From Methanothrix soehngenii GP6 (GTDB taxonomy: Archaea; Halobacteriota; Methanosarcinia; Methanotrichales; Methanotrichaceae), in NCBI RefSeq assembly GCF_000204415.1, contig NC_015416.1, positions 1,798,001 to 1,862,000 of the forward strand: a DNA stretch of 64,000 nucleotides, read 5' to 3'. Shown piece after piece: positions 1 through 64,000 of the stretch (position 1 is the first letter of the stretch; every line of letters begins with the position of its first letter). A program made the translations under genes and the position numbers. Below the pieces are notes generated by a model. It was not told the origin of the DNA and did not search any database. It saw only the letters and a list, made by a program, of their open reading frames with translations.

Positions 1-363
1 GACTCCGATCGCTGTGAGCTCTGCATAGCCTTAAAGAATGGGCTGATGAACCCACAGAGGTCCTTCGTGCTGGATGCCAGGCTCCTGCCACGCTATTTTT
101 CCGGCAGGCCGTTTCAAACCGTGCTCGGCTTCATGGTGGGTCTGATCGATGACTCCAACTGGCCCCTGTGGAGGGAGATACTTCTTGCTGCAGCCTCGCT
201 CGCCGAAAAGAGGCTATTATTTACCGTCTACTCCCAAAAGGAAGCGGATCTCATCGCGAAGGAGATGGGGAAGGCGGGCTGGAGGGGTGAGGTAATCGAC
301 AACCAGGACTCCAGGGGGATATACGACCAGTGGGTCTACAAGGGAAGTCGCCAGGCACTTTAA
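1..363 (+). CDS. Unknown protein, 5' end cut by the window
   Basis: The frame is open from base 1 and stops at 361-363, so at least 120 C-terminal residues are present and the true start lies to the left. An ATG at 46 would give a 105-residue product, but the upstream codons continue in frame and include a CxxC pair (about residues 5-8 of the visible part), which argues for a longer protein. I do not recognise the family. The visible part is a soluble, mixed alpha/beta-looking sequence with no signal peptide or membrane segment. No operon partner is visible on its left; a very small possible ORF follows on the same strand. Confidence 0.6.
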   Translation, partial: DSDRCELCIALKNGLMNPQRSFVLDARLLPRYFSGRPFQTVLGFMVGLIDDSNWPLWREILLAAASLAEKRLLFTVYSQKEADLIAKEMGKAGWRGEVIDNQDSRGIYDQWVYKGSRQAL

Positions 364-411
364 AAGAATGATGGAAAGCTTAATTATCCATACCATTCCT
401 CTGTAGAAGTG

Positions 412-543
412 GTGAGATTCTTGGCTGACTTTAAGAAGCGAAATGCGGAGAGAAAGGGCGGCAAAAAAGAAGAGATCAAAAGCAAGAAGCTCATGGAAGA
501 GAACCTGGATGATTTAATAGGCAGAGGAGAAGTAGAGAAATAG
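412..543 (+). CDS. Possible 43-residue highly charged small protein
   Basis: A GTG-initiated frame of 43 codons begins with VRFLADFKKR and ends before TAG at 541-543. It is very rich in Lys and Glu, and its second half looks like an amphipathic helix (MEENLDDLIGRGEVEK). The ribosome-binding signal upstream is weak (GAAG four bases before the GTG). It sits 48 bp downstream of the preceding gene on the same strand. No family is recognised; composition is the only support, so it could be spurious. Confidence 0.35.
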   Translation: MRFLADFKKRNAERKGGKKEEIKSKKLMEENLDDLIGRGEVEK

Positions 544-867
544 GCTTCTGCGGCGGAGCTTTGGGCCGAAGAGACCAAATGGCTTCATTTAACCCTTGAT
601 CATCCTCCGGGAGGAAGATTTTTGTCTTCTGTGATCTCCGGTTTGCAGGTCTGAACGGTCCTCGAATAAGATTGTTGAATGCCAGAGAGGTGGGATGTCT
701 AAATTGCCATCTCATCCCTTTTAAACGGCCTATCTGGGACAGAGCTCTTTTGGATGGCCGAATCTCGCAGAAAATAGTTTTTGCAGCTCCAATACAGTTT
801 ATAAACGAATTCAGAGTTACAGCCAGATACACTGGCGACTTATCTGGCTGCAAATGGCATTTGGCCA
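544..867. other. Intergenic region, no supported gene
   Basis: About 320 bases separate the small ORF from the convergent regulator gene. Short open frames exist on both strands (for example 672-878 forward) but they resemble no family, lack a ribosome-binding site and overlap one another. I see no convincing RNA gene or repeat here. Confidence 0.4.
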
Positions 868-1260
868 TTAAGGAGTGACGCTCAAGCTTCGGCTCAACTC
901 TTTGAGCTTTTCGATGCTCTCCAGGGTCTTGACGGACTCTTTTCGCTTCTCATCCTCGAAATGCTTTATGATATCGCCCAGGGATATGGTCAGCCGGTAG
1001 ACCTTCATCGGCCTTCCTTTGCCATCCTTTTTGATCTCCCTCTCCTCCACCCAGTTATTATTGCGCAACGTGCGCATGGCAATGCTCACCTCGGGCTGGC
1101 GGAGGTTGGATCCGATCTCGATCTCCCTTGATGTGGCCTCCTCCACATTGGCCAGGTAGGTGATCATACTGGCCACATTTCTGGGAATGCCAAGCTCTCG
1201 GAGAACCTCTACGAACTCCCTGTCGGCATCATCCAAAACTTTTACTGAGAATTGTCTCAT
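868..1260 (-). CDS. Winged-helix transcriptional regulator (MarR/TrmB-like)
   Basis: A 130-residue protein, predicted cytoplasmic. Residues about 20-85 fit a winged helix-turn-helix: the order is LGIPRNVASMITYLA, an ATSREIEIGSNLRQPEVSIA recognition-helix region, then a basic wing around KKDGKGRPMKVYRL. The C-terminal 40 residues (FEDEKRKESVKTLESIEKLKEL) look like a coiled coil suited to dimerisation. Archaeal regulators of this shape usually bind palindromic operators; the ligand cannot be inferred. The ATG at 1258-1260 is preceded by a good GAGGT ribosome-binding site. It is transcribed alone into an AT-rich upstream region. Confidence 0.75.
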   Translation of the reverse strand: MRQFSVKVLDDADREFVEVLRELGIPRNVASMITYLANVEEATSREIEIGSNLRQPEVSIAMRTLRNNNWVEEREIKKDGKGRPMKVYRLTISLGDIIKHFEDEKRKESVKTLESIEKLKELSRSLSVTP

Positions 1261-1563
1261 AATGACCTCATTCTATTTTTGTATATAACAAATACCTTAT
1301 GATATAAATAGTTTATTTCGAGGCGAGATATTCTTCTTTGACATAAGATTATACTATAGATATAAACCTCGGCTGCCATTGTTTTGCCATAGTCGTATAT
1401 TATATCCATCAAATCATAGATGCAACTCTATGGTAATCGCAATGCAACAGTCAAGGAAGGCGATTTATTTTAGCGCTTAAATTGTTGTTATACTGATGCA
1501 AGTAGATAAATATTATTGAGATATTACTATTTATAATAATACAGTTTTAATTTTGATTTCACC
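1261..1563. other. AT-rich intergenic region upstream of the regulator
   Basis: About 300 bases of AT-rich sequence with several TATA-like stretches but no open frame that looks coding. It probably holds the promoter of the leftward regulator gene (AT-rich block at about 1278-1310). No other feature is seen. Confidence 0.4.
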
Positions 1564-1570
1564 TCAATTC

Positions 1571-1608
1571 GGCAGGAGGCCCCATCCTTCAGGGTGGGGA
1601 GGAATGCC
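1571..1608 (+). repeat. IS200/IS605-type end hairpin remnant
   Basis: The sequence CCCCATCC-TTCA-GGGTGGGG is an imperfect hairpin (one mismatch in an 8-bp stem) flanked by an outer GGCA/TGCC pair. Hairpins of this kind are typical of the 3' end of tnpB and of the guide-RNA region of IS200/IS605 elements. A tnpB relic lies just downstream. Because the hairpin precedes the fragment rather than following it, the locus may contain pieces of two elements. Confidence 0.45.
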
Positions 1609-1689
1609 GAAAGTTCTATATGTATATGGATCGTTATTATCTATGCAATGATGTAAACCCTCAAAGCCGATCTTCAGAGCTGTGGAACA

Positions 1690-2014
1690 GATAGCGCAAA
1701 ACGTCATCTGAAGAAGCTTTCCGGTAAAGAAGCTAGGTTCCATAGAGACGTTAATCATTGCATCTCTAAGAAGCTGGTTGCGAAGGCCATAGACACAGTA
1801 TATCGACTACAAGGCTGCCATAGCTGGTGTGCCCGTGATCTGCATTGATCCTGCTTATACTTCCCAGGAATGCCCTATCTGTCATCTTATATCTCGATCC
1901 AACCGTCCTACAAGGGACGAATTTTCGTGTGTCTGCTGCGGCTTCTCTGGTCCGGCTGACACAATCGCAGCGCGGAATATTGCGGCAAGGGTCAAATCGA
2001 ATAAACTGTGCTGG
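1690..2014 (+). pseudogene. Decayed tnpB (IS605 OrfB) transposon nuclease relic
   Basis: Two pieces of a TnpB-like protein survive in different frames. The first (about 1699-1800) reads KRHLKKLSGKEARFHRDVNH, the conserved block preceding the RuvC core of TnpB. The second (about 1808-2014) reads VICIDPAYTSQECPICH and then CVCCGFSGPADTIAARN, the C-terminal four-cysteine zinc ribbon with the final catalytic-Asp region. The central RuvC part between them is missing and the frames do not join, so the gene is dead. No intact TnpA is nearby. Confidence 0.75.
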
Positions 2015-2123
2015 GGTCGCACCAGATTTCATCTCCAGCACTTCGTCCTTTGATCGCCGGTGCAGAGGAACACGGAGGGATGATGAGAAGATAGATATAT
2101 AGGCGCTCCCTCCTCTTTCGGCC

Positions 2124-3458
2124 ATGGAAACGAGGCTTGATCCCTGGGGTGCAGTTCATGTGGAAGATTACACCAAGCTCTTCGAGGAGTTTGGGATATC
2201 GAGCTTCGATGATATCCTTCCCGAGCTGGTAGATCCTCATCGCTACATGAGGCGCAAGATAATATTCGGCCACAGAAACTACGATGCTGTGCTGGCGGCC
2301 ATGAAAAGCGGCCGGCCTTTCGCCGTCATGAGCGGCTTTATGCCTACCGGCAGGGCTCACTTCGGCCACATGATGGTGATGAATGAGATCATCTGGCACC
2401 AGCAGCAGGGCGGTGATGCCTTCGCTGCAGTGGCCGATATGGAAGCCCATGCGGTACGGGGGATAAGCTGGGAGAGGTGCAGACAGTTTGGCATCGAGGA
2501 GTACATCCTCAGCCTCATCGCCCTGGGATTTCAGCCCAAAGAGAACAGCCACATCTATTTTCAGTCCAAGAACTACGATGTGCGAAACCTGGCCTTTGAG
2601 CTGGGGATAGAGGCCAACTTCTCCGAGGTCAGCGCCATCTATGGATTCAGCGGAGAGACCTGCATCTCTCATATGGAGAGCGTGATGGCCCAGAGCGCCG
2701 ATATCCTCCACCCACAGCTCGAGGAGTACGGCGGGCCAAAGCCGGTGGTGATACCGGTGGGTGCAGATCAGGATCCCCATATCAAGCTCACCCGCGACCT
2801 AGCCTACCGAATGAGGAGGTTTCTGGTCGAAAGGAGAGGAGACTACATCAGCGTCCGGGGCAAGGCCGCTAGCCAGGAGTTGATGCAAGCGGCTGAATCG
2901 GCTCTGCGGGGGACGGGGCTGGGACAGGTCAAGAGGTATGAGGAGCATATCGACATTACAGACCTCCAGCTGAGAGAGGGCCAGAGGATCGATGAGGCCC
3001 AGCAGGAGATAGAGGAGTTAATCATAAGGCTGGAGACGGAGCACGGAGAGTATGGCTTCATACCCCCTGCCTCCATCTACCACCGCTTCATGACCGGCCT
3101 TACTGGGGGGAAGATGTCCTCCTCCAAGCCGGAGAGCTACATCGCTCTGACTGAGGATCCCAAAGAGGCGGCAGGAAAGATCATGCGGGCCATCACTGGC
3201 GGCAGGCAGAGCCTGGCAGAGCAGAAGAAGCTGGGAGGAGAGCCGGATAAGTGCACCATATATGAGTTCCTTCTATTCCATCTATCTGAGGATGACAAGG
3301 AGCTTTTAGAGCTTGACGCTGAATGCCGCAGCGGCAGGAGGATGTGCGGCAATTGCAAGAAGGATGTGGCCGAGAGGATAAAGAGGTTCCTTGACGAGCA
3401 CCAGCAGGCCCGCGAAGAGGCGCGAGAGAGGCTGCCGGAGTTTGGAATTAGGCTTTAG
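2124..3458 (+). CDS. trpS: Tryptophan--tRNA ligase (archaeal type)
   Basis: A 444-residue class I aminoacyl-tRNA synthetase that charges tRNA-Trp with tryptophan at the expense of ATP in the cytoplasm. The HIGH-like signature is GRAHFGHMM at about residues 76-84 and the KMSSS loop is intact at about 330. The block PVVIPVGADQDPHIKLTRDL is typical of the long archaeal/eukaryotic TrpRS branch. The length fits that branch. No Shine-Dalgarno sequence precedes the ATG, but a TATA-like box (AGATAGATATATAG at about 2088-2101) lies about 25 bp upstream, suggesting a leaderless transcript. It converges with a small gene on the other strand. Confidence 0.95.
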   Translation: METRLDPWGAVHVEDYTKLFEEFGISSFDDILPELVDPHRYMRRKIIFGHRNYDAVLAAMKSGRPFAVMSGFMPTGRAHFGHMMVMNEIIWHQQQGGDAFAAVADMEAHAVRGISWERCRQFGIEEYILSLIALGFQPKENSHIYFQSKNYDVRNLAFELGIEANFSEVSAIYGFSGETCISHMESVMAQSADILHPQLEEYGGPKPVVIPVGADQDPHIKLTRDLAYRMRRFLVERRGDYISVRGKAASQELMQAAESALRGTGLGQVKRYEEHIDITDLQLREGQRIDEAQQEIEELIIRLETEHGEYGFIPPASIYHRFMTGLTGGKMSSSKPESYIALTEDPKEAAGKIMRAITGGRQSLAEQKKLGGEPDKCTIYEFLLFHLSEDDKELLELDAECRSGRRMCGNCKKDVAERIKRFLDEHQQAREEARERLPEFGIRL

Positions 3459-3466
3459 GCTTTGCT

Positions 3467-3736
3467 CTATATGCTCTCCAGTCTTATCCTTTCTCCGACA
3501 GCCAGACCGTGGCCGGGATTGGCCCGCATGCGGATATACTGGTCACCGCAATGCACCCCAATTGCCGGGATATCCTTTTGTGCGGTGGCGCTCTCCAGTG
3601 CTAAAAGAATATTCTCATCCGGGAACCTGATTTTGTCGCCACCACGGACCTCTCCATTCATAAATACCGCAGTGACTATATCCGATCCACTGTCATAGAT
3701 GCTTTTTCTTATGTCTGTGATCATAAGCAAGGTCAT
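3467..3736 (-). CDS. Conserved hypothetical protein, 89 residues
   Basis: A small soluble protein of 89 residues beginning MTLLMITDIRKSIYDSGSD. The middle reads like a beta-rich fold (TAVFMNGEVRGGDKIRF, then IRMRANPGHGLAVGERIRLE), but I cannot assign a family. It has no signal peptide or membrane segment and is not interrupted. It converges with trpS, the two stops being only 8 bp apart, which favours a real gene in a compact genome. Confidence 0.5.
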   Translation of the reverse strand: MTLLMITDIRKSIYDSGSDIVTAVFMNGEVRGGDKIRFPDENILLALESATAQKDIPAIGVHCGDQYIRMRANPGHGLAVGERIRLESI

Positions 3737-4068
3737 GGCATATTAGCCTCAATCGCTATGAACTCCCGATGTTTTCAGAAGAGGAGTCCGGCCCTGGCAG
3801 AGGCCGGAGACCGACGACAGGCGGACGACGGTAAAGGAGGTCAACCAGCTTTCTGTCGCTGTATTCCCTATAGAGATATTACTAGTTAATAAAACTTTTG
3901 CTATTAGTAGCAATATAGCTCAGAGACGGGCTTTGGAGGCGAAGAATTCGGCAATGGCATGCAAGTGCAAATCAGCCATCGATCAAGCCTGAAATTCCCT
4001 TGACCGGTCCCCGGGTTTTTCAAAATTATAAAAAATTTGAGCACAATGGCGCAGAATTGCCTGGAGCC
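3737..4068. other. Intergenic region with a GC-rich stem-loop
   Basis: About 330 bases without a supported gene. At 3787-3808 the sequence TCCGGCC-N8-GGCCGGA forms a perfect 7-bp stem-loop, followed by a run of GACGAC-type motifs and an isolated AAAGGAGG at about 3834-3841 with no start codon behind it. The rest is AT-rich. The stem-loop may be a terminator of the leftward dockerin gene or part of a small RNA; I cannot decide. Confidence 0.35.
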
Positions 4069-5424
4069 TCATTGAGCTCTTGCCTCAGAATCATTTGCAT
4101 AGCTTTGATAGAAGCTATCCGGCACCCCCTCCAGCTTTCCGGGGCCATTGATCAGGGGTGGATAGATGAATACTCCGTGCTCATCCAGGTCGTAGTCCAG
4201 CCCCAGGAACCTCTGCAAGTACTCCTGATGCAGATCCTCGGGATCCAGATCTACATTGTCAGAATGAAAGATCCGCGCCAGATAGGCAGCCCCGATAAGC
4301 CCTTTGCTGGCATCGTTTCTCAGGTTACCGTTGATGATGTAGACCTGGTTGTTCTTGACAGCTGTGAGATTGGCATACTCCGGGCGACTCTTGAATGATA
4401 AAAGTGCTTGAGAAATGCCTGAGATGTCATCAGAGTCGTATCCTATTGGCGGAGTGAGAACAATGGTGATGAATATCATATAATCGGGATCGCTCTTAAT
4501 GACCCATTCGGGGTCCACCTCGATTCTGTAGCTTGATTCCAGGTAGGCGGGCAGATCTTCGGCGATGCTTCTGCCTCCGGCTAAAGTAACCATCTGGCTT
4601 AAGGTATCGATCTTTGCATAGGTGAATATCGAATTATCTCCCTCTTTTGGCAGGGTGGCTATGAGCACTTTAGGCCTCTTTTCCTCGGCTAGATTCTCGG
4701 TGTATGACTTGATCTCATCGATCTTGCTGATATGCCAATCGATGTACTCCTCTGCTTGCTCTCTCGCCTGCATGATATACCCCAGCTTATGCACGGCATC
4801 GGTAAAGGAGGAATTCTCTGGATTGATCAGGTTAGGATAGTATAGTCCGGCAAAGACAACAGGCACTTCTGGCATCTTCTCTTCCTTCTCTGCGGTCTTG
4901 TTGGAGAAGGTGAGGAGGAGGTCGGGGCTCAAACTCAAAGCCTGCTCGTAGTCGGGATCTGTGGCTGGAGAGAAGCCGGATACGCTTGTCTTTTTGACCA
5001 GATCGGGAAACTCCTTCTCTGATTTGGACATGGCCAGATCCACACCCGCCACCTTATCCGTCCGTTTCAAGATCATCATCATCTCTGAATTGTCCAGGTG
5101 CTCGACGATGGCCCTTTCCACGGGCAGCCTTACCGTCACCGGCTTTCCATTTCCGTCAAGTATGGTGATATTCTCTTGAGAATCATTGATGATCATCTCC
5201 ACCTGGGATATGTCATTTTCATCAACCTTACCGTCGAAATTGGCATCTGCCAGGGGAGAAGCATTAACCGATCCTGCTATTATCTCCTGGAGATATTCTA
5301 TGTCCTTCATATCTATGGTCCCGTCCATATTGGCGTTGCCATAGATATGAAGGATATAGTCTCCCGCCGATGCCTGCGCCAAAAGGCCGCAGAGCATAAT
5401 CACTGCTATTAAGCATCTCTTCAT
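4069..5424 (-). CDS. Dockerin-repeat / BtuF-FepB-like substrate-binding protein 1
   Basis: A secreted 451-residue protein. The start used here is the second ATG (MKRCLIAVIMLCGLLAQASA), because AAGGAG lies 7 bp before it and a cleavable signal peptide begins there. Two type-I dockerin Ca-binding repeats follow (GNANMDGTIDMKDIEYL and LADANFDGKVDENDISQ), with the N/D-x-N-x-D-G-x-[IV]-D-x-x-D pattern intact. The rest is a class III periplasmic binding domain (PF01497 type) as used for cobamides, haem or siderophores, including SLSPDLLLTFSN and the WVIKSDPDYMIF block. It ends in the family tail HQEYLQRFLGLDYDLDEHG. It is the last of three paralogues on this strand; no BtuCD-type permease or ATPase is adjacent. 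Confidence 0.85.
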   Translation of the reverse strand: MKRCLIAVIMLCGLLAQASAGDYILHIYGNANMDGTIDMKDIEYLQEIIAGSVNASPLADANFDGKVDENDISQVEMIINDSQENITILDGNGKPVTVRLPVERAIVEHLDNSEMMMILKRTDKVAGVDLAMSKSEKEFPDLVKKTSVSGFSPATDPDYEQALSLSPDLLLTFSNKTAEKEEKMPEVPVVFAGLYYPNLINPENSSFTDAVHKLGYIMQAREQAEEYIDWHISKIDEIKSYTENLAEEKRPKVLIATLPKEGDNSIFTYAKIDTLSQMVTLAGGRSIAEDLPAYLESSYRIEVDPEWVIKSDPDYMIFITIVLTPPIGYDSDDISGISQALLSFKSRPEYANLTAVKNNQVYIINGNLRNDASKGLIGAAYLARIFHSDNVDLDPEDLHQEYLQRFLGLDYDLDEHGVFIYPPLINGPGKLEGVPDSFYQSYANDSEARAQ

Positions 5425-5644
5425 TTCCAGTCTCCTTATGTCAGGCCGCTCGATCATGCCAGAGCAGACCATATCGGTCGATCAAAAGCAGCCTTTTTCT
5501 ATCACAATGATACTTATCAGCATATTTTACTATTTAATCATAACTATCAAAAGAAAAATATTACTAAAATTGGCCCGCATTGATAAAAATTTGGACAGGG
5601 CTTGTGCCCTGTCGACTCTTTCTTCTCAGGCTTTGGCAGCCCCT

Positions 5645-7003
5645 TCATAGGATACAGCAGCATAATAACCATCCGGCACCCCCTCCAGCTCTCCGGAGCC
5701 CTTGATCAGGGGGCGGATAGATGAATACTCCGTGCTCATCCAAATCGTAGTCCAGCCCCAGGAACCTCTGCAAGTACTCCTGATGCAGCTCCTCGGGATC
5801 CATCTCCGCCTCATCTGGATGGAATATCCGCGCCAGGTAGGCTGCGCCAATAAGGCCTTTGCTGGCATCGTTTCTGAGGTTGCCGCTCAATATGTAGACA
5901 TCGCCGTTCTGCACCGCTTTGAGGTTGGCATATTCCGGACGGCTCATAAAGGCCTCCAGAGCCTCCTTCATTCCAGTGGGATCATCGGCATCATAGCCGC
6001 TGGGCGGATCCAACACCAATCCGCTGTAAGTGGTGGCAACAACCAGCAAAACGATATAATCCGGATCTTCTTGCAAGACCCACTCCGGGTCCACCTCGAT
6101 TCTATAGGTGGACTTCATAAAATCAGGCAGATCAGACGCCACCGTTCTCCCGCCGGCCAGATCCACCATGCTGGTAAGGGTGTCTATCTGGGCAAAGGTG
6201 AAGATGGTCTTCTCATCAGCTTCGGGATAGGCGGCCACCAGGACCGTCGGCCTCTCGCTATCAGGAATACTTCCTGTGCTCTCAACCAGTCTATTGAGCG
6301 AATTCATATGCCATTGGATATACTCTTCTGCATCCTGTTGCGCGTCAAGAACATAGCCCAGCTTGCGCACTGCATCGGTGAAAGCAGATGTCTCAGGTTT
6401 GAGCAGGTCGGGATAGTACAGGCCGGCAAAGAGCACTGGCACTCCAGGCAGGTTCTTATCCTTCTCCTGGGTGACATTGGAGAATACCAGGAGAAGATCG
6501 GGATCAAGACTCAATACCTTCTCATAGTCCGGTTCCTTGTGCATGGCTCCCACGCACGTCCGGTTGGACATCTCTGGAAACTCCGCCGGGGATTTGGCCA
6601 CTGCCAGGTCCACCCCCACTACCTTATCCGTCTTCTTGAGAATCTGCATCAGATCGGCATTGTCCAGGTATTCGACCACGATTCTCTCCACTGGCTTATT
6701 GATGGTGATGGGCAAATCGTTCCCGTCCAGAAGGCTCAGCTCCTTCTCCGTTCCATTGATGATCATCTCCACCTGGGCTATATCCCGCAAATCAACCTCG
6801 CCATCGAGGTTGGCATCGGCCAGGCCTGTGGGACTCATATTATTGCTGATGATCTCTCTGAGGGTGGCTATATCCTCCTGGTCGATTTTGCCGTCCATAT
6901 TGGCATTGCCAAAAACATGGAGCACATAGCCTGACCCCGATGACAGGGGAATGATATTGGCGAGGAGAACCAGTGCCAATACAAAGATTTTATCTGCACT
7001 CAA
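5645..7003 (-). CDS. Dockerin-repeat / BtuF-FepB-like substrate-binding protein 2 (C-terminal frameshift)
   Basis: A paralogue of the preceding gene: signal peptide, two dockerin repeats (GNANMDGKIDQEDIATL; LADANLDGEVDLRDIAQ) and a PF01497-type binding domain. The start is TTG at 7003: an in-frame stop lies immediately upstream and AAAGGAG sits 9 bp before it. After the family tail (GLDYDLDEHGVFIYPP) the frame shifts within a G run at about 5710-5715, replacing the expected GSGELEGVPDGYY ending by an unrelated one. The original frame would end at 5626. A one-base difference from its neighbour explains this, so it is either a sequencing error or a recent, probably mild lesion. It lies 58 bp downstream of the third paralogue and may share its transcript. 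Confidence 0.8.
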   Translation of the reverse strand: MSADKIFVLALVLLANIIPLSSGSGYVLHVFGNANMDGKIDQEDIATLREIISNNMSPTGLADANLDGEVDLRDIAQVEMIINGTEKELSLLDGNDLPITINKPVERIVVEYLDNADLMQILKKTDKVVGVDLAVAKSPAEFPEMSNRTCVGAMHKEPDYEKVLSLDPDLLLVFSNVTQEKDKNLPGVPVLFAGLYYPDLLKPETSAFTDAVRKLGYVLDAQQDAEEYIQWHMNSLNRLVESTGSIPDSERPTVLVAAYPEADEKTIFTFAQIDTLTSMVDLAGGRTVASDLPDFMKSTYRIEVDPEWVLQEDPDYIVLLVVATTYSGLVLDPPSGYDADDPTGMKEALEAFMSRPEYANLKAVQNGDVYILSGNLRNDASKGLIGAAYLARIFHPDEAEMDPEELHQEYLQRFLGLDYDLDEHGVFIYPPPDQGLRRAGGGAGWLLCCCIL

Positions 7004-7061
7004 TTATAGCATCTCCTTTCTTTTGGTAGTTGTCGAATTCATCAATCTCAGCTGAAAAATG

Positions 7062-8354
7062 TCATAGATCCTCTGCTTGCTCTTCAGAGAAGAAGAACGC
7101 GCCCTTCTCTCGGACATCGTAGTCCAAGCCCATCATATTCACATACTCCTGGTGAGCCGCCTGGGGGTCGATATCTGCGAATCGATCCGGATAGAACCAT
7201 CTGGCCAGAAGGAGGACGGCAGAGGGGTAGTTGGGCGTTATTGCATAGTCATTGGTTATGATGTATATCCCATCGTTCTTCACGGCCCGGACCTCATCGA
7301 ATCCCGGCAGGCTCCTGATATCCTGGGCGTAGCTTTCAAGGAGGCTGTCATTGACATTTTCATAAGGCCTGATCCCTGGGCCCATGGCCCGGCCTACGAT
7401 GACCTCCGGATTCTGGGAGAGGACCCACTCAGTCTCTATCTCGCCATACTCGAAGGCTGTATCCTCATATCCAGGAAGGCGGCCGGCAGCGATGTTAACA
7501 CCTCCTGCCATCTCCACCAGCTTGTGGGCTGCATGGCCGGTGCCAATAGCCGTTCGGGAACTCATGGGCCGGTCGCCCTCGGGCGTGCTCTCCAGGTATA
7601 CCCGCACCCGTTCATTCTGGGGGATCTTCCGGACCTCATCCTCCACCTGGTCGAGGATGGCGTCGTGCCACTGCAGATACTCCTCTGCCCTATCCCTTGC
7701 ACCCATCAGGATTCCCAGCAACCGGACCCTCTCTCTCATGTCGTCGGGGCCCTGGCCGCTGCACTCACAATCGAATCGCAGGACCTCAACCTCTGGGGGA
7801 AGTTTATCGTCCAGCGACTCTTCAGATGGGTACCAGGTATAAGCGAGGATGGCATCGGGATTGGTCTTTAAGACCGCCTCCACATCGGGCTCTCCACCAC
7901 TGCCTATGCTCTGGTACTTGCTCAACCGCGGGAACCTGTTGGGCTGCTCAGCGAATGTGTCCCTGACCCCCACCACCTTCTCCTCTGCCCCCAGGAGCTG
8001 GAGGATCTCAGCGCACTGATGGGTATAGACCACCAGCCTCTCCAGGGGCTGCTTTACAGTCACTGTCTTATTGTCTGAATCAACGATTGTGATCTCGCTA
8101 GGGGTTCCGTTGATGATGCTCTGCACTAGTGAGATGTCTGATTCGTCGATCTCTCCATTATTGTCCGCATCAGAGAGCCATGTCGGCTCTTCGGTTCCCT
8201 CTATTATCCTCTCTAGATATGCTAAATCCTGGTCATTGATATCATCGTCGAGATTGGCATTGCCGAATATATGCAGTACATAGCCATTGCCCGATGCAGA
8301 GAGCATCAATAATGCAAAGGCCAGCATTAGTGCTTTTAAGGGTATCATCACCAT
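7062..8354 (-). CDS. Dockerin-repeat / BtuF-FepB-like substrate-binding protein 3
   Basis: A 430-residue secreted binding protein starting at MVMIPLKALMLAFALLMLSA (ATG 8352-8354, with GAGGAAAG just upstream); an ATG at 8348 is an alternative. Dockerin repeats are GNANLDDDINDQDLAYL, slightly degenerate because it has DD in place of DG, and LSDADNNGEIDESDISL. The binding domain includes GAEEKVVGVRDTF, VLKTNPDAILAYTW and ETEWVLSQNPEVIVG. Ligand is unknown; the fold is that of cobamide/haem/siderophore carriers. It is the first of three same-strand paralogues and has diverged most, suggesting a different ligand. Confidence 0.85.
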   Translation of the reverse strand: MVMIPLKALMLAFALLMLSASGNGYVLHIFGNANLDDDINDQDLAYLERIIEGTEEPTWLSDADNNGEIDESDISLVQSIINGTPSEITIVDSDNKTVTVKQPLERLVVYTHQCAEILQLLGAEEKVVGVRDTFAEQPNRFPRLSKYQSIGSGGEPDVEAVLKTNPDAILAYTWYPSEESLDDKLPPEVEVLRFDCECSGQGPDDMRERVRLLGILMGARDRAEEYLQWHDAILDQVEDEVRKIPQNERVRVYLESTPEGDRPMSSRTAIGTGHAAHKLVEMAGGVNIAAGRLPGYEDTAFEYGEIETEWVLSQNPEVIVGRAMGPGIRPYENVNDSLLESYAQDIRSLPGFDEVRAVKNDGIYIITNDYAITPNYPSAVLLLARWFYPDRFADIDPQAAHQEYVNMMGLDYDVREKGAFFFSEEQAEDL

Positions 8355-8516
8355 CTTTCCTCTGCCCCGCCCTCCATCCTGCAGCCGAAGCGATCCATCC
8401 GGCAAGCAGGAGAAGATAGCGGTCGCATGTAGGCATATCAATCAAACCTGTATTAGAATTTAATCATAATCAAAATAAGAAAATTGTTACTGCACAGGAT
8501 GAGGACTCAGGCAGAT

Positions 8517-8546
8517 AAAAAGGCCAACACGGGAGATGTGCTGGCC
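8517..8546 (-). terminator. Rho-independent-like terminator behind MC1
   Basis: Read on the minus strand, GGCCAGCAC-N7-GTGTTGGCC forms a 9-bp stem with one mismatch, followed directly by TTTTT. It lies about 30 bp past the MC1 stop codon and before the next leftward promoter, the expected place for a terminator. Confidence 0.55.
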
Positions 8547-8573
8547 GCTGCCCCCGACAGAGTAACGATGAGT

Positions 8574-8846
8574 TCAGATCTTCTCCAGCTTCTCTATCCC
8601 AATCTTCTTTACCGTCGGCTTCCAGATCTTATCGGGCATCCAGGCAGGAGCGTTCTTTGGCTTCTTGACCTTTCTTCTGTTGCCCTGATAGATATGGACC
8701 TTTTTTGTGCCCCTTTCCCTCAGCCTTATATCCTTGACTCCTCTGCTCGCCACTTTGAGGGCTGCTTGCCTGGGTGCCATTCCCGTATAGATGCCAACCT
8801 CATTGCCCGAAGCATCTCGGAGGGCGAAATTCCTCTTTTCTTTCAA
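8574..8846 (-). CDS. Methanogen chromosomal protein MC1
   Basis: A 90-residue basic DNA-binding protein. The sequence carries the MC1 hallmarks in order: KRNFALRDASGNEVGIYTG, PRQAALKVASRG, IRLRERGTKKVHIY, the KNAPAWMPDKIWKPTVKK arm, and EKLEKI. MC1 is a monomeric architectural protein that sharply bends DNA and compacts chromatin in Methanosarcinales-type methanogens and some haloarchaea. The start is TTG at 8846, preceded by AGGTGG, and it gives the usual family length of about 90-95 residues; the longer open frame upstream shows no homology. It is transcribed alone and has its own terminator. Confidence 0.93.
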   Translation of the reverse strand: MKEKRNFALRDASGNEVGIYTGMAPRQAALKVASRGVKDIRLRERGTKKVHIYQGNRRKVKKPKNAPAWMPDKIWKPTVKKIGIEKLEKI

Positions 8847-9181
8847 AATATACCACCTACACAGGAATCGATGAAGTGATGATATAATATTAACTTTTCT
8901 GCACAAAGTGCTATTTAAAGCGTATGTCGTGAGCCATCCAATGCAGGCGGATGGAGAATATGGGGGTATTCGATCAGCGTCTGAATGGATAAAATCCATG
9001 GGAAACGAATACCCTCTTACCAACTCTAGCGAGCAGAAGCCAATTTATTTTCATTTACCCTCCAAAGCAAGATAATAATATGAATTTATAATATCTCCTA
9101 CGACAGATTTATTAACGAGTGTAACACGACAGGATTTAATTTTACGGCGCAGGAGAAGGGCTGCGGCAAAAGAAGGAGAAC

Positions 9182-10993
9182 ATGGAAGGCTTAATCGACA
9201 AACGGATTCTGAAGTTCGCCCCTGGTGCAAGGCGCTGGATCGCCCTCACCTTCTTGTCTGGCCTGATGGGATCTATTGCCAACATCGCCCTCCTCTTCCT
9301 GGCGGGAAGGATCATCGTGGGAATATATGATGGTCGCACTCTCCTCTCCATGCTGGATCTGTTCTCAGGCATGCTGGCGGCCATAGGCCTGCGAGCCATT
9401 GCCGAGGCCTCCATAGATATCACCGCCCAGCGTTCCGCCGCCATGGTCAAGAGCAGCGTCCGAAAGAGGATCAATCAGCATCTTCTCGATCTGGGTCCCT
9501 CTTTCGTCGAGATGCGCAACACAAGCGCCCTGGCCACCACGGTCTTGGATGGAGTGGAGGCGCTTGAGGCCTACGTGGGGCTTTATGTTCCTTATATGGC
9601 TCTCTGTCTGGTTATGCCCGTTCTCCTCTTTTTGGGCTTTGCCATCTATGTAGACCTGATCTCCGCCCTGATGCTTATGGCTTTTGTCCCCCTGGTCCCC
9701 CTTTCCCTGCTGATATTCACCAATCTGGAGGAGTGGAAGGTGGGTAGAAGAGCATGGGAGACATACCGGGAGCTGTCTGCTTACTTTGCCGAGAGCCTGC
9801 AGGGACTGACCACCCTCAAGCTCTTCAGCCAGGCAGAACGCCGGGGGCAAGAGCTTCATAGAAGATCCAGGAACCTGGAGAAGGCATTGGTGCAGAGCCT
9901 GCAGCTCTATTTCGGAGCCAGTTTCGTCTCCGAGGTGGTCCCAGTTCTGGGCTACTCCCTGACCATGATCGTCTCATCATTCCGCCTCAGCCAGGGTAGC
10001 CTATCGATGGACAAACTGGTCATGGTCCTTTTGCTGGGCTCGCTCTTCTACGAGCACGTCAGCCATCTGCTTTTATATCATCACTACAGCCTGCTGGGAA
10101 AAAGAACCGCGAACGCCATATTCGAGCTATTAGATCAGATGCCTGAGGTCCGGGATGGCCAAGATACAGCACCTTCTGCTATTGAGCCGGAGATCAGGTT
10201 TGAGGGGGTTCACTTCGCTTATCACGGCGATAGGCCGGTTTTGCATAACATCTCGTTTGAGGTGAAGCCAGGCAGCACTGTGGCTTTGGTTGGGGCGACA
10301 GGAACTGGCAAGAGCACAGTCATCGATCTTCTCTTCCGCTTCCACGATCCCCAAGAGGGCAGAGTGCTCCTGGGGGGCCATGATATTCGCAGCTTGCCCC
10401 TCAATTTCCTGCGCAGCCAAATGGCTCTGGTTGCTCAGGAGTCCTACCTATTCTATGATACCGTGGAGAATAACCTGCGCTTGGGAAATCCCAAGGCCAG
10501 TCATGAAGAGATCGTCCGGGCGGCAACAGCAGCCAACGCTCATCAGTTCATTGTAGCGCTTCCTGAAGGCTACCAGACGGTCATAGGCGAGAGGGGAGTG
10601 CTTCTCTCCGGAGGAGAACGGCAGAGAATCGCCATTGCCCGCGCCCTTCTCAAGGGGGCACCGATTCTCCTCCTGGATGAGCCGACCTCCAGCATCGATG
10701 CCGAGAACGAAGAGGACATCCAGAAGGCCCTCGGCCGTCTGCAGGCCCAGCACACTGTTATGATCATCGCCCATCGGCTGAGCACAGTCAGAAAGGCGGA
10801 CTGCATTTTAGTCATGGAAATGGGGAGAATCGCCGAGTCCGGCGGCCATGAGGAGCTGCTGGCTAAAGGAGGCATCTATGCCCACCTGGTGGCGGCTCAG
10901 TCCCTGGATATGCCAGAATGCAGGGATGACGAGAATGCTCTCCCCATGAAAGTTGGCAGCAATCTCGCCGCTGTGGCGGGAGGAGGGCCATGA
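9182..10993 (+). CDS. ABC exporter, fused membrane/ATPase subunit (CydD-like)
   Basis: A 603-residue type IV ABC half-transporter. Six membrane segments occupy roughly residues 20-310 and the ATPase follows: Walker A GATGTGKST near 370, signature LSGGERQR, Walker B ILLLDEPTSSID near 495, and the H-loop IIAHRLSTV. The membrane part has the CydD-type stretch TTVLDGVEALEAYVGLYVP. CydDC exports glutathione/cysteine or haem-linked substrates in bacteria; whether the archaeal pair does so is not known. AAGGAG precedes the ATG. It overlaps the second subunit by 4 bp (ATGA), indicating translational coupling and a heterodimer. Confidence 0.85.
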   Translation: MEGLIDKRILKFAPGARRWIALTFLSGLMGSIANIALLFLAGRIIVGIYDGRTLLSMLDLFSGMLAAIGLRAIAEASIDITAQRSAAMVKSSVRKRINQHLLDLGPSFVEMRNTSALATTVLDGVEALEAYVGLYVPYMALCLVMPVLLFLGFAIYVDLISALMLMAFVPLVPLSLLIFTNLEEWKVGRRAWETYRELSAYFAESLQGLTTLKLFSQAERRGQELHRRSRNLEKALVQSLQLYFGASFVSEVVPVLGYSLTMIVSSFRLSQGSLSMDKLVMVLLLGSLFYEHVSHLLLYHHYSLLGKRTANAIFELLDQMPEVRDGQDTAPSAIEPEIRFEGVHFAYHGDRPVLHNISFEVKPGSTVALVGATGTGKSTVIDLLFRFHDPQEGRVLLGGHDIRSLPLNFLRSQMALVAQESYLFYDTVENNLRLGNPKASHEEIVRAATAANAHQFIVALPEGYQTVIGERGVLLSGGERQRIAIARALLKGAPILLLDEPTSSIDAENEEDIQKALGRLQAQHTVMIIAHRLSTVRKADCILVMEMGRIAESGGHEELLAKGGIYAHLVAAQSLDMPECRDDENALPMKVGSNLAAVAGGGP

Positions 10994-12741
10994 TAAGAGG
11001 CGTTCTTGATTCCAGATCGGTTTGGCGCCGGCTGATCTATCCTATTCGCCCTCATCTGGGACTGATGAGCCTGGCCGTCATATCCGAGATCTTAAGACAG
11101 GTCTCGGGAATCGGCGTTGCCGTTCTTGGTGCAGCTCTCTTCGCCCGGGCGGTGGCCGGCACGGCCATCGAGGAGCTTTATCCCTATGCTGCCGCCATGA
11201 TCATCCTCGGCCTGGCCAGAGGGACCTTTGGCTATTTAGGCCCTTATCTATCTCATGTGGCGGCATTCCGCATCCTGGTCGACCTGAGGGACGAGTTCTT
11301 CTGGGCCATAGAGCCCCTCGCTCCGGCAAAGCTTGCCAGGAGGCGCACGGGCGATCTGGTCAGCACAGCAGTATCAGACATAGAATTGCTGGAGCTCTTC
11401 TTCGCCCATACAGCAGGACCAGCGGTAGTAGCATTTATCGTCCCCATCATCGCTCTCACCGCTCTGGCAACCATCAACCTGCTTTTGGCAGAGGCATTGC
11501 TCATTTTTCTCATCCTGCTGATCCTCATGCCCAGGCTGGCTTTCTGGCTGGGCACAACTCTAGGGGAGAGGTTGAGGGGGCAGCAGGCACTTCTCAACTC
11601 CCAGGAGCTGGATACCATTCAGGGAATGAAGGAGATCCTGTCTTTCGGCTACAGCAGACAAAGATTAGAAGAGCTATCTGAAAATTCTGCCACACTGCTG
11701 GCATTGCAGGCCAGGCAGGCGAGAAACATCGGGCTGCAAAGCGCAGCGAAGATCAGCATCGTCTCTGCAGGGACTCTTGCCGTGCTCCTATGTGCCAGCA
11801 TCCTGGTCAGGCAGAATTCCCTTGCGCCAGGCTTTCTTCCCATCACCATGATCCTGGCCTCAAGCGTCTTTCTCTCCATAACCTCAGTGGTCGAGATCTC
11901 CAAGCAGCTCTCTTTGACCCGCGCTGCTGCTCGCAGACTCTTTCTTCTATTGGATGAGCAGCCAGCGGTAAGGGACGAGTCCGGTCTGGGTCCGGCAGTT
12001 CCGATCGAATCCATAGAGCCATCCATTTCTCTGCAGGATGTCAGCTTCCGCTATGCTCCGGATGAGCCTTTAATCTTAAGCTCCATCAGCCTGGAGATTC
12101 CCGCAGGATCGACAGTGGCACTGGTGGGGACGAGCGGAGCAGGAAAGAGCACAGTGATCAATCTGATGCTCCGTTTTTGGGATCCGGAAGCGGGAAGGAT
12201 ATTGCTCGGTGGAAGTGATCTGCGCCGCTATCCCATGATGCAGCTACGCCGTTTGTTTTCTGTGGTTTCTCAGGATGTCTTCCTCTTCAGCGATAGCATC
12301 AGAGAGAACATCCGGTTAGGCCGGCCAGAAGCTAGCGATGCCGAGGTGGAAGAGGTCGCTAGCAGGGCCCGCATTCATGATTTTATAATCACCCTGCCCC
12401 AGGGGTATGATACCCTGGTGGGAGAGAGGGGAGTTCGTCTCAGCGGCGGAGAGCGACAGAGGATCGCCATCGCCAGAGCTCTTCTTAAGGGAGCGCCCAT
12501 ACTTGTCCTGGATGAGGCCACCTCCAGCTTGGATGCAGAGAACGAGAGGGCAATCAAAGAGGCTCTGATGGAAAGGAGAGAGGGTCGCACCACCATCATG
12601 ATCGCTCATCGGCTGAGCACTGTGGTGGATGCTGACTGGATCTTCGTCATAAATGGGGGACGGGTAGTAGAGCAGGGAAGGCATGAGGATCTCATCGCCC
12701 GGAAAGGGAGATATGCCCGGCTGGTGGAGGCGCAATCTTAG
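10990..12741 (+). CDS. ABC exporter, fused membrane/ATPase subunit (CydC-like)
   Basis: The 583-residue partner of the preceding gene. The N-terminal six-helix domain contains DIELLELFFAHTAGPAVVAF, which corresponds to the CydC position. The ATPase has Walker A GTSGAGKST near 380, signature LSGGERQR, Walker B ILVLDEATSSLD near 503 and the MIAHRLSTV switch region. Here the catalytic pair is DEA, while the partner has DEP, a common asymmetry in heterodimeric exporters. The substrate is unknown. Its stop is followed by an AT-rich promoter for the next gene. Confidence 0.85.
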   Translation: MIRGVLDSRSVWRRLIYPIRPHLGLMSLAVISEILRQVSGIGVAVLGAALFARAVAGTAIEELYPYAAAMIILGLARGTFGYLGPYLSHVAAFRILVDLRDEFFWAIEPLAPAKLARRRTGDLVSTAVSDIELLELFFAHTAGPAVVAFIVPIIALTALATINLLLAEALLIFLILLILMPRLAFWLGTTLGERLRGQQALLNSQELDTIQGMKEILSFGYSRQRLEELSENSATLLALQARQARNIGLQSAAKISIVSAGTLAVLLCASILVRQNSLAPGFLPITMILASSVFLSITSVVEISKQLSLTRAAARRLFLLLDEQPAVRDESGLGPAVPIESIEPSISLQDVSFRYAPDEPLILSSISLEIPAGSTVALVGTSGAGKSTVINLMLRFWDPEAGRILLGGSDLRRYPMMQLRRLFSVVSQDVFLFSDSIRENIRLGRPEASDAEVEEVASRARIHDFIITLPQGYDTLVGERGVRLSGGERQRIAIARALLKGAPILVLDEATSSLDAENERAIKEALMERREGRTTIMIAHRLSTVVDADWIFVINGGRVVEQGRHEDLIARKGRYARLVEAQS

Positions 12742-12818
12742 TGGAGGCACAATCTTAGTGGAGGCACACGAGATCGCAGGATAATAATATAAATATATCA
12801 CTATATTATATATCGATA

Positions 12819-13659
12819 TGACCCTTTATACCGCTCTCATAGCCACTGTGGAGATATCTCAGGTCATGATCCCACCGATCGTGATTGGATTTTTCCTGGC
12901 CAATGTCATTCGCCGCTCACCCTATTTTCGCTATCTGACCATGACAGGAAGAGGCAGATCACCGATTGTGAACTGATTGTGGCCGTTTTAGTGGGATTTA
13001 TTCCCAAGGGATTGAATAGCATGCTCATCTTCTCGCTGCCAGTGGCCCTCTCCGTTCTGGGCCCTCAAACCGGCGGCCTTTACGTATGCCTGGATCTACT
13101 CGCCAACTTCTTTGTGGCTGGCATCGGCATCCTTGCCGCGAGACGATTGCTCTCAGCCAAGGCGCTGACATTGGAGTGCGAAGAAGATCCAGAACAATGG
13201 TATGGATGGGTGGCGATACTAAAAACCGGTCTTAAGGAGTGCCTATCCTCGTCCATCAACATCATCAAGGTGCTGGTCCCCACCATCTTTCTAGCCCAAT
13301 TGGCCATTGAATATGTGCTGGTACTGCCCATTGTGGAGAGATACAACAGCTTGGTCGAGCCCCTTGGATTCTCATCATCCAGCCTGATAGTTCTCATGGC
13401 CAGCCTGGTCAGCCAGAGCGCTGCACTGGTGGCTTCAGGCACATTGCTTCGTGAGGGCTCTCTTTCCATCGTCAGCTGTCTTCTACTGCTGTTTATAGCC
13501 AGGTTTTTGCACCTGGGCATAGGATGCTTCAGAATTGGCGTCCCCACTAATATCTCTTATTTCCAGGGATCGTTAGGGCTTAGGATTACCGCTATGGAAT
13601 ACTCGTTAATCGAAGTGGCTAATATTATGATATTATTTCTGCTATTTCTATTTCTCTAA
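12819..13659 (+). pseudogene. Nucleoside-recognition (Gate) domain membrane protein, frameshifted
   Basis: The first frame from ATG 12819 reads MTLYTALIATVEISQVMIPP through FRYLTMTGRG and stops at about 12977. A second frame resumes with QITDCELIVAVLVGFIPKG and continues to 13659 as a polytopic membrane protein with about six further helices. The two parts overlap where one base appears to be missing at about 12950-12960. Together they match the nucleoside-recognition/gate family of membrane proteins, related to part of FeoB and of spore-maturation proteins. A TATA-like stretch (AATATAAATATATC) lies about 25 bp upstream. The break may be a sequencing error or a true lesion. Confidence 0.65.
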
Positions 13660-13855
13660 TCCGCGTGCAGCCTCGTCAGGATTGCCTTTATCGAAGAGGA
13701 ATTGATAAACCTCATCGAGAGGAACGAATACAAGAAGAAATGGGGCAGATCCAGAAGTGGATGACAGAGATTTAGTAACAACATTTGCGTACAAACATTT
13801 AATATGTAGCACTTAAATTCAGAATAAAGGCATATCATGTGGAGGCAGTCTGATT

Positions 13856-14317
13856 ATGGACCACCAAGAGGGCAAATGCAGATACACTGGCATGGATAAA
13901 GAGTATACCATCGAGGACTTGGCGGCATTTCATGGCCATCTCGGGCCTTACATCGTCCTGGGCTATATGATCGGCAGATATGCCCGCAAGAACCTCTGCT
14001 CCGATCCCTTCCAGATGAAGGCAGAGGTCTTCTGCCAGGATAAGCCTCCTCAATCCTGCCTCGCCGACGGAGTGCAGATCGGCAGTGGCTGCACCCTGGG
14101 CAAGCGAAACATCCGGATCGTCCCCAGCAACGAGATCCGCTGTCATTTCGCTGCCGGGGAGAGGGAGCTGGTCATCATTCCCAGGCCGATTGCCTTTACC
14201 TCAGAGAGCGGAAAAGAGCATGACCTGCTCATCGAGCAGCTGGCTGAGAAGATGTACCGCATGGCCGATACTGATCTCTTCACTGCGGATCTGCGTCCGG
14301 ATTGGGACCATGGGTGA
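13856..14317 (+). CDS. FmdE-family protein
   Basis: A 153-residue cytoplasmic protein. The FmdE fold is shown by the start AAFHGHLGPYIVLGYMIGRYA, the QSCLADGVQIGSGCTLGKRN block with its cysteine pair, and the basic/His-rich start. FmdE is named after the tungsten/molybdenum formylmethanofuran dehydrogenase operon, but many members are stand-alone and their job is unclear; a role in metal sensing or delivery is often suggested. The ATG is preceded by GGAGG at 10 bp. Its stop overlaps the start of a metal-type ABC ATPase, so it is probably the first gene of an importer operon. Confidence 0.85.
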   Translation: MDHQEGKCRYTGMDKEYTIEDLAAFHGHLGPYIVLGYMIGRYARKNLCSDPFQMKAEVFCQDKPPQSCLADGVQIGSGCTLGKRNIRIVPSNEIRCHFAAGERELVIIPRPIAFTSESGKEHDLLIEQLAEKMYRMADTDLFTADLRPDWDHG

Positions 14318-15071
14318 GCGTCTTTTGAGAGCTATAGTTCTTGAGAGCATCTACACCGCATATGAGGGCGGCTCAGAGCCGGTTATCAAGGATCTTTCCC
14401 TGGAGGTTGATCGGGGGGAGTATGTGGTCATCGGCGGCCCGAACAGCGCGGGAAAGACCACCCTGCTGGAGTCGATCAACGGCCTGGTCAAGATCACCCA
14501 TGGTAGGGCCTGTGTCTGCGGCCTGGATGTTCGCCGACGTGGCTTTGAGGTGAGAAGGAGGGTGGGCTATGTCATTCAGAACTTCTATTTCGATCCATTC
14601 ACCCCTTTCACCGCCCAGGAGGTGGTGATGATGGGACGCTTTGGCCGTCAGGGACTGTTGAGCCGCCCGAAGGAGTCCGACTATGATGCCGTGCAGAGGG
14701 CGATAAAAACAGTAGGTATCGAGGACCTGGCACACAAAACCATAGGCACCCTCAGCGGCGGCCAGCAGCAGAAGGTGATGATCGCCCATAACATTGCCAA
14801 GGAGCCGGATCTCTTCATGCTGGATGAGCCATTCAGCAATCTCGATTTTCGGGCCAGAGAGTTCCTGCAGGATGTGTTCAAGGGGATGGTGCAGCAGGGG
14901 GTCCCCATCCTCATGGTGGCTCATGCATTCGATGGACTCCCCGATATTCCCATTCATCTAGTGGTCATGAACCGGGGCAGGATCACCGGCGACCTGAGCT
15001 GCCAGGCGGGGGAGGTGGAGGAGATAATCAGAAAGGAGTGCGAGGTCAAGGAAAGATGCTCGAGTGGCTGA
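14310..15071 (+). CDS. Metal-type ABC transporter ATP-binding protein (ZnuC-like)
   Basis: A 253-residue cytoplasmic ATPase: Walker A GGPNSAGKTT, signature LSGGQQQK, Walker B DLFMLDEPFSNLD and switch His in VAHAFDG. The start chosen is ATG 14310, which overlaps the stop of the FmdE gene; the longer open frame upstream is only a shadow of that gene. The family drives import of divalent metals through an ABC-3 permease. It overlaps the next gene, a matching permease, so the two are translationally coupled. Confidence 0.88.
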   Translation: MGERLLRAIVLESIYTAYEGGSEPVIKDLSLEVDRGEYVVIGGPNSAGKTTLLESINGLVKITHGRACVCGLDVRRRGFEVRRRVGYVIQNFYFDPFTPFTAQEVVMMGRFGRQGLLSRPKESDYDAVQRAIKTVGIEDLAHKTIGTLSGGQQQKVMIAHNIAKEPDLFMLDEPFSNLDFRAREFLQDVFKGMVQQGVPILMVAHAFDGLPDIPIHLVVMNRGRITGDLSCQAGEVEEIIRKECEVKERCSSG

Positions 15072-15886
15072 TAGAGAACAATGTGGTCTGCCATGCCCTG
15101 GAGGCGATGATCTTTGCCTCCGTCGCCTGCAGCATCCTGGGGGTGATCATCTCCAGGATGAGCCTCTCCTCAATTGGCTTTACCATGTCCCATGCTGCCT
15201 TTGCCGGTGCGGCTCTGGGCATGTTCCTGGGAGCGAATGCTCAGATGGCTGCCATCGCCTTCAGCATGGGAGTGGCAGCTCTCATCGGTCCGGTTAGCGA
15301 GAAGGCCAAGATGGCGGCCGATGCCACCTTAAGCGTTTTATTCTCCCTGTCCATGGCAGTGGCCATCTTCTTGATCTCTTATATGGAGTATATGGGCAAA
15401 GGGCTCTCCGCAAGCAGCCTTCTATTTGGGGATGTCATATCTTTATACCGGGAGGAGATTTATGCCCTTGCTGCCATCTGCTGCCTTTCCATCCTCTTCG
15501 TTTTAGCGTTCTACAAAGAGATCTCGGCCATCATGTTCAACATGAAGATCGCCGAGTCAGCCGGGGTCCGGGTTAAGCTCGTATATTACGTACTATTATT
15601 CATTATTGCCCTATCCGTGGCGCTCAGCCTCAACATTGTGGGCGGCCTCTTGATATTCGTATTGCTGGTGACGCCTGCATCCATAGCTGGCCAGTTCTGC
15701 TTTAATGTAAAGAGCATGTTCATAGTTGCGCCGCTGGTAGCTCTCTTGGTGAGCGCCTTTGGCGTCTGGGCGGGTTTTGAGTTTACGCTGCCCGTCGCTC
15801 CTCTGGTGGCCCTGCTGCTCACAGGCGTATTTGCAATATCCGTAATGCTGTCTTTTAAGAGAAGGATAAATACAAAAATACATTGA
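15056..15886 (+). CDS. ABC-3 family metal permease (ZnuB/TroC-like)
   Basis: A 276-residue integral membrane protein with about eight hydrophobic helices and the family blocks ASVACSILGVIISRMSLSSI, ISRMSLSSIGFTMSHAAFAG (near the start) and IVGGLLIFVLLVTPASIAG (towards the end). It forms the membrane channel for zinc, manganese, nickel or iron taken from a TroA-like binding protein. The ATG at 15056 is used because AAGGAA precedes it; the frame is open somewhat further upstream. It overlaps the ATPase gene by 16 bp and belongs to the same operon as the binding protein at 16752. Confidence 0.88.
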   Translation: MLEWLIENNVVCHALEAMIFASVACSILGVIISRMSLSSIGFTMSHAAFAGAALGMFLGANAQMAAIAFSMGVAALIGPVSEKAKMAADATLSVLFSLSMAVAIFLISYMEYMGKGLSASSLLFGDVISLYREEIYALAAICCLSILFVLAFYKEISAIMFNMKIAESAGVRVKLVYYVLLFIIALSVALSLNIVGGLLIFVLLVTPASIAGQFCFNVKSMFIVAPLVALLVSAFGVWAGFEFTLPVAPLVALLLTGVFAISVMLSFKRRINTKIH

Positions 15887-15904
15887 TGATTAAAGCTCTC
15901 GGCG

Positions 15905-16668
15905 GTGGTAATAGTCAAGGAAAGATTGTCAATCAGGCAAATAGGATCCCTCCTGGCAAATGCCGTGAATATGAAGACCAGTCCGGTATGCGTGTACGGC
16001 TCGGATCAGGTACCGGAAAATGCTGTCCGGTCCTCTTCGTTCAGCGATTGCCTTGCCTGCAACATGTATCAGATTGCTGAAGGCAGGATTACGGGTCCTG
16101 TTTATGCCGGAAATGACCCCAGTCATTTATTTTGCCGCTGCATGGGAGGTCCGGCATGGTTTGGATATAGGGGATTTGATCCGAGGTTGCCGGGCCTGAT
16201 GTCCACAGGATCTGAGGCTGCAAAACAGGATGGAAAGCATCTGAAAGAGAACGAAAATATCGCATGCGAGACCTACAAGGCAGTAGGTGAGATCAAAACC
16301 CTGGGCAGGTATGTGGTGATGAGGCGCTGCGATGATTTCCAGGAGGACCCTGGCGTAAAATGCATAGTATGTTTTGCCAGCGGCGAGCAGATCAGGGATT
16401 TATGTGCACTGGCTCATTTCGGCAGCCATAACGTTTTTAATTTAATATCGGTTCCCTGGGGCCCGGCTTGCGCTACCCTAGTTACCTATCCTGCGGGCAT
16501 GGCGGAAAATGCTTCTCTGTCTCAGATATCCATCGGTCCAACGATCCTTCCGCCAGGGGTTGGCTGCCCGAAAACTGCCTGGCCATGGGAATCCCGGCAG
16601 AGATCGCCCGGAAGATGGCCAATGATGTAGTGAGGTCGTTTTTGGCTAAAATAGATAATGTCTCTTGA
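15905..16668 (+). pseudogene. DUF169 / COG2043 family protein, frameshifted near the C-terminus
   Basis: The first frame (GTG 15905) encodes a COG2043-like protein: SPVCVYGSDQVPENAVRSSS, DCLACNMYQ, AHFGSHNVFNLISVPWGPAC and YPAGMAENASLSQISIGPT. Just after IGPT (about 16542) one base is missing and the expected ending DPSARGWLPENCLAMGIPAE continues in another frame to 16668; the uncorrected frame runs on to 16630. The conserved cysteines suggest a metal or Fe-S site, but function is unknown. It sits inside a metal-import operon, between permease and binding-protein genes. A sequencing error is possible. Confidence 0.65.
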
Positions 16669-16751
16669 TTCGTTATATTTAATACGAACTTACAAAGATA
16701 ATCAAGTCAATAGTAGTAAAACTTAAATATTTAGTATTACTAATTCCAATT

Positions 16752-17630
16752 ATGAGAATTCAATCATCCAACTTAGCCATACTGATGCTGGCGATCTTTT
16801 TGATCGTTCCTGCTGGTGCAGAAACGGCACCGTCAACTCTCAAGATCGTCTGCACCACCAGTGTATTGATGGATCCGGCAACCTATATCGGCGGAGATAG
16901 GGTGGAGGCCATTTCCATCGCTGACCCTACCCTGTGCCCTCACCTGCAAACAGACATCATTCCAAATCGCATTCAGCTCAACATGGATTTCATCAAAGAT
17001 GCTAACATGTTTATGGCGTACAACGACAGCAACGACCAAAGGTATAACATGCCGGCAATCAACGATTTCATGACGGCCAATAACTATGGGACAGCTGAAT
17101 GGATGACGATATCCAACCCTTCCCGCGGATGGAACACCCCGACCAACTCCAAGCTGCTGGCTGCCGAGGTAGAAGGGTGGCTCGCAAATAAAGACCCGGC
17201 CAACAAAACCTACTACGAGCAGCGCTACAATGATTATGCAAAAAGCTTTGACGCCATCGAGCCTACAGAGTCGGAGAAGAAGCAGCTAAACCAGACGCAG
17301 GTCATAGTCATGCTCTGGCAAAAAGATCCCGTGCAAAACTGGCTGGGCATGAATGTGGTCAACTTCTTTGCGCCCGAGTTCGCTCTGAATGGAACCAAGA
17401 CCGCGGCCAGAGTGGTGGACGACATCAATGCCAATCCTGAGAAATACCAGAATGTGAAATATATCATAGAGAATATGCAGTCCGGGGAGCTGGCCAAGGG
17501 AATTGAAGAGTCCTTGAAGGATAAGGGAATCGATGCAGAGCGAGTGATCTTCACCAACTTCCCTGGATCGGTTGAGGGTGCAGACACGATGGCAGAGGTT
17601 CTAAACCACAATAAGCAGATCGTGCTCTAG
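16752..17630 (+). CDS. TroA/ZnuA-like metal-binding protein of an ABC importer
   Basis: A 292-residue secreted solute-binding protein. The signal peptide is MRIQSSNLAILMLAIFLIVP, followed by AGAETAPSTLKIVCTTSVL, a usual beginning of the mature part of TroA-like proteins. The fold elements SLKDKGIDAERVIFTNFPGS and ADTMAEVLNHN close the protein as in ZnuA. Candidate metal ligands include the His in DPTLCPHLQTD, but the usual HxH loop is absent, so the metal may not be zinc. With the ATPase and permease upstream it completes an importer. A T-rich tract follows the stop. Confidence 0.75.
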   Translation: MRIQSSNLAILMLAIFLIVPAGAETAPSTLKIVCTTSVLMDPATYIGGDRVEAISIADPTLCPHLQTDIIPNRIQLNMDFIKDANMFMAYNDSNDQRYNMPAINDFMTANNYGTAEWMTISNPSRGWNTPTNSKLLAAEVEGWLANKDPANKTYYEQRYNDYAKSFDAIEPTESEKKQLNQTQVIVMLWQKDPVQNWLGMNVVNFFAPEFALNGTKTAARVVDDINANPEKYQNVKYIIENMQSGELAKGIEESLKDKGIDAERVIFTNFPGSVEGADTMAEVLNHNKQIVL

Positions 17631-17640
17631 GCCGGCAGGC

Positions 17641-17670
17641 TCATTTTTCTTTTTTCTGGATTTTATTGGA
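17641..17670 (+). terminator. T-rich archaeal-type terminator
   Basis: Directly after the binding-protein gene the plus strand reads TTTTTCTTTTTTCTGG. Archaeal RNA polymerase stops at such T-rich tracts without needing a hairpin. It lies at the expected end of the importer operon. Confidence 0.45.
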
Positions 17671-17779
17671 GTACAAGACGACAAAAGCTTTGATATTACT
17701 ACAATCGAAATGCTTATTACTTAATAATACAAATTACTATTAATTCTCCAACCATAGAGAGAATTGCTTTCTTGGGAAA

Positions 17780-18196
17780 ATGGTGAGTGGGATGACATTT
17801 GAAAAAGGATCTGATTTGGTCTTTGAAAAGCACCCCAATAGAGCTTTAAGCATTCTCATTGCCGAGGATGACCCGGCAAATCAGCTGGTCGCCTTGCGGA
17901 TGCTAAAGACGCTGGGGTATAATGCCGATACAGTAGACAATGGCCTCGAAGCTTTGATTGCCATGGAAAGCCGCTCTTACAATCTGGTGCTCATGGACAT
18001 TCAGATGCCAGAGATGGATGGATTGCAGGCGGCTAGAATCATCCGGAAACGCTGGCCAGAGGGCCCCAGGATCATCTTTGTCACTGGCTGCACCAGCCGC
18101 AGAGATGAATGCATCAGCGAGGGAGGAGATGGCTTTATCTCTAAGCCGATAAGCTTGCACCAACTGCAGGAGGCGATTGATGATAAGGCATGTTGA
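17780..18196 (+). CDS. Stand-alone response-regulator receiver protein
   Basis: A 138-residue CheY-like protein, nearly all receiver domain (residues about 22-135). The acidic pair is in ILIAEDDPANQ, the phospho-acceptor Asp is in LVLMDIQMPEMDG, the Thr switch is in IIFVTGC, and the Lys in FISKPIS closes the active site. There is no output domain, so it should act through protein contact with a histidine-kinase partner, not found in this window. Start could also be the ATG at 17792. Confidence 0.85.
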   Translation: MVSGMTFEKGSDLVFEKHPNRALSILIAEDDPANQLVALRMLKTLGYNADTVDNGLEALIAMESRSYNLVLMDIQMPEMDGLQAARIIRKRWPEGPRIIFVTGCTSRRDECISEGGDGFISKPISLHQLQEAIDDKAC

Positions 18197-18264
18197 TGTC
18201 CTAACCTCGTTCAACATTTTCAGGGTATTCGAGCAACATCCTCGAGCAACGTCTTCGATCTCAT

Positions 18265-18522
18265 CTACAGCTCCAACGCCTTTTGAGATCTCTCCGGCTC
18301 CATCGATATCATTACAAATCCAAGCACGCTGGCGCAGATCATGAGCCCCGGCGGTAGACGAACATTTACGTTGATATCCTCCACCTGATTGGTGGTGCCA
18401 ATGACAAGCTTCTCTATGGCGTAGTTGTCCGATCGCTCCTCGCCCTGAACCATGGGCAATCCCGATAGCAATAGGCAAAAGATGAGCGATAGATTTGAGA
18501 TCGAATGCTTTTTTGCTTCCAT
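18265..18522 (-). CDS. Small secreted or membrane protein, 85 residues
   Basis: The protein begins MEAKKHSISNLSLIFCLLLS and has a signal peptide followed by a short exposed part (EERSDNYAIEKLVIGTTNQV) and a second hydrophobic stretch (PPGLMICASVLGFVMISM) near the C-terminus. It could be anchored in the membrane at both ends. I do not recognise the family. The ATG at 18522 is preceded by AGGATGG; the ATG at 18531 is an alternative. It converges with the response-regulator gene. Confidence 0.5.
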   Translation of the reverse strand: MEAKKHSISNLSLIFCLLLSGLPMVQGEERSDNYAIEKLVIGTTNQVEDINVNVRLPPGLMICASVLGFVMISMEPERSQKALEL

Positions 18523-18747
18523 AATATCCATCCTGTGTTTGTGATACTTAATGGCTCCATTAGATATAAATGTATTATTAATTGTTCTTGATGTTGTTGA
18601 AAAGTACATTTTCTGATAATTCTCTGAAAATTCAAAATCTGAGCAAATCCATCAGCATGCAAATAGCAACCACACTCCTCTATAATTCTACCAAATCTAT
18701 CATTACTTTAGAAAATATCTTATACTAGTAAGGTATAATATTATATC

Positions 18748-18918
18748 ATGCTAAAAAGTAATGAAAATATCGGATCAAGCAGATCAGTCCGCTCAGAGAT
18801 AAGGTACTTCGACGACGAACTCAATCCTGTCTCCAGGGATAAAGCCACCTGGGCAGTCTTCCGAGAGGTGGATGATAAAGGAAACCTCCTCTTCGAAGCG
18901 CAGGGATTCATCGACTAG
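18748..18918 (+). CDS. Small acidic protein, 56 residues
   Basis: A short frame from ATG 18748 to TAG 18916-18918. The product starts MLKSNENIGSSRSVRSEIRY, has FDDELNPVSRDKATWAVFRE in the middle and ends in LLFEAQGFID. The balanced, hydrophilic composition and the alternation of charged and aromatic residues look like a genuine small soluble protein; no family is recognised. A TATA-like tract (GGTATAATATTATATC) lies just upstream. Confidence 0.5.
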   Translation: MLKSNENIGSSRSVRSEIRYFDDELNPVSRDKATWAVFREVDDKGNLLFEAQGFID

Positions 18919-19195
18919 CCCTGCAGGGGGAGCTTCTGATCCAAAATGCAATTATTAATAAAAAAGCTAATTTTTCATAATATCTTTCAATCTCATTAGC
19001 CAACTTATCATTTTCAGACCTAATGTGAATTGGGCAAAGGATTTATTAACCAAATCCCAATAGCATAGATGTATGTATGATCTATCAATAAAACTGAGCT
19101 ATTTAATATTATAAAGTGTCATCTAATGGCATCAGACCTGCTAGTCAGTGATTGAGATGGTTTCCGATCGGGGTAAAGGAGGTTAAGAGACGATT
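18919..19195. other. Intergenic region upstream of the methyltransferase
   Basis: AT-rich sequence without coding potential. A strong AAAGGAGG (about 19173-19180) lies 15-20 bp before the methyltransferase ATG and a TATA-like tract around 19100-19115 could be the promoter. Confidence 0.35.
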
Positions 19196-19966
19196 ATGGA
19201 TGCAAAGGAGAGCATTTCGCAATACTGGGATTGGAGAAGCCGGAGCTATACCAACGGCAGTCATGGATTTGAAGAGGAGGAGAAGGCCGTCTGGAAGATG
19301 GAGTTAGAGCCATTCCTCCAGGGGAGGAGATACAAGAGAGTCCTGGATGTGGGGACCGGTCCCGGATTTATGGCCTTGATACTGGCGGAGATGGGGCTTG
19401 ATGTGACCGGTGTCGACATCTCCTCCGGGATGATAGAAAAAGCGAGGCAGAACGCCCAATCGATGGGCTTGCAGGTGGACTTTCGCCATGCAGATGGCGA
19501 GCAGCTTTCTTTCGATAGTGAGAGCTTCGACCTCCTGGTGAACAGGCACCTGCTCTGGACCCTTCCCCATCCCCTGGCGGCGGTGAGAGAATGGTCTCGG
19601 GTTCTGAAGGACGGGGGCCGCATCCTGGCCATCGACGGGGCCTGGTTTGATCCCTCTCTAAATGCCCAGATCCGCAGGGGCATATCCAGTGCTGCTGCTA
19701 AAATCTGCTCGAGGAAGGCCCCATCTCTTAAATCCAAATTCCTAGACCACTACCAATCGATAAAAAAGGAGCTCCCACTCTTCAGCCAATCCAAACCGGA
19801 GAGGATCTGCAATGTCTTCGAAGAGGCGGGCCTTTTCAATGTCTCATTCAGGCATCTGGAAGAGGTGCAGAAGCTCCAGAATAAAAGGGGCTCTGTCTTG
19901 AGCAGATTGGAGTATCATGAGCCCACATTTGTGGTGGTGGGCGATGTGGCCAAGAGAGTCCGATGA
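19196..19966 (+). CDS. SAM-dependent methyltransferase (type 11), copy 1
   Basis: A 256-residue class I methyltransferase. The SAM-binding motif I VLDVGTGPGF is at about residues 49-58, motif II acidic residue in VTGVDISSGM, and the post-motif block FDLLVNRHLLWTLPHP is typical of Methyltransf_11 proteins. Substrate is unknown. It precedes a dockerin/binding-protein gene and a second, related methyltransferase, which suggests action on a small molecule handled by that binding protein, for example a metallophore or tetrapyrrole. That link is inference from context. Confidence 0.85.
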   Translation: MDAKESISQYWDWRSRSYTNGSHGFEEEEKAVWKMELEPFLQGRRYKRVLDVGTGPGFMALILAEMGLDVTGVDISSGMIEKARQNAQSMGLQVDFRHADGEQLSFDSESFDLLVNRHLLWTLPHPLAAVREWSRVLKDGGRILAIDGAWFDPSLNAQIRRGISSAAAKICSRKAPSLKSKFLDHYQSIKKELPLFSQSKPERICNVFEEAGLFNVSFRHLEEVQKLQNKRGSVLSRLEYHEPTFVVVGDVAKRVR

Positions 19967-20180
19967 TGCGCTTCATTGTCCTTGCCTCACCATTTCCTTT
20001 TATCCCTATCTGCAACCAGAGTAGAGAATCAATGCCTTTCGACTCAAAAAAGGGGATCCAATGGGAAAGGATGGCTCTTAAAGCCCTAAAAATTCATCAC
20101 AGTATTTATTAACTCGATGTATTATCGTATGAAAAAGTGACTGCTGAATTCATGTATTATCCCGTGCGAGGTATAAAATA
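19967..20180. other. Intergenic promoter region
   Basis: AT-rich region of about 210 bases carrying the likely promoter of the dockerin/binding-protein gene. A GAGGT ribosome-binding site lies 8 bp before its ATG. Confidence 0.35.
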
Positions 20181-21491
20181 ATGGAGCCGAACCGCTTAAT
20201 TTGGATTTTGATCTATGCTCTCGTGATATTATCTCCTACTAATGCTGCTGATTTCGTCCTGGAGATCTATGGCAATGCCAATATGGATGAGCATCTGGAC
20301 CAGGCCGACCTGGACTATATCAGGGATATCGCAGCGGGCAAAACCGAGCCCACCAAGCTTGCCGATGCAAACTATGACGGCGATGTTGATGAAGAGGATA
20401 TAGAGCAGGTCCAAGCCATACTGGATGGCAGAGAGACTCGGATCACCTATATAGACATCCTGGGTGAGGCAGAGACGTTGAATAAGCCCATAAAGCGCCT
20501 GGTGAATATGGGTTACAATGGGGTGGAGATGACCAGAATCCTGGGTGCAGAAGACCTCCTTGTAGCCTATGGTGCAGATAGATCGGCGCATAAGACATAT
20601 CTTCCAGAACTATCCGACCTTCCTTCAGTCTCTCCAGACGAAGGAGCCCAAGCCGAAAATGCTGACTTTGAGAGGATAATTATGCTGAAGACCGATGCTC
20701 TCCAGACCAATATAGAGAGAGGATCTTCTTCAACCGCGGGCCGGGCACAGAAGGATATATTCAAGAAAAACCTCCCCGATGTACCTCTGATCTCTCTCAA
20801 TATGCGTGAGCTTGATGTTCTGGTGAAGAACGTCCGCACCTACGGTTACCTTATAGATCATGAGAAAGAGGCAGAGCAGTTCATAAAATGGTATACTGAA
20901 TACTACAACCTGTTTGAAAGCCGGACCAAAGACATTCCTGAGGAAGAGAGGCCAACGGCGTTCTTCGAGTACGCATCCGAGCCCTATAATTGTTATGCTT
21001 CAGGCAGCAATCTGGGCCAGGTTCTGGTCTTAGCCGGGGGGAAAAACATCATCGATGGGGCAGTGGGTCCAGATGATCCTCAGTACAAAGGCATGATCGC
21101 TGCGGATCCAGAGTTCATCGTCAAAGAAAACCCCAAATATATTTTTGAGGCAGTGGCAAGCTGGGGCGATGGCGGATATGAGACAGATGATCTCTCCAAG
21201 ATGACCGCCTCAAGAGATCAAGTCCTAAATCGAAGTGAGCTGGTTAATGTCGATGCGGTAAAGGAGAATCAGGTATACTGTCTGGACTACTTCCTGCTCA
21301 TCGGCGCGGGGAACAACATCATAGGCACTGCATACCTGGCCAAGCTCTTTTACCCCGATCTATTCGAGGATATAGATCCCGTGGCCATACATCAGGAATA
21401 TGTGGACCGTTTCTGCCGCATAGACTTCAATGTCGAAGAAAAGGGTGCATTCCTCTATCCTCCGTATGATCGCTGGCCGGTGGAGGCCTGA
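20181..21491 (+). CDS. Dockerin-repeat / BtuF-FepB-like substrate-binding protein 4
   Basis: A 436-residue secreted protein: signal peptide MEPNRLIWILIYALVILSPT, then two dockerin repeats (GNANMDEHLDQADLDYI, slightly degenerate at the Gly; LADANYDGDVDEEDIEQ) and a PF01497-type domain with KPIKRLVNMGYNGVEMTRIL, FIVKENPKYIFE and the tail HQEYVDRFCRIDFNVEEKG. It resembles the IS-split gene at 30062-32645 (shared YIDI/FIDI-GEAET linker). Its neighbours are two methyltransferases and an MFS transporter on the same strand, an arrangement that hints at uptake and modification of one small molecule. Confidence 0.87.
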   Translation: MEPNRLIWILIYALVILSPTNAADFVLEIYGNANMDEHLDQADLDYIRDIAAGKTEPTKLADANYDGDVDEEDIEQVQAILDGRETRITYIDILGEAETLNKPIKRLVNMGYNGVEMTRILGAEDLLVAYGADRSAHKTYLPELSDLPSVSPDEGAQAENADFERIIMLKTDALQTNIERGSSSTAGRAQKDIFKKNLPDVPLISLNMRELDVLVKNVRTYGYLIDHEKEAEQFIKWYTEYYNLFESRTKDIPEEERPTAFFEYASEPYNCYASGSNLGQVLVLAGGKNIIDGAVGPDDPQYKGMIAADPEFIVKENPKYIFEAVASWGDGGYETDDLSKMTASRDQVLNRSELVNVDAVKENQVYCLDYFLLIGAGNNIIGTAYLAKLFYPDLFEDIDPVAIHQEYVDRFCRIDFNVEEKGAFLYPPYDRWPVEA

Positions 21492-21539
21492 GGATATGAT
21501 AGTCTTGCCGCTTTCGATCTACCTTTCCAGGAGCCGGGG

Positions 21540-22280
21540 ATGAAAGAGAGGATAACCAGACACTGGGACGGGAGGGCAAAGGCCTACGATGAGAACGTCA
21601 GGCAGGTCATATACTCCTCCAGGGAGAGGCGCATATGGCAGAAGATCTTCAGCGTAGCTATAGGCAGCGCCCCCCTCCGGATTCTTGACGTGGGCACGGG
21701 ACCGGGAATTGTGTCCAATCTTCTCTCCGAGCTGGGTCATGATGTCACAGGCATTGATGCCTCGGAGGGAATGCTGAAGAAGGCCCAGTCGAACTCGGAA
21801 GCTCTGCGCAATCCAATGCATCTAATCCAGGGAGATGGCGAAGTTCTGCCCTTTGATGATAGCTCCTTCGATGCTGTGGTCAACAGGTATGTTCTCTGGA
21901 CCCTTCCCCAGCCGGAAAAGGCAATTGCTGAATGGCAGAGGGTTCTGCGGCCGGGCGGGAGGCTGGTGATCGTAGATGGCACCTGGTTTGATGAAAGAGA
22001 TAGGACGGCATGCAGGCAGCTGTGGCGCAGTCTCTCTCTGATCCTGATCATGCTCACCGAGAGGAGGATGCCATGCTACCAGGAGATGGATAAAACGATA
22101 AAAAGGGACCTGTGGTCCTGCAATATGAAGCGGCCTGACCATGATATAGAGATGCTCACCAGACTCGGTTTCAGGGATGTTCAGCTTAGAGATAACCTCA
22201 ACCGAAAGCTGCTATTAACCCTCAACCATCTGAAGCATGGATACGGCGGCAGGCAGTTCCTGGTCACCGGGGTTAAGTGA
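21540..22280 (+). CDS. SAM-dependent methyltransferase (type 11), copy 2
   Basis: A 246-residue paralogue of the methyltransferase at 19196. Motif I is ILDVGTGPGI at about residues 48-57, motif II is VTGIDASEGM, and FDAVVNRYVLWTLPQP matches the copy-1 block. GGAG lies shortly before the ATG. It starts 48 bp after the dockerin/binding-protein stop and 32 bp before the MFS gene, so the three are probably one operon. Having two related methyltransferases around one binding protein suggests two methylations on one scaffold or a duplicated specificity. Confidence 0.85.
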   Translation: MKERITRHWDGRAKAYDENVRQVIYSSRERRIWQKIFSVAIGSAPLRILDVGTGPGIVSNLLSELGHDVTGIDASEGMLKKAQSNSEALRNPMHLIQGDGEVLPFDDSSFDAVVNRYVLWTLPQPEKAIAEWQRVLRPGGRLVIVDGTWFDERDRTACRQLWRSLSLILIMLTERRMPCYQEMDKTIKRDLWSCNMKRPDHDIEMLTRLGFRDVQLRDNLNRKLLLTLNHLKHGYGGRQFLVTGVK

Positions 22281-22312
22281 AGCCTCAGCTTTTTTTGCCA
22301 GAATAAGCTATC

Positions 22313-23581
22313 ATGTCATTTGATCTTCTTCTGATGAATTTGCTCCTGGCAGGCAATGGCTATGCCTCCAAGCTAAGGCGCTTCAGCCCCAATGCGAGAA
22401 AGTATCTGCTCTTCGTCTTCCTGACCACTCTAAATGCGGGGATATATGGGGTCATATTCAATCTCTACATCCTGCGACTGGGCTTCGGAGAGGATTTTCT
22501 GGGGCTGATCCTATCTATCTCCGCCACCTCCATGGGACTCTTTTCCATACCTGCAGCCTTTGTCTGTGATCGCCTGGGCAGAAAGAGGACGTTGCTTCTC
22601 TCTTCAGTTCTCAGCGCTATATCGCTCTTCTTTCTCTATAATACCACAACACCGGAGCTATTGGTGCTATTCAGCCTGGCATCCGGGATGGCATCCGCCC
22701 TGGGCCTGGTGACCGGATCGACCTTCCTCCTGGAAAACTCGACCAAAGAAGAGAGGATGTATCTCTTCTCCATGTCCTCGCTCATCTACACCTTTTCCCT
22801 CCTATCAGGAAACATGTTGGGCGGATTTCTGCCCGATATCCTGGCAGATCTCATCTCTGCCCAGTCTGGCAGCGCCATATCCTATCGGCTAACTCTCTAT
22901 GTGTCATTGGTTGCCACTGTGGCATCGCTGCTGCCCCTGGCATATGTCGCGGAGAAGAATTCGGAAGAGAATAATGACATCAGAGGCCAGCTTCACATCT
23001 ATCGATCCATATTCAAGTCCAAGGTCATCAGACAAATGACCCTATTTTATTGCCTTTATGGGATAGGATGGGGCACATCCCTTCCCTATTTCAATGTATA
23101 CTTTGATACGGTTCTCGGTGCCAGTGCCAACCAGATCGGCATCATCTTCTCCGTCTCGCAGGTCTTCATGATTCTCGGATATTTTCTAGTCCCCGTTCTC
23201 ACCGAAAGGACGGGGAAGGTCCGGCTGGTCGCCATTGTGCAGATCTTATCGATACCATTTTTGCTGATGTTTGTCCTCACCAATAACCTGCTCATTGCCG
23301 TGGTTGGATTTGTGATGAGATATATGATCATGAATATGGCAAATCCCATCCTGAATAGCTTCAAGCTGGAGATCGTTCAGCCTGAGGAGAGGTCGATGAT
23401 AAACAGCATAATGTGGATGGCCTGCTACACCTTTGTAGGAATTGGAAACTATGTCGGCGGCCTTATGATGGCTAAAGGCGATAGCCGCATGCCTTTTATG
23501 GTCACTGGCTTGTTCTATGCGGCAACAGCTGTATTTTATTATATATGCTTTAATAAGCTGGAAGAAATTATAAAGACATGA
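22313..23581 (+). CDS. MFS transporter
   Basis: A 422-residue integral membrane protein with about 12 helices. The MFS signature between helices 2 and 3 is CDRLGRKRTLLLSS. The two halves are joined by a hydrophilic loop near AEKNSEENNDIRGQ. The substrate is not identifiable; by context it may export or import the small molecule processed by the neighbouring methyltransferases. A truncated relative of this gene is found at 27251-27449 on the other strand. Confidence 0.85.
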   Translation: MSFDLLLMNLLLAGNGYASKLRRFSPNARKYLLFVFLTTLNAGIYGVIFNLYILRLGFGEDFLGLILSISATSMGLFSIPAAFVCDRLGRKRTLLLSSVLSAISLFFLYNTTTPELLVLFSLASGMASALGLVTGSTFLLENSTKEERMYLFSMSSLIYTFSLLSGNMLGGFLPDILADLISAQSGSAISYRLTLYVSLVATVASLLPLAYVAEKNSEENNDIRGQLHIYRSIFKSKVIRQMTLFYCLYGIGWGTSLPYFNVYFDTVLGASANQIGIIFSVSQVFMILGYFLVPVLTERTGKVRLVAIVQILSIPFLLMFVLTNNLLIAVVGFVMRYMIMNMANPILNSFKLEIVQPEERSMINSIMWMACYTFVGIGNYVGGLMMAKGDSRMPFMVTGLFYAATAVFYYICFNKLEEIIKT

Positions 23582-23829
23582 CGCATCCCATCGCAAAAGA
23601 GTTGGACATAAATATTACTTATATTAGAATTGATCTTATTTAATGCTATAATACCGAAATCCTTATTTAATATATACACCCATCCAGAAAGCTTAATCAC
23701 ATGAATGCTGTGAGGTGGCCAGAAAAGCGGCTCATTGATCAGCATATTCGATATTCACATGAGTGGCTTACAGAGGTATTGCAGCACTAAAAAAAGAGCA
23801 CCAATTGAAGAATATGGTTGGAATTAGAA
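23582..23829. other. Intergenic region
   Basis: AT-rich, with a TATA-like stretch (TTTAATATATACACCC at about 23667-23682). No coding feature is seen. Confidence 0.3.
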
Positions 23830-25404
23830 ATGATGAATTATGGGCATTCTATGAGCAGAGGGCCTCAATTCTCGAAGAGAATAATCCAGAGGGCAGCAAT
23901 CGTTGAAGTTGCCCTATTCCTGGTCAGCCTCTTCGTGGGCATCTCTGCAGCAGATGATGAAACGCTGAAGGTGGCATCGCCCTGGGAGCCAAAATCGCTT
24001 GATCCCATTGTATATCAATTGAGCGTGGACGTTTCTGAGCCGCTTCTGAGTGTGGACTCAGAGGGAAAACTATCGCCAATGCTTGCCCAGTCATGGGATG
24101 TATCCGAGGACGGCAGAACATGGACATTTCACTTAAGAGAAGGAGTCAGCTTCCATGATGGAACGCCTTTTAATGCAGAAGCTGCGAAGCTGAGCTTGGA
24201 GAGGACCTTCAGAAGATCGGCAGAATATTCTTCCATCAAGGCATTTCCAGTGGAGTCAGTCACAGCGCCTGATGAGTACACCCTGGTGATAACCACCAGC
24301 AGGCCATTTGCTCCCCTGGCAGGATACCTGAGCAAGGATGCAACTGAGATACTGGCGGCATCATCTTTCGACAGCAATGATGAGGTCGTAGAGCCCATAG
24401 GCACCGGCCCCTTCAAGTTCGACTCCTGGGTGCCAAAGGAGAGCATGACAGGTGTTCGATTTGAAGACTATTGGGGCTCCAAAGCAAAGGTGGAGAAGGT
24501 GGTATTTTCAAACGTCCCTGAAGAGAAGACCAGGGAGAGCATGCTGAGAGCAGGCGAGGTGGACATAATTGGCACTATCTCTCCTGCTCTTGCCAAGAAG
24601 CTGGCCGAGGACTCCAGCTTCAAAGTCTACGAGCAAGAGGAGATGGGCAGAGTACGCCATCTACTGCTGAATGTAGCTAATCCGCCCCTGGATGATGTTC
24701 TGGTGCGTCAAGCGATAAGCATGGCAATAGACCGCGATCTGATCTGCGATTCCCTCCTGGAGGGCATGGATCAGACGGCATCAGCTCCTTTCTCATCCAA
24801 TCTCTACTGGTCAAACGATAACCTCGAAACCCCATCATATGACCCAGAGGAGGCAATTGCACTCCTGGAAGAGGCCGGCTGGTCGGACAGCGATAACGAT
24901 GGCATCATGGATAAGGATGGGGAGGATCTCAAATTATCTCTGTTCACCTATCCGAGCAGGCCGGAGCTTCCAAGCATTGCAGAGGCGTTGAAAGATCAGC
25001 TGGGCCAGGTGGGAATCGATATAGAGATCACCATTCTCGATGACTCTGCAGTGAGAGAACAGGCCAAAGGAGGGAAGGTGGACATCTATCTGGTCTCCGT
25101 CAATACTCTCCTCAATAGAGACCCGGACACATGGGCCAGCTATTTTACTACGGAATCGTATTACTACGACTGCATGAACTATGCCCCTGATGATGTGGCC
25201 GACCTCATCGAAAAAGGAAGGGAGACCATGGACCAGGAGGCGAGAAAGGAGATCTACGACCAGCTTCAAGAGAGGATACTGAAGGATGTTCCTGTGGTTT
25301 ATCTGACCTACTACACGGGCATTTCCGCCTCAAGCTCCGATATACAGGACTATGAGCTGAGCCTGATCGGCAGGCATCACCTGGAGAATGCCTACAAAGC
25401 CTGA
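23830..25404 (+). CDS. Family 5 extracellular solute-binding protein (NikA/DppA-like)
   Basis: A secreted 524-residue protein. After a positively charged start and a hydrophobic segment (VEVALFLVSLFVGISA), the mature protein reads DETLKVASPWEPKSLDP, the SBP_bac_5 beginning, and has LREGVSFHDGTPFNAEAAKL, the family signature, at about residues 105-125. An acidic loop (DSDNDGIMDKDGEDL) is seen near 365-380, a feature of several archaeal and Bacillus members. NikA-type proteins bind nickel chelates, others peptides. TTG 23818, ATG 23833 or ATG 23851 are possible starts. It is followed by two matching permeases. Confidence 0.85.
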   Translation: MMNYGHSMSRGPQFSKRIIQRAAIVEVALFLVSLFVGISAADDETLKVASPWEPKSLDPIVYQLSVDVSEPLLSVDSEGKLSPMLAQSWDVSEDGRTWTFHLREGVSFHDGTPFNAEAAKLSLERTFRRSAEYSSIKAFPVESVTAPDEYTLVITTSRPFAPLAGYLSKDATEILAASSFDSNDEVVEPIGTGPFKFDSWVPKESMTGVRFEDYWGSKAKVEKVVFSNVPEEKTRESMLRAGEVDIIGTISPALAKKLAEDSSFKVYEQEEMGRVRHLLLNVANPPLDDVLVRQAISMAIDRDLICDSLLEGMDQTASAPFSSNLYWSNDNLETPSYDPEEAIALLEEAGWSDSDNDGIMDKDGEDLKLSLFTYPSRPELPSIAEALKDQLGQVGIDIEITILDDSAVREQAKGGKVDIYLVSVNTLLNRDPDTWASYFTTESYYYDCMNYAPDDVADLIEKGRETMDQEARKEIYDQLQERILKDVPVVYLTYYTGISASSSDIQDYELSLIGRHHLENAYKA

Positions 25405-25454
25405 ATGAAAAGAGGGAGTGCGAGAGGAACAAGAGCGAGGGACGGGAGCAGGAC

Positions 25455-26402
25455 ATGTACGGGCTCATCCTGAGGCGGATTGCCGCTGCCATTCTGACCA
25501 TATCCGTTCTCACCGTATTTGTCTTCGCCCTCCTCTATCTCTTCCCTGGAGATCCTGCGGAGCGAATACTGCAGACCAGGATGAACGGTGAGCTTCCCAC
25601 TTCCCGTGATACAGTGGAGGTACTGAAAAAGGAGATGGGGCTGGATGCACCTCCATATCAGCTATACCTGAGCTGGGCCAGCGGGGTGTTGCATGGCGAT
25701 CTGGGCTACTCTTACGTCACCAGAAGGCCGGTCATAACCATTCTCAGTGAGTCCCTCCGGGCGACCGGCGAGCTGGTGATGATCTCCATGCTGATAGTCA
25801 TGTTCTTTGGGCTTGCTCTGGGCTTTCTAGCCGCCTGGAAGGAGGATTCGTGGATCGATGATATGCTCAGCTATCTTGCCATTCTGGGCATCTCCGTGCC
25901 CGGATATGTCACAGCCTTCGTCTTAATCCTCATATTTGCCATAGGCCTGCATCTGCTTCCCGTGGCGGGACGAAGCGGGCTATATTCCATGCTCATGCCT
26001 GCAGCATCGCTCTCCTTTGGAGGGGCAGCGATGCTTATGCGCATGACCCGATACGATATCCTGGAAGAGTCAAGGCAAGACTACGTCCTGGCAGCGAAAG
26101 CGAAAGGCCTGGGCGAAGCACGGGTGTTTTTCGGGCATATATTCAGGAATTCCCTCCCCCCGTTGGTCACTTACCTCGGGCTGGAGTTGGGAGGCCTATT
26201 CGGCGGGGCGGTGATTGTGGAGAACATTTTTGCCTGGCCGGGAATCGGCCGGCTCCTGGTGGACTCGGTCCAGTCAGGAGACGTCCCATTGGTTCAGGCC
26301 AGCGTCCTCTTAATCGGGGTGATATTCATCCTCATAAATATCATCGTCGATCTGCTCTATACCTATATCGACCCCAGAATAGATCCGGAGGGCGTTTTAT
26401 AG
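25455..26402 (+). CDS. ABC permease, NikB/DppB-like
   Basis: A 315-residue membrane protein with about six helices: MYGLILRRIAAAILTISVLT start, then the DppB/NikB block DAPPYQLYLSWASGVLHGDL. The EAA loop is in DYVLAAKAKGLGEARVFFGH. GGGAGCAGGAC precedes the ATG. It forms a heterodimeric channel with the next gene. In this window no ATPase for the pair is present. Confidence 0.88.
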   Translation: MYGLILRRIAAAILTISVLTVFVFALLYLFPGDPAERILQTRMNGELPTSRDTVEVLKKEMGLDAPPYQLYLSWASGVLHGDLGYSYVTRRPVITILSESLRATGELVMISMLIVMFFGLALGFLAAWKEDSWIDDMLSYLAILGISVPGYVTAFVLILIFAIGLHLLPVAGRSGLYSMLMPAASLSFGGAAMLMRMTRYDILEESRQDYVLAAKAKGLGEARVFFGHIFRNSLPPLVTYLGLELGGLFGGAVIVENIFAWPGIGRLLVDSVQSGDVPLVQASVLLIGVIFILINIIVDLLYTYIDPRIDPEGVL

Positions 26403-26404
26403 GC

Positions 26405-27259
26405 ATGGCCCAGCGAGATCTCCTGAAAGAGGGTATCCTTGGAAACAAGAAGATACTCATAGGCTCTGCGATCATTGGGACGGTACTGATCATAGCTCTT
26501 TTTGCACCACTGATCGCCCCTCATGATCCCGAAGCGATAGATCTGAGAAACAGGATCGCTCCCTGGACGCTTGAGCATCCTCTCGGAACCGATTACATGG
26601 GCCGATGTCTCTTGAGCATGCTAGTGTATGGGCTGAGGCTCTCTCTCTTCATCGCTGCTGTGGTCCTCTTGATAAGAGTGGCATTGGGCACTGCTCTGGG
26701 GATGATGGCCGGATACTTCGGAGGCACTGCCGACCGGCTGATCTGCAGGATCATCGACTTCGAGCTCGTCTTCCCGGACATCGTCCTCGCCCTGGTGCTG
26801 GTCGGAACCCTGGGGCCGGGAGTGCCAAACCTGATATTGGCGTTGTCCATAGTTGGCTGGTCGAAGTACGCCAGAGTCATACGCAGCACTGTGATCTCAG
26901 TCAAGGAGAAGGGATTCGTCGAGAGCGCCCGAGCACTGGGTGCAAGCGAGAGCTACATCATGGGAAGACATATACTGCCCAACACCATCGCTCCCCTGAT
27001 ACCGATGATCACCTTAGGGCTTGGTGGCCTTCTTCTCAGCGTGAGCGGATTGAGCTTCATCGGTCTGGGGGTGGAGGCGGGAACCCCCGAGCTGGGGATG
27101 ATGATCAAGAACGGATTTGGCGTCTTCCCAGGCCACCCCCATCTGGTTCTTGTACCCTCTGCATTGATAATCGTCTGCGTGACCGGTTTTACCCTTATCG
27201 GTGATGGCCTGCGTGATCAGCTGGACCCAAGAAAAGGCAATCCATTCAATCTATCCTAG
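26405..27259 (+). CDS. ABC permease, NikC/DppC-like
   Basis: A 284-residue membrane protein starting 3 bp after the NikB-like gene. Family blocks are HDPEAIDLRNRIAPWTLEHP, GTDYMGRCLLSMLVYGLRLS, and the EAA loop SARALGASESYIMGRHILPN. The C-terminus is normal (GDGLRDQLDPRKG). The operon ends here: the two ATPase genes usually found next in Opp/Nik operons are replaced by gene debris, so the importer must use ATPases encoded elsewhere or be incomplete. Confidence 0.88.
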   Translation: MAQRDLLKEGILGNKKILIGSAIIGTVLIIALFAPLIAPHDPEAIDLRNRIAPWTLEHPLGTDYMGRCLLSMLVYGLRLSLFIAAVVLLIRVALGTALGMMAGYFGGTADRLICRIIDFELVFPDIVLALVLVGTLGPGVPNLILALSIVGWSKYARVIRSTVISVKEKGFVESARALGASESYIMGRHILPNTIAPLIPMITLGLGGLLLSVSGLSFIGLGVEAGTPELGMMIKNGFGVFPGHPHLVLVPSALIIVCVTGFTLIGDGLRDQLDPRKGNPFNLS

Positions 27260-27449
27260 CAGCGAATTGCGGCCAAGGAATGCATAAAATAGGAATGCTG
27301 TCAGGGCATAGAGTGCGCCGGTTATCAGGAACGGCATCTGGTTATGCCCCCCGGCCATCATAATTACTCCGGCATATGTCCCTGCCCCCACAAACAGGTA
27401 GCATGCCGTCCAGGTAAGGCTGTTGATTATCGGCCTCTCCTCAGGCGGG
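27251..27449 (-). pseudogene. C-terminal fragment of an MFS transporter
   Basis: The minus strand encodes EERPIINSLTWTACYLFVGA, then YAGVIMMAGGHNQMPFLITG and a normal stop, closely matching the last 65 residues of the MFS transporter at 22313-23581 (EERSMINSIMWMACYTFVGI). The start and more than 80 percent of the gene are missing. Its stop overlaps the end of the NikC-like gene on the opposite strand. Confidence 0.8.
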
Positions 27450-27541
27450 ACGATCTCTCCAAGATGATCGCATCAAGAGATCAAGTCCTCGATCGAAGCG
27501 AACTGGCCAATGTCGATGTGGTAAAGGACAATCAGGTGTGC
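27449..27541 (+). pseudogene. Internal fragment of a dockerin/SBP gene
   Basis: About 93 bases encode DDLSKMIASRDQVLDRSE followed by LANVDVVKDNQVC, matching the region near residues 335-365 of the binding protein at 20181 (DDLSKMTASRDQVLNRSE). It directly abuts the truncated MFS gene in opposite orientation and has no beginning or end, so it is a recombination scar. Confidence 0.75.
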
Positions 27542-27609
27542 ACTCCGTGCATTCCAATATCTTTAAATATTTAGAATATAATTGTGTTTCGTATTGATAA
27601 TCAGGAGGT

Positions 27610-28077
27610 ATGCTACTGAAATGGAATGTATTAATGGTATGCATACTACTTTCTTGTATGCATGTCGTAATGTCTGTTCAAGGTAATGAGAATCAAGGTG
27701 CAGAAACAGAACTCGAACTACAAGAGAGTCAGTCTAACACTGAGGTTGTTCCTTTGCCAAATAATAGCGTCGCTTTGAATCAGTCAACATCGACACCGAT
27801 TGGTTTGGAAAGGACTGCAAGGAATAACAGTAGTCTTATTGAAAATGATACAAAATGTGAGCAAAGGACAAACTGCAGTGATCGAGAAAAAGGAGCCCTT
27901 GATGATGAAGTTAGTTGGCACATAATATCCTGTGCCACTATATATTCAGGTACATGCCAATATTCCAATAACTGTTATGTTGATGGGCATTGTCCCAATT
28001 GTTTTAGCTATTCAAGCTCGCATGTATGCTGTTTGTATGGACATTGGGATAGCTCAGGTTTGCATTGTTATGCTTAG
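27610..28077 (+). CDS. Secreted cysteine-rich protein, 155 residues
   Basis: A signal peptide (MLLKWNVLMVCILLSCMHVV) is followed by an Asn/Ser/Thr/Glu-rich linker with several potential N-glycosylation sites (NNS, NQS, NNSS, NDT, NCS) and a compact C-terminal domain of about 50 residues with eight cysteines (SCATIYSGTCQYSNNC, then HCPNCF, VCCLYGH and HCYA). No family is recognised. AGGAGG lies only 1 bp before the ATG, an unusual spacing, so a CTG at 27616 might be the real start. The next gene, 24 bp downstream, encodes a secreted beta-helix protein. Confidence 0.6.
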   Translation: MLLKWNVLMVCILLSCMHVVMSVQGNENQGAETELELQESQSNTEVVPLPNNSVALNQSTSTPIGLERTARNNSSLIENDTKCEQRTNCSDREKGALDDEVSWHIISCATIYSGTCQYSNNCYVDGHCPNCFSYSSSHVCCLYGHWDSSGLHCYA

Positions 28078-28101
28078 TTACCTGCTAGGAGGAAATCAGT
28101 T

Positions 28102-29769
28102 ATGAACGTAAAATTGCTGGCATTAGCAATATTCTTAATCACATTAGGGGAAGTATATGGACAGGCGGATGAGCTTGAACACGCAGTTATGGGGGATGTG
28201 GATCTGCGATCAGGCTACGGGCGGGTTTGGACTAGCATTTACGGCGTTGAACTGGTATCTCTGCCTTCATATAATGATACTTTACAGCAGTTGATAGACA
28301 ATGCTGTAGATGGTGATACCATCGAATTACAGCCAGGCTGGTATATATCTGACCAGAATTCTTCGGGATTTCTTGTAGAGATTGATAAGAACCTGACCCT
28401 GAAAGGACAAGGGATGGTAATCATAGACGGTCGAAGATTGCGCAGTGCATTGGCCATAGGTAAAAGCAATCCACAAGTAAAAGTAAAACTATCTAATATC
28501 AAATTGATAAACTGCAAAGGTGAGACTGGCGCGGCTATACTCAACCATGGCAAAATGCTGATCTTGGATGATTGCCTATTAGGTAACAATATAGCATACA
28601 ATGGTTCAAGTATTTACAATAAATACGGTGAAGTGTGGATAAATGACAGCTTAGTAACGAATAACTTCGCTATGCATGATGGTACAGTGGTTAACGAGGG
28701 AGGAAAATTGATCGTGGAAAACAGCACATTTTCCCAAAATATAGCATCTATGGGAAGTGGCATCTCCAGTAAGGGAGCCGTGCTGCGAAAAGATAGCTAT
28801 GACCTGCAGAAGATCCGTGAAGAATACAGGAATGATTTCGGGAGTGGCATGCAGGTGATCGTGAGAAATTGCACCATTTCATACAACCGTGGAGATACAG
28901 GAGGTGCCATCAGTAATGAAGGCGGCAGTCTTATAATAGATTCGACATCCTTCGAATCCAATAGAGGATCTGGGGGCGCGATTTACGCCTTTAATTGCCC
29001 ATTAATAGCCACGGGCTGCAAAATTCTGAACAGTAAGATGGCGGATAACTGTTTTAACGCCGGTATTGGAGCCAGCGTTTTCATCTTCGGACAAAATGCG
29101 CTTATTGAGAATTGTTCCCTTCTCGATAACGAAGCCATGGTTGAGAATTTGCATGAAACATGTGGGACTGGCGGCGGTATTTATGCTTCAGAATCGAATG
29201 TGACTGTGGATAACTGTGATATACGACGCAACAAGGCATTTTACGGAGGAGGCATAAATGTATTTAAAGGCAATTTAATCGTAAATGGCGGAATAATCTC
29301 AGATAACGTAGCTAAAAGTATTAAATTGCCTGAAAGAATAACATTAACTTCTGTAAGCTTATCTAAATGCACCGAAACGGACTGTGAACGAGTTGATCTA
29401 ACCGACAGCATTCCTGATACTATTGGCGGAGATGGCGGCGGCATTTTTATCATCGGTAACGCCACATTGAACGATGTTACAATTGAAAGGAATTACGCTG
29501 CCAGAAAAGGAGGTGCGATCTACATAGATGAAGGAAGCCAAATAAGGCTGGATGGCAAAGTAACCATCATCGATAACCAGGCAAAAGAAAAGGGTGGAGC
29601 AATTTATAACCGAGGCACGCTCGACCTGAGAAACGCTATAATCTCAAATAACTGTGCAAAAGAAGGTGGTGGTATTTTCATAGAACCGCTTGGTAATCAG
29701 GTGGGTAATACGGGCCTGGCAACTAATAATACTCCAGATAACATCTATTCGCCCGCAGAAGTTGAATAA
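28102..29769 (+). CDS. Secreted right-handed beta-helix repeat protein
   Basis: A 555-residue protein with signal peptide (MNVKLLALAIFLITLGEVYG). From about residue 65 it consists of short repeats of the polymorphic-membrane-protein/parallel-beta-helix type: LTLKGQGMVIIDGRR, GAAILNHGKMLILDDC, GGAISNEGGSLIIDSTSF, GGGIYASESNVTVDNC, GGGIFIIGNATLNDV and GGAIYNRGTLDLRNA. Such proteins are surface adhesins or polysaccharide-binding proteins. No C-terminal anchor or sorting signal is seen. AGGAGG precedes the ATG. It is probably cotranscribed with the Cys-rich gene. Confidence 0.82.
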   Translation: MNVKLLALAIFLITLGEVYGQADELEHAVMGDVDLRSGYGRVWTSIYGVELVSLPSYNDTLQQLIDNAVDGDTIELQPGWYISDQNSSGFLVEIDKNLTLKGQGMVIIDGRRLRSALAIGKSNPQVKVKLSNIKLINCKGETGAAILNHGKMLILDDCLLGNNIAYNGSSIYNKYGEVWINDSLVTNNFAMHDGTVVNEGGKLIVENSTFSQNIASMGSGISSKGAVLRKDSYDLQKIREEYRNDFGSGMQVIVRNCTISYNRGDTGGAISNEGGSLIIDSTSFESNRGSGGAIYAFNCPLIATGCKILNSKMADNCFNAGIGASVFIFGQNALIENCSLLDNEAMVENLHETCGTGGGIYASESNVTVDNCDIRRNKAFYGGGINVFKGNLIVNGGIISDNVAKSIKLPERITLTSVSLSKCTETDCERVDLTDSIPDTIGGDGGGIFIIGNATLNDVTIERNYAARKGGAIYIDEGSQIRLDGKVTIIDNQAKEKGGAIYNRGTLDLRNAIISNNCAKEGGGIFIEPLGNQVGNTGLATNNTPDNIYSPAEVE

Positions 29770-29901
29770 ATGAATAATGTATCTCAGCCAATAGGCTGGG
29801 ATGCAAACCATTTTTCCTTGCAGAAACCAAAGAAGAAGTCACCGCTTGAGCCATGCATTGTGCTGGCTAGGGGAAGGATCAGCATCGATGAGGAGCTATA
29901 G
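29770..29901 (+). CDS. Doubtful 43-residue ORF
   Basis: A frame of 43 codons starts at ATG 29770, immediately after the beta-helix stop. The product (starting MNNVSQPIGWDANHFSLQKP and ending RGRISIDEEL) has no recognised family and no separate ribosome-binding site. It could be translated by re-initiation or be the relic of a larger gene. The rest of the gap to 30061 shows nothing further. Confidence 0.25.
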   Translation: MNNVSQPIGWDANHFSLQKPKKKSPLEPCIVLARGRISIDEEL

Positions 29902-30753
29902 AGACGGATGAGATGCAGATAAAATAGCATAGTAGAGACGCAGCGGAGTGAACCCTTGATAGTAGACAGGTAGTTAAGCAACGGCATTTAAAGCAATCAC
30001 TAATTCGAACTGATCCGGAGATCTATACTGAACGTAGCCGCCTGGATATCTGAGAATGGTTCTAAACCTGTTCCTCCAGAAAAGGGTATAAAAATACCCC
30101 TTTAGGCTCTGTCTCTGTGCTATAAAAGGCCAGGTACTCTCTCAGTAGCTCATCCGGTTTTATCTCTTCGAACTCCTCCGGATGAAGCAGCTTTCCCAGG
30201 TACGCTGCACCTATTGGATTCAATCCTCCACCTCCCACCAGAAAGTTGTCGATATAATACACGTTGCCATTCTTGATGGCATCCAGCTCGGAGAACTCCG
30301 TCTGATTCGATATGGCCTGGACGGATTCTGCTGCGCCGGATACGTCCTCGGTCTCAAAGCCTGCATTGCTATTTGGATTCAAATAAGATGTGAATATATA
30401 CTCTGGATTCTGCTCCATCACCCATTCAGGCTCCACATCGACGCTGGTCTTCCCGTAAAAGGGACTATCTTCCTTCACTATTTTGTCTATCAGGTTTCTT
30501 GCCCCGGCCAGCTTGAGCGATTGATCATATCTGCTGCCTCCTGCAGTGTATTTTGTGCCCAACTCATGGGAGTTGAAGAGGACCTCAGGCTTATCCTCTT
30601 CAGGGATCTGATCGGATATCCTCTTTATCCTATTGTAAGTCTCTTGATGCCAGGCGGCAAAATCTCTTGCCTTCTCTTCTTCATCAAAGGAGGGTTTCGA
30701 AAAACTAATCAATCGAAATGTTTATATACTATTAATATCATAATATTTGATGT

Positions 30754-31812
30754 ATGAGGACGCTCATAGATTTTGCCATGCGAGAAGAATATTCTCGGGT
30801 TAAAGCTCTCGGCGATGATCTCTCCGATATTAACTCTTTAATCAATTGGGATCGATTCAGATTTTTAGAACCATTGATCTATAAGAATAAAACTAGCCGT
30901 GGAGGTCGTCCAAACATTGATATTGTAATTATGGTGAAGGCACTTGTACTTCAGAGTTGGTTTGGTTTATCAGACCCAGAACTGGAACGCCAAGTTACGG
31001 ACAGAATCTCATTTCGAATTTTTCTTGGCACCACAGAAGTGATTCCAGATTTCAGCACAGTTTGGCTATTTCGCGAGCGACTGATCGAATGTGGCAGATA
31101 CGAGGATCTTTGGAAAGAGCTCCAGAATCAGCTTGATGAGAAAGGATTTGCCGTAAAGAAGGGCACAATTCAGGATGCTACTTTCATAACATCTGATCCA
31201 GGGCAAAAGAGGAATAAAAAAGATCAGAAAGACCAAGATAAAAAGGATCCCAATTTAGAAGCCATCAAGGCGAGACCGACTCCTGATTTTGATAAAGACT
31301 TGCTCAATATTTCTAATAATATCGTTAGCAGCAATGCCAAACCAAAGAGACTCGATGATGGTCCAATAAATGAGGGGACTTGGGCAAAAAAGGGCAGCAA
31401 ATCATTTTTCGGTTATAAGGGCCATATTCTAATCGATACCGAGTACCATCTTATCCGAAAAATCGAGACAACAACAGCATCTCTTCATGATAGTCAGGTG
31501 GACCTTGGAATCAATGGATTACCACGTTACGCCGATAAAGGATATAGCGGTGCCAAGACACAAGGATACGATGCTGCGATGAAAAAAGCTGCAAGAGGTC
31601 ATAAGCTGGGAATCAAAGACATTCTGAGAAATAAAAGGATCAGTAGAAAGCGATCGCAAATCGAAAGATGTTTTGCGGTTATGAAACGAGCCCATAATGC
31701 AGGTCATGTTTCTGTAACGACTATCGCCAGAGCAGGGATAAAATTCATGATGAATTCAATCGTTTACAACATAGAGCAGTTGAAATATTTAGGGCGTGTT
31801 CCTTCAACATAG
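30754..31812 (+). CDS. IS5-family transposase
   Basis: A 352-residue DDE transposase, apparently full length. The N-terminal domain contains PNIDIVIMVKALVLQSWFGL and SDPELERQVTDRISFRIFLG; the DDE residues are in IQDATFITSDPG, PRYADKGYSG and KRSQIERCFAVMKR. The gene fills most of the element and looks functional. A TATA-like stretch inside the left end could drive expression. Confidence 0.92.
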   Translation: MRTLIDFAMREEYSRVKALGDDLSDINSLINWDRFRFLEPLIYKNKTSRGGRPNIDIVIMVKALVLQSWFGLSDPELERQVTDRISFRIFLGTTEVIPDFSTVWLFRERLIECGRYEDLWKELQNQLDEKGFAVKKGTIQDATFITSDPGQKRNKKDQKDQDKKDPNLEAIKARPTPDFDKDLLNISNNIVSSNAKPKRLDDGPINEGTWAKKGSKSFFGYKGHILIDTEYHLIRKIETTTASLHDSQVDLGINGLPRYADKGYSGAKTQGYDAAMKKAARGHKLGIKDILRNKRISRKRSQIERCFAVMKRAHNAGHVSVTTIARAGIKFMMNSIVYNIEQLKYLGRVPST

Positions 31813-31962
31813 CGGAGGCTATGAAAGTGCACGAGAGAATAGAGAAAAAGCAAGGCAAAATGCAGAAAAAGAGGCTACATAATGGATGAATTGACCTAAA
31901 AACAACCATAAAGATTGAAAATATTAACGCAGGAATTTAAAGCTCTTCTAATTGGTGCTAAA
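31813..31962 (+). other. 3' non-coding part of the IS5 element
   Basis: Sequence between the transposase stop and the right inverted repeat of the element; no gene or structured feature is seen. Confidence 0.5.
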
Positions 31963-32796
31963 TCGAAACCCTCAAAGATATATCCATAGATCAGGACAGT
32001 TGCAGATGTATGCTCCGGCTCGCGCGCATTAAGACAGATCAATGGAATTCCAGGAAGATTCCTGTGGAACTCCTCTTTCATCTTTCTGCCTGCATCATTT
32101 GCATAGTTCAAAAATTCCAGATTCGTCTGAACGGCATCTGGCGAAAGGGAGAGAACATGCTCAAAGTCAACATCGGGCGGAGTATTCCCTACCGAATGCC
32201 ATTGGCTTATCTCTCCCCAAAATACTGGATAATTGGAATAATCAGGTCCAACCACAGGCAGCATCCTATCCTCCGCGCCGATGAGACGCAATAGCTGGGG
32301 ACCAATATAGCCCAGTGCAGCCACGTGGTTTATGGGCTTATTGACCGTCTCCGCATCTCCGAATATATCGATGAAGGTGAGGCTGCTCTCTGTGCCATTG
32401 ATTATCCTCTCGATCTGAGCGATATCCTCTTCATCGACCTCCTGATCATAATTAGCATCTGCAAGCTCTGTTGTCTCTGCCGATCCCTTCATTATATCCT
32501 TCACATATGCAATGTCCTCTTCATCGATGATGTCATCCAGATTGGCATTGCCAAAGACATCCAGCCGCACATCAAGGGCATCCGCCGGGGACACGGCGAA
32601 GAATAAGATACACAATGAGATCATCATACATCCTTTATCAATCATAATAAACACTCCAACCGATTGCAATCAAATAATATTTATGGCTATATTTGCAATA
32701 CTTAGCAATCCATAAGCAATCCAGGTAAAATGAGTGAGGCGTACAAGCTCATCTCGATCGCCATTGCCATCACCCCATGCCGGATATTAATCATTT

Positions 32797-32997
32797 CTAA
32801 TTCATCCTCTTCAGTATCATCTCCTGAGAAAGGGTATTCACCTCCTCGATAGTGGCATTCTCCACCGGTGTAATGCTGCCGAAAGCATCCATCAAGAGCA
32901 CTTTTCCTTCCTTTCTCCTGGCGACGAGAATGTCTTTCGCCATCATCTGACGATCCTTTTGGTTATCGCCCAACAGATATACCGTGAATTCACACAT
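32797..32997 (-). CDS. cooT: CooT-like nickel-binding protein
   Basis: A 66-residue protein starting MCEFTVYLLGDNQKDRQMMA with the CooT pattern: Met-Cys start, beta-rich core (KVLLMDAFGSITPVENATIE) and the closing VNTLSQEMILKR. In Rhodospirillum CooT binds nickel through its N-terminal cysteine and helps mature the NiFe carbon monoxide dehydrogenase. The start codon abuts the stop of the CooC gene, so both are one operon. In a methanogen the client would be the CODH/acetyl-CoA synthase complex, not encoded in this window. Confidence 0.75.
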   Translation of the reverse strand: MCEFTVYLLGDNQKDRQMMAKDILVARRKEGKVLLMDAFGSITPVENATIEEVNTLSQEMILKRMN

Positions 32998-33783
32998 TTA
33001 TGCCTCCGAAAGCATGAACTGCTCTACCCTGACAATATCCCTCAAGGAGCTGGAATGCGGGGCATAATCGAGGAGCAATGCTCCTTTTTTGTCCGCTTCC
33101 ACCACCTCCCGATCATAGCTCACAGACATTATCTGCTGAGCATTTCCATCCAGCTCTCTTTTTGCCATCAGAAGGTCTTCATCGACCTCTACCTTGTTCA
33201 CCACCACTATCTGCCTCTTGACCCCCAGATCCCCAGCCAGCTTCAGGCCGTGCTTTGCCACCTCCAGGGACTTCGGGGTGGGCTCAGTGATGACGAAGGA
33301 GAGGTCGAACTCCGAGGCCAGTCCTCGGCCGAAGATCTCTACCCCGGCCTGAGAGTCCACGAAGATGAAGTCGTGCTCTTCCGGACCGGATGCCAGGTAG
33401 TTCACCAGCAGCCGGACCAGAGATATGGGTGCGCACAGACAGCCTGCGCCGCCGAAGGGTATCGTCCCCATCACAATCAGCTTCACACCATCTGCTGCCG
33501 GGATAATGAACTCATCGAGGTCCTCCTCTGTGCACTCCAATCCGTGCTCACCATGCTCCTGCTCCTCTGCCTGCGGCCCGAGCCTTTCCCAAAGATGGCT
33601 GCTATCCTTTGCCAGAGAGACGACATCGCTGAGAGGAATGCCCAGGGACATGGCCAGATTCATGCTCGGATCGCAGTCTATGACCAGCACCCTGTAGCCA
33701 TCCCGAGCCAGCAGCCTGGCCAGATTGGAAAGGATGGTGGTCTTGCCCACACCACCCTTTCCTGAGAAAATTATCCGTTTCAT
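32998..33783 (-). CDS. cooC: CooC-type nickel-insertion ATPase for CODH
   Basis: A 261-residue SIMIBI-class P-loop ATPase. The deviant Walker A FSGKGGVGKTT is at residues 7-17 and the second conserved block VIDCDPSMNL near 35. The CxC pair (GCLCAP, C115 and C117), which bridges the metal-binding dimer in CooC, is present. CooC uses ATP to insert nickel into carbon monoxide dehydrogenase. The start is ATG 33783, which overlaps the stop of the upstream DUF4198 gene by 4 bp. The longer open frame upstream is a shadow of that gene. Confidence 0.88.
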   Translation of the reverse strand: MKRIIFSGKGGVGKTTILSNLARLLARDGYRVLVIDCDPSMNLAMSLGIPLSDVVSLAKDSSHLWERLGPQAEEQEHGEHGLECTEEDLDEFIIPAADGVKLIVMGTIPFGGAGCLCAPISLVRLLVNYLASGPEEHDFIFVDSQAGVEIFGRGLASEFDLSFVITEPTPKSLEVAKHGLKLAGDLGVKRQIVVVNKVEVDEDLLMAKRELDGNAQQIMSVSYDREVVEADKKGALLLDYAPHSSSLRDIVRVEQFMLSEA

Positions 33784-34493
33784 CGGGACTCCAGAACCAG
33801 CGTATTGACAAATACGGTTTCGTCGAACTCCTCGTTCACTCTCTTCGTCCCGTCCGCATGCCTGACTAAAAACATGCATTCGCCGTCCACGTCGATGGGA
33901 ATCCTTGCCACACCATTCTCGTCTGTTCTGGCGGATCCAATCTCTCGTCCCTCTTTCTTGGAGACGGCTTTGATATCCGCAAATGCTAGAGGCTTCTCTT
34001 CGTACAGGACGGAGAGCTCGATCTCCTGCCCAGAGCGGCAGAAAGGCTCTTTTGGCACTATCTCCAGAATCCCGTGCAATGGGCGGCCAATGTAGTCGCT
34101 GCCATTTCCCACAGAGATTATGGTCTTAGCCATCTGGTTGTAAGCTCCAGCATAGATCACATCCTTGAACTGGAATTTTGGACCCTGGTTGTAGCCATCC
34201 TTGGTCTGCGACCAGACGGTCGTGCCCATGTCGACGAAAGCGATGTAATGGCCGGCATTCTCTGCCTTGAACTTCATTGAATGGCGATCATCGCCCGCAG
34301 ATAGAACTGCCTCTCCCCGGATTCCATCGGGAAGAAAGACAAATGGCAAAAACCTGCTGATATCAGCCACGCCATCCTGGCGCATGTTGTGGCCATAGAC
34401 AAGGGACAGCTCAACATCATCATTCTCGATCTTCGATCTCTCCAGCCAGATCTCATGGCCCTGAATCATCAATGACAAATTTCTCTCTTGCAT
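33780..34493 (-). CDS. DUF4198 domain protein, probable nickel-related
   Basis: About 237 residues. The N-terminal half (GHEIWLERSKIENDDVELSL, YGHNMRQDG) and the beta-sandwich C-terminal half (LSVLYEEKPLAFADIKAV; EGREIGSARTDENGVARIPI) match the DUF4198 family, often encoded with nickel or cobalt importers. Most members are secreted, but here no signal peptide is seen, so it may act in the cytoplasm. His residues in GHEIWL and YGHNM are candidate ligands. It overlaps CooC (ATGA), linking it to nickel-enzyme maturation. ATG 34502 is an alternative start; GAGGA favours 34493. Confidence 0.75.
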   Translation of the reverse strand: MQERNLSLMIQGHEIWLERSKIENDDVELSLVYGHNMRQDGVADISRFLPFVFLPDGIRGEAVLSAGDDRHSMKFKAENAGHYIAFVDMGTTVWSQTKDGYNQGPKFQFKDVIYAGAYNQMAKTIISVGNGSDYIGRPLHGILEIVPKEPFCRSGQEIELSVLYEEKPLAFADIKAVSKKEGREIGSARTDENGVARIPIDVDGECMFLVRHADGTKRVNEEFDETVFVNTLVLESR

Positions 34494-34758
34494 ATGCTCC
34501 ATTCCTCATTACCGATGTGATTGATTGGGTTTATAGGGTTTGTTTATTAATAAGTTTTCCTTTATCAATAGTATTTAGTAATAATATATTAAATTAAAAG
34601 CAAAAATGATGTTACCCCCCGAGCTCTGGATTGGTCCTCCAATCAGAGAACATGGAAGGCGGAAGATCAGATCCGCAGATGCAAAGCCGCAGAGTTCAGG
34701 GAGGACTCAATTATTGCATTTACCGCTCATTAAATCAGGAAGAGCCTTCTTGTAGCAT
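34494..34758. other. Intergenic region with a stem-loop
   Basis: AT-rich upstream part, probably the promoter of the nickel operon, followed by a stem-loop (about 34622-34644, CTCTG-bulge-ATTGG pairing with CCAATCAGAG) that could end the transcript of the leftward binding-protein gene. Support is weak. Confidence 0.35.
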
Positions 34759-36019
34759 CTAACTCATCGGAGGATAAACGAATGCCCCATGCTCCTTTAG
34801 ATCATAGTCCACGTTCTGGAACCGATCGATATATTCCTGATGCACCTGTTCTGGATCGAGGTCCCCGAATAGGTCGGGATAAAGCCACTTGGCAAAGTAC
34901 AGGACGCCAATATGATCTCCTGCTCCCAGGGTGTTTATGAAATAGGTCACATAGATTCTGCCATTCTTTCCTGCATTGGTCTCGCCGAATCCAGCTGTTC
35001 CCATGATCTCATCATAGCGCTCCTTCAGAACGGATTCATCATCGACCTCATAGCCACCATTCCAGGACAGTCCAATGATCGCATCCGGATTCTGTTCCAG
35101 CACCCATTCGGTCTCCACTGGGGGCAGGGTGTTCTTTGAGGAGATGCCAGCATCCACCCGGAGGCTATCGGCCAGGTCCGCAGCAATGTTTATTCCCCCG
35201 GCAAGCTCTATCGCCTCAGAGTAGCCGCTTCCCCGGACGACTGTGGTATTACCCGGCCGGTCAACGAAGACCTTCACCCTCTCGCCCTCTGGAATAGTAG
35301 CTACCCTCTCAGCAACCATATCCAGATATCCATCCTTCCATTCCTGATACTCCAATGCTCTATCCACCTCATCCAGCATACAGGCGAGGGTGAAAAGAGA
35401 TGGCGTCCCTTTGCTCCAGGTCTCCAGATAGACCACATCTATGTCCGACCCCCTGAGTTTCTCCTCAAGATAAGGGCAGCCGGTCTTTGTGCCGATGATT
35501 ATTGCATCCGGTTGGAGCTTCAGGATTGCCTCCACATCGCAATCGTTTCTGTTGCCGATGGAAGCGGTCTGGATGAACTGGGGGAAGTAGGTGGGATACT
35601 TTCCAAGGGTACCGGAGCTTCCCTCTGAATCCACCCCGACTACCCGCTCTTCTGCACCCAGGATGCCGAATGATCTCTGCCGTAATGGCGTATACCAGAA
35701 TGATCCTCTCTAAGGGATGCTTGACCCGGCTGGCATTGCCAAAGGCATCGATATAATAAATTTCGGATTCAGTCCCCTGGATGATCTTCTTGATCTGATC
35801 CAGATCTTCTTCATCGACCTTTCCATCCTGGTTGGCATCAGAGAGAGCGGTCTCTTTATTCTTGCCGTCTAGGATGCCCTGCACATAATTTCTGTCCTCC
35901 TCATCTATCAGCTCATCCCCATTTGCATTGCCGAAGATATCCAGGGTGAACTCATGGGCGGATGCGGATAGGATCAGCAATAATCCTAATGAGATCAATG
36001 CGTAGATTGCTTTATTCAC
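34759..36019 (-). pseudogene. Dockerin/SBP gene 6, frameshifted
   Basis: The N-terminal frame (36019 leftward) encodes signal peptide MNKAIYALISLGLLLILSAS, dockerin repeats GNANGDELIDEEDRNYV and LSDANQDGKVDEEDLDQ, and the linker up to VYAITAEIIRH. One extra base at about 35663-35668 moves the rest (ILGAEERVVGVDSEGSSG onward) into another frame, which runs to 34759 and ends in the family tail HQEYIDRFQNVDYDLKEHG. Apart from this single base the gene is intact, so it may be a sequencing error. If real, the product stops after the dockerin part plus a nonsense tail. Confidence 0.8.
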
Positions 36020-36219
36020 AGTCCCGTCACCTCAATTGCCAAGTCTGAACTGAAATTGACCCATCTGCTTATAAGTATGTCGATAAAAGTATGATTTATT
36101 AAGATTAATATATATCAAGATTTTACTTAGAGCAATAAGCAAAGGCCTTTTTGAGCTTCTGAGAAAGATGTGTCGAGTGCCATCACCCCCCTGATAGAAT
36201 CCCCGGAGAGAATGCTTCT
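36020..36219. other. Intergenic AT-rich region
   Basis: Promoter of the leftward dockerin gene is expected here (TATA-like stretch at about 36105-36115). Nothing else is seen. Confidence 0.3.
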
Positions 36220-37167
36220 TTATCCAGCCAGTACCATCAATACGATCAAGACCAGCAGCCGGACCAGCACGCTGATCCCCGTGGATATTACAACCAGCGA
36301 CAACCCCAACCTCACTCCAAAGACTGAGGTATAATTGGGCATGAGCGAGCGGATGGAGTAGAAGGGAAGCATGAACATGCTGCCCAGCATCAGGACTATC
36401 AGTGCCTTTACCTCGCTTATGCTGCCGTTGCTGATCATCGGCCCCAAAAGGGTGATGCCCGCCTTGGGGCTGGCCACATAGATGGTCAGAGGGACTATAG
36501 TCTCCGGTGGCACTCTGAAGATCTGGGCGATGGGAAGGGCATTGATCGACTGGAGGATTCCCTTCTCGCTCAGGTATAAAACGAGAAAGGTCATTATGAA
36601 AAACAGGGATGATATACGCAAAAACAGCCGTCCCTGTCCATGCAGGGATCTCAAAACAGCCTGGAAGATGGTCGTTTTATTTTCGGGAATATCCGCATCT
36701 TTCGAAGCATCAGAGCCTTCAGGGAGATAGGCCCTCCCCAGGATCACCACTATAAAGAGCTTGATGATCCCTGTGGATAGAGCAACAATGGCATAAATCC
36801 CTCCTGCAAACAGCCCCAGCACCGGGACAACAAAGGCCAGATGATATGTGAACAGCTCTCGAAAGTAGACGGGAACGCTGTTCATGATGGCACAAAAAAA
36901 TGCCTGACGCTCAGTCAGACTGCCCTCATCTTTCATCCGGGCGATCATTGTGTTCGCGGCCAGGGCCGACCCCAGGCTCACCACAAATGTGGATGCAGAG
37001 ACAGCAGGAAGATGGGAGAACGATATCAAAGGTTTTGCCAGATAAGAGATCTTGTAGAATAAGCCCAGCTCATTCATCAGGCCAGTTAGGAATAGCATTA
37101 TGAATACTATTGACATGGTGCTGGCGGTGGCGACCAGTGATTCAGCTAATAGATGGAGCATTTCCAT
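36220..37167 (-). CDS. Nucleoside-recognition (Gate) domain membrane protein
   Basis: A 315-residue polytopic membrane protein with about eight helices. The gate-domain blocks are VVSLGSALAANTMIARMKDE and VPLTIYVASPKAGITLLGPM. Such proteins are related to the gate domain of FeoB and to nucleoside transporters; their substrate is usually unknown. It lies between two dockerin/binding-protein genes on the same strand, 130 bp after the second. It may provide membrane passage for a related substrate, an inference from position alone. A frameshifted relative is at 12819. Confidence 0.75.
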   Translation of the reverse strand: MEMLHLLAESLVATASTMSIVFIMLFLTGLMNELGLFYKISYLAKPLISFSHLPAVSASTFVVSLGSALAANTMIARMKDEGSLTERQAFFCAIMNSVPVYFRELFTYHLAFVVPVLGLFAGGIYAIVALSTGIIKLFIVVILGRAYLPEGSDASKDADIPENKTTIFQAVLRSLHGQGRLFLRISSLFFIMTFLVLYLSEKGILQSINALPIAQIFRVPPETIVPLTIYVASPKAGITLLGPMISNGSISEVKALIVLMLGSMFMLPFYSIRSLMPNYTSVFGVRLGLSLVVISTGISVLVRLLVLIVLMVLAG

Positions 37168-37300
37168 TCTCTAATAATAATCGAATATCCTTTAAAGCTG
37201 TCGAGCATTAAGCTCCCGGATTGAAGTTGAAAAAGGCGGCATGGGGGCGATTCCCAGGAGAATGCATCCATCTCTCCCGGGATATCATTCGCCCATGGGG

Positions 37301-38566
37301 CTATGGATATACAAAGATCCCCTGATATTCTAGCCCCTGGAACCTCTCCAGATATTCTTTGTGTATGGCCTCTGGATCCAAATCCAGGAACTTCTCCGGA
37401 TAAAACCACTTGGCCAGATATGAAAGGCCCACAAACCACCTTGGCCGGCTGGTGATCTCTGTGGTCATGAGATGCACCCGCTCGTCCTTTGCTGCATCCA
37501 CCCGTGATAGCTCAGGAGCCTGGACGATCTTCGTCCATAGCTCTCTCATGGCACTGTCATTGGCCAGGCTGTAGCCTCCAGGAGAGCTCCAGGTGAAGAT
37601 TATCTGGGGATTCTCTCCTACCACCCATTCCGGGTCCACAGTGGGATACATCCCGCCTGTTCCTCCGGTCAGATCATGGGCGATATTCTCGCCCCCGGCA
37701 AGGCCGCAGAGCATATCCACGATGGAGCCGTTGGATCCCGTCTTCCACAGATCGGCCGAAGTATAGTATATGGGATAGACCCGGGGCCTTTCACTCTCAG
37801 CGATCGATGATAACCGTTCCTCGATGAGGTCTGAGTATTTTCCCGCGAAACTGTTCAGCTCTCGGGCATCATCTTTCCGGTCCAGGATATAGCCCAGGGC
37901 CATGATCTCCGACGAAGAGTAGTCGGGATAGGTAAAGCCCATGCGAACCACTGTAATGCCTGTGCCTTCTAATTTGTCTTCCAGCTTCTCTGGATCCGGT
38001 GTCCTCAAATCAGCAATCACGATATCGGGATTGAGGCTGATGATGGCCTCGATATCCGGCTCGCTCCATTTTCCCACCGTGGGAAGGTCGATCATCTCTG
38101 GGAAGAAATCCCTGTTCGCTCCCTCCACCAGGGATGAGCCGACGCCCACGATCTTATCCTGCGCCTTTATGCCTCGAACCGACTCTGCACAGGCCAGGTT
38201 GAGAACCACAATCCTCTCCACCGGCATGGGAATGGTGACATTCATCAATTCTTCGTATATGGTGTAGGCCTTGAGGGTGAGCTGCTCTCCAGTCCCATCA
38301 ATCAGCCTCTCTACCTGCTCGATATCCTTCCCATCCACAATACCATCGAGATTGGCATCAGATAGCTCCGTTGCTGGGCTCCTGCCGGCTATCACGTCCT
38401 CCAGATAAGCGATATCAGACTCATTGATGGCATCATCCATATTGGCGTTGCCAAATATATTCAGGGTATAGCTGAAAGCCAGCGAAGAAGAGCATATTGC
38501 GCATGAGCTGGCACATAACGCTATCAGCAGCATTACAAACTCAGATGATCTTTTCATTTTCATCAA
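37301..38566 (-). CDS. Dockerin-repeat / BtuF-FepB-like substrate-binding protein 7
   Basis: A 421-residue secreted protein: signal peptide (SSEFVMLLIALCASSCAICS), dockerin repeats GNANMDDAINESDIAYL and LSDANLDGIVDGKDIEQ, then a binding domain with VPMPVERIVVL-like start, KAQDKIVGVGSSLVEGANRD, ISLNPDIVIADLRTPD and PTVDPEWVVGENPQIIFT. It ends with the shortened tail HKEYLERFQGLEYQGIFVYP. It starts 9 bp after the stop of the dockerin-less paralogue at 38576, so the two are one operon and may bind related ligands. Confidence 0.87.
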   Translation of the reverse strand: MMKMKRSSEFVMLLIALCASSCAICSSSLAFSYTLNIFGNANMDDAINESDIAYLEDVIAGRSPATELSDANLDGIVDGKDIEQVERLIDGTGEQLTLKAYTIYEELMNVTIPMPVERIVVLNLACAESVRGIKAQDKIVGVGSSLVEGANRDFFPEMIDLPTVGKWSEPDIEAIISLNPDIVIADLRTPDPEKLEDKLEGTGITVVRMGFTYPDYSSSEIMALGYILDRKDDARELNSFAGKYSDLIEERLSSIAESERPRVYPIYYTSADLWKTGSNGSIVDMLCGLAGGENIAHDLTGGTGGMYPTVDPEWVVGENPQIIFTWSSPGGYSLANDSAMRELWTKIVQAPELSRVDAAKDERVHLMTTEITSRPRWFVGLSYLAKWFYPEKFLDLDPEAIHKEYLERFQGLEYQGIFVYP

Positions 38567-38575
38567 CTTCGATTC

Positions 38576-39685
38576 CTAATCAACAGCCGGAAAGACGAAC
38601 ATTCTATCGCTCTGCTCCTCCAGTCTCATGAAATCAAGATACTCCCCATAGGCCTCTTCTGGCTCGAGAGCGATCCCGGGATGGAGGATCTCTGCCAGGC
38701 GCTGCAGGCCGGCAACATTATCCAGGCCGAATAGGGTTTGGGCGGATACGACATAGACACGATCGTTCTTCACCGCCGATATATTCTGGGCTCCGGGACG
38801 GCTTAATATATCGTTTCTCATCTCCTCCAGAGCTTTGACATCGCCAGAGGATGTCAGGCTCCATCCCGGCAGGCCATCGGAAGATTTGAGATAGTCAGTC
38901 TTGATAATGACCTCGGGATCCTGAGAGACAACCCACTCCCATTCCACCTTGGGATAGGCTTCATCCTCCTCCATCACATTGCTTCCTCCCGCCTTTTCCA
39001 GGAGCATTCCTGAGGCCGAACTCCCTCCAAATGTGGTGATATCGCCAAGCCCCCTTGAGCTCCCCTCGATAAAGACTCTTGGACGGTCCAGGTTCTTTGC
39101 CCCCTGCTCAACCTCTGCCACATGCCGGTCATGCCAGTCGATTAGCTCTTCTGCTCGATCCTCCCGGCCAAGTATCGAGCCTAAAAGCCTCAACTCCCTG
39201 CTGAGGTTCTCCTCTTTGTAGAAGTCCAGCCCCAGGGCGACAATTCCGCTAAATGGCTCCAGGTTCTTGGAAACTGCCTCAACTCCATTCGGCTTTCCAG
39301 GATAGACAAATCCTAAGACGATGATGCCTGTGCCATTTCTCTTGCTGCCGATCTCTCCGATCTTCTCAAAGTCTATATCGCTCCATGTGCCAATCGATGG
39401 CCTTTCCTTCAGTCCCTGAAATGCATAATCCTCTTTTATTCCCTCCGCCAATCCAACAATCAGGTCCGAGGCTCCTAGAGCAGATACGGCTTCCGCTGCA
39501 TCGGTATTCAGAACTATGATCCCCTGCACGGGCTCGGGGAGGGTCACCACCCTTCCCGCAGAATCTGTTATTGTCAAAGGAAATTCGGTCCCCTCTGAGC
39601 TGGCATTGATGACGCTGACCGCCAGCAAAAATCCGATCGACAAAGCCAACGCTATTAGATGCTTATTACTCTTCAATTTGAACAC
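38576..39685 (-). CDS. BtuF/FepB-like substrate-binding protein without dockerin
   Basis: A 369-residue secreted protein starting MFKLKSNKHLIALALSIGFL. After the signal peptide it goes straight to the binding domain (FPLTITDSAGRVVTLPEPVQ), without the two Ca-binding repeats of its paralogues. Blocks include LGASDLIVGLAEGIKED and VEWEWVVSQDPEVIIKTDYL. It is the first gene of a two-gene operon with a dockerin-bearing paralogue. It probably represents the ancestral soluble or lipid-free form of the carrier; no lipobox Cys is seen. Confidence 0.85.
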   Translation of the reverse strand: MFKLKSNKHLIALALSIGFLLAVSVINASSEGTEFPLTITDSAGRVVTLPEPVQGIIVLNTDAAEAVSALGASDLIVGLAEGIKEDYAFQGLKERPSIGTWSDIDFEKIGEIGSKRNGTGIIVLGFVYPGKPNGVEAVSKNLEPFSGIVALGLDFYKEENLSRELRLLGSILGREDRAEELIDWHDRHVAEVEQGAKNLDRPRVFIEGSSRGLGDITTFGGSSASGMLLEKAGGSNVMEEDEAYPKVEWEWVVSQDPEVIIKTDYLKSSDGLPGWSLTSSGDVKALEEMRNDILSRPGAQNISAVKNDRVYVVSAQTLFGLDNVAGLQRLAEILHPGIALEPEEAYGEYLDFMRLEEQSDRMFVFPAVD

Positions 39686-39898
39686 CTACCAGGTTCAATG
39701 TCTGGACAGACAATTATCCTTTAATGCCACTAATCCAAACATGATATTAATTATTGTTACTTTGTAATTTGCTTATAATACTTTCGGCCCGTTTAGGTTG
39801 CAGCTATGGAAGCATTTTCTCACGTAGTATGATAAGTGATAGATCAGAGCTATTGATCGTGAAAAGCTATACGACTGGTATTAAATATGTGTATGTGT
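39686..39898. other. Intergenic region and left border of the IS66 relic
   Basis: Contains the promoter of the leftward operon near 39700-39760. The border of the degenerate IS66 element lies somewhere in 39780-39898, but no inverted end can be recognised. Confidence 0.35.
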
Positions 39899-41153
39899 TT
39901 AGCTGGCAAGCCTTGCCGTTAGCATTTGGAGATTATCCAGTTCTCTTTGTCTCTAGGTTGCCAATACGGTCATGATTCGTTCGTGAATCGAAGTTCCTTT
40001 GGTATTGCGCATTGGTCATCGGTTAAGCCCACCACTCAGCTCTAAAGCGTTCGCGGTTTACATGGGGGTCTAGGGCTTGACTATCGTAAACACCTGCTAG
40101 AGTTTCCCAAGTCCTTGTTATTCCCAGATATCGTAGAATAAGAGTCAACTGATCATCTGCATTCTCCGCGAAGATAATGCTCCATCGAAGTTGAGTGAAT
40201 CTTACAATATTTTTTCCCGGATGAATTTTCCTAACATTAAAATATGTTCTCCTGCTAACAAGAAGTGTTAAAATCGCAACCCATATAAGAGCTTCAATTA
40301 TCAAAGGATTTTTAGTATCCAGGGCGTCTAATGCATACCTGCTCTTTAGCTCTTTAAACATCAATTCGATATCCCATCTAGCTCCGTAAAGCTTTCCGAT
40401 ATCCTCCGGTTCAAGAATATCTGAGTTAATATTAGTAATATATGTATGATATTTTTCATCTTCATCATTATAGATAGCGACAAGACGGAATCGATGTGTA
40501 TCGGGTCTTTTTACTCCTTTATATGCTCTGCGTTTAAAGGAAACCTCGATCTCCACATCCAAAATTTGTCGTTTGAGCTTGGGTAACACATCTTGTAGAT
40601 ATGCACCGCACACATCTATACTCTGACCTCTCCAGGACCTATTTGCCTTTATGATCATTGGATTCGAATTATCCTTTAATCGAGAGACTAAAAAACCTCC
40701 GTTCTCAGCTATTCTGGCAAATAGTTGATATTTATAGAAACCAAGATCAATGAGCAGTATTTTCCCTTTTATCCAGGGGCCGACTTTAATAGTCTTTAGC
40801 TCATTGGTACGTTCGTTGTGTATAGCAACGCTTTCTGGGGTGTTTCCAACTGCACTGACAAGAACCGCAATCTTAAGGCCAGCAGCTTCTCCTTTGGATC
40901 GGGCCGCTGGGTAGAGCTTTGCCAGACTTGAATGAAGTCGAACTATTGTGCTATCTTGGATCAAGACGTCTCGAAACTGAAATAACTTCTTATTGAGATT
41001 ATAACTCTGTTCTTGCGCAAGGTATTCAATTCCATGAAGAACACATGCTTTGAGAAATTCCACAAGTTCTGGAGTAAATCTGTAATACCAGCTACTATCA
41101 CTTAGTTTTTCATGAGCTTCTTTTTCATAACTTCTCTTCAAACTAGTGTCGCG

Positions 41154-41816
41154 TCAACTATTTAACGTCGGATAAAGACGAGAAAGCTTAACTCTGGCAT
41201 CGGCAGTAGCGAATTGCCAATTTACCTTTGCATTTTTGTTATTTCTGATATCTTGCCATGCCACTGCTTCTTTCCTAACAGTTTCAATATCGTCGATTCT
41301 TCTGTTCAGACATTGTCCCCAAAGCACATTTAGTTCTATTTCAGCTATGTTCAGCCAGCTGCCATGTTTTGGAGTGTGCACGAACTCAAACCTATCCCAT
41401 AACGCCTTTGCTTTTTCTGGCGGAAACTTCTCATAAAATGATCCTGCTTTATGGGTGTTGAGGTTATCCATAACTAATGTTATTTTTTCTGCTTGTTCAT
41501 ATTGAGCAGCGATCTCTTCTATAAAGCCAGCCCAGTCCAACGCAGTCCTTCTTTCAGTGACCTTTATCATGCGCTTCCCCGCCAATGGCTCGCAGGCAAG
41601 AAAGATATTGGCCATACCGCAGCGTTTGTATTCATAATCATATTTGGCAGACCGTCCGGGCGAGGCAGGAATTGGTTTTCTTGTTTCAGATATCAGTTGC
41701 TTTGGAGACTCATCCATGCATATGATTGGATGAAGCTGATCAAAGGGTCGCTTATATACGTCTAACACCATTTCCATGTTCGCGACAAAGCTACCGTTTT
41801 GATCTGGTGGAATCAC
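41154..41816 (-). CDS. IS630 transposase, catalytic part (orfB)
   Basis: A 220-residue frame carrying the DDE domain: HPIICMDESPKQLISETRKP (first Asp), KITLVMDNLNTHKAGSFYEK (second Asp) and HTPKHGSWLNIAEIELNVLW (Glu). It ends inside the element's inverted repeat. It overlaps the upstream frame by 4 bp, but conserved residues (KPWQQKGWVIPPDQNGSF) upstream of its first ATG show that it is normally produced as a fusion with orfA by ribosomal frameshifting. Confidence 0.9.
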   Translation of the reverse strand: MIPPDQNGSFVANMEMVLDVYKRPFDQLHPIICMDESPKQLISETRKPIPASPGRSAKYDYEYKRCGMANIFLACEPLAGKRMIKVTERRTALDWAGFIEEIAAQYEQAEKITLVMDNLNTHKAGSFYEKFPPEKAKALWDRFEFVHTPKHGSWLNIAEIELNVLWGQCLNRRIDDIETVRKEAVAWQDIRNNKNAKVNWQFATADARVKLSRLYPTLNS

Positions 41817-42286
41817 CCATCCCTTTTGTTGCCAAGGCTTGATCTCGTTTTTTTTAAAATTCGCCTCACAGTCTCATGGGAAATGCTGTCAATATAGTTG
41901 AGCTCAACGACTTTATCAGCCAGTAGCCTTAAAGACCACCGTGCGAAACCTTCTGGCGGCTCGCTGCAGCTTAATGCAATCAAATGGGCTTCAAAATCCC
42001 CATCGGTTTTCTTGGCATAGATGCGGTTCCCTGTCCTTTTATCAAGTGCAGCATCGAGACCTCCTTCGACAAATCGCTTTTTCACGCGATCGATCTTTCT
42101 CATGCTGATTTGAAGCACACGAGACATTTCTTCATTGGTCGAGTGTTCTGTTTGGTAATCGCCTTTGTCGCAACCCAGCAAAATCAATGCATTTAGAATT
42201 TTCTGTGATCTCTGCTTTCCCTTTGATGCAATGTCACTGAGAGTTTTGCGTTCTTCTTCAGTTAACGTAACGATATACTTCTTCAT
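41813..42286 (-). CDS. IS630 transposase, DNA-binding part (orfA)
   Basis: A 157-residue frame with helix-turn-helix domains: LTEEERKTLSDIASKGKQRS and MSRVLQISMRKIDRVKKRFV, then RWSLRLLADKVVELNYIDSI and SHETVRRILKK. A run of eight A on the coding strand (plus-strand 41848-41855) lies just where the frame should switch to orfB, so a frameshift at this slippery run is likely to make the full transposase. Confidence 0.88.
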   Translation of the reverse strand: MKKYIVTLTEEERKTLSDIASKGKQRSQKILNALILLGCDKGDYQTEHSTNEEMSRVLQISMRKIDRVKKRFVEGGLDAALDKRTGNRIYAKKTDGDFEAHLIALSCSEPPEGFARWSLRLLADKVVELNYIDSISHETVRRILKKTRSSLGNKRDG

Positions 42287-43756
42287 ATCCTATTCTCCAG
42301 GATAGAATATGAGCTAATACATCTTATACTTTACGACATTTAATTAATGACGCGACACTAGCCAGCGATCTCTGAAGACGGACTCCGAAACTCAGAACCA
42401 AAACCCAAAATATGATTACTGCATCGATTTTACGTTCACGCTTTATTAGACCAGTCTCTGCCGCAGTTTTCCTCAAAAAGTCCGGCGAGAACATCGTGCA
42501 TAGATCCTTCTCTATGAAACTTTGCTCTGCTAACGAGCGTTCTGCTGCCATTTGCTACCCCTTCTTGAGGGATAATTAGATCACAGCTCCTATATATATC
42601 TAAACATGAATTAAAAATATACTAAGTACAAAAAGGCAATATTACATAACACTCGTCCTAAATGTCCTTAACCGATGACCAATGTGGTATTGCGCAGAGT
42701 TCCCAAAATCTGCCTCAAAACGACCTGCGGGCGTAGTGCCCTTTCTGCTCTATTATTTGTCGGCTCCACACCTGGATTAATGATGAAAGTGAACCAGTAC
42801 TCGAATCCGTTGCGGATATTGCCAATGAATTTCTGGACCCTCTCGCAAAAGTACTCTATCTCGATCCAATGCCGGAGCTCTTCTCGGTGGATCGGTTTCA
42901 AGAGCTGTGGTTAGCGATTCATAAAGCACCTTGAGCGCTTTATGCAGGGAATTGCTTCCTCGAACCTCTCAGCTAGGTCCTTCGATTCCCGAAGTATGTG
43001 TGCCCAGCATCGCTGCAATCGCTTTGTGAATCTGGCATATGGTTTCCCTCCATCGCATACAATTATGCCCTTGAATCATGATTGGAGCACATCGAATCTT
43101 GTTCAAAATGGCATCGTATTCCGATTGTACCACTTCAGCAGCGCGACGGGTTAGATCGACTACCGTAGCCGGACTCGTATTCAATCCATGCAGTCGCCTC
43201 AGTGCATCCTGGATTTTCCTATGAGGCAGTCTATCCTCGTACTTCAGCAAAGCTGTCTGCGCAATTATGTTATTTCCGAATCAGCCTTCAGAGGGACATT
43301 CTGCATCGCTGGCAACAACTTCTTTCGGGCAGCCCGGACATCTGTAATTAGCTATATTATATTCAGTAACCATGACCGGCTGAGGTTTGGGAATTTCTTC
43401 GATAACTTCGATTCTATTCCAAAAGGGGCACCAAGCTTTGCTCCCCAATCGGGACATAGATCTGCTGCGACTTCTACTTGGCTATCCGGAACTGCATTTG
43501 GACTCGTTATACCTTTAGACCCTATCTTCTGGCCGGGCTTCAAGCACGATTATTTTTGCCTTAAGCAACTCGATCTCACGTCTTAACAGCTCATTCTCTT
43601 CTTGAAGTTGCTTGATTATTTCTTCTTCGTGTATACTCTTAATTGATGAATATAATTATTATTTAATTCTTTGGTTTAATTGATCTTGGGTAAAACTTGC
43701 ATAAGTGTGATAGGAGCTAAACACGTACGTAAGCAGAGCTTATATAACCTAATGCA

Positions 43757-44173
43757 ATGCAAGGAGATATCATGGATGTAAGAGGGTCGAAGATTTGCAG
43801 AATGGCGATCATTGTATCCATGGTAGCTTTGGTTGGCTGGTTTACGGCTGCTGGAAATGCCCTTTTAGTGGCGATTTCTATAACAGCAGGTGTGGTTCTA
43901 CTCTACTTATGCAAATCGAAAATCAAAGAGGTCGTAGAGGATGAGAGAGATGTTAAGGTAAGCGAAAAGGCATCCAAGCTGGCCATAGAGATCTTCGCTG
44001 CGACAAACATCTTGATAGGTGTTGTCTTGATTGCGCTCAGGTATAGATACTCAGAGTATACAAATATCGGCTTTACCCTGGCATTCTCTGCCTCCTCTTT
44101 GATGATATTATATTCGCTTCTGTATGGATATTACAACAAGAAATATGGATACGAGCCTCCAAATGAAGAATAG
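43757..44173 (+). CDS. DUF2178-like membrane protein
   Basis: A 138-residue protein with four hydrophobic segments in two pairs (AIIVSMVALVGWFTAAGNAL, ALLVAISITAGVVLLYL; then LAIEIFAATNILIGVVLIAL and IGFTLAFSASSLMILYSLLY) around a charged loop (KSKIKEVVEDERDVKVSEKA). This layout matches the DUF2178 family, usually encoded with a small Xre-type regulator, as here. Function is unknown. It overlaps the regulator gene by 11 bp. Confidence 0.75.
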   Translation: MQGDIMDVRGSKICRMAIIVSMVALVGWFTAAGNALLVAISITAGVVLLYLCKSKIKEVVEDERDVKVSEKASKLAIEIFAATNILIGVVLIALRYRYSEYTNIGFTLAFSASSLMILYSLLYGYYNKKYGYEPPNEE

Positions 44174-44387
44174 AGTCAGGGTTTATCGGGCCATAAACGA
44201 TCTAACACAGGAGGAACTTGCCAAAAAGATTGGAGTGACCAGACAGACAGTGTTAGCCATCGAAAAGGGCAAATATAGCCCATCTCTAGACCTTGCCTTT
44301 AAAATGGCGAAGATCTTCGGCGTTAAAATTGAGGAGATTTTCATCTATGAAGATCCTCAGGAGAAAAACGACGTAGAAGGCATTTAG
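44163..44387 (+). CDS. Xre-family HTH regulator, 74 residues
   Basis: A compact helix-turn-helix protein starting MKNRVRVYRAINDLTQEELA, with LAKKIGVTRQTVLAIEKGKY as the DNA-binding unit and SPSLDLAFKMAKIFGVKIEE behind it. This corresponds to the short Xre/YozG-type regulators that accompany DUF2178 proteins. The start is the ATG at 44163, inside the end of the membrane-protein gene, indicating translational coupling. It probably controls its own operon. Confidence 0.88.
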   Translation: MKNRVRVYRAINDLTQEELAKKIGVTRQTVLAIEKGKYSPSLDLAFKMAKIFGVKIEEIFIYEDPQEKNDVEGI

Positions 44388-44485
44388 ATTAGTATGATTA
44401 ACCTCTGGATGAGTTTGGCTACAATCGAAGGTGGAAATATGGTTATAAATTTCGCGGAAGCGCTCTTGATGGAGTTGACCTATAG

Positions 44486-45739
44486 GTGAACAAAGAGTCT
44501 TCTATCCAACTCCTTATCCGCAAAATAAAATCATCCATCGCATCTACAAAGTTCAGCGAGGACCCGTTAATATTAGGGCTGGCCATATTACTAATGTTAT
44601 TACTACTGCTGTATACCTTTGGGACCTTTGCGCCTCAGGAGGAGATGTGGCATAGATCCTATGGCGGTGCTGGCTCGGATGTTGGAAACTCTGTATTAGA
44701 GGTAAAAGATGGCGGATATATCATTGCAGGCACTACTAGCTCTTATGGTGCTGGAAAAGATGATGCCTGGCTAGTAGAGGCGGATCAAAATGGCAATGAG
44801 AAGTGGAACAGGACTTTTGGCGGTTCTGATGACGATTCTGGCGTATCAGTAATGCAGATTAATGACGGCAGCTATATCTTTGCCGGCGCGACAAGCTCCT
44901 TTGGCGCAGGAGATTTTGATGCCTGGCTAATAAAGACCAACTCTGATGGAAAAGAGCGCTGGAACAAAACCTATGGAGGGGCCAGCTACGATTGGGGTTA
45001 CTCGGTTCAGGAGATAAAAGATGGTGGCTATATCATCGCTGGTGAGACGAGATCCTATGGAGTCGGTGGAAGCGATGCCTGGCTGATAAAGACTGATTCC
45101 ACTGGCAACGAACTATGGAATAGAACCTTCGGAGGGCCGAAAGACGACGGTAGCCATGCGATACGAAGGACCAAGGATGACGGCTATGTTATTGCAGGTT
45201 TCACAGAGTCTTATGGTGCAGGCGGCAAAGATGTCTGGCTGATAAAGACGGATTCAGCTGGCAATGAGCTTTGGAATATAACTTTCGGGGGATCGAGGGA
45301 CGACCGCGGAGAATCAGTCCAGCAGGTAAAAGATGGTGGCTACATCATCGCAGGAGGCGCAAATGCTCCTCTGGCTAATAAATCTCTCATGGGCGATGCC
45401 TGGCTGATAAGGACTGACTCCAATGGCACTATGCAGTGGGGCAGGATTTTCAGCTTTGGGGATTCGGACTATAATATTGGCACCGCAGCTCAAGAGACAA
45501 CGGATGGCGGCTATATCCTTGCAGGTTACGGTTTAGGTGCTGGGATATACTCATGGCTGATAAAAAACGATAACGTAGGTATGAAGCAATGGGATGAAGT
45601 CTTCGATGAGTCGGGCAGAAATGAGGGCTTATCAGTTCAGCAAGCTGGAGATGGCAGCTACATCAGTACGGGCTGGACGATCTCTTCCGGCAGTGTCGAT
45701 GCCTGGCTGATGAAAATGGCGGAGAGAATACAGTCTTAA
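44486..45739 (+). CDS. Membrane-anchored seven-repeat beta-propeller protein
   Basis: A 417-residue protein with one N-terminal membrane segment (ILGLAILLMLLLLLYTFGTF, about residues 29-48), then seven repeats of about 50 residues. Each repeat has the pattern W-x-[RK]-[ST]-[FY]-G-G ... DGGYIIAG-x-T-x-SYGAG ... DAWLIKTD. Repeat starts are near residues 54, 105, 155, 205, 255, 310 and 360. Seven such units fit a seven-bladed propeller on the cell surface. Paralogues with a cleavable signal peptide are encoded at 54868, 57596, 60250 and 63221. Start is GTG. Function is unknown. Confidence 0.78.
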   Translation: MNKESSIQLLIRKIKSSIASTKFSEDPLILGLAILLMLLLLLYTFGTFAPQEEMWHRSYGGAGSDVGNSVLEVKDGGYIIAGTTSSYGAGKDDAWLVEADQNGNEKWNRTFGGSDDDSGVSVMQINDGSYIFAGATSSFGAGDFDAWLIKTNSDGKERWNKTYGGASYDWGYSVQEIKDGGYIIAGETRSYGVGGSDAWLIKTDSTGNELWNRTFGGPKDDGSHAIRRTKDDGYVIAGFTESYGAGGKDVWLIKTDSAGNELWNITFGGSRDDRGESVQQVKDGGYIIAGGANAPLANKSLMGDAWLIRTDSNGTMQWGRIFSFGDSDYNIGTAAQETTDGGYILAGYGLGAGIYSWLIKNDNVGMKQWDEVFDESGRNEGLSVQQAGDGSYISTGWTISSGSVDAWLMKMAERIQS

Positions 45740-45740
45740 A

Positions 45741-46053
45741 TGAATTCATAGCTATTTTTTCAAGTAGTTCTCTTTTTCCAACATTTTCTGTGCTAATTAT
45801 TTGTGCGAAATAATTTCAGAGTGAAACCCACATGAGCACATTGCTCATGCAAGAAGGATGAAAACCTGATATCATTGCAAAGCCATTAATTGCTTGATAT
45901 GGGCGGTGAAGGCAGTCCGCCGTTTAGGGGCGTAGACCTCGTTAGTGAAACTAGCCAAATCCCGCGGATGCAAGAATGCGTCAGTAGAACGCGAATGCGA
46001 ATGAGCACCCTTTGAGGATTAAGTTATCCGCCCATATCAGGACGGGAACAATC
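45741..46053 (+). ncRNA. Candidate bridge RNA region of the IS110 element
   Basis: About 310 non-coding bases precede the IS110 transposase. They hold hairpins with perfect stems: AATTATTT-GTGCG-AAATAATT (45795-45815) and CATGAGCA-CAT-TGCTCATG (45831-45849), followed by a GC-rich structured stretch (about 45900-45995). IS110-group elements encode a bridge RNA in this position that pairs with both target and donor DNA. The exact ends are not visible. Confidence 0.5.
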
Positions 46054-47304
46054 ATGGAACTGCAGAGGAATAAAGTTTGTGGCATTGACGTGCACAAACG
46101 ATTTCTGATAGCAACAATCCTTTGCCGAGACGGGAAGAAGGATACTCAACGCTTTAGCGTTACCCTGGAAGATCTCTTAAAATTTAGAGATTGGGTTATC
46201 GAAAATGGATGTGAACAGGTTGCCATAGAATCAACTGGAATCTATTGGCATCCTGTTCACTCTGTTCTTGAGGGAAAGATCGACTTGATTGTGGCGAATT
46301 CCTACAAAATTAAGCACACGCCAGGAAGAAAGACTGATGTCAGCGATTCCGAATGGATTGCTGAACTTTGTCTCAACGGCATGATTGAGCCTTCCAGGAT
46401 TTTTCCTAAAGATGATCGAGAGTTAAGAAGGCTAACCAGAGCCAGAGAGGGTTACGTCAAGCAGATGACTCAGGAAAAGAACAAGATACACCAATCTCTC
46501 GATTCTGCATGCATCAAGTTGGCCTCAGTTATCTCTGATATTTTTGGCAAGTCCGGGATGTACCTCTTGAATTGCGTTCTAGAAGGAAGAGAGATTGATG
46601 ATATAATTGACGGCATTCCATCTGGACGACTTAAGAAAAAGGCGGATCAAATTAAAGAGTCTATCAAGAGTCGTCTGGATGTCTCTCAGGTCATTTTGAT
46701 TAGGGGCTCTCTGAGCTTGATGAAATCCATCCAGGAGAGGATAGATGAGCTGGATGGGGAGATTAGCGCCAGAATTCAATATCGTAAGAATGATTTAGCC
46801 ATTGCAATGTCTATACCTGGGACAGGTTTTGTTTCTGCTACTGCCATTCTGGCGGAAATTGGCAACTATACTGATTTCGAAAAGCCAGAGCAGCTTGCCG
46901 CATGGTGTGGCCTTGTTCCTTCTTTATATCAGTCAGCAGAAAAGACAATCCTTGGAGGGATAACCAAACAAGGCTCCAAGCATATCCGAAGAATGCTGAT
47001 TCAGGTCGCCTATGCCATATCGAGAACCAAGGATTCCAAGCTGAAGAAATTCTTCTTGAGGATTCAAGCCAAGAAGGGATCTAAAGTAGCAGCGGTTGCT
47101 CTGGCAAGAAAGGTCCTATGCATTCTTCACCATCTTCTCATAAATCAAGAAATGTATCTTGAAGACAGAGATAAGAAGAATATGCATCATAAGCCCTTAA
47201 TACCGCCGTCTCCTATTGAGATGTCGATCCAAGAGATGATTGACTACATCGTGCGGGCAGGTTATGTTGTTACGAAGAGCGATAGCATAGGAGGGTTCGG
47301 TTAA
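46054..47304 (+). CDS. IS110-family transposase
   Basis: A 416-residue DEDD-type recombinase. The start is MELQRNKVCGIDVHKRFL at 46054; the open frame extends 14 codons upstream without conservation. RuvC-like acidic residues lie in CGIDVHKRF, VAIESTGIYW and GRKTDVSDSEW. The C-terminal domain has MSIPGTGFVSATAILAEIGN and GGITKQGSKHIRRMLIQVAY, holding the catalytic Ser region. The gene looks intact. It has displaced part of the cassette array at about 47.5 kb. Confidence 0.92.
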   Translation: MELQRNKVCGIDVHKRFLIATILCRDGKKDTQRFSVTLEDLLKFRDWVIENGCEQVAIESTGIYWHPVHSVLEGKIDLIVANSYKIKHTPGRKTDVSDSEWIAELCLNGMIEPSRIFPKDDRELRRLTRAREGYVKQMTQEKNKIHQSLDSACIKLASVISDIFGKSGMYLLNCVLEGREIDDIIDGIPSGRLKKKADQIKESIKSRLDVSQVILIRGSLSLMKSIQERIDELDGEISARIQYRKNDLAIAMSIPGTGFVSATAILAEIGNYTDFEKPEQLAAWCGLVPSLYQSAEKTILGGITKQGSKHIRRMLIQVAYAISRTKDSKLKKFFLRIQAKKGSKVAAVALARKVLCILHHLLINQEMYLEDRDKKNMHHKPLIPPSPIEMSIQEMIDYIVRAGYVVTKSDSIGGFG

Positions 47305-47640
47305 ATCAATTTTTCGGGTTTTTCATGCGAAACGGCAGCGACGCACCCCGCTGCAAGCAGACGTGGCATCCGAGGCGTCGCCGCATAAAGATAGTACTAC
47401 TCGGATCTGATTCAATCCCAAGTTGGACACGGATGCCCTTTATCCCCGATGCAAGCATCGGGGTATTCCTATAAAAATAATGGTACATTCGGAAGGAGTT
47501 ATGTCATTCGCTTATCGATTTGCATAGTAATAATATACAATGAGAACAATGGTAAAAACGTCTCTGATATATGCGTTAAAGCTAGAATCCCTATCGATGG
47601 AGGGTTAGAACGAAAATAGCCTTATTTAAGCCTTTGCTTT
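47305..47640. other. Right end of IS110 and cassette-A upstream region
   Basis: The first part belongs to the IS110 right end; the border is not visible. A perfect hairpin CCCCGATG-CAAG-CATCGGGG occupies 47444-47463. From about 47550 the sequence matches the intergenic regions of the later cassettes (ATCCCTATCGATGG and TTATTTAAGCC), including the leftward TATA box, but its leftward gene is missing. Confidence 0.5.
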
Positions 47641-47797
47641 TTGTTCGGATTTTCCGAACAAAATGAATACTTGTGTATTTAAATGTTCTCTTTTTGTTCG
47701 GAAAATCCGAACAATTTCAATAGATTTATCTGGTTATGAGTAATATCAGTGGTTGTGCTTCCAAAGAAGCACTTTAAAAAGAATACGAGGTGAAAAA
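47641..47797 (+). promoter_or_regulatory. Cassette A control region: twin palindromes and leader hairpin
   Basis: Two perfect palindromes: TTGTTCGGA-TTT-TCCGAACAA (47641-47661) and TTGTTCGGA-AAA-TCCGAACAA (47694-47714), centres 53 bp apart. A TATA-like TAGATTTATCTGG follows the second. In the leader, GTGCTTC-CAAA-GAAGCAC (47755-47772) is a perfect hairpin. GAGGTG precedes the ATG at 47798. Four further copies control the other cassettes. Confidence 0.8.
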
Positions 47798-48223
47798 ATG
47801 AGAAAGCTTGGAATAAACATGTTTGGAGAGGAAACGAACTTCGGAGATAGGCTGGAAAAGACGTGCCCAATAGGGGAAAACATTCCAAAATTTATGCCAA
47901 GAACGGCGCCTCTAATGGGCGAAGTAGCACCTGTATCTGCCGCACCTTTCGCAGGAAGAACCTATGGAATAGGTCCTAGAGCACCCATGACAACAGCAAG
48001 ACCTACAGGAATTAGCCCAATGAGGACGACGCAGATATGCGAAGATTATCTTTCCACTGCACAGTACTATTTAGACATGTATTACTCAACAGGAAATCAG
48101 TATTACCTGTGTCAGCACTATCTTTGGATGGCACGATATGAATATTGTATGTGGGACTACACTGGGATACAGCAATACTATGACGCCTACTTATGGTATA
48201 TGAACCAGTATTGGAACTGCTAA
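47798..48223 (+). CDS. Tyr/Trp/Cys-rich protein under the cassette operator
   Basis: A 141-residue protein without signal peptide. The first 90 residues are a Pro/Ala/Thr/Met-rich, leader-like part (starting MRKLGINMFGEETNFGDRLE); the last 61 hold 16 Tyr, 4 Trp and 4 Cys in three units that each begin QYY (QYYLDMYYSTGN; QYYLCQHYLWMARYEYC; QYYDAYLWYMNQYWNC). The start is the ATG at 47798 behind GAGGTG; the longer frame starts inside the leader hairpin. No family is recognised. Because it shares its operator with the PatG-like/peptide pairs it should be made under the same conditions. It could be a structural surface protein or a precursor for aromatic or Cys crosslinks. Confidence 0.65.
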   Translation: MRKLGINMFGEETNFGDRLEKTCPIGENIPKFMPRTAPLMGEVAPVSAAPFAGRTYGIGPRAPMTTARPTGISPMRTTQICEDYLSTAQYYLDMYYSTGNQYYLCQHYLWMARYEYCMWDYTGIQQYYDAYLWYMNQYWNC

Positions 48224-48352
48224 TCTTAAGTGCATATAGTTGTGCTTTAAGGCAAAATAATATAGGCCATTTAGCGGTAACATAAAATCTATGGTCAAGA
48301 TTGTTAACTAACTTTCTTGACCTTTCATTTATTAAAAATAAATAGGCTGTAT

Positions 48353-49693
48353 TCATGAGATATTATCTTCAAGCCCTATGTGATTATTCATGCCTATTCC
48401 ATCCCGTTTTACATCGATAAGATTATAAGATAAATTGTTATGCTCTATGCTATTACTAACTTTAGCATCAATACCAATACTGTTATTAATCAAGGTGTTT
48501 TGCATGATAGTACTATTTGACCCAAAAAGACTGATGCCGATATAAGAATCTGTGATTAAGTTATTGGTAATTTTATTCCTATTGGAGTATATGTCAACTC
48601 CTATGGTTTCACTCTTTATGAAGCTCTGGTTTAATGTAGTATTGTCACTGCCGTAGCCTATTGTTATGCCCTTTCTCGAGTTAGGCAAACTTACGTTTTC
48701 CATGATACAATTCTCAGATAACGATAACAGGATTCCATGGCCGACATCATTGACCTTTGAATTCTCTATTACAGAATTATTAGATCTTAGTAAAAATATT
48801 CCAAGAGACTCAGTCTTGTTTAACTCGGCCTTGGTACAATTGGCAAGCCATATATATCCTGCCTTAAGGTTCCTAATCTTTATACCATGTTTATTTTTGT
48901 AATAGTATATATTTAATCCATTCACTGTGCTATTTTTTATCTCTAAGGGGTATCCATCTAAACCAAACATTAGGTTAATCTTCGGTTCAATGAGATTGAC
49001 GCCCGTAAAGCTAACATTGGAAGGCGAGAAGATATCCAGACTACTATTCAATAGAGTAACATTAGAGAATGTGAAGTTTATTGGATGCTCCATTATAATG
49101 GGTCCATTTTCTAAATAACAATCCTTTATAATAAAATTAGTCGCCTCGAAAAAAGCTAAACCACCATTATCTATCTTGCATCCTTCAATTAGGCAATCTT
49201 GTGATTTTAATTGTGATTTTAGATTTGATAAACCCGACGATCTAGATTCATTACTTACCGTAATAGGCGCAGAAGATCTTTTAATTTGGCACGTTTCTGC
49301 ATTTTCTAAAAATATCTCACAGCCATTTAATCTACAATCGTTAATTTGTATATTTTTAGCATTCTTGATATAAACTCCCTTTGAAAACCTACGATTATAT
49401 TTTCCATTTGGATTTTCTATAGTACAATTTTTTATCAATATATGTGCATTCGTATTGCTAATTACAATACCATTTCCTGTATGATTTATAATAACTATGT
49501 CTCTTATAATATACGGATCTTCGACAGTGCCGCTTCCTTCGTACTTTGTCAAATCGGCATTGCTTGAGATATTTATGTACTCGCTAGCTGATGGAACGGC
49601 CATATGGTCAATTTTAAATTCCAAGATGTCAATTCCCATCACAAGCCCTATAGTGGCGAACAGGCTGATAAGTAATCCTATCTTTTTAATCAA
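48353..49693 (-). CDS. Secreted NosD-like beta-helix protein (cassette B, leftward gene)
   Basis: A 446-residue protein starting at TTG 49693 (LIKKIGLLISLFATIGLVMG as signal peptide), the same position and leader sequence (GGAGAGTGGGTA) as the propeller genes of the other cassettes. The mature part is a right-handed parallel beta-helix: YIIRDIVIINHTGNGIVISN, HILIKNCTIENPN, SVIENSKVNDVGHGILLSLS, NKITNNLITDSYIGISLFGS and STIMQNTLINNSIGIDAKVS. Many N-x-S/T sites suggest a glycosylated surface protein. It is divergent from a PatG-like gene across the twin-palindrome region. Ligand is unknown. Confidence 0.8.
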   Translation of the reverse strand: MIKKIGLLISLFATIGLVMGIDILEFKIDHMAVPSASEYINISSNADLTKYEGSGTVEDPYIIRDIVIINHTGNGIVISNTNAHILIKNCTIENPNGKYNRRFSKGVYIKNAKNIQINDCRLNGCEIFLENAETCQIKRSSAPITVSNESRSSGLSNLKSQLKSQDCLIEGCKIDNGGLAFFEATNFIIKDCYLENGPIIMEHPINFTFSNVTLLNSSLDIFSPSNVSFTGVNLIEPKINLMFGLDGYPLEIKNSTVNGLNIYYYKNKHGIKIRNLKAGYIWLANCTKAELNKTESLGIFLLRSNNSVIENSKVNDVGHGILLSLSENCIMENVSLPNSRKGITIGYGSDNTTLNQSFIKSETIGVDIYSNRNKITNNLITDSYIGISLFGSNSTIMQNTLINNSIGIDAKVSNSIEHNNLSYNLIDVKRDGIGMNNHIGLEDNIS

Positions 49694-50027
49694 ATTACCC
49701 ACTCTCCATAAATCTCTATGTAATATCCAGATGACATTATGTAATTTAAACTTTACTATTAGTAATAGCATAGTAATTGTGGAAAGTTTACGGCATACGC
49801 ATTAAGGCTAAAATCCCTATCGATGGATGGTTAAAGAGAAAATAGTCTTATTTAAACCTTTTCTTTTTGTTCGGATTTTCCGAACAAATTGAGATATTAT
49901 GTATTTAGATATTTGCTTCTTGTTCGGGAAACCCGGACAAATTCAATAGATTTATCTAGTTATGAGTAGTATCAGTGGTTGTGCTTCCAAAAGGCACAGT
50001 TGTGCGATAAAAGAGTGGGGAATTGAT
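49694..50027. promoter_or_regulatory. Cassette B divergent control region
   Basis: Palindrome 1 (TTGTTCGGA-TTT-TCCGAACAA, 49867-49887) lies about 10 bp from the leftward TATA box (complement of TTATTTAAACC, 49848-49858). Palindrome 2 (TTGTTCGGG-AAA-CCCGGACAA, 49920-49940) lies about 8 bp from the rightward TATA-like TAGATTTATCTAG. Centres are 53 bp apart. A leader hairpin GTGC...GCAC lies at 49981-49997. Confidence 0.82.
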
Positions 50028-50957
50028 ATGGAAGAAAAAGAAGCAAAAGATAAGCTGGCAAGCCTGCCTGTGAACCAGGCACCTTGTCAGGAGAGCCAGG
50101 AAAACAAAGCCTCCTCTCAAGGAATGGCAAAGCGTAGCTGTGGATGCGGAGAAGATGCGAAAGCCAAGGGCACAAATGCGCCCCAATACGTCTATGCCCT
50201 TGGAAAGATCGAACCTCGCTTTCGAAGCATGGCCGTGGAAAGAGAGTTTGTCCAGGCTACTGGCAGGGCGGAGACAACCGGGCTTACGGATCAACAGGCC
50301 TTCTACTCGGTTCTGTCAAAGAAGGAAAATAGGTATCTGGTACGTGATCTGTGTTGGACCCTGGCCATAGAAGGTGTGGCCGCCTATATCCTGTTGCCGA
50401 AGGACCCATTGGATTTCGATCGTCTGGTGGAATCCGTCAAGCCTCAACAGGATAAAGCGGGCATAGATGTCGTGGTCGGCTCAAAGGGACCAGTTGCTCT
50501 GCCAGAGATGTGCGCTGGGCTGCAGGTTCCCATAGTTGGGTTCGATCAGCTTTTCTCATTCAATAGAGAAGAGTTCATTAGGTCTATTCCACGTCCAGAA
50601 TCGATTCCTGAAAAGCAGGAGGAGAAGTTCAGAGCTGCCGCCAATGAGCTGTTCGACAGGATCCTGCAGATGGCGGACAATACTGGAGCCACTGACGAGC
50701 ACAGGGCGCTGAATTACCTGGCCGTTCGATATCCAGCAATCTATGCCAATGCCGCAGAGGAATTCGAGCGCAATTTCTCCCTGACAGGCGTAGAAGCCAG
50801 GCCATCGAGGCTAAGCGGAGAGCGAAAGATAGTCTCTGTGATCTTCTCCTACACTAACAGAGAGACAGATGTCACGGAAAAATTCTTCGTCCGCGTGGAT
50901 GTGAGTGAGGAGTTTCCATTCATGGTCACCAAGATGGCGCCATACTACGACAGGTGA
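50028..50957 (+). CDS. Standalone PatG C-terminal-like protein, cassette B
   Basis: A 309-residue soluble protein. I recognise it as similar to the C-terminal region of PatG-family proteins of cyanobactin clusters, without the subtilisin protease domain. Landmarks: QYVYALGKIEPRFRSMAVER, LSKKENRYLVRDLCWTLAIE, PLDFDRLVESVKPQQDK, ADNTGATDEHRALNYLAVRY, VEARPSRLSGERKIVSVIFS and the ending MVTKMAPYYDR. The N-terminal 45 residues are low in structure and hold CGCG (KRSCGCGE). The start MEEKEAK is chosen because all four copies share it. A Cys-rich peptide gene follows after 25 bp. The biochemical function of this domain is unknown. Confidence 0.75.
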   Translation: MEEKEAKDKLASLPVNQAPCQESQENKASSQGMAKRSCGCGEDAKAKGTNAPQYVYALGKIEPRFRSMAVEREFVQATGRAETTGLTDQQAFYSVLSKKENRYLVRDLCWTLAIEGVAAYILLPKDPLDFDRLVESVKPQQDKAGIDVVVGSKGPVALPEMCAGLQVPIVGFDQLFSFNREEFIRSIPRPESIPEKQEEKFRAAANELFDRILQMADNTGATDEHRALNYLAVRYPAIYANAAEEFERNFSLTGVEARPSRLSGERKIVSVIFSYTNRETDVTEKFFVRVDVSEEFPFMVTKMAPYYDR

Positions 50958-50982
50958 ATAGTTTGAAAGGAGGTGAAAAGAA

Positions 50983-51177
50983 ATGGCACAATGTTGTGGT
51001 TGCTATATTGGAGTAGAAAATCCAATTGGACATACAATATGTACTACGCGGTCCAAATATGCATGGGATTGCGGTACTGCGTGTTCTCTGGCGGCACAAT
51101 ACAGGTATATAGATTGCCCATATAGCGGCTATGCACGGAATCACACATTCAGTGCACCGCCATCGTACTGTCCTTGA
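50983..51177 (+). CDS. Eight-cysteine peptide, cassette B
   Basis: A 64-residue peptide starting MAQCCGCYIG and ending APPSYCP, with a strong AAAGGAGGTGA ribosome-binding site. It has exactly eight Cys (4, 5, 7, 20, 30, 34, 45, 63), many aromatic residues and no signal peptide. The block ACSLAAQYRYIDC keeps the 11-residue Cys spacing seen in the cassette C and E peptides. No family is recognised. It may be a substrate or partner of the PatG-like protein upstream; a metal-binding peptide is an alternative. Confidence 0.7.
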   Translation: MAQCCGCYIGVENPIGHTICTTRSKYAWDCGTACSLAAQYRYIDCPYSGYARNHTFSAPPSYCP

Positions 51178-52037
51178 CTGCTGTGCCAGTTAAAAAATCA
51201 AAAGAGACTCTGGAGCCTTCTTAAGTAGAAGGTTTCAGGATCTCCTGTACTTTCCAACTTTTTAACAGATTTATAATATTCTCCTGTTAACTCAAACCAT
51301 AAATTTCCCATAGAAAATTAAAGCTTTTATACTTGGATCAGAATCCCTTCTTCGGGAGTAAAATGATCAAAATAGTAAAGGTACCGTTGCAATTGGAGCC
51401 GTTTTTAGATAAGTTTAGGGATCTCTTCACAAAACCGAGTTACGGATCATTTCGAGATCTGTGTGGCGCGTTGAGCGTATGTGATAAATCCAAGACCGTT
51501 TCTAACCTTTGTGATACTATGGCAGATTGCAGCAAAGGGAAAAAATCACGTTCTTCATATAATTGGTTCTTTAGCGATGCGAATTGGGATGAAAATGAAG
51601 TTGCACAACGCAAGGTGGATCTTTTCATCGATAGTTTATGTTTGAAAAAGAACGATAAAATATTATTAATAATTGATGATACATACAATGAGAAAGAAGG
51701 AAACCAAACAGATGGTGTGGGCAAATTTTACGATCATAGTAAAGAAGCCTATATTTGGGGTAACAATTTCGTTACCTCTGTTGTCCAATCAAAAGGACTA
51801 TTTATTCCACATAAAGCTAAGATGTATATTAAGAATGATGACGAAAATGAGAATTTTAAAACAAAAATGGAGATTGCCTTTGAAGAGATCATCAAACCAT
51901 TAGTTGTCCCAAAAAGCATCGATCTTTATATCGTTTTCGATAGCTGGTGGTTTTTGTCAATGGCGGTCTAAAAGTGTCCAATAGTGGCGGGATAAAATTG
52001 TCCACCTGCCAATTCCCTGGATTGAAACCCAGGGGTC

Positions 52038-53288
52038 ATGTGGATGATAGATATGGAGGAGTTCCTCACGTTGCGAGATTTATTCAACGAAGAATTGAGC
52101 ATCAGCAAGATCGCCAGACAGACTGGACACAGCCGTGTGACGGTGCGGAAGTATCTGAACTCACAGGTTCCCCCATTGCCCCAGAAGCGATCCAAAAAGC
52201 CGAGCAAACTGGATGGTCACAGGGAATACATAATTGATAGACTCAAAGAGTTCCCTCTTTCCGCTAGCCGTATTTATCGTGAGATCCAGGATAGGGGATT
52301 CACGGGGAAGTATACAATTGTAAAGGATTTCGTGCGTGAAGTCCGGCCTGAAATTGGAGTTCCGGCGATATACCGCTACGAGACCAAACCAGGAGTTCAG
52401 GCTCAAGTTGACTGGGCAGAATGTGGTTACATCGATATCGATGGGGAGAAAAGGAAACTCTACTGTTTCACCATGGTTCTCGGTTATTCGCGAATGAGAT
52501 ATGCCGAATTTACTCTGCGAATAGACGTTTATACCCTTATCCAGTGCCACATAAATGCGTTTGGGTATTTTGGAGGTTATCCCCAAGAGCTTCTATATGA
52601 TAACATAACGCAAATCGTGAAGAAGCGAGCCCCAAAATCATCGGATTCCACCTGGAATTCTCATTTCCAGGACTTCTTCGAGCACTACGGTTTCATTCCC
52701 CGGTTGTGTCGTCCCTATCGACCTCAGACCAAAGGGAAAATAGAGAGGACTGTGGGATTCGTGAAGAAGGATTTCTTTATGGGTGGCAGGTTCACTTCGT
52801 TCACTGATCTTAACTCCCAGCTTCAGAAATGGCTGTCCAGAGTAAACTCGATACCTAACGGCACAACCCATGAGATTCCGATTGAACGTTTTAAGCAGGA
52901 AGGTCTCCAGAAGATCGGAAATGCTCCGTCCTATCATAATCGTAGAGATGAGAGCCGAAAGATTTCCAGGGACTCATTCGTCTCTTACCTGGGCAACCTC
53001 TATTCTGTACCATATCGATACGCTGGGATGACCGCACGATTGCAGATTTCTGACTTGACCTTTAAGATAATTGTTGGATCAGATGAGATCTGCACTCACG
53101 AGATTCAACCTGGTCATGGAAAAGTGATGCGAGTCAAAGAGCACTTCAAAGGGCTTCTGAGTGAGATCCTGAAGCAGAACTGCACGCTCCGAGATAGTAA
53201 TCCGTCAATTCTTAAGTTTGTGGACACAGATGTCGAGCATCGACCGCTTTCTGTTTATGATCGACTTGGTGAGGGAGATAGCAGATGA
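52038..53288 (+). CDS. istA: IS21 transposase IstA
   Basis: A 416-residue DDE transposase: N-terminal HTH (ISKIARQTGHSRVTVRKYLN), then the catalytic core with VQAQVDWAECGYIDIDGEKR (Asp), ELLYDNITQIVKKR (Asp) and PQTKGKIERTVGFVKKDFF (Glu). IstA cuts and joins the element ends. It overlaps istB by 4 bp (ATGA), the usual arrangement in IS21. Confidence 0.93.
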   Translation: MWMIDMEEFLTLRDLFNEELSISKIARQTGHSRVTVRKYLNSQVPPLPQKRSKKPSKLDGHREYIIDRLKEFPLSASRIYREIQDRGFTGKYTIVKDFVREVRPEIGVPAIYRYETKPGVQAQVDWAECGYIDIDGEKRKLYCFTMVLGYSRMRYAEFTLRIDVYTLIQCHINAFGYFGGYPQELLYDNITQIVKKRAPKSSDSTWNSHFQDFFEHYGFIPRLCRPYRPQTKGKIERTVGFVKKDFFMGGRFTSFTDLNSQLQKWLSRVNSIPNGTTHEIPIERFKQEGLQKIGNAPSYHNRRDESRKISRDSFVSYLGNLYSVPYRYAGMTARLQISDLTFKIIVGSDEICTHEIQPGHGKVMRVKEHFKGLLSEILKQNCTLRDSNPSILKFVDTDVEHRPLSVYDRLGEGDSR

Positions 53289-54058
53289 CAAATTTCGAAT
53301 ACGAAAGACTTCATCATAATCTTAAGCTCCTGAAACTGGGGACCTTTGAGTCGGTTCTCGACAACTATCTGGAGATCGCCGCTAAAGAGAAGAAATCAAC
53401 TATCGAGATCCTCGATTATCTGGTGGACCGGGAATTAAGAAGCAAGGAGTCTCGGTCTTTGGCTCTCAGAACGCGAAAGGCGGGCTTTCCTATGGAGAAG
53501 AGGCTAGATGATTTCGATTTTGAATTTCAGCCGTCTCTGGATAAGAGTGTCATCAATGAGATCGCATCTCTAAAGTTTATCCATAATGCAGAGAACGTGG
53601 TCTTGCTAGGTCCGCCTGGTGTGGGAAAGACCCATCTTGCCATCGCCTTAGGAATTGAAGCTGTCAGGGCGGGATTCAGAGTTCAATTCGCCAACGCTTC
53701 AGCTCTGATCGAGCGTCTTGCAAAAGCTGACCGAGAGAAGAGACTTGAAGAGATGATTAGGGAACTATCGAGGTTTCAGCTTATCATTATTGATGAGATG
53801 GGTTATCTGCCGTTTGATGACTTTGGCGCTCACTGCTTCTTTCAGCTCGTTTCCAGGCGTTACGAAAGAGCTTCGATTATCTTCACCTCAAACAAGTCCT
53901 ATGGCGAATGGGGAGACATCTTCAAAGATCATGTCATTGCAGCGGCTATTCTTGATAGGATTCTCCATCATTGCACTACTGTCAATATAAAAGGCGATAG
54001 CTATCGACTTAAGGATCGCAAGAGGCAGGGGATAATTCCTCAGAGCTTTTCAGGATAA
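53285..54058 (+). CDS. istB: IS21 helper ATPase IstB
   Basis: A 257-residue AAA+ ATPase: NVVLLGPPGVGKTHLAIALG (Walker A, about residues 108-120), LIIIDEMGYLPFDD (Walker B) and SIIFTSNKSYGEWGDIF (sensor). IstB selects the target DNA and activates IstA. Intact, translationally coupled to istA. Confidence 0.95.
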   Translation: MTNFEYERLHHNLKLLKLGTFESVLDNYLEIAAKEKKSTIEILDYLVDRELRSKESRSLALRTRKAGFPMEKRLDDFDFEFQPSLDKSVINEIASLKFIHNAENVVLLGPPGVGKTHLAIALGIEAVRAGFRVQFANASALIERLAKADREKRLEEMIRELSRFQLIIIDEMGYLPFDDFGAHCFFQLVSRRYERASIIFTSNKSYGEWGDIFKDHVIAAAILDRILHHCTTVNIKGDSYRLKDRKRQGIIPQSFSG

Positions 54059-54867
54059 GGTGCGTTGAGATATGGCTGGGCAGAAGCCTTAAGTAGAACT
54101 GGACAGTTTTATTCCGCCATAATTGGACAGTTTTATCCCGGCGTTGACAGTTTTCTTCTGATCTATTTAGCAAGTGCCTTAAGCTAGGGCATAATATCGT
54201 ATGCCAAATCAAGTCTGATAAGAAAGTCGGAATAAATAAGGATATGTATTTCCAAGTCAGAGATCTAGCGAATCAAATTGAAGATAAATTTTTTATTAAG
54301 ACAACAGTTAGCGTTCGTGGAAAAAAGAAGACCTATTATGCATTTGAAAAGAAGGTAATCATAGACAAGGTAGGCGAAGTTAAGCTTGTTATCTCCAAGA
54401 GAAAAAAAGATAGCACGACAAAATATATAATCAGCACTAATGGATCGCTTTCATTGAAAGAAATACTCTCAATTTACGAGGACAGATGGGATATAGAAAC
54501 AGCTCATAGAGAGGCAAATCAAAAATTAGGATTTAAAGATTACCAATTAAGAGATAAACACTCAATTGAAAGATTTATTCAAATGGTTTTTTCAGTATGG
54601 ACTGCAATTCTCTTATGGGAAATAGATAATCCGCCACCTAAAGATGGCTCAAAATCAAGAACGATGGGCGACATGGTCGATAGAGTAAAAATGCAAGCTG
54701 TTGGAGAAACATTTGAATTTGTCATGACATATTTTAATTTGCCTGTACCTGATGGGGGATTGCTATATATACTCAAGAGCCTTGGAATGAAGATATGAAT
54801 AATAAGATAAATTAAAAATTATAAACAAGGGAGAAACTTGGAAAGTACAGGATCTCGATATTTTTTA

Positions 54868-55992
54868 TTAAATTAGCTTTATTAGCTCTTCAAAACCTCC
54901 AATAATATATCCACCATCCTTTGTTCTATAGATAGACGCGCCTAGGGACCCCGCGAAAGTTCGGTTCCATTGTTCATTTCCTGAGCCGTCTGTCTTTATG
55001 AGCCAAGTCTTCGATCGGCTAGGGATTGGGGCATCGGAATGCGTGGAACCTGTGACGAGATAACCTCCGTCTTCAACAGTTGCTACAGAGAATCCATCAT
55101 CCCATTCCGATCCGCCAAATGTTCTATTCCATTCTTCATTTCCATCGGAATCGGTTTTTATCAACCATAAGTCGAAGTCACCAGCACCATAAGATTTTGT
55201 TTTGCCTGCTATTATATATCCTCCATCGTCCGCTTGTTGGACTGATCTGCCTTCATCAATATCCGCCCCTCCGAAAGTTCTGTTCCATTGCTCAAAGCCT
55301 TTTGAATCGACTTTAATCAGCCAGACGTCACTTTCACCACCTCCATAGGATCTGGTAGAACCAACAATCACATATCCACCATCTTTTGAACTTTGAACCA
55401 TGGAAAACGCAGCGTCAAGATTTATACCGCCAAAAGTCTTGTTCCACATCTCATTGCCATTCAAATCAGTCTTTATCAGCCAGAAATCGCCTCTACCAGC
55501 ACCGAACGAGTATGTCGTGCCGGCTACAATGTATCCCCCGTCTTCTGTCTGCTGGGCTGTGTTGCCCCAATCAAAGTCAGGTCCTCCAAAAGTTTTATCC
55601 CATACTTTATTCCCTTCGGAGTCAGTCTTTATCAGCCAAAGATCGAAATCCCCAGAGCCATGTGATCTTGTAGAACCCACAATAAAATAACCATCGCCTA
55701 CATTCATAACAGAACGGCCAATATCATCTCCTGTCCCGCCATAAGTGCGATTCCATTCTTCAAAACCTTTGGAATCGGTTTTTGTTAGCCAGACATCATT
55801 CTGGCCCATGCCAAATGAGTCCGTCCAGCCTGCAATGATATACCCGCCATCTTCGGCCTCTATGACTGAGTTTCCAACATCCGATCCAGAACCGCCGAAC
55901 GTTTTGTTCCATTCCTCTTCAGGCTGAGCTGAAGCGCCTAAAGTATCAAGCATCAGCAATGCCAACCATAATATTACTACTTTTTTGATCAA
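54868..55992 (-). CDS. Secreted seven-repeat beta-propeller protein (cassette C, leftward gene)
   Basis: A 374-residue protein beginning at TTG 55992 with signal peptide MIKKVVILWLALLMLDTLGA. Seven repeats of about 50 residues follow, starting with EEWNKTFGG, EEWNRTYGG, KVWDKTFGG, EMWNKTFGG, EQWNRTFGG, EEWNRTFGG and EQWNRTFAG. Each carries DGGYIIAG-type and DLWLIKTDS-type strands. The last repeat is shortened (GGYIIGGFEELIKLI). The first 140 residues are almost identical to those of the cassette D protein, after which the two diverge abruptly. It lies divergent to the PatG-like gene of cassette C. Probable cell-surface protein; ligand unknown. Confidence 0.8.
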   Translation of the reverse strand: MIKKVVILWLALLMLDTLGASAQPEEEWNKTFGGSGSDVGNSVIEAEDGGYIIAGWTDSFGMGQNDVWLTKTDSKGFEEWNRTYGGTGDDIGRSVMNVGDGYFIVGSTRSHGSGDFDLWLIKTDSEGNKVWDKTFGGPDFDWGNTAQQTEDGGYIVAGTTYSFGAGRGDFWLIKTDLNGNEMWNKTFGGINLDAAFSMVQSSKDGGYVIVGSTRSYGGGESDVWLIKVDSKGFEQWNRTFGGADIDEGRSVQQADDGGYIIAGKTKSYGAGDFDLWLIKTDSDGNEEWNRTFGGSEWDDGFSVATVEDGGYLVTGSTHSDAPIPSRSKTWLIKTDGSGNEQWNRTFAGSLGASIYRTKDGGYIIGGFEELIKLI

Positions 55993-56328
55993 CTACCCAC
56001 TCTCCTCGTACTGCTCTATGTAAGCTTTTAATGACATTATGTAATTTAAACTTTACTATTAATAAACGCACAGTAATTGCGGAAAGTTTACGGCATACTC
56101 ATTAAAGCTAAAATCCCTATTGATGGAAGGTTAGAAAGGAGATAGCTCTATTTAAACCTTTTCTTTTTGTTCGGATTTTCCGAACAAATTGAGATATTAT
56201 GTATTTAGATATTTGCTTCTTGTTCGGGAAACCCGGACAAATTCAATAGATTTATCTAGTTATGAGTAGTATCAGTGGTTGTGCTTCTAAAAGGGCACAG
56301 TTGAGCGAGTAAAGAGTGGGGAATTGAT
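55993..56328. promoter_or_regulatory. Cassette C divergent control region
   Basis: Palindrome 1 at 56167-56187 (TTGTTCGGA-TTT-TCCGAACAA) next to the leftward TATA box (complement of CTATTTAAACC); palindrome 2 at 56220-56240 (TTGTTCGGG-AAA-CCCGGACAA) next to the rightward TAGATTTATCTAG. Centres are 53 bp apart. The whole region is nearly identical to those of cassettes D and E. Confidence 0.82.
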
Positions 56329-57249
56329 ATGGAAGAAAAAGAAGCAAAGGATAATCCAGCAAGCTTGCCTATGAACCAGGCACCTTGCCAGGAGAGCCAG
56401 GAAAACAAAGCCTCCTCTCAGGAGGTTGGAAAGCGTAGCTGTGGATGCGGAGAAGGTGCGAAATCCAAAGCGACTCAATATGTTTATTCTCTGGGACGCA
56501 TCGAGCCACGCTTCCCGAACATGTCTGCTGAGCGGGAGTTTGCTCAGGCTATGGGAAGAGCAGAGACCGCAGGAATGATAGATCCACAAGCATTCTACTT
56601 TGTTCTGTCAAAGAAGGAGAACCGGTACCTTGTACGTGAGCTATGCTGGGTTCTGACCATCGAAAGTGTGGCAGCTTGCATTCTGCTGCCGAAAGATCCT
56701 CTGGATTTGGATCTGCTAGTAGAATCCGTACGGCCCATGTCCGCTAAAGCGGATATAGATGTAGTAATCGGCCTAATGGGACCAGTTGCTCCGCCTGAAA
56801 TGTGCAGCGGGCTGCAAGTCCCGTTGGTCGGATTCGATCAGCTCTTCTCATTCGACAGAAATGCCTTCATCAAATCTATTCCGAGGCCTGAGTCGATTCC
56901 CGAGAAGCAGGAGGAGAAGTTCAGAGCTACAGCCAATGAGCTGTTCGACAGGATCCTGCAAATGGCGGACAATACTGGAGCCAATGACGAGCATAGGGCG
57001 CTGAATTACCTGGCGGTTCGATATCCTGCAATCTATGCCAAGGCGGCAGAGGAGTTCGAGCACAACTTCTCCCTGACAGGCGTAGAAGTCAGGCCATCAA
57101 GGCTAAGCGGTGCGCGAAAAATTGTCTCTGTGATCTTCTCCTACACTAACAGAGAGACCGATGTCACGGAAAAATTCTTCGTCCGCGTGGATGTGAGCGA
57201 GGAGTTTCCATTCATGGTCACCAAGATGGCGCCATACTACGATAGGTGA
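56329..57249 (+). CDS. Standalone PatG C-terminal-like protein, cassette C
   Basis: A 306-residue paralogue of the cassette B protein. It differs most in the N-terminal part (KSKATQYVYSLGRIEPRFPN, shared with cassette E) and in the middle (PLDLDLLVESVRPMSAK), while the last 120 residues (from PRPESIPEKQEEK to YYDR) are nearly the same in all copies. The KRSCGCGE motif is kept. The following eight-Cys peptide starts 25 bp downstream. The patchwork of shared and private segments indicates recombination among copies. Confidence 0.75.
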   Translation: MEEKEAKDNPASLPMNQAPCQESQENKASSQEVGKRSCGCGEGAKSKATQYVYSLGRIEPRFPNMSAEREFAQAMGRAETAGMIDPQAFYFVLSKKENRYLVRELCWVLTIESVAACILLPKDPLDLDLLVESVRPMSAKADIDVVIGLMGPVAPPEMCSGLQVPLVGFDQLFSFDRNAFIKSIPRPESIPEKQEEKFRATANELFDRILQMADNTGANDEHRALNYLAVRYPAIYAKAAEEFEHNFSLTGVEVRPSRLSGARKIVSVIFSYTNRETDVTEKFFVRVDVSEEFPFMVTKMAPYYDR

Positions 57250-57274
57250 ATAAACTAAATGGAGGTGAAATGAA

Positions 57275-57490
57275 ATGGCACAATGTTGGGGATGTTATCA
57301 AACAGTTGAGTATCCTCTTGGTAATGTACTGTGTACTACGCCAACGTGTTTTGTATGGGATAATTGGCCTGCTGCATGCTCCAATGCCGCCTCGTTCAGA
57401 TGGACGACTTGCGGCTGGGCAAGCGGATACGCAGTCTCTCATCATTTCCCTGCATCTCCGTCGTACTGTAACCCGGAACGGTGTATTTAA
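57275..57490 (+). CDS. Eight-cysteine peptide, cassette C
   Basis: A 71-residue peptide starting MAQCWGCYQT and ending SPSYCNPERCI, behind a GGAGGTGA ribosome-binding site. Eight Cys at 4, 7, 20, 25, 35, 46, 65 and 70. It shares with the cassette B peptide the MAQC start, Cys20, the ACSNAASFRWTTC block and the GY-x-x-x-H region, but is otherwise quite different. It has no signal peptide and is rich in Trp, Tyr and Phe. A 135-codon frame overlapping it on the same strand is a shadow. Confidence 0.7.
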   Translation: MAQCWGCYQTVEYPLGNVLCTTPTCFVWDNWPAACSNAASFRWTTCGWASGYAVSHHFPASPSYCNPERCI

Positions 57491-57595
57491 GAGCATACAT
57501 CATTTTGGGTTCATAATATTTTTTTATTGCATTTCCCTAAAGTATATGACCTCCATTAAAGCAGAAAGGTTCTATCGTGCTTTTGCATATCTCTG

Positions 57596-58741
57596 TCATT
57601 TTAGTCTTATTAGTATCGTATCCCAAGTTATCCGTTTGTCTTCGCCTAAATAATTTACAGCACCCAAGATAACATATCCTCCATCTTTTACCTGCCTGAT
57701 GGAGCTAGCTATTGGAATCGAGAGCGAAGGAGACATTGCAAGCCTCTTATCCCATGTTTTATCGCCGCTTGAATCAGTCTTCACCAACCAGATATAAGAA
57801 GAGGTAGAACCTGCAATCATATAGCCATCGTTTGTTTCTATGATAGAAGTGCCCTCATCCCATTCAGGCCCACCAAAAACCTTATCCCATAATTTGTTTC
57901 CATTTGAATCGACTTTCATCAGCCAGAGGTCAGGTTTTCCTGTGCCGTAATAATCAGTTCTTCCAACAAGGATAAATCCTCCGTCCCTCGTTTGCTTAAT
58001 TGAGTTACATATATCGGATCCCGGACTTCCAAGAGTTCTATTCCATAACTCATCCCCATTTGAGTCGGTCTTTACTATCCAGATATCAATATTTCCGGAT
58101 CCATATGAGTTAGTTTGTCCAGCGGTTACGTATTCTCCATCCGTCTCCTGGAGCGCTATAATAGTCTCATAACCTGTATCTCCGAGGGTCCTATTCCATT
58201 TTTCTTGTCCGTTTGAGTCTATTTTTATCAACCAGTCATCGACATCTTCATCACTCTGATGTTTTGATCCGCCAATAATATAATCGCCATCTTTTGTCCC
58301 GATAATTGCATTACCTAAATCATCGCCAGGTCCTCCAAAAGTTTTATCCCATACTTTATTCCCTTCGGAGTCAGTCTTTATCAGCCAAAGATCGAAATCC
58401 TCAGAGCCATGTGATCTTGTAGAACCCACAATAAAATAACCATCGCCTACATTCATAACAGAACGGCCAATATCATCTCCTGTCCCGCCATAAGTGCGAT
58501 TCCATTCTTCAAAACCTTTGGAATCGGTTTTTGTTAGCCAGACATCATTCTGGCCCATGCCAAATGAGTCCGTCCAGCCTGCAATGATATACCCGCCATC
58601 TTCGGCCTCTATGACTGAGTTTCCAACATCCGATCCAGAACCGCCGAAAGTTTTGTTCCATTCCTCTTCAGGCTGAGCTGAAGCGCCTAAAGTATCAAGC
58701 ATCAGCAATGCCAACCATAATATTACTACTTTTTTGATCAA
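57596..58741 (-). CDS. Secreted seven-repeat beta-propeller protein (cassette D, leftward gene)
   Basis: A 381-residue protein beginning at TTG 58741, with the same signal peptide as cassette C. Seven repeats begin EEWNKTFGG, EEWNRTYGG, KVWDKTFGG, EKWNRTLGD, ELWNRTLGS, KLWDKVFGG and KTWDKRLAM. Up to about residue 140 it matches cassette C at the DNA level with very few differences, then becomes unrelated in detail while keeping the repeat frame. Its stop overlaps no gene; about 105 bp separate it from the cassette C peptide. Surface location is likely; function unknown. Confidence 0.8.
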   Translation of the reverse strand: MIKKVVILWLALLMLDTLGASAQPEEEWNKTFGGSGSDVGNSVIEAEDGGYIIAGWTDSFGMGQNDVWLTKTDSKGFEEWNRTYGGTGDDIGRSVMNVGDGYFIVGSTRSHGSEDFDLWLIKTDSEGNKVWDKTFGGPGDDLGNAIIGTKDGDYIIGGSKHQSDEDVDDWLIKIDSNGQEKWNRTLGDTGYETIIALQETDGEYVTAGQTNSYGSGNIDIWIVKTDSNGDELWNRTLGSPGSDICNSIKQTRDGGFILVGRTDYYGTGKPDLWLMKVDSNGNKLWDKVFGGPEWDEGTSIIETNDGYMIAGSTSSYIWLVKTDSSGDKTWDKRLAMSPSLSIPIASSIRQVKDGGYVILGAVNYLGEDKRITWDTILIRLK

Positions 58742-59076
58742 CTACCCACTCTCCTCGTACTGCTCTATGTAAGCTTCTAATGACATTATGTAATTTAAAC
58801 TTTACTATTAATAAACGCACGGTAATTGCGGAAAGTCTACGGCATACTCATTAAAGCTAAAATCCCTATTGATGGAAGGTTAGAAAGGAGATAGCTCTAT
58901 TTAAACCTTTTCTTTTTGTTCGGATTTTCCGAACAAATTGAGATATTATGTATTTAGATATTTGCTTCTTGTTCGGGAAACCCGGACAAATTCAATAGAT
59001 TTATCTAGTTATGAGTAGTATCAGTGGTTGTGCTTCCAAAAGGCACAGTTGAGCGAGCAAAGAGTGGGGAATTGAT
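58742..59076. promoter_or_regulatory. Cassette D divergent control region
   Basis: Palindromes at 58916-58936 (TTGTTCGGA-TTT-TCCGAACAA) and 58969-58989 (TTGTTCGGG-AAA-CCCGGACAA), centres 53 bp apart, each beside one of the divergent TATA boxes. A leader hairpin with GTGC/GCAC arms is at 59030-59046. Confidence 0.82.
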
Positions 59077-60009
59077 ATGGAAGAAAAAGAAGCAAAAGAT
59101 AAGCTGGCAAGCCTGCCTATGAACCAGGCACCTTGCCAGGAGAGCCAGGAAAACAAAGCCTCCTCCTCTCAAGGAATGGCAAAGCGTAGCTGTGGATGCG
59201 GAGAAGATGCGAAAGCCAAGGGCACAAATGCGCCCCAATACGTCTACGCCCTTGGAAAGATCGACCCTCGCTTTCGAAGCATGGCCGTGGAAAGAGAGTT
59301 TGCACAGGCTACTGGCAGGGCGGAGACAACCGGGCTTACGGATCAACAGGCCTTCTACTCGGTTCTGTCAAAGAAGGAAAATAGGTATCTGGTACGTGAT
59401 CTGTGTTGGACTCTAACCATAGAAGGTGTGGCCGCCTATATCCTGCTGCCCAAGGACCCATTGGATTTTGATCGTCTGGTGGAATCCGTCAAGCCTCAAC
59501 AGGATAAAGCGGGCATGGATGTCGTGGTCGGATTAAAGGGGCCGGTTGCTCCGCCTGAAATGTGCAGCGGGCTGCAAGTCCCGTTGGTCGGATTCGATCA
59601 GCTCTTCTCATTCAATAGAGATGCCTTCATCAAATCTATTCCGAGGCCTGAGTCGATTCCCGAGAAGCAGGAGGAGAAGTTCAGAACTGCAGCCAATGAG
59701 CTGTTCGACAGGATCCTGCAGATGGCGGACAATACTGGAGCCACTGACGAGCACAGGGCGCTGAATTACCTGGCGGTTCGATATCCAGCAATCTATGCCA
59801 AGGCGGCAGAGGAGTTCGAGCACAACTTCTCCCTGACAGGGGTAGAAGCCAGGCCATCAAGGCTAAGCGGTGCGCGAAAAATTGTCTCTGTGATCTTCTC
59901 CTACACTAACAGGGAAACCGATGTCACTGAGAAGTACTTTGTCCGCGTGGATGTGAGCGAAGAGTTTCCATTCCTGGTCACCAAGACGGCGCCATACTAC
60001 GACAGGTGA
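59077..60009 (+). CDS. Standalone PatG C-terminal-like protein, cassette D
   Basis: A 310-residue paralogue. Its N-terminal half follows cassette B (KGTNAPQYVYALGKIDPRFR; LDFDRLVESVKPQQDK), whereas a central stretch (VGLKGPVAPPEMCSGLQVPL) follows cassette C, and the ending (EKYFVRVDVSEEFPFLVTK) follows cassette E. This mosaic makes it a good witness of gene conversion. One extra Ser in the low-complexity N-terminus. The downstream peptide starts after 27 bp. Confidence 0.75.
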   Translation: MEEKEAKDKLASLPMNQAPCQESQENKASSSQGMAKRSCGCGEDAKAKGTNAPQYVYALGKIDPRFRSMAVEREFAQATGRAETTGLTDQQAFYSVLSKKENRYLVRDLCWTLTIEGVAAYILLPKDPLDFDRLVESVKPQQDKAGMDVVVGLKGPVAPPEMCSGLQVPLVGFDQLFSFNRDAFIKSIPRPESIPEKQEEKFRTAANELFDRILQMADNTGATDEHRALNYLAVRYPAIYAKAAEEFEHNFSLTGVEARPSRLSGARKIVSVIFSYTNRETDVTEKYFVRVDVSEEFPFLVTKTAPYYDR

Positions 60010-60036
60010 ATAAACTAAATGGAGGTGAAAAAATAA

Positions 60037-60228
60037 ATGACGGCATGCAAATGCTTCTGGTATACAAGTCGTCGTACCGGCGGTTGTGAAGGACGACATA
60101 TATGCAGCTGCGATTGGGGCTGGGCAGATTCCGAAGCTCTGTCATGGTTTTGGACTATCTGTGGCTACGTACAAGGGTACCAGCATATACAAGATAAACC
60201 ATGGGTTGATTGTGCAGCCTGCTATTAG
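60037..60228 (+). CDS. Eight-cysteine peptide, cassette D
   Basis: A 63-residue peptide starting MTACKCFWYT and ending VDCAACY, behind GGAGGTGA. Eight Cys at 4, 6, 17, 23, 25, 42, 59 and 62. It keeps the region ADSEALSWFWTIC (with Asp in place of the usual Cys) and GYQH, which aligns with AYQH in cassette E. Trp content is high (6 residues). No signal peptide. Its stop lies 21 bp from the stop of the convergent propeller gene. Confidence 0.7.
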   Translation: MTACKCFWYTSRRTGGCEGRHICSCDWGWADSEALSWFWTICGYVQGYQHIQDKPWVDCAACY

Positions 60229-60249
60229 CCGTGAGAGTATTCTACACTC

Positions 60250-61425
60250 TCATTTTTTTAAATTACTCAATTTCATTTTTACCATAAATATATCGAAGCC
60301 GCCTGAGCCATACGAATCTGTGTCACCTAGCATAATATATTCATCATCGTCTGCCTCTTGGGCTAGAAAGGCCCCCGACGTGCCTGTACTACCAAAAGTC
60401 CTGTTCCATTGCTCTATACCATTTTGGTCTGTCTTTATTACCCAGGCATCGCTTCCACCGGTACCATAGGACCTTGTCTCACCAGCGATGATATATCCAC
60501 CATCTCTGGCCTGCTGAACTGACATGCCCCAATCAACATCCGAACCGCCGAAGGTTTTGTTCCATTCTTCATTACCCTTTGAATCGGTTTTTATTAACCA
60601 AATATCCTGATCATTAGCATCCTTTTGTCGTGTATCACCGATAACAATGTATCCACCATCTTTAGTTTCTTGAATTGACCGCGCACCATCCCATGACGAC
60701 CCACCAATTGTTTTATTCCATAGCTCTGTGCCAGATGGGTCTGTTTTTATGATCCAGACATAAGCTTTATCAATATCTTTTAGTTCAGTCCAACCTGCGA
60801 TTACATATCCGCCATCTTTCGTTTGCTTGACTGATCTACCAGCATCATTGCCTGATTTACCGAAAGTCCTATCCCACATTTTAGTCCCATTTGAGTCTGT
60901 TTTTATTAGCCAGATATCAAAATCACCTGCATTATATGATTTTGTATCGCCTAAGAGAATATATCCATGATCACTTGTTTCTTGAATTGACCAACATATG
61001 TCATCGCTAGGTTTACCAAAGGTTCTATCCCATTCTTTATCCCCTTTAGAGTTCGCCTTTATTAGCCAAATATCTTTGCCGCCAGCGCCGTAGGACTCTG
61101 TAAGGCCTGCGATTATATATCCACTATCGCTTGTTTCTTGGATTGAATAGCCAATATCATCTCTCGGTCCGCCAAAGGTCCTGTTCCAAAGTTCATTTCC
61201 TTTTGAGTCAGTCTTTATCAGCCAAATATCATCTTTTCCTGTTCCAAAAGAATCCGTCTTACCTACGATGATATATCCATAATCTTTTATCTCCTGAATG
61301 GCGAAGCCTGACTCATCACCTGGCCCACCGTACGTTTTGTTCCATTCCTCTTTAGGCTGAGCTGAAGCGCCTAAAGTATCAAGCATCAGCAATGCCAACC
61401 ATAATATTACTACTTTTTTGATCAA
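60250..61425 (-). CDS. Secreted seven-repeat beta-propeller protein (cassette E, leftward gene)
   Basis: A 391-residue protein from TTG 61425. The signal peptide is identical to those of cassettes C and D, but from the mature residue KEEWNKTYGG on the sequence is its own. Repeats start EEWNKTYGG, ELWNRTFGG, KEWDRTFGK, KMWDRTFGK, ELWNKTIGG, EEWNKTFGG and EQWNRTFGS, i.e. seven. The typical strands are DYGYIIVGKTDSFGTGKDD and DIWLIKTDS. Divergent to the PatG-like gene of cassette E and convergent with the cassette D peptide gene. Surface location likely; ligand unknown. Confidence 0.8.
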   Translation of the reverse strand: MIKKVVILWLALLMLDTLGASAQPKEEWNKTYGGPGDESGFAIQEIKDYGYIIVGKTDSFGTGKDDIWLIKTDSKGNELWNRTFGGPRDDIGYSIQETSDSGYIIAGLTESYGAGGKDIWLIKANSKGDKEWDRTFGKPSDDICWSIQETSDHGYILLGDTKSYNAGDFDIWLIKTDSNGTKMWDRTFGKSGNDAGRSVKQTKDGGYVIAGWTELKDIDKAYVWIIKTDPSGTELWNKTIGGSSWDGARSIQETKDGGYIVIGDTRQKDANDQDIWLIKTDSKGNEEWNKTFGGSDVDWGMSVQQARDGGYIIAGETRSYGTGGSDAWVIKTDQNGIEQWNRTFGSTGTSGAFLAQEADDDEYIMLGDTDSYGSGGFDIFMVKMKLSNLKK

Positions 61426-61760
61426 CTACCCACTCTCCTCGTACTGCTCTATGTAAGCTTCTAATGACATTATGTAATTTAAACTTTACTATTAATAAAC
61501 GCACAGTAATTGCGGAAAGTCTACGGCATACTCATTAAAGCTAAAATCCCTATTGATGGAAGGTTAGAAAGGAGATTGCTCTATTTAAACCTTTTCTTTT
61601 TGTTCGGATTTTCCGAACAAATTGAGATATTATGTATTTAGATATTTGCTTCTTGTTCGGGAAAGCCGGACAAATTCAATAGATTTATCTAGTTATGAGT
61701 AGTATCAGTGGTTGTGCTTCCAAAAGGCACAGTTGAGCGAGTAAAGAGTGGGGAATTGAT
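61426..61760. promoter_or_regulatory. Cassette E divergent control region
   Basis: Palindromes at 61600-61620 (TTGTTCGGA-TTT-TCCGAACAA) and 61653-61673 (TTGTTCGG-GAAAG-CCGGACAA, one mismatch), centres 53 bp apart. TATA boxes and leader hairpin are as in cassettes B-D. Confidence 0.82.
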
Positions 61761-62681
61761 ATGGAAGAAAAAGAAGCAAAAGATAAGCTGGCAGGCCTGC
61801 CTGTGAACCAGACACCTTGCCAGGAGAGCCAGGAAAACAAAGCCACCTCTCAGGAGGTTGGAAAGCGTAGCTGTGGATGCGGAGAAGGTGCGAAATCCAA
61901 AGCGACTCAATATGTTTATTCTCTGGGACGCATCGAGCCGCACTTCCCGAACATGTCTGCTGAGCGGGAGTTTGCTCAGGCTATGGGAAGAGCAGAGACC
62001 GCAGGAATGACAGATTCACAAGCATTCTACTCTGTTCTGTCAAAAAAGGAAAACCGGTATCTGGTACGTGATCTGTGTTGGACGCTGGCCATAGAGGGCA
62101 TGGCCACCTATATCCTGTTGCCGAAGGATCCATTGGATTTTGATCGTCTGGTGGAATCCGTTAAGCCTCAACAGGATAAAGCGGACATAGATGTCGTGGT
62201 CGGCTCAAAGGGACCAGTTGCTCTTCCTGAAATGTGCAGCGGGCTGCAAGTCCCGTTGGTCGGATTCGATCAGCTCTTCTCATTCGACAGAGATGCCTTC
62301 ATCAAATCTATTCCGAGGCCTGAGTCGATTCCCGAAAAGCAGGAGGGGAAGTTCAGAGCTGCCGCCAATGAGCTGTTCGACAGGATCCTGCAAATGGCGG
62401 ACAATACTGGAGCCAATGACGAGCACAGGGCGCTGAATTACCTGGCCGTTCGATATCCTGCAATCTATGCCAAGGCGGCAGAGGAGTTCGAGCACAACTT
62501 CTCCCTGACAGGGGTAGAAGCCAGGCCATCAAGGCTAAGCGGTGCGCGAAAAATTGTCTCTGTGATCTTCTCCTACACTAACAGGGAAACCGATGTCACT
62601 GAGAAGTACTTTGTCCGCGTGGATGTGAGCGAAGAGTTTCCATTCCTGGTCACCAAGATGGCGTCGTACTACGACAGGTGA
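61761..62681 (+). CDS. Standalone PatG C-terminal-like protein, cassette E
   Basis: A 306-residue paralogue. The N-terminal part follows cassette C (KSKATQYVYSLGRIEPHFPN), the middle follows cassette B (PLDFDRLVESVKPQQDK, VVGSKGPVALPEMC), and the end follows cassette D (EKYFVRVDVSEEFPFLVTK). KRSCGCGE is present. It ends MASYYDR where the others have MAPYYDR or TAPYYDR. The downstream peptide starts after 25 bp. Confidence 0.75.
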   Translation: MEEKEAKDKLAGLPVNQTPCQESQENKATSQEVGKRSCGCGEGAKSKATQYVYSLGRIEPHFPNMSAEREFAQAMGRAETAGMTDSQAFYSVLSKKENRYLVRDLCWTLAIEGMATYILLPKDPLDFDRLVESVKPQQDKADIDVVVGSKGPVALPEMCSGLQVPLVGFDQLFSFDRDAFIKSIPRPESIPEKQEGKFRAAANELFDRILQMADNTGANDEHRALNYLAVRYPAIYAKAAEEFEHNFSLTGVEARPSRLSGARKIVSVIFSYTNRETDVTEKYFVRVDVSEEFPFLVTKMASYYDR

Positions 62682-62706
62682 ACAATTTGAAATGAGGTGA
62701 AAAGAA

Positions 62707-62886
62707 ATGACATGTTATTGCTGCTATTGGACTAGCACACCATCCGACGGTTGTGTAGGACCTACTTACTGCAGCTTCTACGTGGGTTCAGCATGCTCTG
62801 CAGCTCTTTCGGCGTTCAGAGCACAATGTGGTTCCTCTGTACCAGCGTACCAGCATACGTATATAGCTCCTGACTACTACTGCTAG
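62707..62886 (+). CDS. Eight-cysteine peptide, cassette E (59 residues)
   Basis: A short frame from ATG 62707 to TAG 62884-62886, behind GAGGTGA. The product starts MTCYCCYWTS and ends APDYYC. Eight Cys at 3, 5, 6, 16, 22, 30, 41 and 59. The ACSAALSAFRAQC block keeps the 11-residue Cys spacing of the cassette B and C peptides, and YQHTYIAPDYYC parallels their endings. No signal peptide. Confidence 0.7.
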   Translation: MTCYCCYWTSTPSDGCVGPTYCSFYVGSACSAALSAFRAQCGSSVPAYQHTYIAPDYYC

Positions 62887-63220
62887 TAACTAAGTGTTCC
62901 TCAGAATAATATTTTCTATTTTTTTTAATTCTATAATTTACTGTAGTTTCCAAGTTTTTGATTTTGCATACGCAATGCAGTAGAGAGGTAAAGCAAATAT
63001 TATTAAATAGCATGATATTAGCACAAAAAGGATATCTATTACTGGTCAATTATGTGGGAATTGGATTCAGTTTATAAAGTTGGTGGTTGAAATGAAAAAC
63101 TTGGAAAGTACAGTAATTTATGCAGCAACAGGTGGTGAATAATAACATACCATCACGTCTCTCCATAATCAAGTAACTTGACAGATAATATAAAAATAGA
63201 GCTTTTAAGATAGTTACCTC
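62887..63220. other. Gap between cassette E peptide and next propeller gene
   Basis: About 330 bases without a gene, mostly taken by the MITE-like element; the rest is AT-rich and serves as convergent 3' flank. Confidence 0.45.
62940..63114. mobile_element. MITE-like element related to the IS701/IS4-like element
   Basis: A non-coding 175-bp segment whose ends, ACTGTAGTTTCCAAGTTTTT and the complement of ACTGTACTTTCCAAGTTTTT, are inverted copies of each other and resemble the ends of the element at 51244-54851. AATTT flanks both sides (62935-62939 and 63115-63119). It has no transposase and would need one supplied in trans. Confidence 0.6.
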
Positions 63221-64000
63221 TCAATTTACCCTTATCAGCCATGCATCTACGCTTTTGTTACCATATGAAGTAGTACTGCCTTCAATAATATATCCTCCAG
63301 CTTTGGTTTCTTGTATTGAGTAGGCACCATCAGTTCCCTTTCCGCCAAAGGTCGTATTCCATAGTTCGTTGCCATTAGAATCTGTTTTTATTAGCCAAGC
63401 ATTACCCGGGATACGTTTCTCAGGTCCTGAGGTAGTCACTAATAAGCCGTAAGATTCCGTTGAACCTGCGATAATATAGCCACTATCGTTAGTCTGCTGT
63501 ATTGAGAATCCCCAATCATAGCCAGATCCTCCATAGGTTTTATTCCATTGCTCTTTACCAGAGGGGTCGGTCTTTATTACCCAAACGTCCTGTGCGCCTG
63601 CACTAAAAGACTGCGTATCACCTACTAGAATATAGCCGCCATCTTTTGTTTCTCGGACTGCTCTGCAGCCATCCCAGGCTGAACCACCAAATGTCTTTTC
63701 CCATTGTGTGATTCCAGTAGAGTTAGTTTTTATCAGCCAAAAATTACTACTTCCATCAGGGCCATAAGACTCTGTGGGGCCTGTGATGATATATCCACCA
63801 TCGTTTGTCTTATCAACTGCCCAGCCTGCATCATAACCCGGTCCGCCAAAGGTTCTGTTCCATTGCTCTTTACCAGAGGGATCCGTCTTTATCAGCCAGG
63901 CATCTGAATCTCCAGCGCCAAAGGAGCGTGTTAAGCCAGCAATGATATAACCCCCATCATTTGCCTGTAGAACGGATCTACCCTCATCTATATCTCTTCC
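63221..64000 (-). CDS. Beta-propeller repeat protein, N-terminus beyond the window
   Basis: The frame is open from the right edge to the stop at 63221-63223; 259 C-terminal residues are visible. Five repeats are seen, starting with the incomplete GRDIDEGRSVLQANDGGYII, then EQWNRTFGG, TQWEKTFGG, EQWNKTYGG and ELWNTTFGG, each with the ...WLIKTD strand. One repeat has a loop insertion (LLVTTSGPEKRIPG). It ends DAWLIRVN. By position it would be the leftward gene of a sixth cassette whose operator should lie beyond 64000. Confidence 0.78.
   Translation of the reverse strand, partial: GRDIDEGRSVLQANDGGYIIAGLTRSFGAGDSDAWLIKTDPSGKEQWNRTFGGPGYDAGWAVDKTNDGGYIITGPTESYGPDGSSNFWLIKTNSTGITQWEKTFGGSAWDGCRAVRETKDGGYILVGDTQSFSAGAQDVWVIKTDPSGKEQWNKTYGGSGYDWGFSIQQTNDSGYIIAGSTESYGLLVTTSGPEKRIPGNAWLIKTDSNGNELWNTTFGGKGTDGAYSIQETKAGGYIIEGSTTSYGNKSVDAWLIRVN

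Follow-up and report, generated by a model that had tools for sequence, protein, structure and literature searches.

The window analysed here, i.e., the whole 64,000-nucleotide stretch of Methanothrix soehngenii GP6 DNA (positions 1,798,001–1,862,000 of a 3.01-Mb contig in a genome of two contigs and 3,026,645 bases), encodes at 47798–48223 on the forward strand a 141-residue protein that is unusually rich in Tyr. The open reading frame is present as predicted earlier from the DNA, with an ATG start and a Shine–Dalgarno sequence, and it is preceded by a promoter block that recurs before four genes for PatG_D/PatG_C proteins. The features of the locus and of these four cassettes are as follows:

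47569–47765, forward strand: upstream block, 86–87% identical to its counterparts at the four PatG genes of the window
47623–47629, forward strand: TATA-like box 1 (putative), TATTTAA, 11 nt ahead of palindrome 1
47641–47661, no strand assigned: palindrome 1, TTGTTCGGATTTTCCGAACAA, perfect
47676–47682, forward strand: TATA-like box 2 (putative), TATTTAA, 11 nt ahead of palindrome 2
47694–47714, no strand assigned: palindrome 2, TTGTTCGGAAAATCCGAACAA, perfect here and imperfect in the four PatG copies
47755–47772, forward strand: 5′-UTR hairpin, GTGCTTC-CAAA-GAAGCAC, present ahead of each of the five genes and also conserved in two other genomes
47787–47793, forward strand: Shine–Dalgarno sequence GAGGTGA of the Tyr-rich gene, of the type seen in the Cys-rich peptide genes
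47798–48223, forward strand: coding sequence of the Tyr/Trp-rich orphan protein, 141 residues, ATG start, homologue searches negative
47798–48010, forward strand: N-terminal tail, residues 1–71, rich in Pro, Ala, Thr and Gly, predicted disordered (pLDDT about 30–39 for residues 1–70)
48017–48220, forward strand: C-terminal domain, residues 74–141, with a 24-residue repeat and three predicted helices
50028–50957, forward strand: PatG_D/PatG_C gene, same promoter; Cys-rich peptide gene downstream at 50983–51177
56329–57249, forward strand: PatG_D/PatG_C gene, same promoter; peptide gene downstream at 57275–57490
59077–60009, forward strand: PatG_D/PatG_C gene, same promoter; peptide gene downstream at 60037–60228
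61761–62681, forward strand: PatG_D/PatG_C gene, same promoter; peptide gene downstream at 62707–62886, its product ending in YYC

The Tyr-rich cassette consists of a single gene and, as had been noted, contains no PatG-like gene; the nearest one starts 1.8 kb downstream, past a convergent gene for a β-helix (NosD-like) secreted protein. On the other side, an IS110 gene ends 265 bp ahead of the shared block, and many IS elements lie nearby. The Shine–Dalgarno sequence is strong and of the GAGGTGAAAA type, like those of the Cys-peptide genes, whereas the PatG starts differ. Codon usage of the reading frame is not separable from that of neutral sequence (p = 0.12). Residues 81–141 (61 residues) comprise 16 Tyr, 4 Trp and 4 Cys, and QYY occurs at residues 89, 101 and 126, in agreement with the counts given in the original prediction; the last residue is Cys, and the likeness drawn there to another cassette also holds, the last PatG-linked peptide of the window (62707–62886) ending in ...YYC. 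With 16 Tyr in 60 residues, the protein exceeds all other ORFs examined, the next best of which has 9.

Both palindromes match TTGTTCGGANNNTCCGAACAA exactly over 21 bp, which confirms the perfect twin operator that had been proposed. Each operator half is a 53-bp unit of TATTTAA, 11 nt and the 21-bp palindrome, and the two halves belong to a direct duplication, 47 bp long, at 53-bp spacing. The window holds 10 TTGTTCGGANNNTCCGAACAA sites with at most three mismatches (0.05 expected), and exact sites in the genome are confined to the Tyr-rich gene and the four PatG genes, whose own copies carry three changes in palindrome 2. The shared block (190–197 bp) extends to the start codon region. Archaeal transcription starts about 25 bp past the TATA box; each palindrome should therefore cover a start site, a position that fits binding sites for a presumed repressor. 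Small, mutually similar winged-helix regulators are encoded near both PatG clusters of the genome (L050:2588–2869, just past the window end, and L043:2109–2477), and these are candidates for the palindrome-binding factor. Rfam matches upstream of the gene were to miRNA-hairpin models, below the cut-off and triggered by the palindromes, and were rejected. Sigma-70 promoter and intrinsic terminator signals were absent, as expected in an archaeon.

Among 50 genomes of the order, the site was found in only two others (G033 and G035), both of another genus, and in both it lies immediately ahead of a PatG gene; no further TTGTTCGGANNNTCCGAACAA sites came from a sample of the phylum that comprised 393 genomes. 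The 5′-UTR, from the palindrome to the start codon, is likewise recognisable in these two genomes, including ATAGATTTAT and a hairpin of the form GTGCTY...RAGCAC. Palindrome 2 of the Tyr-rich gene is identical to that of G033 at 21 of 21 positions, whereas identity outside the palindromes is only 58%. The Tyr-rich gene has therefore not come recently and by chance under a copy of a PatG promoter: of an element common to two genera, its version is the better preserved. The gene thus has exact palindromes just past a TATA-like box, at the expected start, and a hairpin-bearing 5′-UTR in common with the PatG genes of the other genus. Because it keeps a perfect operator that is conserved beyond the genus, its membership of a conserved PatG regulon appears genuine and is well supported by these sequence comparisons. 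The earlier suggestion of shared regulation with a PatG-like system is strengthened by the retention of operator and 5′-UTR before the other-genus PatG genes. The hairpin at 47755–47772 is a possible post-transcriptional element. Viral contigs with the palindrome carry it as a single site each, which was taken as near chance given the size of the collection. By eye, a change in the hairpin stem in the two genomes of the other genus keeps the pairing.

In every complete archaeal case examined, a small Cys-rich peptide gene with a strong Shine–Dalgarno sequence lies within about 30 bp downstream of the stand-alone PatG_D/PatG_C gene. Bacterial plasmids encode relatives of the archaeal PatG protein, at an identity of 57–61% (Mesorhizobium, Sinorhizobium, a Streptomyces) or 42% (a second Streptomyces), and these adjoin small Cys-rich ORFs, many with an MPGFTAE-like leader, and in three of four cases an S8 peptidase gene. 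The occurrence of Cys-rich peptides beside both archaeal and plasmid PatG genes makes a RiPP-like biology of the cassettes likely, and the similarity of the methanogen and plasmid proteins suggests transfer between domains of life. Literature searches turned up no publication on the MPGFTAE precursors or on Methanothrix PatG.

Several further observations concern the wider setting. The protein encoded at 61761–62681 shares about 57–61% identity with the plasmid proteins at L082, L083 and L084. A second PatG locus in the same genome (L043, C1:2,980,001–3,000,000; L093/L094) has three PatG/Cys-peptide pairs and two radical-SAM/SPASM-looking genes with a 47-residue Cys-rich ORF ahead of them, together with ABC-transporter genes and fragments; several very long S8 peptidases are encoded around the contig ends. 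A recurrent arrangement is that a PatG/peptide cassette points towards a convergent gene for a secreted repeat protein (TFGG/SBBP-like propeller, TPR or β-helix; window 54868–63439 and 44486–45739; L043–L049), and the Tyr-rich gene, facing that of the NosD-like protein, has the same convergent layout as several PatG cassettes. Elsewhere in the window, periplasmic-binding-protein-like genes are repeated at 4069–8441, 20181–21491, 31896–32669, 35465–36019 and 37301–38566; their products carry an N-terminal dockerin-like double EF-hand (NANMDG..DE.D).

No relative of the Tyr-rich protein was found in 26 genomes of the genus or 50 of the order, in viral contigs, plasmids or phages, or in a GTDB contig scan that detects close relatives only, and none of its C-terminal part in 393 genomes of the phylum. 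Comparison with Pfam, NCBIfam, PHROGs, PADLOC and the PDB produced no convincing hit; as Pfam was negative, the protein is without PF18047 or PF18065 (PatG_D/PatG_C). The homologues that the original prediction proposed to look for are thus missing from every collection searched. Weak genome matches, part of which were inspected, reflected Pro-rich composition, stop-broken frames or pieces of known transporter or enzyme genes, and a GTDB match in Paractinoplanes (L022) and two viral matches cover the Pro-rich tail only.

A structure was predicted with AlphaFold2 from the single sequence. In the full-length model, helices are predicted at residues 74–98, 101–122 and 125–139. Describing the N-terminal part as leader-like, as had been done, is a matter of judgement; what is retained is that residues 1–71 are predicted to be disordered. 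Modelled alone, the domain reaches a mean pLDDT of 81, with five similar models (78–81), a shorter helix 2 and a less certain last third (pLDDT 64–71). QYY occurs at least three times in 0.3% of composition-preserving shuffles, and the triplets, spaced by 12 and 25 residues, are not exactly in register with the true repeat unit. This unit comprises 24 residues, the best self-alignment offset, and its whole-domain score was reached by none of 5000 composition-preserving shuffles (local segment p = 0.003); without gaps, ICEDYLSTAQYYLDMYYSTGNQYYLCQHYLWMARYEYC aligns with LCQHYLWMARYEYCMWDYTGIQQYYDAYLWYMNQYWNC. By the helix boundaries of the full-length model, Cys81/Cys117 and Cys105/Cys141 would lie opposite each other in the two hairpins (their positions add up to 198 and 246, against an expected 199 and 247), a pattern with a chance probability of p = 0.016, or 0.05 given the repeat. 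With 2 Lys/Arg and 6 Asp/Glu, the domain has a mildly acidic composition, and this speaks against a membrane-lytic peptide of the cationic kind. Foldseek/VIA matches were background-level helical bundles, and neither a known nor a new fold is claimed.

Since the Tyr-rich gene stands under the same conserved signal as the RiPP-like peptide genes, its product is probably made together with the peptide system and serves it as partner or cargo. As to its function, we rank a precursor-type cargo first, followed by an accessory binding protein, a captured young ORF and an envelope structural protein. The first, a role inferred from context and not from homology, is our tentative preference. In the scheme envisaged, a tandem promoter would drive the gene, each TATA box being followed by a 21-bp palindrome at the expected start, and a palindrome-bound repressor would silence it together with the four PatG/peptide operons. 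The protein would be made in quantity from the strong ribosome-binding site, its flexible tail of about 71 residues would be recognised by the PatG system, and the compact three-helix, Tyr-rich C-terminal part would remain as the product, with two Cys–Cys links between helices, 81–117 and 105–141, probably holding it together.

A cargo role agrees with the restriction of exact operators to five cassettes in the genome and, in the two other-genus genomes, of the operator to PatG genes, with the identity of palindrome 2 to that of G033 and the direct duplication of TATA box and palindrome, and with a Shine–Dalgarno sequence of the Cys-peptide-gene type. PatG genes are habitually paired with small Cys-rich proteins, which follow them in archaea and adjoin them on bacterial plasmids, and a small regulon member rich in Cys and aromatic residues therefore fits a cargo; the internal repeat, the three helices at a pLDDT of about 80 and the facing Cys point the same way. 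However, the protein is an orphan, so that conservation of its residues cannot be assessed, its codon usage is like that of neutral sequence, and its own cassette is missing a PatG gene, with processing enzymes not adjacent. Modified peptides rarely have a folded helical core, the facing-Cys pattern is only moderately improbable by chance, and the PatG domain did not bind linear peptide substrates in the single published test (PMC4259220). Of the suggestion that the protein is another substrate of the same system, co-regulation has held and a substrate role is plausible, but no homologue was found, and the protein has neither a leader in common with the archaeal or bacterial peptides linked to PatG nor a profile match to them. 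A bolder version is quite improbable, namely that a folded, Tyr/Trp-packed three-helix mini-protein with two Cys- or Tyr-derived inter-helix links is freed from a disordered leader and constitutes a new kind of PatG cargo under the same operator as the small Cys-rich archaeal peptides.

The absence of a processing enzyme from the cassette would be explained if the protein were not processed at all. The three-helix domain might then be a small TPR/MIT-like binding module, co-regulated with the PatG genes, whose task would be to escort or tether either the Cys-rich peptides or the PatG-like proteins. We consider this possible but doubtful: the prediction of a compact domain behind a disordered tail and the weak structural resemblance to MIT domains and α-SNAP-like helical hairpins are in its favour, but the structural matches (Z 6–9) are no better than helical bundles commonly give, and such a helper should also occur in other genomes with PatG genes, where relatives were not found.

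Orphan status in all searches and neutral-like codon usage would also be expected of a young ORF, or a neutral one, that took over the regulon promoter upon loss or rearrangement of a PatG/peptide module and is perhaps expressed without a selected function, and the many IS elements, with IS110 directly upstream, could be taken in the same sense. This is nevertheless unlikely, as the operators are perfectly kept though the surrounding promoter has diverged, the Shine–Dalgarno sequence is strong, and an ordered 24-residue repeat with a confident helix prediction is improbable in a random ORF. Tyr content is what recommends the last proposal, also made originally, of an envelope or sheath structural protein hardened by Tyr–Tyr or Tyr–Cys bonds, which found no specific support and is highly improbable: a Sec signal peptide or transmembrane helix is not evident in the sequence, the Tyr residues sit in predicted helices and not in exposed flexible repeats, oxidative Tyr cross-linking is unlikely because the host is a strict anaerobe, and the protein is absent from all other Methanothrix genomes searched, although other Methanothrix also build sheaths.

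Accessory domains of the PatG type are a conserved part of cyanobactin pathways but are without a known role (PMC4259220). In this methanogen, the stand-alone PatG-type copies have in common a conserved operator, which marks out the genes of their pathway, and a regulon member other than the PatG/peptide pair provides an independent handle on the product or the needs of the system. The operator can further be used as bait for the regulator and for additional regulon members.

The modelled domain resembles MIT and TPR-like hairpins in having three antiparallel helices within about 70 residues, but no profile of these families matches the protein and there is no sequence match. The genes that share the operator encode the C-terminal domains of cyanobactin PatA/PatG (PF18047, PF18065; structure 4UVQ); unlike cyanobactin PatG, however, the PatG copies of the window have no subtilisin domain. 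The Cys-rich, precursor-like proteins with the MPGFTAE leader (alignment A3), encoded beside bacterial and one archaeal S8 peptidase/PatG genes, share with the Tyr-rich protein a flexible N-terminus, a linker, a Cys/aromatic C-terminus and the PatG context, whereas the Tyr-rich protein has no MPGFTAE motif, its cassette no S8 peptidase, and no profile match links it to leader-bearing precursors after bacterial PatG genes. The Cys-rich peptides that follow archaeal PatG genes (MxxC..., 39–71 residues; alignment A4) differ from it in being half its size or less, in always following a PatG gene and in seeming to lack any leader, and a profile match with them is absent as well; they resemble it, however, in promoter/operator family, Shine–Dalgarno type and richness in Cys and aromatic residues, and some of them end in aromatic-aromatic-(x)-Cys.
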